DNA from: Lepraria neglecta
Taxonomy: Eukaryota > Ascomycota > Lecanoromycetes > Lecanorales > Stereocaulaceae
DNA length: 64,000 bases
Assembly: GCA_033220425.1 (NCBI GenBank)
Contig: CM065646.1
Coordinates: 255,501-319,500, forward strand
Direction: 5' to 3'
Numbering within the stretch: the stretch's first letter is position 1; the number at the start of each line of letters is the position of its first letter. A program made the position numbers and the translations under genes. The notes below the pieces were generated by a model, which did not search any database, was not told the origin of the DNA, and saw only the letters and a program-made list of their open reading frames with translations. Positions 1-64,000 of the stretch are shown here, one piece after another.

Positions 1-11484: not shown

Positions 11485-12060
11485 CTACCCACTCTTCCCA
11501 CAGCTCAACGCACCATCCGGGGTACATTTCCCATCATTCGCTCTTTCGATCCTCCCATCAATGCAGACAGTGCCATTGGCTACTGAGCCCATGAAATAGT
11601 ATGTCGCCGAATTACCAGGTCCAGGAACGCAAAGCGAGAATGACGTGGGACTATCGCAGTAGACGCCGTTCGGTGTGCAGTGTTTAGGAGGCGGGGTCGG
11701 TAGGCCGGTGCCATTGAAGATGGGCGGTGGGATTCCTGTTGCGTTTGGGCGATGATAGGATGATCCATTGCTTAGAGGGCCAAAGGTGGCGAAGGTTCTT
11801 TGGGTTTGGAGAGTGGTACGGTAGTGGAGTGTGATTGAGAGGAGGGTATAATTTGCTGTATGCAAGCTACCTGTTCCTGAGGCTGTTCCTGTTCCATGGC
11901 CTGTTGAGTATGCTGTTGGATGGGGATGGGCTGGAGCTGTGATGTTGGCTGTGGATAGGGGGATGGGTTTGATGGTGAGGGTGGATGTTAGGGTTTGAGG
12001 TGCTGCTGCTCCTTTGGAGAGGAAGAAGCACAATGCGGGAAGTGCTAGAATGGCCTTCAT
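11485..12060 (-). CDS. small secreted Ser/Thr-rich protein with C-terminal Cys-rich module
   Basis: The 191-aa product starts at the internal Met with a clear signal peptide (MKAILALPALCFFLSKGAAA, cleavage near AAA-PQ). The open frame extends further upstream but that part lacks coding character. The mature region is Thr/Pro/Gly-rich with several NxT/NxS sites (about residues 20-110) and likely heavily glycosylated. The C-terminal 75 residues carry six cysteines in the context CTPNGVYC ... FSLC ... VANGTVC ... CTPDG ... SC, reminiscent of fungal CBM19-like chitin-binding or other wall-associated modules. That similarity is by eye only. Location would be cell wall or medium. It appears intact and intronless. 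Confidence 0.6.
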   Translation of the reverse strand: MKAILALPALCFFLSKGAAAPQTLTSTLTIKPIPLSTANITAPAHPHPTAYSTGHGTGTASGTGSLHTANYTLLSITLHYRTTLQTQRTFATFGPLSNGSSYHRPNATGIPPPIFNGTGLPTPPPKHCTPNGVYCDSPTSFSLCVPGPGNSATYYFMGSVANGTVCIDGRIERANDGKCTPDGALSCGKSG

Positions 12061-12578
12061 GTTGTGAGTAGGAGATGGGAGAAGGCGCCACTTCCTATCG
12101 TGAATAGAATGAAATGGGAAATTGAAAGAAGGGGAGATAGAAAAGAGTTCAAGAGAAATGCAAGGACTGTTTTGACTGCGTAGGCTGGAATGTGCTTTTG
12201 ACGCGACCTCCATAACATGGAATTGACGCGTCAAGAGTCCCACAGCATCAGATTCAACAGTATGAGGTTAGTGACTATGAGGGCCGTCTTATTTTTCGCG
12301 TACGTCTTTTTCGCGGGGTGGCTCTCATTCTGTGGTAAGCGAATTTAGTAAGAATAGACTTACGGCCGGAAGGACAGAAATTATCAAGAGGGAAGGGATG
12401 ATACTGTGAAGCGACGGCAGAGAAGACAGAGAGTCTTTGTCTGAGAAGACTAATAACTGCCAGTGCGATTTGGAGCATTGAAAAGGGCTCCACGGTGCTA
12501 GATATCCTCCCAAGTTGTTACTCAGATGCAGTAGCATGATCAAGAGACTCGCGACTCTCAGATCGCCCACTAATGTCG
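12061..12578. other. intergenic, no gene recognised
   Basis: 5' flank of the secreted-protein gene and 3' flank of the BTB gene. Short frames at 12275-12570 have no supporting features. Confidence 0.4.
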
Positions 12579-13475
12579 TCAGCTAACTCTCAGTGCGAAC
12601 ATCTTCAAGAAGTCCCCTAGCATCTCTCCATCTTCCAGCATAAGATCCTTGATCTCCCCATCTCTGATCAACACTTCCATCTCAGTCCCAATATAATGGG
12701 CCAACATCGTACGGATGTCGTCAGTTCCATCCACTGTCTCGGCTGTGTTCGCATAGACATACTTCAACAAGGCCGTAATGTCTCCAACGCGTTCGGGATA
12801 TAGAGTGAAGATCGACAGCGTGTGCTGCAATTTGTCGAGGGCCAGCTTCTTGAGAGACTGGATATCGTACTTCTCTGCGAAGATGTACATGCGAGCATGG
12901 CCGAGGAATACCTCTGTATAGTCTTCCAGTGGGCTCTTGTTGCCGCGGGGAGCAGGAAGCAAGAAAGTGGAAAAGGTCACCCAGCTAGAATCGTATTGAC
13001 TGATGAAGGATTCTCTCAAACCTCCCTTCGAAGAGGCTGAATGCTTTTTCTTCTTCCTGTCCTTCTTAGTACCGAATGAACCCCAACCATCGTCTAGGTC
13101 TTCGACTACTACTACAGTTTCTTTCGACGTCTCGGATTTTGACGCTTGCGCGCTGGTCTCGTCTCCAGCTTCTACCAGGATATACTCAGCCGCCGGATAG
13201 TCCTTGCTGTATGCCCACCGAATGAAGCGGACAAAGGTCCCTTCATCTACGTCTTCGAGGAGTGCAAAGCCCTGCTGCGCTTCTGACATTTGCCCGTTGA
13301 TCATCCGGTCGAGAGGCTCTGAGCAGTTGCTGATCAAGGCGGCATGGACGTGCAATGGCTTGCCTTGGACGATGAAGGTGAAGGATTTTGAGGCGAAGAT
13401 ACTGCGTAGCTTGTCAGACAATAAGTTTGGGGGGGTAACAGATGTCTTTGTGTACCTGCTATCTGAGATAGGCAT
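12579..13475 (-). CDS. BTB/POZ-domain protein
   Basis: The 298-aa intronless frame carries a fungal-type BTB domain at about residues 25-100: FTFIVQGKPLHVHAALIS (first strand and the conserved L-HaaLis segment), then the MINGQMSEA and EDVDEGTFVRFIRWAYSKDY core. An acidic/Lys-rich linker follows (VVVEDLDDGWGSF...KKDRKKKKH, about residues 120-150), then a C-terminal helical BACK-like part (HARMYIFAEKYDIQSLKKLALDKLQHTL). Proteins of this layout are abundant in filamentous fungi and mostly uncharacterised; BTB mediates dimerisation or Cullin-3 binding in better-known relatives. No damage is seen. The length fits the family. Confidence 0.85.
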   Translation of the reverse strand: MPISDSRYTKTSVTPPNLLSDKLRSIFASKSFTFIVQGKPLHVHAALISNCSEPLDRMINGQMSEAQQGFALLEDVDEGTFVRFIRWAYSKDYPAAEYILVEAGDETSAQASKSETSKETVVVVEDLDDGWGSFGTKKDRKKKKHSASSKGGLRESFISQYDSSWVTFSTFLLPAPRGNKSPLEDYTEVFLGHARMYIFAEKYDIQSLKKLALDKLQHTLSIFTLYPERVGDITALLKYVYANTAETVDGTDDIRTMLAHYIGTEMEVLIRDGEIKDLMLEDGEMLGDFLKMFALRVS

Positions 13476-14079
13476 GCTGGCAATGAGACCGAGGACCCCT
13501 GGGCAGAGACGCTTGAGTGGAGAGACTTTGTAGAAACCGTAGATTCTGCTACTTCAGATGTCTGTATCCTCTTCTCATAAAAAGGCGAGTAAAACTGGCC
13601 GAGGTGGTTGGAGCAGCTCAGCTCCGCCCTCATAGGACGAGGGCTGTCCACTGTGGCTTTGCTAGCTAGCGTTCCAGCACTCCATGTCGAGAGCCTTGCT
13701 CTTGAACGCCTGGCAGACACAGCTCAGCTCCGTGTTAGGTGTCCGTCCGGTCGTTGCAATAAGTCATGCTTGATTTGGACGTTGTTTCAGAAAAGAAGGT
13801 GAAGGATTGTTGATCATTTTGCCGCATCCAGAACTAGAAATTCCCACCAATGACCTCACCTTTACCATGCGATACTCAAGGTACGACAACAGCCTGATAT
13901 TGTTATCGCTGGTACCTGTACTTTCTACAGCCGCAGACGTCCTAATCTAAGAGCCAGAAGCATGGGCTGCTTCATCCAGAGAGCTCTGGAGTCGAACGGA
14001 TGACGATCCAGGCTGAACACTTCACAGCTCGCACAAGCCCGGCACGAAACTGGCTCCACTACTGTCTCACGCGCGAGTT
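13476..14079. promoter_or_regulatory. 5' region between BTB gene and App1-like gene, with a small upstream ORF
   Basis: This holds the BTB promoter and the 5' region of the App1-like gene. An upstream ORF of 27 codons starts with ATG at 14000 and ends at 14083, overlapping the beginning of the main open frame. If it lies in the mRNA leader it could restrain translation. Alternatively this stretch contains the intron that precedes the App1 coding exon. Confidence 0.35.
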
Positions 14080-16887
14080 TTGACTCGGTCTACCAACGGC
14101 TTCCCGCTGTTAAGATACCTCTTCCCTCACACTCGTCAACGAGCACGAGCACGCCTCTCGGCTTTCAGGCACAACACTCTCCCTTACTACAGGCAACGAG
14201 CACAGTCACGTATCTACCGCTTCATAGTCGGGCGTCAGGCAAAACGCAATCAACGGAGGGCAGCAGGTAAAACCATACTTCAACGGCTCGGGGGGCGAAG
14301 ACGCATGTTTGCTACGTTCAGGCAGGGGAATGCAGGTTCTTCCGTGAACTCTGCCATCATGGATGGCAATAGCGGATACGGATCGTTACCTGAGAGGGGT
14401 GCTAGGCGGAAGAAGCTTGCAGGATATCTAAAGGCTGCTAATGAGCTTCGACAATCTTACCAGCAGGCCCACGGGATGGGAGGGCAGAGGGACGCCGCTG
14501 ATGACGACGCATCAACCATACCTGGGGCATTCCCAGATGTGGCCGTGGTTCGAAGTGGTGATGAAGAGATGTTACTATTCCCCAGCTACGCAAGACGCCA
14601 CTATTCTCGGAAGCCTCGATATGATATCCCAGGAGCCTCACAGGATATACGGAGCGAGAAGGGTTCCGGAGATGCGGAGTATTGGAGGAAGGAATGGGAG
14701 AAATACGAGGACGATAATTCGGTAGTGGACGTGGATATCAGAGGCTGGATCTATTCTCCTCATAAAGGGCAAATGACACGGAAAAACAGGCTGTTGGTTG
14801 GTATCGCCCGGCAGCTGAGTGGCATACCTGCTCCTTCTAGTGGCCGAGCGTCCAGTCCTCATTCTCAACATCACGTTAGGGTCGAGGCCCGTAACGCACG
14901 ACATGAAGAGGAACAGGCGGAGAAAGAGGCAGAAGCAATCGCGAGAAGAGGCCAAGGCGAAGCAGACATTGCATGGCGAGGCGGCTACAGTGAATCCCCC
15001 AGTCGTGATGCAGACCAGTCCAGTCTCTACAGCTCGCCTGGTAATAGCCGAGCATCGTCTCCCGATAGACGAGAATCATATGGCACGCATTTATCCCGCC
15101 CAGTCTCCAACAGCTCTCCCCGCGCCGAGAATGATCATGGGATCAGGCCCCTTTCCAAACGAACTTCCTGGACTCAGCCATCAGACATGACTTCGGCTGA
15201 GCTCTCCGTTGCCAATTCCCATCTCATGGTCAGGCTGAGGCCATTCTTAACGACGCCTCTTGTCAACACCACGCTCACTGTTTTTTTCTACAATGAACAA
15301 GCATCAAGGTCTCGTACGATCACTACCAACGAAGCTGGCCATTTCAGTCTTCGAGCTGCCCTAGACTTTGTTCCAACGCATGTGCGAGTACTTGCTTCTG
15401 ACAAGTTATCAGCTACAGAAGAAGTGCGAATTACAGAGCCTAATGGATTCAGCGTGATAAGTGATATTGACGACACCATCAAGCATTCTGGAATCGGTAA
15501 TGGCGCAAGAGACATCTTCCGTAATGCGTTCATTCGCGATGTTGCAGATCTTACCATCGACGGCGTCAAGGAATGGTATACAAGGATGGCTGATTTGGGG
15601 GTAACCTTCCACTACGTGTCTAACTCGCCATGGCAACTGTACCCTGTGCTCGCCAGCTTCTTTGCTGTAGCTGGGCTGCCAAAAGGTTCCTTTCATCTGA
15701 AGCAGTATACTGGCATGCTCCAGGGTATCTTTGAGCCGGTTGCGGAGCGTAAGAAAGGCACTCTTGACAAGATTTTGTCAGACTTCCCCGAAAGACGTTT
15801 CATCCTAGCAGGAGACAGTGGAGAGGCAGATCTTGAGCTGTATACAGATATTGTGTTGGCGAATCCGGGTAGGATTCTCGGTGTCTTCATACGAGATGTT
15901 ACCACAACCAAGCCTCCTGGCTTTTTCGATTCCGCAGTAAGACCTCGCGGCTCACGATCGCCGTTGCGAGGTCGAAGCAGGGACAATACGAGCGTCTCAC
16001 CCCAGAGACGGTCATTCAAGGTGGAGGAGAAGCCGCCCGCACTCCCATCAAGGCAGCCCAGCCGTACCGCCAGCACATTAACCCAGGCAGAGAATGGGCC
16101 AACCATGGGGAGATTAATAGATTTTGATGAGGAGCCGTCGCCTGGCGTTCACCGCTCACTGACTGACCCTGAATTGCTTGAAACAGAAAGGAAAATGTCT
16201 ACAACTTCGATCAAGTCAAATCCACCGTCAAGACCTTCAAAGCCATTGGCCCTACGGTCACTCTCCGGCGAACAGCTCTCATCTTCTCCGCCCCTGAACA
16301 GAAAACCGGCTCCACCACTTCCTCCAAAACCACGCCAATATTCTAACTCTCAAGAACAGCCCAATCTACCTACCGAACCATCACCGCTTTCCCAGACCCA
16401 GAACGCCTCGCCGCCAGGCAGCAGAGCCACCTCTCTTGAACGGCAGTCCTATCGTGCTGCCGTTCGCAACAAGATCGCCTCAGCCTACAATGCTCTTCCG
16501 TCTTTGTCCAATAGCTCCCCTACATCTTCCCAGCAGCAATCTCCCACTTCCGACCCTTCAAAGCCCACCTCACGCCAACCTCCACCCATCCCTCCCCGGA
16601 GAAATATCTCCTCATACCCTGCAGCTGCAGCCCAGTATGCTAGCAATCGCATCAGCAATGGCTGGAATGGCTATAATAATGACGGCAGTGGCGGCCCGGA
16701 GGATGGAAGTGGCAATGATCCTGTGCTTAGTAAGAAAGAGGAGCTGTGGTTGAGACGGTGGCAGAGGGCTAAGGAAATATTCGATGAAAAGGGTGTTGTG
16801 CTGCGGACTTGGCGGGTTGGGGATGATGTTGCTGATGAGGCGGTGAGATTGGTTGAGAGGGCTAAGAAGGAGCAGAGTAAGCGGTGA
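14080..16887 (+). CDS. APP1: App1-type phosphatidate phosphatase (DUF2183)
   Basis: The product matches yeast App1, a Mg-dependent phosphatidate phosphatase linked to actin patches and endocytosis, converting phosphatidate to diacylglycerol. The haloacid-dehalogenase-type catalytic motif DIDDTI lies near residue 461, followed by VTFHYVSNSPWQLYPVL, KGSFHLKQY, LSDFPERRFILAGDSGEADLELY and the NPGRILGVFIRDV end of DUF2183 at about residue 610. A conserved KKLAGYLKAANELRQSY block is near residue 110. The C-terminal 300 residues are Pro/Ser-rich with PPLPPKPR- and PPPIPPRR-like SH3 ligands, as in App1, and end in a helical tail. The start is uncertain. The frame is open from 14017 and has no ATG until 14305, yet the Arg-rich segment between looks coding, so a 5' exon upstream is likely. 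The frame is 935 codons if counted from 14080, 860 aa from 14305. Confidence 0.88.
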   Translation: MTRSTNGFPLLRYLFPHTRQRARARLSAFRHNTLPYYRQRAQSRIYRFIVGRQAKRNQRRAAGKTILQRLGGRRRMFATFRQGNAGSSVNSAIMDGNSGYGSLPERGARRKKLAGYLKAANELRQSYQQAHGMGGQRDAADDDASTIPGAFPDVAVVRSGDEEMLLFPSYARRHYSRKPRYDIPGASQDIRSEKGSGDAEYWRKEWEKYEDDNSVVDVDIRGWIYSPHKGQMTRKNRLLVGIARQLSGIPAPSSGRASSPHSQHHVRVEARNARHEEEQAEKEAEAIARRGQGEADIAWRGGYSESPSRDADQSSLYSSPGNSRASSPDRRESYGTHLSRPVSNSSPRAENDHGIRPLSKRTSWTQPSDMTSAELSVANSHLMVRLRPFLTTPLVNTTLTVFFYNEQASRSRTITTNEAGHFSLRAALDFVPTHVRVLASDKLSATEEVRITEPNGFSVISDIDDTIKHSGIGNGARDIFRNAFIRDVADLTIDGVKEWYTRMADLGVTFHYVSNSPWQLYPVLASFFAVAGLPKGSFHLKQYTGMLQGIFEPVAERKKGTLDKILSDFPERRFILAGDSGEADLELYTDIVLANPGRILGVFIRDVTTTKPPGFFDSAVRPRGSRSPLRGRSRDNTSVSPQRRSFKVEEKPPALPSRQPSRTASTLTQAENGPTMGRLIDFDEEPSPGVHRSLTDPELLETERKMSTTSIKSNPPSRPSKPLALRSLSGEQLSSSPPLNRKPAPPLPPKPRQYSNSQEQPNLPTEPSPLSQTQNASPPGSRATSLERQSYRAAVRNKIASAYNALPSLSNSSPTSSQQQSPTSDPSKPTSRQPPPIPPRRNISSYPAAAAQYASNRISNGWNGYNNDGSGGPEDGSGNDPVLSKKEELWLRRWQRAKEIFDEKGVVLRTWRVGDDVADEAVRLVERAKKEQSKR

Positions 16888-17466
16888 GGTTGATGGTGGA
16901 ATTGGCATATGAGTGTATGAAAAGCAAAGCGAATGGCGTTTAATCAGCAAAGCTTTTGGAGGTTCAACAACCGCTTAGATACAATGGTTAATGTATAACC
17001 TGCATACCACTCTCTCTCACTGTTCTCTTGAAGACCTTGATGATTGAATGCGGACGATCTTCGATATGTTGATAAGCCCCCGTTTCCCTCCCCAGACGAG
17101 CGGTCTCGCCTTGTGCCAGTGCTTGCATCGGCTACGTGTTCGGACTCCAACTTTAGCCAACGCCCGGAACTTGGAGGAATACTGCTCGAGCTTTGACACG
17201 ACTCCACATCATGCATGCTACAATGGAACCAAATTCATCCGGTGACAAAGGCTTTCTCGGAAGCAGTGCACCTTCGTTCTGTGGTTTGACGACCTGTCTC
17301 TTGCCTAACACTTTCATACAGATTTCGTTCTTCTCCTCAACAGATCTCTCCACGGCTGCGTTTAGCTGGACTGCCCTCACAAGGCAGGGCAGGGTGTCAA
17401 TTGGTAATCCAGTATTTAAAAAGCCATCAGAGTTTCAATCCTCTAGGTGCATAGCGATCGGCCCCC
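16888..17466. other. intergenic between convergent gene ends
   Basis: 3' flanks of the App1-like gene and of the minus-strand ankyrin pseudogene. No gene seen. Confidence 0.4.
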
Positions 17467-20078
17467 TCATTCAGGCCATGCCCCTGGCAAAGCACTGACC
17501 GGCTCTTCCATCGAGTCGTCTTCGTCTGTGTCGTCATCGTCGTGCTCTGCAGCGATTCGCAAGGCTGGGCGTCTCTCTTGAACCGGAACTCCTTGGTGGT
17601 CCTGGATGTTGTGGAATAAGGTCTCGAGCGCCCGAATGACTGCAATGTGGTCCTCAGTAGAATGAACGAAGATGCATCGGCCATTGACCCAGAGACGAAA
17701 GTGCCATTCGTCCCACACGAGCTTTTGCTGGGCCCTCTCTCACAAAAGATCATGTGCTGTGTTTCCATCAACGTTTCGGGCGTCGAGGTCAAGGCCAGAA
17801 ACATCAGCTTGAGATAGGGATTGGGAAATGCTCAAATCTTCGGCGTTACTGGCTGCTATGTGCAGAATTGTTTCGCCTTGATTTGTCCTGGCGTCAAGCT
17901 TAGCTCCATACTGGACCAGCAATTTGAAAGCCCAAACTGTCCTAGACTCGACCGCATTGTGCAACGCAGTATATCCTGTGGAATCCTCAGCCACCTCGGT
18001 GTCGGCGCCACGCTCCAAAAGTAGCCTCATTCGAGTTGCCTGGTAGTCCTGGTAGTAAAAATCCCTGAAGCAGCACATGAGGGCCATAATACCGGAAGGA
18101 CCAGGGAAACCAAAGTTAAAGCCGTAGAGGATCAGAAGTTCATTGATTGCCATTGTTTCTGCTACGCCAGGGGTCCCAAGGTATCCCCGGATGTAATTTT
18201 GATATGTCTTCGAGGCTTTGATGACCACGAGATCTTCACCAGTATATGAGAAATCGGAACCGGTCAAACGATAGGGGCCGACGCCGGAATCGATTAAAAG
18301 CCTGATGCACTGATAGTCTCCAAGCCACCACCGCCATCCAGAATAGATGCTGTGGACGACTGCTAGTATCAGCTCCACTTTCCCTGAACATCCTGACATG
18401 CTGCCACTGCCCAAACCGGCAGGCGTAGCTGAGAGCTGTATAACCATCCACATCCACATTGTCGAGCACTCCAGGGCCGGCTTGTATGTTGGTATCTAAA
18501 TCTTTAGGGCTGATGCCCCAGATAATCTTGTGAAGTTCATAGAAGCATTGCTGGTCACAGTAATTGTCTACAGCGCCAGCTGGAAAAGTGTGCAGGAGCA
18601 CAACCTAATCTTGGTCCTGCCGGCCACAATAAGAGTTTGCCTTGCGAGAAAAATATGGCCGTATAGGAGAGCGATTTTATTTCAGCAAGACACTCGATAC
18701 AATATTTCCCTTGGCTTGCTCTCCAGTATTGTCGGTATGGTTTGGATCTAGTCCCATCTCTAGAAGTAATCGTAGAATGGCAGAGTTGGTGGCTACAACG
18801 AGACAAGCTATCTGTACACGTTGTAGTCAGTACAGGCCTCAACTTTGACAGCTTGTAGGATGACTGGCATACATGCAGCAGTGAGTGACCATATCGGTTT
18901 ATGATATAAGGCGAGATAGTCCCGTGGCTAAGAGCGTTTGCAAATCTTCCAGCCTACCGCAAGTAACGACTTTGATTAATGGGTCTTTACGAAAGTCCGC
19001 AACCCGATAGATCTTGAGAAGGAGCTCCGGGCCACATAGCGGCGTTGAAGTGAACCAGGCAGAGATCATGCGCTGTGAGAGCCAGATTGGGAGGAGGTAG
19101 TTAATTCTGATCGCTAGCCCAGCACCCTGCTTGCAAGAGCGGAGATTGCAACGTGTCCTCCCGAATTGGACGCCTCTGAACATGAATATCCCACGGCCGA
19201 AGACCAATGCTGTTTTCTCAGGCAGCTGCATTCGTCCGATTTTGTGGCAATTGCAGCGGCATACTCGTGAGCAGGTCTCGACCGGCCTAAAAGCTTGCAT
19301 TCGAAGCTCACTCCTTGCCATCATTCGAGGCCCCGTCTCTGCATTGCTGATTGTTGTTACCGCAGTTGGGCCTGATGGATGCGCGACTACGTTGGATGTT
19401 GAGCTGAGGCTCATTTGGCGAAAGCCGCCCAATACTCGAGCCAACTCCACTTGAGTCTTAGATGACTCTTCAATCTAATTGCACAAAAACGCAAAGGCGG
19501 CCTCAGACCGTGCTAGTTGATCCGTCATTCTGTCGTTAAACTGCTGCTGCCGGCCCCAAGACTCTTTCGTAAATCCGGAGACCTGCTGTAAATCCACGCT
19601 GCCAGAGCAAATGACAGTCAAAACCAACATACTGGAGATTCGTACGGGATGTCAAACTTACGAGTTCTGAATACCAATATGTGCTATCAGATCATTTCGA
19701 ATATCATCCAACTGACTCAGCAACTTTTCAGCCTCGCCTCTTCCTCAGCCACTACCAGCGGTCGACTTTGCTGCTCGTACCCGCTTACGTTAGTGAATAC
19801 TCGACCAGGACTTCCATTTCAACGAATTTGTTCTTGGCCATGTCGAGGACTTTCCGCATCCCAGGGGAGAGGTCTTCAGGCTCCGTTGAGGTCTTCTATA
19901 TGGCTTCTAGGACTGATTCGATGCCTGAGACGCGCGATAAGAGGTCCTCTGAGTTTTCCGGTGCGTCCATTGCGGTCCTGAGAAGACCTAAGCCTTTGGA
20001 GACTCTGCGAGCAGTTCCTAGGATTGCTATGACGCTGGCGGCAACAGAGAGCGGATCTCCCATGTTTAACGAATCCAC
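17467..20078 (-). pseudogene. fungal ankyrin-repeat protein with N-terminal helical domain, decayed
   Basis: The N-terminus (20078 downward) begins MGDPLSVAASVIAILG...VSKGLGLL, the N-terminal domain common to fungal STAND and ankyrin proteins. A region at 19450-18899 holds the CSRVCRCNCHK block and the PELLLKIYRVADF...LEDLQTLLATGL segment that precedes ankyrin repeats in this family. Ankyrin-like units follow at about 18840-18700, 18480-18380 and 17990-17800, with DSTGYTALHNAVESRTVWAFKLLVQYGA and TNQGETILHIAASNAEDL. The C-terminus (17718-17467) contains WDEWHFRLWVNG and an acidic tail. The order is intact and the length is normal, but the frame is broken at about six places (in-frame stops and single-base shifts spread along the gene). 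Such proteins are thought to act in recognition or stress responses; this copy cannot give the full protein. Confidence 0.8.
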
Positions 20079-20513
20079 CTCTTAGCGAGCTGCTTGCAAA
20101 TGAATGATAAAGGCTGGGTAAATCAAGATCCTGTAAAGTCTCTCGATACGCGTGAGTAATAATCAACTTTCCCCGGGCTTTGATGAGGAAGTTGCAATTT
20201 GTTCTGTCAGCCTGATGAGCTGTTCGGCCAGGCTAAGGCCATGCACGCTCCGCATCGTCCCAACCAATGAGATGTAGGCCGGCTTTTGGGTGCGAAGGCA
20301 CCGAGCTTGCAAGCTGGCTAACCAAACACTAGTTGCGATGATTCAGGACTCAATACTACCACAATTACAGGTTCAAAGAGACGGCTTTAAGCATACTAAA
20401 CACTCTACTCAACGCGTTCTTACCAAATAAAATCAACGTGTCCGGCTCGTATCCCATATCTGTGAATGCTAAAGATCATACCATCCCCCAAATTCGCCAC
20501 ATTTCCCAACAAC
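20079..20513. other. intergenic, no gene recognised
   Basis: Between the 5' end of the ankyrin pseudogene and the 3' end of the secreted-protein pseudogene; no coding features. Confidence 0.4.
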
Positions 20514-22064
20514 CTACGACAAAGGCGGACAAACAGCAAAAGGGTAATTCCCATTAACTAACGCAACCGGACAACTAGTCCCTGCATAATACTCTGGCAA
20601 CTTACTTATGCAAGTCATATCCACCAACCCACCCGCCTCAAAATTGATCGGCAGTCCGCCAAAATTGCCCGACTCAACACACTTAAAAGCCCCATCAAAA
20701 AGCAGCTCCATAGATGTCCATCCATTGCTGACTATAGTGGCCGAGATAGCCTTTTGAGATGTCTTGGAGTAGATAGGCTTGGCTGATAGCGATGATGCTG
20801 CCGTTCCAGAATTCTGTGTTCGTGGTTGACCAGGTGCAGATGCTGTTGATGTCGCAGGAGAGGGTGGCGTCGTTGTAAAGGTAGTTGCCTTGGTTGATGG
20901 CGGTTTCGAGGATGCATCCCACTGGGGTCTGCGTTGAGGCGGGGTCAATGTAGTTGTCGGGGACGTAGTTGACTGTACAGATGGGCTGGTTAAGCGTGAT
21001 GGGTCAGTACCTTATGTTTTGGTTTTGCGGTGATTGCGTTGCGTTGTGAAATGAGAGTCTACTTACGCCAACGATCGCGTTCTTCAATTTCAAGTTCTGC
21101 CCAATAGCTGTAGAGACGATGAACATCTTCAGACCTAAGTCGAGGCCGTTGACTGTCGCGGGAAGTGAGTAAGGATTGGCTCCTGAAAATGTTCCATTCT
21201 GGACAAAGTTTATGAAAGACGGTACATCGCTCATGAGAAGCACCAGGCCGGCATTAATCATATTGCTCGCCTGGCTATCGAGTTGACTCGATTGACTGTC
21301 CAAGTCTGCCATCTGGACTAGCTGAGTGCTCAGCGTGCCGGTCGGTCAGATAGCTTTGGCGACACTGGGTGCTTACTGCAGACCTACGACTAGAGCTTCA
21401 GAGGCTGAGGTGGTTGCTTCATCGATCGCGAATTCTGCTGCGTCGACTTCGGGGGCTGCCAGGAAGGCGAGGCCGGCAGTCAGAGCGGTTAGGATGTCTC
21501 CGAGGACAAGTTTGGTGGACTGATTCGGGTCCACGAGTTGAACTACCGAAGAGATGATGAGTTGCGCCTGTGAGGAGGCGAATTGGAGCACGAGGTACCA
21601 ATTCGTGAAGTTGTTAAGAGCTGAGCGAATTGTTAGCAACGGACTTTTGTATTTAAACATGTTTATGATAAGTACAGTAGATGTTCTTCATGATATAGAA
21701 AACTTCCGGGGCGATGTCGCGGCTCACTTGCAGTAGCGAATTCCAAGAGCATGTTTGGATATTGATCTGGCTGCAGCCGCCATTATTCCTGGCGAGTCGT
21801 AGAAAGCAAGTTGTCCACGGTTCAGTGGGCAGGCAGCAATTTGCATCATCTTGATTGGGACGACAGACTGGAGTCGTCTTATTTCAATTTGTGAGTAAAT
21901 TTGTCAGGTCCAGGCCTTTGCCAACAAGACGGGCCGGTAGAAGCCTGCAAGTCTATGCAATTGACGCTTTGTCTACTCAAATGCTGGTTACCTGGATGTG
22001 GGAATGCAGTTATCTGTGTGACGATACCTATGGCGGCAGCAGAGATGAAGAGACGAGGACGCAT
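20514..22064 (-). pseudogene. large fungal secreted protein (DUF7872-like), decayed
   Basis: The first exon encodes a signal peptide (MRPRLFISAAAIGIVTQITA) and a short propeptide-like stretch, then ASTGPSCW. Downstream frames carry the family's Cys-rich blocks (NQDDANCCLPTEPWTTCFLRLA; CSQINIQTCSWN; APEVFYIMKNIY), a long middle region and a C-terminal Cys region ending PVALVNGNYPFAVCPPL. Two introns are still recognisable: one with a GCTAAC branch site near 21620-21680, and one (GTAAGT...TTAACCAG) at about 21066-20990. I believe the family is annotated as DUF7872, from memory. About five breaks interrupt the frame, so the copy is probably inactive. The function of the family is unknown to me; the protein would be exported. 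Confidence 0.65.
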
Positions 22065-23601
22065 GGTGTTGTAATGTAGTAAGGGATTGGGGTTCAAGGG
22101 ACAAAAGCAAAGGACAAGAGGCTTTTCTTTGCTGACATCTAGATCCTTGATTTTATTTTGACATAAGAAATGACTGTGCCCGACGTTGAATAGCACACTG
22201 TCTGTATTTTCCACACACAAAAGCTCCTCATATATTTAGACACCACCTTGCCAGCTTAGAGTGTATACCCGGCGGCTTGCAAAGACCATGACTTTCAAGC
22301 ACGGCTCGGACTGCTACCACCATGTTGTTGCGTATTTGAAACATTTTCGTGGCTTAGGAGCAGCGATATAATAGAAACAGCCTGTTCCTTGAGTAGAGAC
22401 GGCCCTTCCGTTCCGTGTGGGGGCAGAAAAAGTGCTTTGGAAGCAGGTCGCAAATAGGAGAAAGCTGTGCAGCCTCTTGTTCCCTAGGTTCTAGGCACGA
22501 TTTATTCTCTAAGAATAGGAAAAGCATTGAGAAGGTATAAAATTCGCTGTATAAATCGGGTAACGGCTCAAGCGGCAACAAGAGATAACAAGCAAGGCAT
22601 TGAAGTCTGCTGCGTCTCAAGAGCTTGTCGTACGAAACTTACTATTTACCGCTTCTCTACCTACATAAGAAGATTGAACGGATGTAGCATCATACGAATC
22701 TTGAGCCTCGAGATCCAGCAAACCCTTCGACAGTCCTGGAACGGAACCATAGTCCAGGATCGATCGAATGTGGCTGACGTCCGGCCTTGTAAATGTCCGC
22801 GAAAGTAAATGAAATAAAATCGTTTCATTGGGACGAGGACTAGAATGGTGCGAATGCACCACTTGTGTGACTAGCGCCAAGGAGAAACGATTGACGTTAA
22901 TCATCAGTTAGTTTCGATTCCATGCATGAATGAAAATCCTCTATAGATCAAGACGATTTTATGATGTGGACGGGACGGAATATATCCACGTTTTACCAAA
23001 CGCACACAGCCACACCAGAGGGGACGGCGATTCTATTGCTTCCAGTCAAAGATTTAATTTGGGCTTGTCGAGGTACTTATCGTGTAAAATAGTATCGTAG
23101 CTACCATTGACATGGGGCTCGAGAAGCTGGAGTTCGAGGTTATGCTGTATCGGCTATCGTACCAACCATGAGGTATTATTGTTAAGCGGTCTTTGTGATC
23201 TAGAGATAATGATAGCTTGTGTGTCATCTGACGTCTTCGTGCTTGCAAGAGTTGATTCGTTCACTAGTCGAGTATGAGGCAGAGATTGGCCTACGGCTGC
23301 GAGACGTGGTACTATGGGCGAGGCAGCAGGGACACCGGTCTCAGTCGGTAGTGCTGTAGTCTGGACAGGCGCCATCCAAATCTGCCGGTTTCATCCATCT
23401 TGAGTAATGACATCTGGCTGACACAGAGAGCGAGTTAATGCAGAACTACCTGTCGCATAGAGTCAGCATCCGCAAATGATTGTCACTAGATCTTTGTCTG
23501 TTGATGGGAATGGAAAGCAGAACATGATATATAGCAGACATAGAATAGAATACGCGAAGACTTTAGAGATCATATATGTCCACAAGATATAAGTATACAT
23601 G
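22065..23601. other. 1.5-kb stretch with no recognised gene
   Basis: Short frames only (22354-22620, 22527-22808, 23154-23375). None has domain motifs or a convincing leader. Confidence 0.4.
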
Positions 23602-26117
23602 TCACTCTACCTCATCCTCATCATCCTCAGCATAGCTCATCTTCTTTGCCCTCGCACTCTGTCTCTTCGTAGCTGCCGTACCGTTTGCTATTCGCTTTTT
23701 GGGTATATCGGTTTCTTCTTCCTCTTCAAATTCAGACATAGGCTCATCAGCATCTTCAGATGTTGATGACGTCGGAACGTTCTTCGCGCTTTTCTTAGGT
23801 CCATTGACAGCCTTCTTCGTTGCTGCCTTTGGCGTAGGCTTCGTTGGAGCCTTAGCCTTCTTGCTTGCTGGTGTAGGTGTAGCAGCCACACTAGCTTCCT
23901 CCTTTATGCCGTTGGTTTGCACCTCCTCTTCAACCTTGACGCCTTCCTTTGCTGCCTCGGCAACGGCCTTCTTTTTCTGGGCCGGAGTCATCTTTGTCTC
24001 GTCTTTCGCTGCTTTGGGTTTGATGACCTTCTTCATAGGACGAAGCCAGTGTTCCATGCCAGGCGGCCAGTATACACGCCCTTCAGGTCCACCCATGCCA
24101 ACTTCCTCATCTGTAATGGTCTCCTGAATGGAGCCTTCCTCACCCTCGATCGCCTCTTCAGCTGCTTGGAGATCCTCATCTTCATTTTTGACAGCCTTTT
24201 TCTTCCTGAGTGTCTTCTTCTTAGGCATTTTGATAGGCTTGTTGTCGTCTTTGCGAACATGAGGGATGATGTCGTTGAAAGTGTCGTAGCTTGGTAGTTT
24301 GAATATCCGCATGAGCTCAAACACAGCCTGTTCCTTGTCCTTTGCTTCGATCATGAGATCCATGTCTGGCGGACACGGTGGTAGAGTAGCCACCCGAGGA
24401 TTGTGTTTCCTGCGCTGGCGTCCCGTAATGGCGGATGGTGTAGGCTCGGAGTAGTGCATCTTCGGCGTGATGTTCTTTCGTTTCCATGTGGCGAGAATTC
24501 GCGGATAAAGGTCCATTATATCTTTGGTGCCTTCACGAATTTTATCAGAATCGAAGATGATGTTGTTGTGGTGGAAGTCCAGGACCATTGGGATATTAAG
24601 CGCTTCGCAGAGAGGGAGAAGGTCGTGTACAGACCAGCTGACGTCGTCATTCTCGAGCACCAGCCGGTCTTTGACGCCTTGGGGTAGCTTTACGTAATTT
24701 TCGCGGAAGCGGTCGAGTGTTGCTGCTTTATCGCCAAAGACACCGCCAAGGTGCAGAATCATGACTGCGTCTCTGTTTTGTTGTGGTGGTAGCTTGAGGA
24801 GGCTTAGGAGCTCAGCGTGGTAGTCTAGATCCCGAAGGGCACTGTCAATCACTTGTTTGCGGGGCGATCCCAGTTGGGTGTACTATAACGAACGTTAGAC
24901 TTGATTGAGTGATGTATCTGATGCAGGACTCACTTGGCCGGGATGAGTGGTCAGCCTGTGACCAAGCTCTGCTGCAACTCTGCCAGCCTCTGCCAACTCT
25001 TCTGAAACGAAGGGAGCCAGCTTGTAGCCATATTCTAGGTGGCTTGCAAAAGGGAACATCTCGCTGCTTAATCTCAAGAACTTGATGCCGTATCTGTCAT
25101 TCCACCTGAGCATCTTGACAATATCTTTGGCATTTGCTTTTCCAAGGCTCTCGACAAACGCTTGACCACGAGCGATATTAGCAGGTTGCTCTTTGTCTGG
25201 TCTGTTTTTCGTTGCGTGAGGTGGCTCATTTGGATCCCTCAATGGGTGACGGTTTTCTAGGATGGAGGCGATACGGCAGGTCCGTGAGCTGAAGACAGGG
25301 GGATTCGAAAAGCGGAGGTATGTGCATAGGCAAGCCTACATTAATCAGTCGAGTTACCATGACATGGAATGCTTATTCCTACATATCCCAACCTGCCTTT
25401 CCATGGCAAGGGAAGATAGTCGCTATGGACAGGAGGTGGCCGAGATAGAGCAGCCTGCATCTCCTCCTCGTCCGCCTCTTCATCGCCTTCTGCCTCTGGA
25501 TCTAAGAATTGTGGCTCTTTCATCGGCGCTTTTGTATCCTTCGCAGCAGCCGGGGTCTTGAGTTTCGGCTTGTCCTCGGTCCCCTTCCTCGAGGCAGCCA
25601 CTGGCTTGCCTTTAGACTTGCCCTTCTTCGTCTCGACTGGCGGCTCGATATCAGAGATCTCAGACAGGGGCGAGTCGTTCTCTTCCTCTTTCACCTGCTT
25701 CTCCACGTCCATGCCAGCCCCTTCTAGATCCATACGCTCATCTCGCTCGGTTGCGTCTGGAGAAGCGCGCAAGGCCTCTGGGCCGTCAAGGACGTTCGCG
25801 TTCTTGTCAGGATTGGTGGAACCAGTGTCAGGTTTTGGCTGCGACGCTCTTCGCCGGCTTGCTCTTCGCTTTGGGGCTGGCGCTGGGTCGTAGTCGAAGG
25901 TGGGCGGTGGAATAGGCATGGTAGTGGTGGCAGGACCTTGAGTCGCAGACGAAAGGCTTTTCCTCTTCGCCATAGCTAGAGCACTGTAATTGTAAGTCCA
26001 AGTGGGAATTGATCTCTGCTGGAGCGAACTGCGAGTTGATCGACGGATTAGAAGAGATGCGGTAGCATTGGGCGCAGGTAAACTCAAGGTGCACCTGCAG
26101 GCGCCATACCTCAACAT
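23602..26117 (-). CDS. uve1: UV-damage endonuclease Uve1/UVDE (Neurospora mus-18 family)
   Basis: UVDE nicks DNA 5' to cyclobutane dimers and 6-4 photoproducts and starts alternative excision repair. Three exons: 26117-25383, 25335-24934 and 24882-23602, with introns of 47 and 51 nt; the spliced product is 805 aa. The TIM-barrel domain begins at GRLGYACLCTYLR (about residue 240) and continues SSRTCRIASILENR, LRWNDRYGIKFLRLSSEMFPF, RLTTHPGQYTQLGSP, VMILHLGGVFGDK, LVLENDDVSWS, MVLDFHHNNI and KMHYSEPTP, which contain the metal-binding His/Glu/Asp residues. N-terminal 240 residues are low complexity. The first 48 residues, before an internal Met (MAKRKSL), look like a mitochondrial presequence (Arg, Ser, few acids). 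After the barrel comes an unusually long Lys/Glu-rich tail of about 250 residues ending in an acidic run. It appears intact. Confidence 0.93.
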
Positions 26118-27204
26118 GCAGATTGGTCAACGTACAAAATGTTCGTATCAGTAATTGTTGGCCATGAAGACGCGAGAAAAACGCGAAAGTCTTCTACGTC
26201 ATGCAAGGCCAAAAATAGGGGTCCCTAGACACCCCCTTAAAGCAACGGATTCGGGAAGTTCCGGGGGGTTGTTTCCTCGCCTGGGTGACCATCTCTGGGC
26301 ACTCTCATCTCTGGCCAACCCTTCTGCAAGTACCGCAAACCATGCAAAATCAATGAATCACAACTACTACGAGCTATGTTTCCGCGATGAGAACAAAATG
26401 CAGGACCCATTGGCAAAGCGTGAAAGTCGACGAGTGCCCAGTTCTATCGAATTTTGCCGCCACCAATCATTGAACTTTCTCAATGACATAGAACTACGTT
26501 GTCCTAAACAGTAATTCTATCTGAGCCTTACCGTCTAAAACTCGATGTGGTTTTCCTGCAGCGTTTTTTTTATTCAGATTCATCGAATCAATCAAGCTTC
26601 TGCCGTCCCCATTCGGAATTTTGCATGCATAATGAATGATGATGATTGATGATGATTGGTGGGCGGCTCCAGCCTCACCACGTTATTATCTAAGGTAGGT
26701 ATCCGATGTGTACTGCAGCTAAAAATGAAGTGGGGGCTGGCCCCAGCAATAGTTCTGTCCAATACTTTGCAGTGAGACAAGTCTCATTGCCAGGAGCTTT
26801 GTAGTACACTTCGTTGTTCTTAGATAGCTTGTGACTGAGACATTGTTTGATGGCAATCTGCGACGCGTCCATTGATGCGTCTTCTCCGCTCAGCCTTGCC
26901 GTTTTTCCATGATGATTCTTGTGCGACAATCAAGATGCTTCACGATCCCATGCAAAATATATCGACTGCATCAAAGTCGCCCCTCGTAATACCATGTCAT
27001 CAAACTATGGGCCCTAGCCATCAGGCTACTTCTCTCAGCCATACGATCGCCTTGGTCCCGACCTAGAGCCTGACGAACATGAGCTTCCAAACGTGATGCC
27101 GTAAGCGCCCAGAACACCTCGAATCATATTCTTACTGAGCAACTTGGTATAGTCTTAATAGTCCGCTAGCCACCGATACTAAAAGTATTCTGAGTACGAC
27201 ATAG
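26118..27204. other. intergenic with short GATGAT repeats; no gene recognised
   Basis: 5' flank of uve1 and degenerate sequence ahead of the DUF6536 pseudogene. A short GATGATT/GATGATG simple repeat lies at about 26636-26660. Frames at 26155-26514 and 26690-26929 lack support. Confidence 0.4.
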
Positions 27205-29084
27205 TTGCTCGAGTCATCCAAGCGTCGAACCAGCTACAAAGCTGATAATACCTACAGCCCACCTCGAGACGCACGCAAACGAAATTACCTCAAAATTCAA
27301 GGATGGCGTATGGGCGTCACAACTTGTGCTGTGGCTGCGGGAACCGTACTGCTCGTCAACATCGCATTGACTGCATGGGCAACCAAGATATACGGCTTGG
27401 AAGAGGGGTTTGGGACACTTCAACACGGAGACTGCAAGGAGACCACGTTTTTGACTGTATGGCTCCATCTAGTCATCAAAACTCTGAGCACACTACTGTT
27501 GTCCGCCAGCAACTATACCATGCAATGTATCTCGTCGCCTCCTTCAACTGGTCGGCGCCCATCCCCCACTCAAATAATCATACCGCAACGCAATACCTAC
27601 AAGACACCTCGATATGGAACTGTCTTTCGAATTACGAATGCGTCAACAATTATTCACAGGCTTTTGGGCCTCATGGAGATTTGCTGGTTGTTACTTCAGC
27701 CCAACTCCCCAACGGGGAGCCAGCTGAGATGCTTGATGGTAACTGTACTTCGCTGAATGGTTCGAACCAGTTGGATAACGCGTGTTTGGACCCCCAATGG
27801 ATCTGTCAGAGCCAATACTACACGTTTAATACTACCGTTGACCATTGGTACCACATCAATAACACGAATATTTCCAACTTCTGTTCTATTGACGCCATAC
27901 TGAACAACGCCACAAACCGGGTTCTCAATGACGGATCCATCCAGAGATACCCTATTCAGTGTTGTCTCAGCGAGCCCGCAGTTGATCGATGCCGTGTACA
28001 GTTCAGCTTCGCCATCATGCTGATCGTCATCTGCTGCAACTTTGCGAAGACTCTCTGCATGGTCCTGCTTCTGTAACCTCAAAAGTTGCGGCCCTTGGTA
28101 ACGTTAGGAAATGCTCTCGAGTCTTTCCTTCGCGATAAAGACTCCACAACGGAAGAGATGTGCTTGTCTGGGGTAACAAACTTCGTTAGTTACGGGTGGG
28201 ATCCTGGATCTCTAGCATTAGTCAGAAGCGATGGATGACTTGTAACGTTCTGTAAGCAAATGTTTTGTTCCGTCTGCTTGCTCTTTCCAGCAGAAATCTT
28301 GTCTAGCCTTTACATTGCAATGATACTACCTCAAATGGCATGCTGATCTTGCACCTAGTTTTCTCCTAGGTGTACTGGCTGCTGGCTTGTTGCTTATTCA
28401 CGGAATCGATTCCAGCGCACTCCTGAGCCAAAGCATGTCGCACGTCTGGCAACTAGGCTTCGTCAAAGTTACATCAGAATCAATTCTCGCCTGGAACTTC
28501 CCCGGAGCCCTAGGACTGCTATAGGCCATCATCATTGCCAATTCACCCCAATTGTTGCTTTCGTTCCTATTTCTTACTTACAACGGCTTATTCACTTGCA
28601 TGCTTCTTGCCCACGAGCGGAGCGACTATGCACATGAGCGCAAGCCTCTTCGATTCACTGATTCCTTATGGTCTCAGCGCTCCACCTACCGCTTGCAACT
28701 ACCCTATAGATATGGCATACCCATGCTGGTTTCTCAGGCACATTTCACTGGCTCGTCTCACAAAGCTTCTTCCTAGCCCGAGTGACGGCATTCCAAGCGA
28801 ACGGGAAAGAGGATACTGCAAACTCGATTTCCATCGTTGGGTACTCCTGCATAGCCCTCATCGTCATCATTCCGCTCGGCACCATCGCGGTGCTCATTGC
28901 AAATATGATAGGATTCAGAACCTATAGACCAGGCATATCGATGCTCGCCAGCTGCAGCGCCGCAATAAATGCGACCGGCCATCGACCGGACGACGATGTC
29001 GATGCGGCTACTAAGCCACTCTTGTGGGGGAGCGTAGCACAACCTGATGACGAATTCGATCCGGGCACGAAGGTAATAGACTAG
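27205..29084 (+). pseudogene. DUF6536-type multi-pass membrane protein, decayed and shortened
   Basis: The start shows GWRMGVTTCAVAAGTVLLVNIALT, a first membrane helix, then EEGFGTLQHGDC and the conserved HLVIKTLSTLLLSASNYTMQC block of the fungal DUF6536 family. The family's next block is missing, so an internal deletion is likely. Downstream come the extracellular Asn-rich, Cys-containing region (about 27540-27960), a membrane helix (FAIMLIVICCNFAKTL), the FLFLTYNGLFTCMLL and QRSTYRLQLPYRYGIPML blocks (28560-28730), and a final helix with GFRTYRPGISMLASCSAAI (28900-28970). These lie in different frames: at least four breaks plus the deletion. The family is common in filamentous fungi and of unknown function. 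Confidence 0.75.
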
Positions 29085-29402
29085 GGCGGGAGAAAACGCA
29101 GAGTGGGCTATTACTCTTTAACGAGCTTCGAGGTGGCGGATCCGATCGAGGGAATACTATATTCTGGTTTCGTGTTGAGCCCAAAAAGGTGGGCCCTTTT
29201 GTTGCTATCCCTTTCCTTGTAAGCGGTTGCAGCACTGTAGGTAGACAGTTGATCCGGCCGTCTTGGCATAAAACCTTAATTCAAAGCGGTTAGCCAGCGT
29301 TTAGTATAGAAATCGAAAGTAACCCTCGTATAATCAGTACTTATATATATACCCGATTTTGGTGTAAATCGAGGTACTATATATATATATATCGCTTTCG
29401 AA
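29085..29402. other. intergenic, AT-rich
   Basis: No gene. TATATATA-type simple sequence occurs at about 29341-29393, ahead of the BTB-like fragment. Confidence 0.5.
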
Positions 29403-30020
29403 TTGTCCGGAAGAAGCTGTTACAAACCGTCTGCGTACCGGTATCGTATATGGATTATTCTCAATGGGGATGGAGGTGGAACCATAGTTGACAAAATATA
29501 CGCGAAAACGCTTTTCGGGTCTAACCAGCAACTATTTTTTGACCTCCCAGAGGACGATGTAATCCCAGGCCTTAAGGAACCGGTCGCGAATTATCTCCCT
29601 CCGGCTACTGCTAGCGCTATCTACTACGTATACCAGAATACCCTAGAGCGTTCGCCTCTCAGGAAGCTGCTGACTGATATCTTCGCCTTCAACGTGAAGC
29701 CCGAAACATTGGACGAGGACATCCTGTCGTTCCCCGCTGAGTTTATAGCCGATATCCTCCTTATCAATATGAAACAACTACCTCTCAGACTTAAAAAGGA
29801 GGCGGCAGACTTTGATAATAACGCTGATAAGTATTACGTTCACGATTCGTCGAGTACACGTAATAATCGAAAACAAAGAACAGAAGCTGCCGATCCTGAG
29901 CCTGAGCTACCTACCGATGCTCCCGCTGTTAACGAGGATGATCCGTGGGGGGTTGGAGGGTCTGCCAAATCTTTAAGTAAAAAAGAGAAGAAGAAAGGAA
30001 AGCGTATAATCTGGGAATAG
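29403..30020 (+). CDS. BTB-family C-terminal part, probably truncated gene
   Basis: The 205-codon frame lacks a proper BTB fold at its start, but LFFDLPEDDVIPG corresponds to the end of the fungal BTB core (LPEDDP-like). The rest matches the usual C-terminal layout: AIYYVYQNTLERSPLRKLLTDIFAFNV, then PAEFIADILLINMKQLPLR, then an acidic linker and a Lys-rich tail (SKKEKKKGKRIIWE). The first 35 residues are unrelated-looking, so the copy has probably lost its N-terminal half. It could be a shortened expressed gene or a relic; the long open frame argues against strong decay. It is a different gene from the BTB protein at 12579. Confidence 0.5.
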   Translation: MSGRSCYKPSAYRYRIWIILNGDGGGTIVDKIYAKTLFGSNQQLFFDLPEDDVIPGLKEPVANYLPPATASAIYYVYQNTLERSPLRKLLTDIFAFNVKPETLDEDILSFPAEFIADILLINMKQLPLRLKKEAADFDNNADKYYVHDSSSTRNNRKQRTEAADPEPELPTDAPAVNEDDPWGVGGSAKSLSKKEKKKGKRIIWE

Positions 30021-30075
30021 AAGCAGTGTCATAAGTTTTGATTAGGAATAGTATCTATCCTGCTTTTGGAAACCG

Positions 30076-30099
30076 AAAAAATGCGCGCGCGCATTTTTT
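30076..30099. repeat. 24-bp perfect palindrome with alternating GC core
   Basis: Six A, then TGCGCGCGCGCA, then six T form a perfect inverted repeat with no spacer. It lies just after the BTB-like frame. It could act as an RNA 3'-end hairpin or as a Z-DNA/cruciform-prone site. Confidence 0.8.
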
Positions 30100-30103
30100 T
30101 ATC

Positions 30104-30113
30104 GTCACGTGAC
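30104..30113. promoter_or_regulatory. GTCACGTGAC palindrome (CACGTG E-box, Cbf1/CDEI-like)
   Basis: A 10-bp perfect palindrome containing CACGTG, the core bound by bHLH factors such as Cbf1 (RTCACRTG). It lies only 5 bases after the GC palindrome. Binding here is inferred from motif match alone. Confidence 0.45.
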
Positions 30114-30279
30114 CTTAGGCAGATTATGGGTTATATCCCCTCGAGCCATCTCTTAATCCCGTATACAGCGCAACGGAAACGTTATATCTACGAACTTTGT
30201 CATCGACGCCAGACTTTCATCTTGCAAACAGTAAATGATTCCTTCTGTCAGCGGATTACACCTCGAGCTAAGGGCAGGC

Positions 30280-32350
30280 CTATGCCCCATCGCGTTTTCT
30301 AGGATCTTCAAACGCGTATTTAACTAGTATTATATGCCCTTCTCTCTGTAGAGCAAGCTCTTTTGAACTCAACGCCGCTCCGCCTTCGACGATTCGGTCG
30401 TGACTACATGCCAATGAATTGATGTCAATACAATCAAAGCTTCCGTCATTATGAGCTGTCTGACCATCGCAAGCGAGCCACTTGACTTGAACCCAGCAGG
30501 CACGGTCGGTAGCAAAGGGATCGTAGGCAGTATCCACAGAATGAAAGTCCCACGATACGTGTATTCTCGCCGTATCTGTTTGCACGATTAGGGAATCGTG
30601 TCGGTTGGTAAGCTTGCAACACGTCGAGTCACCTCGAGAGAGGCGGCGGAAGATTGCAATTGGTCTTGACGGGGGCATATCTGCTTGCATCCCGTCAAGA
30701 CACTGCTGTGCGTCGGCCCTATCCCGCTCGGTAGACACTGTCAGGGTTGCAAGAGAGCCGGGCGAGGTGTTGGACGACGGCTCTGCGTGATCTCCAGATG
30801 AACCAGTGCAAGCGGGGTCCGTTGTCTCGTGAATAGATCCTTGATTGCAGGCTCTGGAGAGCGTCGAGTTTGATGACCACGGCTCCCGTAAAAGCAGAAC
30901 GCTCTCGTCTGGGTGCGGAAACGGACGTCGTCTGTGATTCAAGAGGTGGACAATCTTGGCTTCCAGGGCCGCATTGAATCTATCAATCACTGGCAGGAGA
31001 CGTCCGTTGGCAGAAGGATCGTTGATGGCCCGCTCCGGTAGGATCCACCGATCGTACAGTCTCCCGTGCGTCCGGGGGGTCTGAAACTCTCCATGGAGTC
31101 GGAGGAACAGATCGCACAGATAACAAGCGCTCTTGCTCGAACTGATGATCCGTGGACGACATATGTGCGGCTGTTGCTCATAGAACAACAATAGCTGGAT
31201 TTCGGCATGGATCTTCCAGGGCGTAGCGCAATTGGACATGCGTGATTGAAACTTCATTCGTGCCGCGGAGACAGATGCCGAGTCGTGAGTTTTGTGACCG
31301 TGCTGATGTGATGAGCGGGTAACCCTCTGAAGTGTTTGGTCGAACCCAGCCGAGTGACTTGCGATGAACGCCGTGTCCAAGGGAGGCTTCTCGATCGCTC
31401 GAACGGAAACGTGTCGGAAGAGTGTATATTTGGAGCTTCGGGCGGCATCGATGAGGTCGCAGGCGACATAATAATAGCGACCCAATTTGCTCATCGCTCG
31501 CGGGAGGTAAGTCTTGAGACTGGGTTCGATGACGGGTGACGTTTCGAGAACGGTCTGCAAACCGCGGACGTCGAATTCGTAGATTCGAATCAACACGTCG
31601 ATAAGCACATCGCGCGAGACACTGAGAGCACTATCGCTCCCTCGAGCGGCCTCGAAATCGGAGAACCTCTGGAACAGTTGCGTCGCGCTGGATCGAATGC
31701 TGGTGATACGGGCTCTCGTGGGTTCATCACGGCTATGGATGGACTCGTCGTAGACGGTTCTGCGCAGCGAGGGTAAGAGCCCAGGCTTTCCCGCCGTCTT
31801 GCGGGTTCTCGCAGCGTGACTGGACCTCAGGCGGGATAAGATCCGAGGTTCGTCCAGCATAACAATTTGACGGAAGATGTCTTGCCGGATGTCAAACCTG
31901 GACTTTGCTGACCGTTTGCGTCAGCCTAAAACCTTGTCCTTTTGAAGCAGGTCTGGCCTTACCCCTCAACGATGCCTGTTCCAGAGTCCGTGCGATGCCA
32001 TTGAAGCCTTGCGTGACATGCGAGAGGTCTCCAGTGTTCGACGCCAGACGGATGGTCATCCCGGTCTTGTCAAGGTCTTCTTCAATGCCAACAGCCATCA
32101 CCTCGAGTATGTTATCGGTCGAGGCTGAGAGGAACGCCACGCTATCCACAAGCTGCCTCTCTCGGACTAGGGGAAGCTGTCGCCCCTCGCCGTAGCCTCC
32201 GCGTATCTCGTTTTCTTTGGGCTGGTCTGGAGTCTCGCAGAGTGTCCACAACAGCGTGATGTTCTCGACCAAGCGCTTCTGGATTTTTTGACCGGAGGAC
32301 AGCTTTGCCATATCGTCGTATCTCACACAAGGTATCAAATCATCGCTCAT
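30280..32350 (-). CDS. OTT_1508-like deaminase-fold protein
   Basis: The product has the cytidine-deaminase-like OTT_1508 signature found widely in fungi: HAEIQLLLFYE (zinc His and catalytic Glu) at about residue 350, then SSSKSACYLCDLFLRLHG with the two zinc cysteines (CxxC) about 30 residues on, then PRTHGRLYDRW. Two exons, 32350-31963 and 31907-30280, flank a 55-nt intron (GTAAGG...GGTCAG) that keeps the frame, giving 671 aa. The N-terminal half is helical with LVENITLLWTL and SVAFLSASTDNILEVMAVGIEE, as usual in this family. The C-terminal 250 residues are low complexity followed by a beta-rich WVQVKW stretch. The substrate is unknown; members may act on nucleic acid or free bases. It appears intact. 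Confidence 0.85.
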
Positions 32351-33173
32351 CACCCGTGACGTTCCGGGGCGGGCTTGAACGGCCTTGATGAAATACGACT
32401 CTCATAGCGAACACGTTGCAGGGCAAAGGCCAATTTGTCGTCCACGATTGACAAGCTGACTGGAGTAGTTCATCACCTTTTCTAGTGCCAAGAAAGCCCC
32501 GCCTTACTCGAGCAACCACGGGGGCGGGGAGTTATAGGTGAACAGCGAGGGCTATGAATCGCAGGTGCAAGGATTCAAATAGGGAACGTGCACCAGCCTT
32601 GAGGAAGCTTTGCCTGAAGCAAGGCAGATAGATCTATTGGACGATCATCATGCATGATAATACCCCACCTCTCGCCATCCTCTGGTTGTTGACTCTGTCA
32701 AGGAGAGGTCTTATCCATCCGTTCCGATTCCTATCCGCTTCTTCGGTAAAGGCTTAATGCAGCAAAACTGCAGAACGGCCTAAAGGGGAGATCCTGCATG
32801 ACCTCGCATAAGCTCCGGCTCACGGAATCCTGCATCCGCCCTTATCCTTAATTTTAGATCATGAGACGAGAATTAACATGTCGTAGAATAATCCCGCGTT
32901 CGCGCACAGATCCTACCCATCCAGTTATTTTTAAGTGTTATAGATGAGGGAGCAGCGGTAGGTGGATTTTCAAGCGGCGGAGCTAGCACCGGGTATGGAT
33001 CAGAAAGTATAGAGGGAATAGGATGCAAATAGAACAAAGACAGGACTCTTGATTCCTGTAATTCATTATTTAATACATTCAAGATTAGGTATGGTATTAA
33101 AGAGCGAGGACCAATCAGAGACCCAATCAGAGAGCCGTTGTCTACTTATATAACTCCAAACGCATCCAATCAA
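32351..33173. other. intergenic, no gene recognised
   Basis: Promoter of the deaminase-like gene and 3' flank of the coiled-coil gene; no coding features on either strand. Confidence 0.45.
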
Positions 33174-34976
33174 TCAAGTCTGCGTCGTAGAAAATTTCCC
33201 TCCCGTAGGACTATTCGGGCCTGTTGGACACGAAGTTCTTCGAGCGTTGACCTTCGAGCGGGCGTCCAATACTGCTTGTGCCAACTCCTCGTCATGCTCC
33301 TTCTGCTCGGACATTCCTCGAATCCAAACCTGGGAGGTCGGAAAGAGTGCGCTGCCTCGGTGGAGAACCACGGTTTTATCGGGTGAGGTTATTTGGAGAA
33401 CATTGGGAAAGATACAAAGGGGTTTGATCCTCGTTGGGTCGATCTTTCCATCTGGTGGTATAGAGGCCTCCTCGACACCCTGGATATCTTCCGCATGCCA
33501 TTTCTTCTTGTCGCTAGGGTCAGGCCGCGCTTCGATAACGACCTTGGCATCGTTCTTTTGGGCGGCTGTCCACAGCGTGACCGAATCCTTGACAAGACCG
33601 ACCAAAGCGCTCTCCAATCCCACCGACTGAGACGGAGTCGTCAGTGGTCGAAGAATCTCGAGGACTCGGTGCACCATGGACTCGACTTGGCGCGCTGCCA
33701 TCACCGCACTACCGAGAGCGTCAATGCCCCGCAGGGTCAGGACTCTCCATACGCTCTCACTTCGTCCGCCAGAGACGGCGAGAGACTTGGACACGGCTTC
33801 CAAAAATTGACCCACCCCTTTATGGTCCGGGAGATCATCTTGGGGAAAGAATGGGTGCCATATGAAATCGCACAGGCCCGTGGAAATAACGTGTTGGACG
33901 GCCCTCAACCTGAGGAACTCTGAAACTTCGCTCTCCCAGATCGGCGTCGAGGTAAAGATGGGGTCCAACTGGCTCAACTCGTGATGAACGGCTTCCGGGT
34001 CCTGTATCCCATTCCGTCCCGATCAGCTCGGGGCGATCACAATCAGGTAATCACCCGGATATCAACTCACCGCTATAGCCCGCTCTGGCAGCTTCTGAAA
34101 ATATTTTGCCGATACGGCTTTGACAGCATCAGATATTTGGCGGAAGTTGTCCACACTGGATATACATCAGCAGGTGGCCGTTATTGCTTCAGGGGATTGG
34201 ACGGACTAGTATTGGACCGGTTGCCCCTCGACAGGGAACTCGGACTTTACTTGTTTCAGCTCTACCCTCAACTTCTCGTTCTCCTCTTCGAGGCTCTTTT
34301 CCACCCGAGCATATTTTATCTTCTTATCCTTCAGCTTCTTTTCGGCTGCCGATAAGTAATGCTTCAGCTCTTCATTCGTTGCCGACAGTTTTTCATTTTG
34401 ATCCTTCAACTCTTGGACTTTCTCTCTGCTTGCAGCTTCCGTTTCGGCTTTCTTCGCTTTTAAGGACTTCTGAATTCTGGCCTTCTCGTCGTGTAGCTTC
34501 CGCTTATACTCTTCCTCCCTCTCGGTATCCGCTTGGGTATACCGCTCCTCCAGCTCCGCTTGTATTATCATGCATTTCTCTCTTTCCCGGTTGCAAGCTT
34601 CTTCCCTAGCTTTAAGTTCTTCGTTTTCATGTCGGAGGTTTTCCAGTCGCTCATCCTTGGCATAGGTCAGTGTCTTCACAACCCCCTCCAGTCTTTGGAT
34701 TTCATTCTCCCTGTCCATCTCCGTCCCATAATCCCCTTCAACCTCAATGATGTCCTGGTTAAATGACGATTCGAAGTATCGCGTAATGCCCGCCAGGCGT
34801 TGTAGGGCTCCATTGCAGGAAGCTAGTGTAGCGGCTGGGTTTCCGGGCTCTTCGGTATTGCCGTAACTGGCGTCAAGGCCGTTGGGAGATCTGGACTCCC
34901 GGTCCTTCGTTTGATCCGATGTGATTTCTCTGCGCTTCGATGACCCGCCACGGACACCATTCGTGTGTTTGGGCAT
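33174..34976 (-). CDS. coiled-coil orphan protein of filamentous ascomycetes
   Basis: The first exon (34976 to about 34220) starts MPKHTNGVRGGSSKRR, then ASCNGALQRLAGITRYFESSFNQDI, then about 150 residues of heptad-rich coiled coil (EIQRLEGVVKTL ... KLRVELKQVK). A short second exon, 34155-34071, encodes VDNFRQISDAVKAVSAKYF. A 69-nt intron (34070-34002, GTGAGT...ATACAG) leads to the last exon, 34001-33174, with DPIFTSTPIWESEVSEFLRLRAVQHVIS and a globular C-terminal domain. I recall this arrangement as a recurrent hypothetical protein in Fusarium-like and related genomes, with no known function. The exon 1 to exon 2 junction is not settled: the donor that fits phase is non-standard, so a small frame error there is possible. 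No signal or membrane segments are seen. Confidence 0.65.
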
Positions 34977-35802
34977 CTTGTTTTGACCCTGGAAAGTTCT
35001 CCACGTCGTTAGCTACCTTTATACTCGGGAGATTGGAACTTCGTTAAAATCCGTTACATCGAAGGAATTCGCTTACTTCTACTTGAGCTTGGGCCCCGCC
35101 GAAAAGATAAGGATCCGTACGGGTAGAGAGACGACGTAGGAGACCGTTGACCGCGGAGTGGGTCTTCGAGACGGTACTGCGTCTTCTCTCGGTGGGAAGG
35201 TGATGATCTGGGATCCGTGGACGCATAGAGCCTCTGAACCAAGCTTGGGATAGAAGATCAAGGGCGTTCGGGTAAAAAGAGGTCCAAGATAAGGTGGGGA
35301 AATCCCCACCAGGCGACTTTGGATCCGGGGAAAGTGGCACGGAGGTGTGGATGATTGTGTCGGCCAACGTGGCACATCGGTGGACTTGGTGCCCAAGACG
35401 ATTGGCGTTAAGCCCGCTCTCCCAAAATGGAACAGAGTTAGTTGCATGCTATCTTCCGTCTATGCACAAGATGCCCCAAAATACCGAAGTCTTCCAGGGC
35501 GGTTGCTGCGTGGCGTACTGTGACTGGTGACTGCAGAGCTGGTCACTGCGGGGTACCAACCCGAGGAACTGGATTTATTCCCTCTCACAGTCGTTTCCAT
35601 GATCCGGAGCTCGAGAACGTTGCAGGCCCATACCTGTAGGCGTAGATTGTGCAACCGAGTGGTGCGTAGATTGAGCAGAAACGTCAGCTTTGATGTGGTA
35701 CGGAAAGCGGGGATGGGCGCTAACGAGATTTTGGGCATCGGCTCCCTCCAACTCTCTGAACGTAGACGTGACGAAAATTGAGTTCCTTCCACGCCAATGC
35801 CT
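34977..35802. other. intergenic, no gene recognised
   Basis: Overlapping frames at 35044-35447 and 35460-35819 look superficially coding but match no family and conflict with each other. A decayed gene cannot be excluded. Confidence 0.35.
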
Positions 35803-36447
35803 ATGACATCCAGCCTCATTGATTCCGCGGTTTTTACAGCTGAGCTTGAACCACGTCTACCTTATTTGATGTCCACGTCCTCGGCAAGACTGCGTTCACG
35901 GTGATCGGAAAGGGCGAAAAAACACTCCAAAGCATCCTCGAATCCGCCGTCGTCCCTAAAGTCTTTTTCGACGTCCGGAACGATTTTGACGCACTCTACG
36001 CTCACTTCGGCATCGCCCTGTAATGCGTTCAAGATGTTCAACTGATGGAAGTTGCCTTGCGTTTAGGCCCTAAGAAATTCGTCAGCAGCCTCCCAAAATG
36101 TATCGAAAGGGATGCCCCAATCACTCTACAGGAGAAGCAGACTTGGAAAGCCGTCAAGGACACCGGCGCAAGACTGTTTGACCCGCAGAGAGGGGGCTCT
36201 TATCAAGTCTTCAACGCCCGGCCGCTGAAGGAGGATATCAGGGCGTATTGTGACGTACGATACCTACCACATCTGCGCACGGTTTACTGGGATTGGCTCG
36301 AGTCGGGCTAGAGGAAGAAGGTGGAGGATGATACATCTCAGAGGGGCGGCATATCAGTCGCAGGGTAGCCATAAGGTCCTGAGTCCGTGGCAGGATTTCG
36401 AGGCCAGGGACGTAGGGTTATTCGAGTTTGAAAGATCTTATCGATGA
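35803..36447 (+). pseudogene. 3'-5' exonuclease-domain protein, decayed fragment
   Basis: The start MTSSLIDSAV resembles the N-terminus of a fungal 3'-5' exonuclease (DnaQ/RNase D-like) family. The following frame has DVHVLGKTAF, SAVVPKVFFDVRNDFDALYAHF (Exo II-like FFDVRNDFDAL with the acidic pair), VQDVQLMEVALR, and KCIERDAPITL...GGSYQVFNARPL, then a C-terminal block GSHKVLSPW. The first catalytic block (usually near LFVDLEG) is missing, so an internal deletion occurred near the start. About three further breaks are present. This is a relic; the family would degrade single-stranded nucleic-acid 3' ends. Confidence 0.7.
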
Positions 36448-37868
36448 ATAACGAGGACAAAGATCCTTTTGAGGATCTATAGATGGTAGATGAGGAATTC
36501 TGGATGGCGGATGAGGAGGACTATAGATAGGATAATGATTATGAGGACTTTACAAATAGATGCAGCCCTTGACTCTCTGATGAACATCCAGATGTCTATC
36601 TCCAAATGTATTCAGTCCCAAAATCAACTGCTCCAGCACAATCCTATGTATGAAGTTCGATAGCGCTGATATTGAGCTTGAAAAAGCGATGTCCTACCGG
36701 GTGACAAACGCAGCCGATTGGACAAGTCAACTTCGATCGGTGCATTTCTTCAGCTGGGGAGTAGGTATCAGCCCTGCTCATCTATCCATTTCGATCCCAC
36801 TAACCTCTCCACCCGCGGATACCGCGGATATACCGCATAGTTACGCTTTGCAGGCATGATTCAATGATTGTGGAAATGCAAATCTGATTGATCGTTCCGT
36901 AGATATGTATCTGGGCTCGGGTTTTCTGTGGGGGGAAGGGAGGGTGATGCCAAACCCTATTACAGGAATATCGCGAGAGTAATTGTGGTTATCATACGGC
37001 GCGAATTCGGCTCAGCGCTGGAATGTCTATCGCAGAGGCCTGTATACTTTATATCGATATCCTACACTACCGAGTGACTCGGGAATGGAGAGATCTGATC
37101 GCGGTATTAGTAAAGGGAAGTCGGAGGATACGAGGTATCATTTTTGTGCTGCAGAGATAGTTACTAGAGCCGGGGTTGAGATATTGCGCTTTAGTTTCCT
37201 CTGTACCTGAACGGTAGCTCTTATCAGCTCGTAGAAGAGCCGTAGCGCTTTAGTCCGCGATTTCTATATCTATAACGCTTTAGAGGCCGTTCAATAGGTA
37301 ATAGGTTAGGAGTAATATAGAGGGGTTAGTGCTGCTACGGCCAAGAACTATGCATTTATTTTGGTGCGACGATGCCGTGCCGGCGCTCGGTCGCGCACCT
37401 CCCTCACTATATCGCGGTCTTACCCTATCCTGCACCATATCGTGCTGGAGCTCGTGATTCTCGTGTCGCCTTTCAACATGATGACTATACCCGTGAGTAT
37501 AGTCCGTTCAGCCGTGCTTATACCCCTGACTAATCTCGATATAGACTATCGAGGAGGTACTTCGATACAAACCGCCTATAAGGGTCTTAATCTTGATCAG
37601 ATAAGCAAGCTCTTTATAGTAATCGGTATCGGTCTTATTAGAAAGGATTATTAAAGAAGCCTTAGCAACTCTTTATATTCGGCTAAGCGATACTCAGCAC
37701 AAGTTCCTAGTGAATAAGAAATAGCTATCTCTGAACCTATTTATCTTCGACCTCTACCATAGGGCTTATCAGTCCGTTATATGTAGCTACACCGGCGTCA
37801 AATGCCGTCCCCGTTTTGACCCATCCAAACTTACTGAAATATGGCTGAGGCTTGTCATTTCCTATCGT
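36448..37868. other. decayed AT-richer transition zone, no gene recognised
   Basis: An acidic low-complexity stretch just after 36448 may be the decayed tail of the exonuclease relative. From about 37,200 the sequence becomes AT-rich with TATA/CTATAG-like composition. Frames at 36650-36859 and 37361-37654 have no family features. Confidence 0.4.
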
Positions 37869-38090
37869 CTAAGACTTCGGCTCGCTTAAAATCCACCAAC
37901 ATCGCCCGCCACCGCTCCCCAATTCCAGAATATTGGATTGGCGCACGTCGTTATGAATGACCCGCTCGTTATGGAGGTCCTGCACCGACCGTTGCACCCC
38001 TCCCTTCAAGTCGGCCGTGTCCCCGTCCTCGGCCACCTCGCCCGTCCACGACATCAGTAACATGTGCACGATCCGCACACCCACGTCGTA
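37860..38090 (-). pseudogene. protein-kinase-like fragment
   Basis: The minus strand encodes VQDLHNERVIHNDVRQSNIL, matching the catalytic loop (HxDxxxxN) of fungal kinase-like proteins. In another frame it continues MLVDFKRAEVLDD, matching the metal-binding (D-F-G-like) strand. Only these two motifs remain, with one frame change between them, so this is a relic of about 75 codons. Confidence 0.6.
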
Positions 38091-38099
38091 GAAAACATC

Positions 38100-38300
38100 T
38101 CGTGAGTCAGCCAGGACATCATCCCGCCCCAGGAGCTATTCCACCACATGCAGATGCCCGTTCGCTGCAGCATATGAGAGTAGTGGTCGACCGAATTTAA
38201 ATCGCGAGTCGGCTGCAACATCGCTCCGTTCCAACAGCTTCTGCATAAAGTGCGGGTGCCTATACTCCGCAGCAGGCCTCAGCCCTACGAGTGGCCCATT
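38100..38300 (-). pseudogene. ankyrin-repeat fragment
   Basis: One recognisable ankyrin unit is encoded, GRPLLSYAAANGHLHVVE, followed after an in-frame stop by LLGRDDVLADS. It is preceded by a partial unit with HPHFMQKLLERSDVAADS. It lies directly upstream of the kinase-like fragment on the same strand, so both may come from one kinase/ankyrin gene or from two neighbours. Confidence 0.6.
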
Positions 38301-38886
38301 CGGGGTTTGGGCCCATTAGGGAACCCTTCTAGCGGTGTTGGGGCTCAGTGTCATCTACCCATTGCTATAGCAGTGCAAGCCGATGTATTGATGATGATAT
38401 TGACCGTCAGAGTTCTCATTAAAATTCTATTTGTAGTACTACTCAAGCAGCTTTTTACCACTTACGATAACAATCTACTTCAGGCATGCACGATCTATGG
38501 ACTTTTCTAAATCGCAAAGATAATGTGTAAGGGTAGACGTGAATCGATGGTAGATTCGTCGATCCTTTTCATTCTTAGACGTGGGCCACGTTTGAAGTTC
38601 TATATAGGCTAGATCCCAAATACAGTCCAGTATAATAGAGCTTATCGTTACACTCATCCCTCGGTTCGATATTCTATCTTAAGTTCTTTTCTTGATTCTT
38701 TGGTCTCGTACAGGCGACCTTCCTTTAGGTATACGGTCTAGAGCTCCTCCTAGTACTCAATCCTCCTCCGTATCCTAAGCGACCGAGCCTTATAAGTTAT
38801 TCTACCGGTACGAGTATAGAGGAAATAGCGACTTCAGGAAGATATTGTTAGGTTAGAGGACTATAGGTGTACGAGGCGGGAAAAAG
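38301..38886. other. AT-rich sequence, no gene recognised
   Basis: Short frames only; the first LTR begins at 38887. Confidence 0.45.
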
Positions 38887-39297
38887 TGTTAGAACCAGAG
38901 GGTTCTGACAGGACTGTCGCGAAGGACTTATGACTTCGGACAGGACAGGCAGGTGAAGCGATGATCGCAATGATCGCAGTGCGAGCAATACTATTAAGAA
39001 TGATGATCGCAATGATCGCAGTGCGAGCAAAGCTATCAAGGGTGCTTGGCAGGATTTCCTATATCTATATATACGGGGTTTTGCCCACTGTTTGAAGCAG
39101 TATATTTAACTTGGTTAATCTTCCTGGTAGTCCTTGCACTATACTTTACTAGTTATTAATATAGAACGTATTGATTACCTATAACGACGAAGACTGCCAT
39201 TCTACCTGAGTAACTCCTCTCCTACAGAAGTATAAGATATACGAACCCATATATAGCTATCGCACCATTAGGTATATAACCACCGTAGGTCGTAACA
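38887..39297 (+). repeat. 5' LTR of E1 (411 bp)
   Basis: Begins TGTTAGAACC and ends GTCGTAACA, so the ends are an inverted TGTTA/TAACA. It contains two tandem copies (about 40 bp) rich in GATCGCAATGATCGCAG, a TATATATACGGGG promoter-like box near 39062-39074, and the same 3' half as the LTRs of E2 and E3. Confidence 0.85.
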
Positions 39298-40283
39298 CTT
39301 TGAACACCCTAAAGGATGAGTTCTTTAACAACTTCAGGTAGAAACCCTACCCTAAGCACCTCAACGGTTACTGGCTAGAGATACTATACTATAGACGAAG
39401 GATCTGGAAAAAGGATCAAGGTTATAGTACTAGACCTGTACTACGGAGACAGAGACAAGCTTGAGCCATGGCTTACATAAGTATAACTATACCTACTGTT
39501 CCAGGGAGACTTGCTCCTAGCGACTAGATATACTACCTTCGCCATATTATACCTACGAGGACAGGCCTAGAAGTAGGTCGAACCTTTCCTAAAGAAGTAT
39601 ATAGAAGACGACGACGAGGACAGCGATGTTAAATCTTGGATAGAAAGTATACCAAAGTTTATAGTCGAAATCCGCCGTATATTCGGACCTTCTAACAAGG
39701 TAAATATAGTAATACGTATCATTTAGTATATAAAGTAGAAGAAGTTAGTGTTAGAGTTTTCAACTTAGTTTTAAATATACGCTACTAAGATAGGCTAGGA
39801 TAATAATACGCTGATAATAATATATTATTATAGCCTTAAAGATAATATTAAAGACGAGCTTATAAGATTCGGAGGAGTAATTAATACTCTAGACGAACTT
39901 ATTAAAAATACGATTAAGATCGATAATAAGCTATTTAAACGATCTATAGAGAAGCGGTATAATAGAGGAGTTAGCGGAACCCGATATAAGGGATTCTTCT
40001 CGAAAACGAAGAATTACCGATAAGACTACGGGGAATATAATACTTACCGTAGTATAGTACTAATAGAGATTAACTTTATATAGATAGGAAAGAAGAAAGG
40101 AAACTTTAAAGGGAAAAAGCAGCACGGGGGAAAGAAAGCAATTACTTACTATAGCTATAGTAAACTGGGCTATATAGCTAGAGACTACAGGTCGAAGAAT
40201 ATAGTATACCGACTACAGATTAATATAATAGAGGGAGGACCTCTAGATAACAAGGAAGACTCTAAAGAAATATAGTAACCCTA

Positions 40284-40715
40284 TATTAGAACTAGAGGGT
40301 TCTGACAGGACTGTCGTGAAGGACAGATGACTTCGGACAGGACGGGCAGGTAAAGCGATGATCGTAATGATCGCAGTGCGAGCAATGCTATCAGGAATGG
40401 TGATCGCAATGATCACAACGCGAGCAATGCTATCAAGAGTGCTTGGTAGGATTTCTTATGTCTATATATACGGGGCTTTGCCCGTTGTTTGGAACAGTAT
40501 GTTTAACTTAGTAAACCATTACTTGGTTAATCTTCCTGGTACTCCTTGCACTATACTTTACTAGTTATCAATATAGAACGCATTGACTACCTACAACTAC
40601 AAAGACTGCTATTCTACCTGAGTGACTCCTCTCCTATAGAAGCATAAGACGTATACCCCTATACGTTCGACTATTGCACCGTTAGGTAAACGGTCGGATG
40701 TAAGGGGTCGTAACA
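40284..40715 (+). repeat. 5' LTR of E2 (432 bp)
   Basis: Same ends and layout as the E1 LTR, including the GATCGCAATGATCGC tandem pair and the TATATATACGGGG box. It is 21 bp longer than the E1 LTR. Confidence 0.88.
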
Positions 40716-43700
40716 CTTTGAATACCCTAAGGGATGAGTTCTTTAACAACTTCAGGCAGAAACCCTACCCTAAGTACCTTAACGGTTACTGGCTAGAGAC
40801 GCTATACTATAGACGAAGGATCTGGAAAAAGGATCAAGGTTGCAGTACCGGACCTGTACTATGGAGACAGGGATAAGCTTGAGCCATGGCTTACGCAAGT
40901 ATAACTATACCTTCTGTTCCAGGGAGACTTGCTCCTAGTAACCAGATATACCACCTTCGCTATATCGTACCTACGAGGACGGGCCTAAAAGTGGGTCGAA
41001 CCTTTCCTAAAGAAGTATATAGAAGATGACAACGAAGACGGCGACGTTAAGTCATGGATAGAAAGTATACCAAAGTTTATAGTTGAAATCCGCCGTATAT
41101 TCGGACCTTCTAACAAGGTAAACGTAGTAATATATATCATTTAGTACATGAAGCAGAAGAAGTCAGTGTTAGAGTTTTCAACTTAATTTCAAATATACGC
41201 AACTAAGACGGGCTAGGATAATGATATACTAATGACGATGTATCGTCGGGGCCTTAAAGATAATGTTAAAGACAAGCTTATAAGATTCGGAGGAGTAATT
41301 GATACTCTAGACGGACTTATTAAAAATACGATCGAGATCGACGATAAGTTATTTAAGTAATCTATAGAGAAAAGGTATGATAGAGGAGTTAGCGGAACCC
41401 GGTATAAGGGATTCTTTTTAAAAACAAGGAATTACTAATAAGACTATAGGGAACGTAATACTTATTATAGTATAGTACTAATAGAGATTAACTTTATTTA
41501 GATAGGAAAGAAGAAAGGAAACTTTAAAGGGAAAAAGCAGCACGGGGGAAAGAAAGTAATTACTTACTATAGCTATAGCAAACTGGGTTATATAGCTAGA
41601 GACTACAGGTCGAAGAATATAGTATACTAACTACAGATTAACGTAATAGAAGGAGGACCTCTAGATAACGAGGAAGACTCCGAAGAAATATAGTAATTAT
41701 ACAATAAAGAAGAATCTAGTTAGGATTCGGAAGACGATACCTTCGAATCAGAATTCAATAAAGAAGTATAGAGATATTACTATAGGGATAGTAATAGATC
41801 TTAATAGTATAAGACAGATTAGGAACAGCGGAAAGCTAGTCCGGAGAGACTAGCGTTAATACCCGAACTTGGATCTACTATATCCCAAGTAGAAGGAAAA
41901 TTACTAGAAATCAACGAACCTTAATCGGACGAAGACAAATATAAACTCTTCGACGAAATCGAAAGTAAAGTATAAGGCGTATTAAATAAGCAATTATCTA
42001 TAAAACCCGGATAGGACGAACCTATACGAGACTATCAATACGATAGAGAACATTAGTAATATAGCGAGATTCTATATACTAAATGTATATTGCCCGATTA
42101 TTTAGTATATAGAGAAGAAAGGGGCCGTCTAGCGAAGGAGCACACAGTACCTCTACTTAAGAAAGCTTACTATAGAGAGATATAGTAGTATAAGTATAAG
42201 GAAGATAGGTACTAATAGTATCTTGCGAGTAAAAGGAAGTATTACTACTTCCTATACTTTATAGAAAAGTGGGAAAAAGAAAGGAATAACTTACTCAAAG
42301 TCTTTAAGAGAGGAGCTTGCAACTAGGTACTATAGTATAGCTACCTATATAACAAGTATATTCCGTATAAGGGTATAAAGGAAGTATACGGATTCCTACT
42401 ATTATAGGGAAAAGAGTAATCTCTTATACTACGGGGAAGCATAAGGAGATTAATGCGTTATTCCCCAAACAACAATTATGTTCCGCCTAATACTATACTT
42501 ATATTATTATACCAGTGAATATTAACGGATAGCGGACTGTAGCGATGATAGATAGCGGAGCTACAGGAAATTTTATCTCAAGGAACTTGGTAGACTCGAG
42601 CGGCCTACTAACCCGGAAGAAGAAATTATCTTATGAGCTATACCTGGCTGACGGGTTAGTATTCTCAATAGGAAAAGTAGAGGAGGAAACACTCTCCCTA
42701 CCAGTAATAATTTAGTAATACTACAAGGAGATTATATTCGACATAGTAGGGATGGCTACTTATAATATCATTTTGGGAATACCTTAGTTAAATAAATATA
42801 ACCTAGAAATCAACTGGAAGATAAAAGTACTTAAATTCGGATGATCTAGAAACGTTACTAGTATTAGACCTATTAGTTAATAGTAGACGATAATAGATAA
42901 GAGAAAGAACCGAAGACCGGTCGAAGTATATATTACTTTATTCTTAAATAATAAGAGTGACTTCTAAGAGAGAAGGCTCGACTCCTTAGTTACTAGTAAA
43001 GGTTAGCGGGATACTAAAGAGAGAGCTATTAAAGGGAAAGACGAACCTTCTGCGATCCCTCGGGAATATAAACGGTAGGTATACCTATTCGAGGAAGAGA
43101 CGAGCGTAAAAGCGTTGCCTAAGTACCAGCTATAGGATTATAAGATCGAACTCGAAACTGGCAAGGCGCCAACATTTAGACCTATCTATATATTATTAGA
43201 AAAGGAACTTACTATACTTCGCAGGTATATCGATAAGAACCTTAAGAAGGGATTTATTCGGGAATCTAAATTACTAGTAGGTTATCTAATCCTCTTCGCG
43301 CTAAAGAAGGACGGAAGCTTATAGCTGTACGTCGACTATCGAAAGTTGAACAATATTACTATAAAGAACAGGTATCCTTTACTAAATATCAGCGAGCTAT
43401 AGGATCGGCTTAGCAAGGTAAAGATATTTATAAAACTAGACCTTAGGGGCGTATATAACCTGATTCGGATGAAAGAAGGCGAAGAATGGAAAACTACCTT
43501 CCGAACTAGATATAGCTACTACGAGTACCTAGTAATACCGTTTGGACTTACTAACGTACCAGCAACCTGCTAAGTACTTATTAATAATATTATACAAGTA
43601 CACTTAGATCGAATAGCGATAGCGTACCTCGATAATATTTTGATCTACTCTGAGAAAAAGGAAGAATATATTAAGTATATATAGGACGTTATCGAATACC

Positions 43701-46081
43701 TGTCGTAAGCGGGACTTCTCCTTAAACCGGAAAAGTGCGAATTTTACAGGGACTCTATTAAGTTCCTAGGATTTGTAGTTAGTATAAAAGGTATTAGTAT
43801 AAGCCTAGAAAAGATCAAAGCTATAGCGGAATAGCCTATACTATAGGACGTCAAAGTAGTGCAAAGTTTCTTAGGATTTGCTAACTTCAATAGGAAGTTT
43901 ATCAAGGGCTACTCAAAGAAAGTACTTCTACTTATAGATATTACTAAGAAGGATATCGGATTTATATAGGGATAAGAATAATAAAAGTCGTTTGATACGT
44001 TAAAAAAAGCATATGCAGATCTACTAGTACTCTATACCTTTCAAGCTAACGAACCGGCTCGTATCGAAATAGATACCTTAGATCTTGTAATAGGAGTATA
44101 CCTTTGTCAAATGAAGGACCAAAAGTAGTATCCGGTTGCCTACTTTTTACGAAAGATATTAGTAGTAGAATAAAACTATAATATATACGATAAAGAACTA
44201 CTTGCCGTGGTATATATACTTTAGAACTAGAGGGTGTACGCCGAAAGCTGCTCGGACCTAACTATCTTTACGGATTACAAGAATCTTCTTAACTTTACAA
44301 TAACGAAAGAGTTAAATAGAAGACAAGTTAGATGGTTAGAATTACTCGGACAATATAAGTTCAAAATAACCTATACCCTAGGAAAAGACAATGGTCGAGC
44401 AGATGCGCTTAGTAGGCGATTAGACTATATGGAAGAAAAGAACGTCACGGAACGACCAATCCTAAAACGAGAAGCCGATGGATCATTAGTGCCGTTCGTA
44501 TATTAGGACCTGATATAACTAATAGGATCGTAAAGGTCTATATTAACGATATATTCGTAATAAAGCTAAGACAAGATCAACAAGATTTAGTATTACTTAG
44601 ATATTAGGAAAAAACTTACTTACCTAATATATACGTTAAGGAAGTGATTAGGGATTACCACGATAACCTACTATAAGGTTACCCTAGAGTATCTAAGATA
44701 ATAGAACTCCTAGGACGAGGATACGTAGCGCCGAAACTTCGGACACGCGTTGAATAATATATTAAGGAATATATTCAATACTAGTAGAACAAGTCTGTAC
44801 GATACGCTAAGTACGGGCAAATTCAGTTTGCGCCTGTACTAGAATCACTATAGGATGATATCATAATGGACTTTGTAGTTAAACTACTACCTTCGAAGGA
44901 TCCGGCTATATAGGATACCTTTGATTTAATTATAGTTATTATAGATAAACTCACCAAGTATATAATAATAATACCGTTCAAGGAGATATATAAGGCGGAC
45001 TAGTTAGCCTTTATACTACTCGATAAGCTAATAAGAGATTATAGTATACCTAAGTCGATAATATCCGATAGAGACAAGTTGTTCACTTCTAACTACTAGA
45101 GAACGCTGATAGTAATAATTGGGACTAAACTTCGGATATTAACGGTATACTATCTATAGACTAATAGATAGATAGAACGTACAAATTAAATAATAGAAGT
45201 ATATCTTAGATACTATATGAACCTAAAATAAGATAACTAGGTTTTACTACTTCTAATAGTATAATTAGTATATAATAACAAGAGATTAGATACGACGGGT
45301 CTAATACTATTCTTTGCCAACTACGGGAAGAATACGAATATATTTCTATAACCTAGGGACGGACCTAATATAGAAAAAGCCTTAGTTAAGGTAGAAGAGC
45401 TAAAAAGTTTATATAAGGATATATAAAAGATAATTAAAAGCTTAAATAATAAGATAAAGGAATAAGTTAATAGTAAAAGAAAGAATATTCCTCAGCTTAA
45501 AGAGGGGGATAAAGTATATCTCCTAATAAAAAATATAAAGATAATAAGACCAAGTAAGAAACTGGATTATATCAAGGTTAGACTATTCTTGATCAAGAAG
45601 GTAAAGGGGGCTGTTAACTATAAACTCGAGCTTCCTCCTAATGCTAAGGTATATCCGGTATTCTATATCTTACTTCTAGAGCTAGTAGACTCTAATATAC
45701 TACTCTAAGAAATATTTTATTATAATGTTAAGGAAGAAATAGAGTATAAGGTCGAGAGGATCCTAGATAGAAGAAATCAGTTCTATCTAGTTAAATAGAA
45801 AGGGTACGATAAAATAGAAAGTACCTGGGAACCTCTTAGGAACCTTACGGGGAACTATAGGGAATGTCTATAAGAGTTCTATTAGAGAGAAGAGAAGACT
45901 AGTCGAGGCTCTCAGGGATTTCTATCTCGTCGGGGAGATTGAACTACTCGGACAAGATATTGAATAATAAGTCGTCGGAAGATTTAGGAGCGACGTATTA
46001 GTCCTCCTCTAATTCCCTTATATTCTATAGCTCTCGGTCTACTATATTCTTTTTCTCCTTCTCAACTAAGTTTAATTATAC

Positions 46082-46363
46082 CTAGAGGCGTACTAATTTC
46101 GTAAGCGTATCAGTAACTTCCTTACGTAACTCGTTACGCTGTTTTTCGACACGATACATTTCAAGGGGCGATACCACAAGGTCGCACTTCCGACCGCTAG
46201 AAACACAACTCGAATATCTATCGGAATCAGCACCTATAAGGTACTGCTTGCCATTAGTAACATATCGGGAGTAGGGCCGTATAACGAAGTCGGAAAGTTC
46301 ACTGGCCAGCTCCTTTAATCGGATGGCTGGGTTAGACGATCTTTTGGTACAGATGGGTGGCAT
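46082..46363 (-). other. antisense reading frame of E2 (small Cys-containing protein)
   Basis: A 93-codon frame opposite to gag-pol lies between the chromodomain and the 3' LTR. It encodes a basic start, KELASELSDFVIRPYSRY, then a CVSSGRKCDL motif, then a helical stretch. The same frame recurs in E3 and E4 at the same place. Many fungal genomes contain small proteins of this kind annotated as hypothetical, with a CxxCxxxxxxC-like zinc motif. It is part of a fossil element. Confidence 0.6.
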
Positions 46364-46840
46364 AAAGGATAGATAGTTTCTCGGGACGAGAAATCTGGAG
46401 GGGGAGGCTAGTATTAGAACTAGAGGGTTCTGACAGGACTGTCGTAAAGGACAGATGACTTCGGACAGGACGGGCAGGTAAAGCGATGATCACAATGATC
46501 GCAGTGCGAGCAATGCTATTAGGAATGGTGATCGCAATGATCACAACGCGAGCAATACTATCAAGAGTGCTTGGCAGGATTTCTTATATCTATATATACA
46601 GGGCTTTGCCCGTTGTTTGGAACAGTGTGTTCAACTTGGTAAACCATTACTTGGTTAATCTTCCTGGTACTCCTTGTACTATACTTTACTAGTTATCAAT
46701 ATAGAACGTATTGACTACCTACAACTACAAAGACTGCCATTCTACCTGAGTAACTCCTCTCCTACAGAAGCATAAGACGTATACCCCTATACGTTCGACT
46801 ATCGCACCGTTAGGTAAACGGTTAGATGTGAGGGGTCGTA

Positions 46841-46927
46841 CAGTCGATTGCAAAACCATTGGCGGGAACGCTAAGGCACTTTCGGGGTACCCCACCACAC
46901 ACCAAATTTTGGTGGCAGAAGGGGTAT
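46841..46927 (+). repeat. left terminal inverted repeat
   Basis: Matches the reverse complement of 50746-50832 with about three mismatches, all in the inner third. It contains the palindrome GGGGTACCCC (outer base 45-54) and an imperfect CCAAATTTTGG palindrome, likely transposase-binding or pairing sites. Confidence 0.92.
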
Positions 46928-47053
46928 CTAGGGAGGACTGTACTGTAGACCGTAGATGCAATTGAACATTTCTCAAAAAGGCAATAGTGAGGCCCTGTAG
47001 ACGTCATTCCTTGGTGTTTTGCTTGCCCACAACCACCTCCCTCGCTGTCCACT

Positions 47054-48138
47054 ATGGTCCTACCTATAGACCCATACACCAGGGCTGCTATTCAGCGAGA
47101 GCTTGAGCTCGGTTTCGATAACGACACCATTCTGCTTGGTGGATATGATGTTAGCCTGCGGACACTACAGCGTATGAGGAGAAGCTGGAGGATATATGGA
47201 GAGGTGTATATACCCAGTGAGAACCGCGGTGGGAGGCCAAGGGCTCTGCACCAAGTGTACGAGGAAGAGCTTTTGGCGTATTTGGAGCAACGTCCTATGG
47301 CTTATCTGGATGAGATGGCGTTCTTCCTCCTGGATGAATTTGATGTCCAGGTTGATGAGGCTACAATCTGGAGAGCTCTTACACGCATTGGTTGGTCTCG
47401 AAAGAAGTGCCGCAAGGTTGCTAAGGAACGCAACCAAGAGCTCCGAGACTACTGGTTCACCAAGCTCTCTGATTGGCGAGCTGACCAGCTTATATTTCTG
47501 GACGAGAGCGCTGCTTGTGAGCGTACAGGTGAGATCTCTTCTGATTGGCTGGTGCTTGCTAACAGTACTCAGGGGATCGAAAATTTGGATGGGGACCTCT
47601 AGGAAGAACACCGGCAGTTATACAGAACCTCAAGAGGAATAAGAGATGGAGTCTATTACCTGCCTTTACAATCGACGGTTATATCGATTGGATAATATAC
47701 CAGGGGCCCATTACCGCCGCGATGTTCAACGAATTCGTCCGAGATCGAATCCTCCCTCATTGCACTCCATACGAAAGCGGCGGTCCTATGTCTGTACTTA
47801 TAATGGATAATTGCAAGATACACTGGAACTCTGAGTTGACAGAGATGTGCCAGGAAGCAGGCGTTCGGCTCGAATATCTCCCTCCATATTCGCCAGATTT
47901 GAACCCTATTGAGACATCTTTCGCTGTGTTGAAGGCTTGGATGAAGAGACATCAGGACATTGGAGAGCTCTTTGCAACAGATAATACATATGGAGAATTT
48001 CTAAACTTAGCGGTAGAGGCTCAAGATCCATGGCCCGATGCAGGCAATCTCTTCCGCTTAGCAGGGATCGAATATGAGGGCATCAATAATGCAGTCAGAC
48101 AAGTAGAGGAGTCAGACGAGGAAGAAGGAGACATATAA
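47054..48138 (+). CDS. Tc1/mariner transposase, DD34E (DDE_3 superfamily)
   Basis: The transposase cuts and pastes the element at TA sites in the nucleus. Two exons, 47054-47528 and 47573-48138, flank a 44-nt intron (GTGAGA ... TTGCTAACAGTACTCAG, with an excellent branch site) that keeps the frame, giving 346 aa, the normal Tc1 size. The N-terminal third is a helix-turn-helix DNA-binding region (AAIQRELELGF ... VSLRTLQRMRRSWRIYG), with GRPRALHQVYEEELLAYL as the second helical unit. The catalytic triad is visible: LIFLDES (first Asp), VLIMDNCKIHW (second Asp), and LPPYSPDLNPIE (Glu, with 34 residues between second Asp and Glu). The C-terminus is acidic. No break was found. It is convergent with the accessory gene and may share a terminator region with it. 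Confidence 0.93.
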
Positions 48139-48187
48139 TTGTGTATATAATAAGAGGGAAAGCTTGCAATCTAGGTTATATATAGAT

Positions 48188-50605
48188 TTAGGTCTTTGCT
48201 TGAGTCTCCAGCTGAGTCTCTGCAAAACAGTCTGAATCACTAAGATTCGCTCCACCGTATAGATCGTATATATCCGGGTCATCATCCTGGGTCTCATCTT
48301 CATAAGCTTTCGTCTCAACAGACGGAATTATATGTCCCTGCTTATAGGACGTCTGCTGAGGCCTGCTTGCTAAACGCTGCCGCGATGGCGATAATGGGAG
48401 AGTTCTTCCTAGACCTCCAACATGAAGAGTCGTTTGAACCTGCCTCTCACGGCCCCATTTACTGACGTTTCTAGCCAATTGGCGGCCAATCCCAGGCTTA
48501 ATACCAAGCTTACGCCACTGCTCCTCATGCTCGTCATTCTTCCAGGCTTGTATGATATCTGTAGTATAGCCCTGATCCATAAGCTCGTCCTTAGCCTCCT
48601 CATATGCTTTTATGTATTCAGGGTGCTTTTTGCTTAACCATCCAACGAACTCGGCTAGTTCGCCTTCGACAGGGCTGCTATTTCGATAGGACGAGAGGCC
48701 TGGTGTTGCTGTGACTGAGCGAGAGATCGAGTGAGGGGGTCGAGTAGTTGTCTCAGTTGGATCCACGTCTCTAGAGCGAAGCTCTTTTATCAGATCTGAC
48801 GTTCTCGTGTCTCTCAGCGACTGGGGCCCTGATATCAGTGGCTGAAAGCCAGGCTGGAAGCTATATCCGTAGGGATACAAAGGCGGTGGCTGTCCAAACT
48901 GCCCTCCTATAGTAGGATAAGCAGGTGTAGTTGTAGGCTGTGTTGGTGTCTCAGTGGTATGTCGTCTCTTTTCTTTACGAGCCTCCTTCTTCTGCGTCTG
49001 CTGTAGTTCAACAAGTAAAGACGCAGGAGGCTCGTCGTCACTTATTCGACCTGTAGTATCTCTTAGGATAGCAACTGCCCACATCTTCGACTGCCTTGGA
49101 AGGAAGGGTATATGCTCGCCCTTATGCAAATAGCAATAGTGGCCCGTATTGCTGCATATAGAACTTTTGCAAGCCCATCGATTGTGTATTTCCTGTTGTT
49201 TTTGCCTCCAAGGCTCCCCTGCATTCGTCTCATCCATCTCCCCAAGAAGCCTATTAGTTGGGATATGTGTAGAGCCTCTTGCTGTTCCTGAAACAATCGT
49301 CCCAGGCTTCTTCTCAGCTGCTTTGCCAACTACGGGGATCTCCCCCGTGCTGTTACGGGCCCAATGGTATATAAGGTCCACCTGTAGGCCCTTCTTTCCG
49401 TCCTTCTGCCACTCCCGAAGCTCGTCTTCAACACTATACCAGTCCTGCTGCGTCTCGGCGGTGGTAGAACGTCGATTCGGCCCTGTAAGCTTCTCATAAA
49501 ATGGTGTTGCTTGGACTGAGACACGAAAGCAGGCGTGGCCTCTCTCTATAGCCCATTTAGCGGCGAATTCCTTCTGCTGATTATGCATAGTTCTAATAAG
49601 AATGTCGTTACTGCCATCGACAGTATAGTCCCGGAAGGTCTGGCTGCGAATAATCGAACTTTGGATGTCTTTCTCCCAGAATGACCTGACAGCAAGCTTA
49701 TATTTAAAAGCAACACGTCCTGGCGATTCGAGCTCGTCCTCACTATCCAGGTGTATCGAATTTGCCTTCCCCTTCTTCTGATTTGTAGTAGAACCGTGGG
49801 ATTGCTGACCAGCCGTAGACTGCGAGTTATCGACATCCTTTGGAGTCTCCTCACTCTCACCGAAAACGTCCTCCCTACGAGATATCTCCTTCCTAGCCTG
49901 CGTCCACCTCTTATTCGATTCACCTTCGACGCCTACGAACAGGCTTTCAGACGAATGGCGTCTTATTTGGGGCTGCTGGGTATCGAAATACGTCTGAGTG
50001 TTGGATAACTGAGTCTCGGGCCCAGCTCCATCAGAATCGTCATCCTCATCGAGCAGATCATGTCGAAATGAGGTTATAGACGTTCGAGACGGTGTATCTG
50101 GCACCAAATCAATTGCCTTCTGAGCTCTTGCCCTGAGGAATAGCGCTGAGGACGACTGCTGGCTTGAAAAGAGGCTAGACGAGACAGGTGGCGGTGGCAT
50201 ACTTGAGTGGAATGTACGGGGAGCATGCAAAGATCCGTCTATACTACAGGGGGGGCTTTGCTCGGGCTCTGGGGAGGGCTGCTTTGCTGGTTGAGAAGCC
50301 TTTTTAGAGGCCTTCTTAGCAGCTGGCTTCAAAGCTCGTTGAGGAGCTGCCTTGCCATCCTTTTTGGGCGGCGGTGGACGCTTCTCAGCCTGCTCAGGCG
50401 CCTGGGGTGGCTTCAGCACCAGCCGTCCAGATGGGGGGGCTGGCGGGTTGAGGGTCAGACGTCCAGGTGTCTGAGGGGCAGCAGCAGCAGCAGCAGGGGC
50501 AGGAGGCTTCAGGGTCAGACGGCGAGGTGTCTGGGCGACAGCAGGCTCTCTATCGACGGCAGCATACCTGTCAAACGTACTGGAACGACGCTTTCTGGGG
50601 CCCAT
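48188..50605 (-). CDS. 805-aa accessory protein carried by the Tc1/mariner element
   Basis: Uninterrupted, intronless 805-codon frame inside the transposon, opposite to the transposase. No family is recognised for certain. The N-terminus is basic (MGPRKRRSS) and then has three imperfect repeats of the form TPxRLTLKPPAP (residues about 25-70) and Lys/Pro/Ala-rich sequence. Residues about 150-290 are Ser/Asp-rich. A globular middle begins near residue 300 (FKYKLAVRSFWEKDIQSS) and includes DWYSVEDELREWQKDG. A Cys/His cluster CKSSICSNTGHYCYLHKGEH sits near residue 490, a pattern I associate with transposon-linked fungal proteins. A Pro/Tyr-rich linker follows. Near residue 670-740, FVGWLSKKHPEYIKAYEEAKDEL ... 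KLGIKPGIGRQLARNVSKW resembles a SAM-like helical domain. The product could bind DNA or RNA, assist transposition, or be an unrelated passenger. Confidence 0.85.
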   Translation of the reverse strand: MGPRKRRSSTFDRYAAVDREPAVAQTPRRLTLKPPAPAAAAAAPQTPGRLTLNPPAPPSGRLVLKPPQAPEQAEKRPPPPKKDGKAAPQRALKPAAKKASKKASQPAKQPSPEPEQSPPCSIDGSLHAPRTFHSSMPPPPVSSSLFSSQQSSSALFLRARAQKAIDLVPDTPSRTSITSFRHDLLDEDDDSDGAGPETQLSNTQTYFDTQQPQIRRHSSESLFVGVEGESNKRWTQARKEISRREDVFGESEETPKDVDNSQSTAGQQSHGSTTNQKKGKANSIHLDSEDELESPGRVAFKYKLAVRSFWEKDIQSSIIRSQTFRDYTVDGSNDILIRTMHNQQKEFAAKWAIERGHACFRVSVQATPFYEKLTGPNRRSTTAETQQDWYSVEDELREWQKDGKKGLQVDLIYHWARNSTGEIPVVGKAAEKKPGTIVSGTARGSTHIPTNRLLGEMDETNAGEPWRQKQQEIHNRWACKSSICSNTGHYCYLHKGEHIPFLPRQSKMWAVAILRDTTGRISDDEPPASLLVELQQTQKKEARKEKRRHTTETPTQPTTTPAYPTIGGQFGQPPPLYPYGYSFQPGFQPLISGPQSLRDTRTSDLIKELRSRDVDPTETTTRPPHSISRSVTATPGLSSYRNSSPVEGELAEFVGWLSKKHPEYIKAYEEAKDELMDQGYTTDIIQAWKNDEHEEQWRKLGIKPGIGRQLARNVSKWGRERQVQTTLHVGGLGRTLPLSPSRQRLASRPQQTSYKQGHIIPSVETKAYEDETQDDDPDIYDLYGGANLSDSDCFAETQLETQAKT

Positions 50606-50745
50606 AGCGACAGCGACAATGAGGTCTACAGTCTACGAGCGCGGGGGGAGACAAAACACCATATATGGGGCACTGGCGGCTTCATCTTTGCCGTTTTAGG
50701 AAGACTACATGAGCACTACTGCAGAGACAACGCAGCACTTTCTAT

Positions 50746-50832
50746 ATACCCGTTCTGCCACCAGAATTTGGTGTGTGGTGGGGTACCCCGAAAGTGCCTT
50801 AGCGTTCCCGCCAATGGTTTTGCAATCGACTG
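50746..50832 (-). repeat. right terminal inverted repeat
   Basis: Inverted partner of 46841-46927, ending CAATCGACTG next to the TA duplication. It serves as upstream sequence of the 805-aa gene. Confidence 0.92.
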
Positions 50833-51110
50833 TAACACCCTACGACGAAGAAGAATTCAATCAGGATTTAGAAGATAATACCTTCGAATTAGAATTTAAT
50901 AAAGAAGTATAGAGGTACTACTATAGGGATAGTAATAGATCTTAATAATACGAGACAGATTAGGAATAGCGGAAAGCTAGTCTAGAGGGACCAGTATTAA
51001 TACCCGAACCTGGATCTACTATATCCTAAGTAGAAGGAAAATTACCGGAAATTAAGGAACCTTAGTCGGACGAAGATAAATATAAACTCTTCGACGAAAT
51101 TGAAAGTAAG

Positions 51111-51520
51111 TGTTACGACCCACGGCGGTTATATACCTAATGGTGCGATAGCCGCGTATGGGTTTCGTGTGTCTTACGCTTCTGTAGGAGAGGAGTCACT
51201 CAGGTAGAATAGCAGTCTTCGTAGTGGTAGGTAATCAATGCGTTCTATATTGATAACTAGTAAAGTATAGTGCAAGGAGTACCAGGAAGATTAACTAAGT
51301 TGAACACGCTGTTCCAAGCAGTAGGCAAAGCCCCGTATATATAGACATATGAAATCCTGCCAAGCACTCCATGAGCGTTATGAGCGCTGGCGCTTATTGC
51401 GCTCATCATTCTTGAGCGCCATAAGCGCTGGCGCTCGTCGCGCTCATCGCTTCAGCTACTAGTCCTGTCTATAGTACCTTGTCCTACAGGATAGTCCTGT
51501 TAGAACCAATAGTTCTAATA
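51111..51520 (-). repeat. 3' LTR of E3 (410 bp)
   Basis: Begins TGTTACGACC and ends GTTCTAATA on the plus strand. Its U3-side tandem unit is built from GAGCGC/GCGCTGGCGCT motifs, unlike the GATCGCAATGATCGC unit of E1 and E2, while the promoter-box half is shared. Confidence 0.87.
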
Positions 51521-51568
51521 CTAGCCCCCTCCTCTAGATTTCTCGTCCCGAGAAACTATCCATCCTTT

Positions 51569-52092
51569 ATGCCTCCCCGTCGAACTATCCGTTCTAAAGA
51601 TCCCCTTATCCGTCGTAAAGAACTCTCTAGCGAATTATCTAGGTTCGTGATACGTCCTTATACTCTTTGTACTAAGGGTAATAAGTAATACTTGGTAGGC
51701 GTGCGTTTAGATCGTTGTTCTAACTGCGTGGCTGCAGGCAAGAAGTATAACCTAGTTATGTCTGTTAATGAGATACGTCGTATCAGGAAAGTCTATAACG
51801 ATACTTAGTCTGAAATAAAGGAAACGCAGGCGAAACTCATGCGCCTTTAATTACAATTCGATCATATCTAGGATAAAGAGAAAAAGTTAATTAAGCGCGA
51901 GTTATAGAATATCGAGGAGTTAGAGAAGGACAACCTTCCTTCTGACACTCCTGACGGTTTAATATTCAACGTCGGCTCCGAGCAGTTCGACCTCCCCCCC
52001 GGCCTCGAGGGTCCCGAGAGCTTCGACTGGTCTTCTCTTATCTCCGATGAAACTCTTATAGGCGTTCCCTACAATTCCCCGCAAGGTTCCTA
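51569..52092 (+). other. antisense reading frame of E3 (small Cys-containing protein), decayed
   Basis: Starts MPPRRTIRSKDPLIRRKELSS and continues with SRFVIRPYTLC and a CSNCVAAGKKYNL segment, a helical middle, and an acidic end near FDLPPGLEGPESFDWSSL. It is homologous to the antisense frame of E2 and lies in the same place between chromodomain and LTR. It is decayed, with several breaks. Confidence 0.55.
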
Positions 52093-55000
52093 AGAGGTTC
52101 CCAGGTACTTTCCGTTTCGTTATACCCTTTCTATTTAACTAGATAGAACTAATTCCTTCTATCTAGGATCCTCTCGACCTTATACTCTATTTCTTCCTTA
52201 ATATTATAGTAAAACATTTCTTAGAGTAGTATATTAGAGTCCGCTAGCTCCAGAAGTAAGATATAGAATACCGGATATACTTTAGTATTAGGCGGAAGTT
52301 CGAGTTTATAGTTAACAGCCCCCTTAACCTTCTTAATCAAGAATAGTCTAACCTTAATATAATCTAGTTTTTTACTTAGTCTTATTATCTTTATATTTTT
52401 TATTAGGAGGTATACTTTATCCCCCTCTTTAAGCTAAGGAATATTCTTTCTTTTATTATTAACCTACTCCTTTAACTTATTATTTAAGCTTTTAATTATC
52501 TTTTATATATCTCTATATAAGTTTTTTAGCTCTCCTATCTTAACTAAGGCTTTTTCTATATTAGGTCCTTCTCTAGGTTATAGAAATATATTTATATTCT
52601 TTCCGTAGTTAGTAAAGAATAGGGTTAGACCTATCGTATCTAACCTCTTATTATTATATACTAGTTATACTATTAGAAGTAGTAAAACCTAGTTATCTTA
52701 TTTCTAGTTTATATAATATCTTAGGTATACTTCTATTATTTAATTTGTACGTTCCGTTTATCTATTAGTTTATAGATAGTATATAGTTAATATCCGAAGT
52801 TTAGTTCTAATTGCTACGATTAGCGTTCTCTAGTAGTTAGAAGTAAATAACTTATCTCTATCGGATATTATCGACCTAGGTATACTATAATCCCTTATTA
52901 ACTTATCTAGTAGTATAAAGGCTAACTAATCTACCTTATACGTTTCTTTAAATAGTATTATAATTATATACTTAGTAAGTTTATCTATAATAACTATTAT
53001 CGAGTTAAAGGTATCCTACGTAGCTAGATCTTTTAAAGGTAGTAGTTTGACTATAAAGTCTATTATAATATTATCCTATAGTAACTCTAGTACTAGTATA
53101 AATTAAATTTGTCTATACTTAGCGTATCGTACCGCTTTATTTTACTAATACTAGATATATTCCTTAATATATTATTTAACACGAGTCCGAAGTTTCGGCG
53201 CTACGTATCCTCGTCCTAGGAGTTCTATAGTTTTAGATACTCTAGGGTAACCTTATAAAGGGTTATTATAGTAATCTCTAATTACTTCTTTAACGTATAT
53301 ATTAGGTAAGTAAGTTTTATCCTAATATTTAAGTAATACTAAATTCGGTTAATCCTATCGTAGCTTTATTACAAATATATCGTTATTATAGGCCTTTACG
53401 ATCCTATTAGTTATATTAGATCCTAATATATAAAGGGTCATTACTAATACCTAATATAGTACTAATAATCCATCGGCTTCTCGTTTTAGGATTAGTCGTT
53501 CCGTAATATTCTTTTCTTCTATATAGTCTAATCGCCTACTAAGCGTATCTACTCGACCGTTATCTTTTCCTAGGGTATAGGTTATCTTGAACTTATATTA
53601 TCTAAGTAGTTCTAACTATCTAACTTATCTTCTATTTAATTCTTTCGTTATTATAAAATTAAGAAGGTTCTTATAATCCGTAAAGATAGTTAAGTCCGAG
53701 TAGCTTTCCGCGTATACTCTCTAATTCTATAGTATATATACTACGGCAAGTAGTTCTTTGTTATATATATTATAGTTCTATTCTACTACTAATATTTTTC
53801 GTAAAAAGTAGGTAACTAGATACTACTTTTAGTCTTTTATTTAATAAAGGTATACTTCTATTACAAGATCCGAGGTATCTATTTTAATACGAGCCGGTTC
53901 GTTAGCTTAAAAGGTATAGAGTACTAGTAGATCTATATATACTTTTTTTAATGTATCGAACGACTTCTATTATTTATATCCCTATATAAATTCGATATCC
54001 TTTTTAGTAATATCCGTAAGTAGAAGTACTTTCTTTAAGTAGCCCTCGATAAACTTCCTATTAAAGTTGGTAAATCCTAAGAAACTTTGTACTACTTTGA
54101 CGTCCTATAGTATAGGCTATTCCGCTATAGCTTTAATCTTTTCTAGGCTTATACTAATACCTTTTATACTAACTATAAATCCTAGGAACTCTATAGAGTC
54201 CCTATAAAACTTGCACTTTTTAGGTTTAAGGAGAAGTCCCGCTTGTAATAGGTATTCGATAATATCCCGTATATACTTAACGTATTCTTCCTTGTTCTCC
54301 GAGTAAATCAAGATGTCGTCGAGGTACGCTATCGCTATTCGATCTAAGTATACTCGTATAACATTATTAATAAGTACTTAGCAGGTTACTAGTACGTTAG
54401 TAAGTCTAAACGGTATTACTAGGTACTCGTAGTAGCTATATCTAGTCTAGAAGGCAGTTTTCTATTCTTCGCCTTCTTTTATCTAGATTAGATTATATAC
54501 GCCCCTAAGGTCTAGTTTTATAAATATCTTTGCCTTACTAAGCCGATCCTATAGCTCGCTAATATTTAGTAAAGGATATCTATTCTTAATTATAATATTG
54601 TTTAACTTTCGATAGTTAATATATAGCCTTAAGCTTCTATCCTTTTTCGGCGCGAAGAGGATTAGATAACCTACTAGTAATTTAGATTCCTAAATAAATC
54701 CTTTCTTAAGGTTCTTATTAATATACCCGCGAAGTATAGTAAGTTCCTTTTCCGATAATATATAGATAGGTCTAAATATTAGCGCCTTACTAGGTTCGAG
54801 TTCGATCTTATAATCCTATAGCTAGTACTTAGATAATACTTTTACGCTCGTCTCTTCCTTGAATAGATATACCTATCGTTTATATTCCTAAGGGATTATA
54901 GAAGGTTCGTCTTTTCCTTTAATAGCTCTCTCTTTAGTATCCTACTAACCTTTACTAGTAACTAAGGAGTCGAGCCTTCTCTCTTAGAAGTTACTCTTAT

Positions 55001-57235
55001 TATTTAAGAATAAAGTAATATATACTTCGACTAGTCTTTAGTTCTTTCTCTTATCTATTATTATCTACTATTAACTAATAGGTCTAATACTAGTAACGTC
55101 TCTAGATCGTCCGAATTTAAGTACTTTTATCTTCTAGTTAATTTCTAGGTTATATTTATTTAACTAAGGTATTCCTAAAATAATATTATAAGTAGCTATC
55201 CTAACTATATCGAATATAATCTCCTTATAGTATTACTAAATTATTACTAGTAGGGAGTATATCTCCTCCTCTACTTTTCCTATTAAGAATACTAACCTAT
55301 TAGCTAGGCGTAGCTTATAGGATAATTTCTTCTTTCGGGTTAGTAGACTACTTAAGTCTACCAAGTTTCTTGAGATAAAATTTCCCGTAGCTCCGCTATC
55401 TATTATCGCTACGGTCCGCTATCTATCAATATTCACTAGTATAATAATATAAGTATAGTATTAGGCGGAACACAATTGTTATTTGGGGAATAACGCGTTA
55501 ATCTCCTTATACTTCCCTATAGTATAAGAGATTACTCTTTTCCCTGCGATAGTAGGAATCTATATACTTCCTTTATTCCTTTATACAGAATATATTTATC
55601 GTATAAGTAGCTATACTATAATACTTGGTTATAAGCTCCTTTCTTAAAGATCTTAAGTGAGTTATTTCTTTCCTTCTCCTACTTTTCTATAAAATATAGG
55701 AAGTAATAATACTTCCTTTTACTTACAAGATACTACTAGTACCTATCTTCCTTATACTTATACTACTATATTTCTCTATAAGGGGTTCTCTTTAGTAGAG
55801 GTACCGTATACTCTTTTACTAAACGGCCTCTCTCTTCCCTATATATTAAATAATCGGGTAATATATATTTAGTATATAGGACTTCGCTATATTACTAATA
55901 TTCTCTATCGTATTGATAGTCTCGTATAGGTTCTTCCCATCCGGGTTTTGCAGATAATTACTCTTTTAGTATACCTTATACTTTTCCTTCAATTTCGTCG
56001 AAAAGCTTATATTTATCTTCGTCCGATTAAGGTTCCTTAATCTCTAGTAATTTTCCTTCTACTTGGGATATAGTAGATCCAGATTCGGGTGTCGACGCTA
56101 GCCTCTCTAGACTAGCTTTCCGCTATTCCTAATCCGTCTTATACTATTAAGATCTATTACTATCCCTATAGTAATATCTCTATACTTCTTTATTAAATTC
56201 TAATTTAAAGGTATTATCTTCCGAATCCTAACTAAATTCTTCTTTATTATAGGATTACTATATTTCCTTAGAGTCTTCCTTATTATCTAGAGGTCCTCCT
56301 TCTATTACGTTAATCTACGGTCAGTATACTATATTCTTCGACCTGTAGTCTCTAGCTATATAGCCCAGTTTGCTATAGCTATAGTAAGTAATTACTTTCT
56401 TTCCCCCGTACTACTTTTTCCCTTTAAAGTTTCCTTTCTTCTTTCCTATCTAAATAAAGTTAATCTCTATTAGTACTATACTATAGTAAGTATTATATTC
56501 TCTATAATCCTATCGGTAATTCTTTATTTTTAAAAAGAATCCCTTATATCGAGTTCCGCTAACTCCTCTATTATACTATTTCTCTATAGATTATTTAAAT
56601 AACTTATTATTAATCTTAATCATATTTTTAATAAGTCTATCTAGAGTATCGATTACTCCTCCGAATCTTATAAGCTCGTCTTTAATATTATCTTTAAGGC
56701 CCTAATAATATATCGTTATTAGCGTATTATTATCCTAGCCTATTTTAGTAGTATATATTTGAAACTAAGTCGAAAACTCTAATACTAACTTCTTCTACTT
56801 TATATACTAGATAATATATATTACTATATTTACCTTATTAGAAGGTCCGAATATATAGCGGATTTCGACTATAAACTTTGGTATACTCTCTATCTATAAC
56901 TTAACGTCGCTATCTTCGTCGTTATCTTCTATATACTTCTTTAGGAAAGGTTCGACCTACTTTTAGGCTCGTCCTTATAGGTACGATATAGCGAAGGTAG
57001 TATATCTAGTTACTAGGAGCAAGTCTCCCTGGAATAGAAGGTATAGTTATACTTGCGTGAGCTATAGCTCAAGCTTGTCCCTATCTCCGTAGTATAGGTC
57101 TAGTACTATAACCTTGATCCTTTTTCCAGATCCTTCGTCTATAGTATAGTATCTCTAGCTAGTAACTATTAAGGTACTTAGGGTAGGGTTTCTACCTGAA
57201 GTTATTGAAGAACTTATCCCTTAGGGTATTTAAAG

Positions 57236-57645
57236 TGTTATGACCTACGGCGGTTATATACCTAATAGTATAATAGCCGCGTATAGGTTTCGTATATCTT
57301 ATACTTCTATAGGAGAGGAGTTACTTAGGTAGAATAGTAGTCTTCGTAGTAGTAGGTAATTAATACGTTCTATATTGATAACTAGTAAAGTATAGTGCAA
57401 GGAGTACTAGGAAGATTAACCAAGTTGAATACGCTATTCCAAGTAGTAGGCAAAGCCCCGTATATATAGATATATGAAATCCTGCCAAGTACTCCATGAG
57501 CGTTATGAGCGCTGGCGCTCATTGCGCTTATTATTCTTGAGCGCCATGAGCGCTAGCGCTCGTCGCGCTCATCGCTTTAGCTACTAGTCCTATCTATAGT
57601 ACCTTGTCCTACAGGATAGTCCTATTAGAACCAATAGTTCTAATA
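57236..57645 (-). repeat. 5' LTR of E3 (410 bp)
   Basis: Same length and layout as 51111-51520, including the GCGCTGGCGCT-type tandem unit; it is followed on the right by the GTAAG duplication. Confidence 0.87.
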
Positions 57646-59328
57646 GTAAGGTATAAGGTATACTAAATAAGTAATTATCTATAAAACCCGGATAGGAAGA
57701 ACCTATACAAGACTATTAATACGATAGGGAATATTAGTAATATAGTAAAGTTCTATATACTAAGTGTATATTACCCGATTACTTACTATATAGGGAGGAG
57801 AGGAACTGCCTAGCGAAAGAGTATACGGTATCTCTACTAAAGAGAACCTCTTATAGAGAGACCTAGTAGTATAAGTATAAGGAAGATAGGTACTAGTAGT
57901 ATCTTATAAGTAAAAGGAAGTATTACTATTTCCTATACTTTATAGATAAATAGGAAAAGGAAAGGAATAACTTACTTAAAGTCTTCAAGGAAGGAGCTTA
58001 TAACTAAGTACTATAGTATAGCTACCTATACGATAGATATACTCTATATAAGGCTATAAAGGAAATATACGGATTCCTATCGTTATAGGGAAAAGAGTAA
58101 TCCCTTATACTACAGGGAAGTATAAGGAGATTAATACGTTATTCCCTAAATAATAACTATATTCCGCTTAGTATTATACTTATATTATTATACTAGTAAA
58201 TATCGATAGATAGCGGACCGTGGCGATAATAGATAGCGGGGCTATAGGAAATTTCATCTTAAGGAACTTAGTAGACTTAAGCGGCCTACCGACTCGAAAG
58301 AAGAAATTATCCTATAAACTTCGCCTAGCTAATAGGTTAGTATTCTTAATAGGAAAAGTAGAGGAGGAAACTCGCTCCCTACTAGTAATAATTTAGTAAT
58401 ACTATAAGGAGATTACATTTGATATAGTTAGGATAGCTACTTATAATATTATTTTAGGAATACCTTAGTTAAATAAATATAATCTAGAAATTAACTAGAA
58501 GATAAAAGTATTTAAATTCGGATGATCTAGAGATATTACTAGTATTAGACCTATTAGTCGATAGTAGACGATAATAGATAAGAGAAAGAACCGAAGACCG
58601 GTCAAAGTATATATTACTTTATTTTTAAATAATAAGAGTAGCTTCTAAGAGAGAAGGCTTAACTCCTTAGTTACTAGTAAAGGTTAGTAGAATACTAAAG
58701 AGAGAGCTATTAAAGGGAAAGACGAACCTTCTATAATCCCTCAGGAATATAAATAGTAGGTATACCTATTTAAGGAAGAGACGAGCGTAAAAGTATTACC
58801 TAAGTACTAACTATAGGATTATAAGATCGAACTCGAACCTAGTAAGGCACCGATATTTAGACCTATCTATATATTATTAGAAAAGGAACTTACTATACTT
58901 CGCGGGTATATTAATAAGAACCTTAAGAAAGGATTTATTCGGGAATCTAAATTACTAGTAGGTTATCTAATCCTCTTCGCGCCGAAGAAGGATAGAAGTC
59001 TAAGGCTATATATTAACTATCGAAAGTTGAACGATATTACTATCAAGAATTATTACCCTTTACCAAATATTGGCGAGCTATAGGATTAGCTCGGTAAGGC
59101 AAAGATATTTACGAAGCTAGACCTTAGGGGCGTATATAATCTAATCTAGATAAAAGAAGGTGAAGAATGGAAAACTACCTTCCGGACCAGGTATAGCTAC
59201 TACGAGTACCTAGTAATACCGTTTAGACTCACTAACGTACCGGCAACCTGCCAAGCACTTATTAATAACGTTGTACGAGTATACTTAGATCGAACAACGA
59301 TAGCGTACCTCGACGATATCTTGATTTA

Positions 59329-59843
59329 TGTTACGAACCACGTTGCGTACGGTGGTCCGTTATATATAGATTGATTCTTAATAGGGATAGAGGTACAATA
59401 GAGCAAGAGGGTGAAGCAGGCTTCAAGTGATACTAAGCGGGTCTGGTATATAATCAGATAATATATGTTTAGTGCCTAGCCTAAGAGATCTATTGCATGT
59501 AGTAAACAATTGAATAGTAAGTTGAGCACGATGCTCCAAGTGGTGCGAGCAGTGCTCCGTATATATAGACATACGAAATCTATGCCAAGCATTCCTGATC
59601 GCACTGGTCGCACTGATCGCACCGCGCTTATTGCGACCACTGCGCTTATCGCTTAACATGCCAAGCCTTCTTGATCGCACTGATTGTACTAATCGCACCG
59701 CGCTTATTATAACTACTGCGCTCATCGCTTAATATGCCAAGCCTTCAGGGTCTGTCCGAGTCGGATACCGATTCGTCGACTCGAACTATAACGGGCGCTA
59801 CGCTCCTTGAGCGTATCCCTAATCATGTTTCCTGATCGTAATA
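59329..59843 (-). repeat. 3' LTR of E4 (about 515 bp) with internal tandem repeat
   Basis: Starts TGTTACGAACC. It holds two tandem units of roughly 75 bp at about 59,580-59,745 (TGCCAAGC ... TGATCGCACTG ... ATCGCACCGCGCTTAT ... CGCTTAA). A TATATATAGACATACGAAATC box is shared in position with the other LTRs. Confidence 0.8.
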
Positions 59844-59889
59844 TTAGCTCCCTCTCCCAGATTTCTCGTCCTAAGAAACCATCTATCCT

Positions 59890-60440
59890 TTATACTACCC
59901 CGATATACTAAACGTTTAGATAAACCGACCGTCCGCCGAACGGTGTTGGCTAGTAAGCTAACCGAAGTCGTGATACGGCCGTGTTCCCGATATGTTGCCA
60001 GCGGCAAGCAGTACTTGATAGGTATAGGTTCCGACAGGTATTCTAACTGTATAGGCAGCAGTAGAAAATGCGACCTTGTAGTATCGCCCCTTAAGATATA
60101 TTATATCGAGATAGAATAAAAGGAAGCGTAGTTATAGTTAAAAACTACGCGCGAAGAGTTAGCTCGTAATACGGAAGAGTCTATACGTCTTTAGGCCATA
60201 CTAATACGCCTTTAGATATAGTATAAATAACTTGAAGATAAAAAGCGGAAGATTATAGACTAAGAGATATAGAATATTAAGAAGTTAGAAGAAGACTAGT
60301 AGTCTATCCTAAGTATTCCTGATAGCTAGATATTCAACGTCTCGTCCGAATAGTTTGGCTTCCTAGATAGAACCGATTGGTCCTCCTTCCCGATTATTCC
60401 CGGAACTCCTATAGAAGGTCCTAGTAGTTCCGGAGGTTCC
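59890..60440 (+). other. antisense reading frame of E4, decayed
   Basis: Encodes stretches homologous to the E2 and E3 antisense frames (VASGKQYLIG, SSRKCDLVVSPL). It starts close to the LTR and is opposite to pol. It is decayed with many breaks. Confidence 0.5.
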
Positions 60441-63400
60441 TAAGAGGTTCCTAGGTATTTTCGGTATTATCGTATCCTTTCTATTTAACTAGATACTTCT
60501 AATTAATCTAATTTAGAATCCTCTCGACCTTAAACTCCGTTTCTTCTTTAATATTATAATAAAATATTTCCTGCAAGGGTATATTAGAGTCTACTAGCTC
60601 CAAGAGTAAGATATAGAATACCGGATATACCTTAGCGTTAGGTAGAAGCTCGAGTTTATAGTTAATAGGTCCTTTTACCTATTTAATTAAGAATAGTCTA
60701 ACCTTAATATAATCTAGTTTCTTACTTAGTCTCGTTATTCTTATATTTTTTATTAGGAGGTATACTTTATCCCCCTTTTTTAGCTAAGGAATATTCTTTC
60801 TTTTCTTATTAATTCGTTCCTTTAGTTTAGAATTTAAGCTTTCGATAGATCTTTATATATCCTTATATAAATTCTTTAGCTTATCCGCCTTTACTAAGGC
60901 TTTTTCTATATTAGGTCCCTCTCTAGGTTATAGAAAAGTATTTATATTCTTTCTATAATTGGCAAAGAATAGTATCAGCTTTATTATATCTAATATCTTA
61001 TTATTATATACTAGTTATACTATTAGAAGTAGTAATACCTAGTTATCCTATTTCTAGTTAACGTAGTATCTAAGGTACGCTTCTATTATCTAATTTGTAT
61101 ATTCTATTTATCTATCTATCTGCGAATAGTATACCGTTAACATTCTTAGTTTCGTTCTAATTACTCTGATAAGTATCTTCTAGTAATTAGATATAAAGAG
61201 CTTATCTCTATCTAATATAATCGACTTTGGTATACTATAATCTCTTATTAGCCTATCTAGTAGTATAAATACTAGTTAATCTACTTTATAGGTTTCCTTG
61301 AAAGGTACTATAATAGTATACTTTATTAGTTTATCTATAATGACTATAATTGAATCGAAGGTATCCTACGTAGCTAGATCCTTGGATAGTAGTAACTTAA
61401 CTATAAAGTCTATTATAACGTCGTCCTATAGTAATTCTAGAACTGGTATAAATTATATTTATCTATATTTAGTATATCGTATAGACTTATTCTGCTAGTA
61501 TTAAATATATTCTTTAATATATTATTTAACGCGCGCTCGAAGTTTTAGCGCCGCGTATCCTCGTCCTAGGAGTTCTACTATCTTAGCGACTCCCGGATAA
61601 CCTTATAATAGGTTATCGTAGTAATCCCTAATTACTTCTTCTATATATTATTCAGGTAGATAAGTTTTCCCCTAGTATTTAAGTAATACCGTATCCGGCT
61701 GATCCTTTCTTAGGATTGTTGCGAATATATTATCTTCGTAGGCCTTTACGATCCTATTAGTTATATTAGGTCCTATTATATAAAGGGTTATAGCTAATAT
61801 CTAGTATAGTACTAATAATCCATCGGCTTCTTTCTTTAGGATTAGTTATTCTATAATATCCTTTTCTTCTATATAGTCTAATTGCCTACTAAGGGCGTCT
61901 ACTTAACTATTATCCTTCCCTAGGGTATAGGTTATCTTGAACTTATATTAACCTAGTAGTTCTAACTATCGGACCTATTATCTATTTAACTCCTTTGTTA
62001 TTATAAAGTTAAGAAGGTTCTTATAGTCCGTAAAGATAGTTAAGTCTAAGTAGCTTTCTACGTATACTCGCTAGTTCTAAAGTATATATACTACGGTAAG
62101 TAACTCCTTGTCGTGTATATTATAGTTCTATTCTACTACTAATATCTTCCTTGAATAGTAGGTAACTAGATACTATTTTTGGTCTTTCATCTAGTATAAG
62201 TATACTCCTATTACGAGATCCGATATATTCGTTTCGATACGAGCTAGCTCGTTTATTTAAAAGGTATAGAGTACTAGTAGATCCGCGTATACCTTCTTTA
62301 GTATATTAAACGCCTTCTATTAGTCTTTTCCCTATATGAATCCGATATTCTTCTTGGTAATATCCGTTAGCGGTAGTACCTTCTTGGAGTAGCCCTCGAT
62401 AAACTTCCTGTTAAAGTTAGCAAATCCTAAGAAGCTTTATACTGCTTTGACGTCCTATAGTATAGGCTATTCAGCTATAGCCTTGATCTTCTCCGGGCTT
62501 ATACTAATACCTTTTATACTAACTATAAATTCTAGAAACTCTACTAATTCCCTATAGAATTCGCACTTTTCTGGTTTAAGAAGAAGTTTTGCTTATAATA
62601 GGTATCTAAGGACGTCCTATATATACGTAATATATTCTTTCTTATTCTTAGAATAAATTAGTATATTATCGAGGTACGCTATTACTATTCGATCTAAGTA
62701 TACTCGTACGATATTATTAATAAATACTTAGTAGGTTACTAGTGCGTTGGTGAGTCTAAACGGTATTACTAGATACTTATAATAGCTATATCTTGTTCGG
62801 AAGGTAGTTTTCTATTCTTCGCCTCCTTTTATCTAAATTAGGTTATATACGCCTCTAAGATCCAGTTTAGTAAATATCTTTGCTTTCCCGAGCCGATCCT
62901 ATAGCTCGCCGATATTAGGTAAAGAATATCTATTCTTAATTATAATATCGTTTAACTTTCGATAGTCGACGTATAGTTGTAAGCTTCCGTCCTTCTTTAG
63001 TATAAAGAGGATCGGGTAACCTACTAGTAATTTAGATTCTCGAATAAATCCTTTTTTGAGGTTCTCGTTAATATACCCGCGAAGTACTTTAAGTTCCTTT
63101 TCTAATAATACGTAAATAGGTCCAAATATTAGTTACTTACTAGGTTCGAGTTCAATCTTATAATCCTATAGCTAATACTTAGGTAATACTTCTATATTCG
63201 TCTCTTCCTCGAATAAATACGCCTACTTACTATATTCCTAAGGGATAGAGGGTATATTAGTTCCTCCCTTAACTCTTACTTTATTATCCTACTAACCTTT
63301 ACTAGTAACTATAGAGTCGGACTACCCTTTAGTACCGTCCTTATATAAAGCTAAGGTAATATATACCTCGACTAGTCTTCGGTTCGACTTCTTATCTACT

Positions 63401-64000
63401 ATTAAACGCTACTAATATATAGGTATAATCCTAGTAATATTTCCAGATTGATCCATCTTGAGTACTCCTCGAGCCTAATCGATTATTAGGTTATACTTCT
63501 TTAACCAAGGTATTCCTAAAATTATATAATAGGTAGCTATCCTAATAACGTTAAAGGTAATCTCCTTATAGTAGCGCTAAATTATAATAGGTAACGAAAG
63601 TATCTCTTTATCTACCTTTCCTATTAATAGTATTAACCTATTAGCTATCTAAAGATTATACTACTACGACTTCTTTCAAGTTAGTATTCTAGTTATTTAT
63701 ACTAAGTCTCGCGAGATAAAGTTTCCAGTAGCTCTAGAATCTATTATCGCAACGGTCCGCTATCCGTTAATAATTACCGGTATCTTTATATATATATCGT
63801 ATTGCGCGGAATATAGATATTATTTAGGGGTTAATATATTGATCTCCTTATAGCTACCCCTACTATAAGGGATTACTCTTTTCCCGCTTGTAGGAGTAGG
63901 AACCCTACCTTTAACTTCGACTATATATACTTCTCGTAGTTATCGTGTAGATAGGCGTACTATTCTATTAAATGGTATTCTCTAGCACTTAGGTTATTAT

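Follow-up and report, generated by a model that had tools for sequence, protein, structure and literature searches.

A young two-gene IS630/Tc1/mariner-type transposon of Lepraria neglecta with a conserved second protein that may act as a transposition cofactor

Tc1/mariner elements are the textbook transposons that need only a transposase, and hence cross easily between species and are used as gene-transfer tools. The initial annotation of the DNA described here likewise took a lone transposase to be normal for them, which is right for most, with published multi-gene exceptions (PMC7325037, PMC3627910; these and the other papers cited by PMC number are drawn on from excerpts). Members of the IS630/Tc1/mariner group are usually 1.3–2.4 kb long (PMC4188875). 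Multi-gene Tc1/mariner elements already known include Tec/TBE and the mariners that carry Fanzor or methyltransferase genes. The Tec and TBE elements of ciliates are DD34E relatives that have multiple genes; in Tec one of these lies on the opposite strand, and TBE encodes a zinc-finger protein (PMC7325037). The Fanzor- and methyltransferase-type Tc/mariner elements have one or two extra genes, which vary among closely related elements, a pattern that suggests sporadic capture (PMC3627910). Two genes are also found in PIF/Harbinger, where the accessory Myb-like protein, a partner of the transposase at the terminal inverted repeats (TIRs), diverges faster than the transposase yet is retained (PMC9179366).

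Three elements from fungi are also relevant. Styx of Zymoseptoria is a DNA transposon with accessory genes, including those for CCHC and GATA-domain proteins, but belongs to the IS3EU superfamily and has four genes in 7.9 kb (PMC10853768). Tc1-OP1 of Ogataea is a large Tc1 element (5,659 bp), and its product includes an additional serine-rich domain; however, it consists of a single 1,155-aa ORF of DD40E type and a second gene is absent (PMC9977792). The Tc1/mariner-like TremE of Paracoccidioides was reported to have two ORFs, but these lie one after another in only 1,883 bp (PMC2836289). As the 70% similar TremD (1,891 bp) has a single 559-aa ORF, we take the TremE ORFs to be two parts of one gene. 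The excerpts of PMC3441728, PMC4112212, PMC5872316, PMC3562529 and PMC4202319 mention no second gene in Tc1/mariner elements, and a literature search outside Repbase and most subscription journals found no publication on the element described here.

The element lies in a 64,000 nt stretch of the L. neglecta genome (the window), where direct reading of the sequence placed it exactly at 46841–50832 (3,992 bp, complete), as initially annotated. The annotated TA duplications are present on both flanks (46839–46840 and 50833–50834, unstranded). The inverted repeats were also recovered, but their annotated length of 87 bp was not: BLAST puts the arms at approximately 91 bp, with positions 1–91 and 3902–3992 of the element sharing 96.7% identity. 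A repeat search returned a 108 nt inverted pair of 92% identity that takes in some flanking sequence. The TIR at the transposase end is at 46841–46931 (plus strand) and the one at the other end, located by BLAST and the repeat search, at 50742–50832 (minus strand). Between them are two convergent genes, the transposase gene and an 805-codon frame, here called ORF2, that is intact on the opposite strand (48188–50605, minus) as annotated. Only 49 bp separate the transposase stop from the end of ORF2.

The transposase is, as annotated, a complete DD34E protein, 346 aa once spliced. Exon 1 (47054–47528, plus) includes matches to HTH_32 and HTH_33 and the first catalytic D, and exon 2 (47573–48138, plus) the second D, the E and the stop codon (48136–48138). 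The 44 bp intron between them (47529–47572, plus; GTGAGATC...TGCTAAC...CTCAG), placed from the reading frame and a relative transposase, begins GTGAG and ends CTCAG. The protein matches DDE_3 (E 1.7e-29) and scores 140.6 bits against a cut-off of 100 with the NCBIfam IS630 model NF033545. The HTH_33 match is above its cut-off and the HTH_32 match below, and both are below in the transposase of a related family, C, described below. The spacing of 34 was counted by hand in this transposase and in that of family C. The element thus belongs to the IS630/Tc1/mariner-type superfamily, resembling its IS630-like branch in the DDE_3, DD34E and HTH matches, the TA duplication and the TIRs. It differs in being 4 kb long and in having a second conserved gene, and so departs from the typical format of one gene in 1.3–2.4 kb.

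The identical 3,992 bp sequence is present at a second site in the genome, four further copies differ by one base, and four other copies of this family (A) are 3,972–4,004 bp between aligned ends; a chance arrangement of the two genes is therefore excluded. ORF2 sits between the TIRs in all 10 full-length copies, and one TIR pair encloses both genes, which bears out the proposal that they moved together. Among the matches listed, no family A TIR pair had the transposase and lacked ORF2. By eye, the TA duplication lies directly at the aligned ends of seven of the 10 copies; in the other three, one or two terminal bases that have diverged intervene. In L035, a 3,991 bp copy interrupts a small family A deletion derivative exactly at a TA, leaving a clean empty site, and this and sites elsewhere are compatible with integration at TA. 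The ORF2 frame is intact in 2/10 copies. A single-base frameshift, G6 in place of the G7 run at 50249–50255 (unstranded), is common to four of the six near-identical copies, L037 has deletions, and L038–L040 contain 13–38 stops. As the frameshifted copies occupy four TA sites, either ORF2 is not strictly required in cis or the G7 run has been misassembled.

Movement of copies with a broken ORF2 is what would be expected if ORF2 were a passenger or captured host gene with no part in the life cycle of the element, as would the lack of detected homology to known transposon proteins. Related transposons in the same genome make this very improbable. All 11 near-identical copies of a second family, B, have matches to its 89 bp TIR at both ends, a transposase and an ORF2 match. 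No stop interrupts this ORF2 match in the searched portion, which covers 418 of the 648 residues in the first exon frame, and in four copies the match starts at residue 28 or 31. The intact family C pair consists of a 340-aa transposase and an ORF2 stop-to-stop frame of 686 codons, with a 134 nt inverted repeat and TA flanks, and family D has the same convergent layout in decayed form. The TIRs are 91 bp in A, 89 bp in B, 134 nt in C and 53 nt at 87% in D, and the TA duplication was seen in the one copy each of B and C that was read. The A and B transposases share 47% identity, family C is at 34%, and A, B and C range from 31% to 47% among themselves. ORF2 has diverged more, with 24% identity between A and B against 47% for the transposase, as described for the Harbinger Myb-like protein (PMC9179366). 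Homology of the A/B and C/D versions of ORF2 is nonetheless supported by the profile alignment (hhalign probability 96.3%, E 1.7e-9), although not for the C-terminal part (hhalign 0.1%).

Across the genome, an ORF2 locus lies within 6 kb of 37 of 68 merged transposase loci, and 35 of these 37 pairs are convergent. Conversely, no ORF2 is recognised within 6 kb of 18 of the 51 transposase loci whose match spans 350 bp or more (two of the 18 were read individually), and 31 of 68 ORF2 loci have no transposase within that distance. L061, a family C copy with both TIRs, has lost ORF2 residues 69–531, and its transposase contains two stops. The genome yielded no clear homologue outside transposons; the relics L054 and L055 are decayed and have ambiguous surroundings. 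In protein databases, the only relatives were P0001–P0004, from Lepraria and two other contigs, and no matching host gene was among them; one search scored the best 8,000 candidates by shared words, and as shared 5-residue words are required, distant fungal relatives may have been missed. Scans of viral contigs and prokaryotic genome contigs returned none. Of the roles suggested in the initial annotation for the second protein (transposition helper, silencing antagonist or captured host gene), the last is disfavoured, as ORF2 homologues hold the same convergent place beside the transposase in four families. Judged by these comparisons, ORF2 is not a late capture. Its presence in the related transposons too makes it a probable helper of long standing, not a passenger.

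The substitution patterns point the same way. With 400 simulations per copy and context-matched neutral placement, dN/dS for ORF2 was at or below that observed in 1/400 simulations for L032, 0/400 for L042, 3/400 for L039 and 9/400 for L041. No clear selection was seen in L043 (24/400) or L040 (34/400), and the count was 349/400 for L038, the RIP-only control. Purifying selection is thus apparent in four of the six old copies simulated (at most 9/400), and the patterns between old lineages fit such selection on ORF2, though its constraint is weaker than that on the transposase. This selection signal also speaks against a passenger.

Six decayed copies (L038, L039, L040, L044, L045 and L046) show a bias from CpA to TpA, with C-to-T fractions of 0.29–0.87 at CpA against 0.00–0.26 at CpC and CpT, so the silencing pressure is real. 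ORF2 might accordingly act outside the cut-and-paste reaction, keeping the transposase expressed by countering RIP, DNA methylation, small RNAs or heterochromatin. A fast-diverging protein that looks largely disordered would suit such a role, and a trans-acting factor would permit the spread of frameshifted copies. However, the ORF2-bearing copies have themselves been mutated by RIP, so ORF2 gives no evident protection, and profile searches recognised no methyltransferase, RNA-binding or chromatin domain in it. We regard an anti-silencing role as rather unlikely.

ORF2 of all four families shares a Cys3His motif, in the window ORF2 C479-x4-C484-x6-C491-x6-H498 (49112–49171, minus), a putative zinc site that occurs once in the protein. 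Together with the convergent genes, the long shared TIRs and the weaker selection on ORF2, this motif could suggest a DNA-binding repressor or a copy-number control protein, in competition with the transposase for the TIRs. A repressor should be easily lost when copies compete, yet ORF2 is retained in four families, and six (A) and 11 (B) near-identical copies speak against tight repression; self-regulation of this kind is improbable. A C-terminal stretch (residues 638–722, SSPV ... LGIKPGIGRQLARNVSKW; 48440–48694, minus) is 35% identical between A and B. We take a resemblance of the C-terminus to the five-helix fold of SAM domains to be an impression and a lead only; none of five ORF2 C-terminal pieces matched a SAM profile, and hhalign gave no support across families. 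Mono- and bipartite nuclear localization patterns occur in ORF2 near the level of shuffled sequences, and so give no evidence for a role in nuclear import.

The profile search of the 805-aa protein that the initial annotation had proposed, run against Pfam, NCBIfam and PDB sequences, returned no convincing match to any family. Matches below the Pfam cut-off were set aside by eye: NtrY_N in P0004 (E 0.12), SDH_alpha in the family D fragment (E 0.07) and others in three short pieces (E 0.029–0.25). So were five PDB chains matching the N-terminal part of the family C ORF2 (E 0.046–0.82). PHROG matches to the window ORF2 (E 0.36), P0003 (444–660, E 6.5e-4) and the L056 ORF2 (146–250, E 0.002) were set aside, the matched stretches being rich in few residue types. 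The Cys motif could point to a captured Fanzor/TnpB-type nuclease or similar homing function, since Tc/mariner elements carrying Fanzor1 have been described and some fungi have Fanzor1 (PMC3627910). Such nucleases are marked by a RuvC-like D...C4 zinc ribbon...RD arrangement (pfam07282). Yet the ORF2 motif is C3H rather than the C4 of OrfB_Zn_ribbon, and a Pfam scan of five whole ORF2 proteins (A, P0002, P0003, P0004 and C) and the D fragment gave no RuvC or OrfB_Zn_ribbon match. A recognised nuclease, Fanzor/TnpB or Myb identity was rejected for want of convincing support in Pfam, NCBIfam or PDB sequences, and we consider a captured nuclease extremely unlikely.

Set against the described systems, the likeness to Tec/TBE is drawn from their published description, and those elements differ in having three ORFs and a ciliate germline setting. 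Unlike the Tc/mariner elements with sporadic extra genes, a single ORF2 family spans four transposon families here, and neither a nuclease nor a methyltransferase domain is recognised in it. PIF/Harbinger belongs to another transposase superfamily (IS630/DDE_3 here), and Pfam gave no Myb/SANT match in ORF2; in role, however, ORF2 is best read as analogous to the Harbinger Myb-like protein. On balance, we favour the view that this is a two-protein, young and recently active IS630/Tc1/mariner-type transposon of L. neglecta in which ORF2 is a non-catalytic transposition cofactor. The transposase would cut and paste at TA, and ORF2 would bind the transposase, the terminal DNA or both through the Cys3His, probably zinc-binding, region, with long disordered-looking linkers. 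In this way it may help with import or with building the synaptic complex, a role much like that of the Myb-like protein in Harbinger transposition. As frameshifted copies have been amplified too, ORF2 can probably be supplied in trans.

More tentatively, ORF2 may found an unrecognised cofactor family, kept by an IS630-type lineage dependent on a self-encoded partner through a split into at least four families. Many fungal proteins without a name would then presumably be partners of such IS630-type transposases, although the database searches turned up such proteins only in Lepraria and two other contigs. A lineage that has retained a second protein across deep divergence, and still has young intact copies, makes it possible to ask whether a DDE/D element from this superfamily can come to depend on, or gain from, a cofactor of its own. 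If this reading is true, it would also identify fungal proteins that so far lack annotation.

The genome searched, that of the lichen-forming fungus Lepraria neglecta (Ascomycota, Lecanoromycetes, Stereocaulaceae), comprises 42.0 Mb in 11 contigs, with the window at bases 255,501-319,500 of contig C1. Direct reading placed the two-gene element at window 46841-50832 with a TA flanking each end, as the initial annotation had it. Terminal inverted repeats (TIRs) are also present, but their length was put at 87 bp and alignment of the two arms gave a 91 bp match (96.7%). The transposase gene is complete, as claimed, with a single 44 bp intron (47529-47572) and a spliced product of 346 aa that matched DDE_3 (1.7e-29) and HTH_33 above the Pfam cut-off, HTH_32 below it, and the NCBIfam IS630 model at 140.6 bits against a cut-off of 100. 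The predicted convergent frame of 805 codons, ORF2, is open at 48188-50605 on the minus strand, and its end lies 49 bp from the transposase stop. Among the database proteins related to ORF2, P0001 and P0003 are hypothetical proteins of L. neglecta. The element is 50.5% GC, against 36% (39-46 kb) and 32% (52-59 kb) in the 7 kb stretches either side. The AT-rich blocks around it (window 39001-46000 and 52001-64000; 29-43% GC per kb) fit RIP-degraded repeats. LTR-like arms in inverted orientation (window 46749-46816 and 51134-51200) bracket the insertion, and the element lies at a TA at the left arm's end. Repeats related to these arms cross the insertion point by only a few bases (e.g. C1:296162-296216, 93%, 4 bases past), and for that reason they are weak candidates for an empty site.

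Genome searches, in which the best candidates were scored, listed at least 41 matches to ORF2 and at least 43 to the element's initial 220 bp. Ten copies of this family (family A) are full-length (3,972-4,004 bp): the window element, L031, which is identical to it, L033-L036, which are mutually identical at 3,991 bp and one base shorter, and L037, L038, L039 and L040. Both genes lie between the TIRs in all ten, and no family-A TIR pair enclosing a transposase without ORF2 was found among the matches listed genome-wide, which bears out the proposal that the two genes moved together. By our reading TA flanks all ten, adjoining the aligned ends in seven and set off from them by one or two altered terminal bases in three. 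On contigs C7 and C2, two more pairs of TIR matches, which we paired from those listed, seem to enclose interrupted copies with pieces of both genes. Only the window element and L031 (2/10) keep an intact ORF2 frame. In L033-L036 a run of six Gs stands where the window has seven (50249-50255) and puts ORF2 out of frame; deletions of 1 bp and 13 bp are present in L037; and the compared frame contains 29, 13 and 38 stop codons in L038, L039 and L040, respectively. Both genes are missing from two short derivatives, L063, at about 1 kb, and one of roughly 164 bp that served as a target site: at L035 1064-5220, the 3,991 bp element sits inside this family-A deletion derivative, precisely at a TA within it. 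L032 retains ORF2 and the adjoining TIR and has lost the transposase side.

Three related families carry the same pair. The family B transposase is 47% identical to that of family A over its whole length (55% over the C-terminal half), while the ORF2 products share only 24%. All 11 family B copies have 89 bp TIR matches at both ends and an ORF2 match, with the expected strand and position and no stop in the matched part, to a query that covered 418 of the frame's 648 residues; the match starts at the first residue in seven copies and at residue 28 or 31 in four. The copy on C1 measures about 4,047 bp and is flanked by TA. Its ORF2 is the counterpart of P0003 (696 aa), the last part of which comes from a second exon. 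An inverted pair of family B TIR matches 1.26 kb apart (C6:1025832-1027089), with no transposase or ORF2 among the matches listed, is a probable non-autonomous derivative. Family C is represented by a complete pair in L056, which we read from its TA flanks as 3,566 bp, with 134 nt inverted repeats (97.8%), a transposase of 340 aa from the ATG (34% identical to family A) and, on the opposite strand, an ORF2 stop-to-stop frame of 686 codons. In L061, a family C copy with both TIRs, an internal deletion takes out ORF2 residues 69-531 and the transposase has two stops; in L060, also family C, the match goes no further than position 1,350 of the element, and the stretch read contains no second TIR. 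Family D (L062 and L057) is a decayed fourth pair with a 53 nt inverted repeat, and L058 is an ORF2-side copy without a transposase in the 5 kb read. Reading frames that by eye resemble a HET-domain protein and ankyrin repeats lie beside the family D element (L057 3243-4343; L062 2-916).

A profile of family A and B ORF2 sequences (window, P0002, P0003 and P0004) matched one of families C and D across 149 columns surrounding a cysteine motif (probability 96.3%, E 1.7e-9). Each of the six ORF2s scanned (A, P0002, B, P0004, C and the first part of D) has a single instance of this motif, C-x4-C-x5-7-C-x6-7-H. In the five whose sequence also contained the later part, SSP[IV] lies 160-169 residues beyond it. 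For the C-terminal stretches, identity is 35% when A is compared with B and 44% when C is compared with either of two D copies; hhalign did not join those of A/B and C/D (0.1%).

When matches from six genome searches were merged, 68 transposase and 68 ORF2 loci were obtained. An ORF2 lies within 6 kb of 37/68 transposase loci, convergent in 35 and on the same strand in two. Among 51 transposase loci matched over 350 bp or more, 18 lack a recognised ORF2 nearby: a locus at a contig end (C8:2186), L060, and 16 that were covered as listed matches. Conversely, 31/68 ORF2 loci, many of them short or decayed pieces and including L032 and L058, have no transposase within 6 kb. Pairing of the two genes is therefore the rule among the copies read of families A-D. 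At L059 2366-2748 and C5:240979-241643 (both minus strand), a C-terminal piece of ORF2 and a piece of transposase share a strand and are ~50 bp apart, a layout that differs from the convergent one elsewhere. Isolated, decayed ORF2-like sequence occurs at L054 and L055, where the 3.5 kb read held no convincing match to a transposase.

Nei-Gojobori dN/dS for ORF2 copies against the window was 0.39 (L032), 0.48 (L041), 0.32 (L042), 0.50 (L043), 0.48 (L039) and 0.68 (L040). When the same substitutions were placed randomly in the same sequence contexts, 1, 9, 0, 24, 3 and 34 of 400 runs, respectively, were at or below the observed value. Thus, the selection signal is clear in four of these six copies and not clear in two; the copies are related and the tests are not independent. 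In the control L038, which has almost only RIP-type changes (ORF2 dN/dS 1.05), 349/400 runs were at or below it. Values for copies that were not simulated were 0.59 (L037; bootstrap 0.28-1.27), 0.67 (L044), 0.82 (L045) and 0.73 (L046). The transposase is under stronger constraint, at 0.14 in L039 and 0.24 in L040 (0/400 runs each; L038, 341/400). In these two copies the transposase region is much more diverged than ORF2, opposite to the A-B comparison, with transversions at 40/1083 versus 24/2387 positions in L039 (Fisher p 3e-7) and 41/1080 versus 27/2390 in L040 (p 8e-7). The simplest reading is that they are mosaics, formed when lineages exchanged sequence close to where the two genes meet, though different local rates may account for the contrast. 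We read their element ends as CC/GG, not CA/TG. A RIP-like bias marks six decayed copies, in which C-to-T changes are concentrated at CpA (in L040, 277/508 CpA versus 25/615 CpT); it is slight in L032 and L043, and CpG is most affected in L042 (44/165). Six near-identical family A copies differ by at most one base and therefore transposed recently, or since the last exposure to RIP.

Multi-gene relatives of Tc1/mariner are in print: PMC7325037 describes Tec and TBE of ciliates, and PMC3627910 describes mariners carrying Fanzor1, endonuclease and methyltransferase genes. As ORF2 matches none of their extra genes by domain, and Harbinger, as portrayed in PMC9179366, is the nearest functional parallel, we regard the element as a variant among these relatives and do not claim that a similar one is absent from print. 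The two genes move jointly, the pair is conserved and ORF2 carries a signal of selection. ORF2 probably aids transposition, working together with the transposase at the element ends, and its C3H motif is a putative zinc-binding site. Because copies with a frameshifted ORF2 have spread, if the frameshift is not an assembly error, ORF2 can work in trans or is dispensable for a while.
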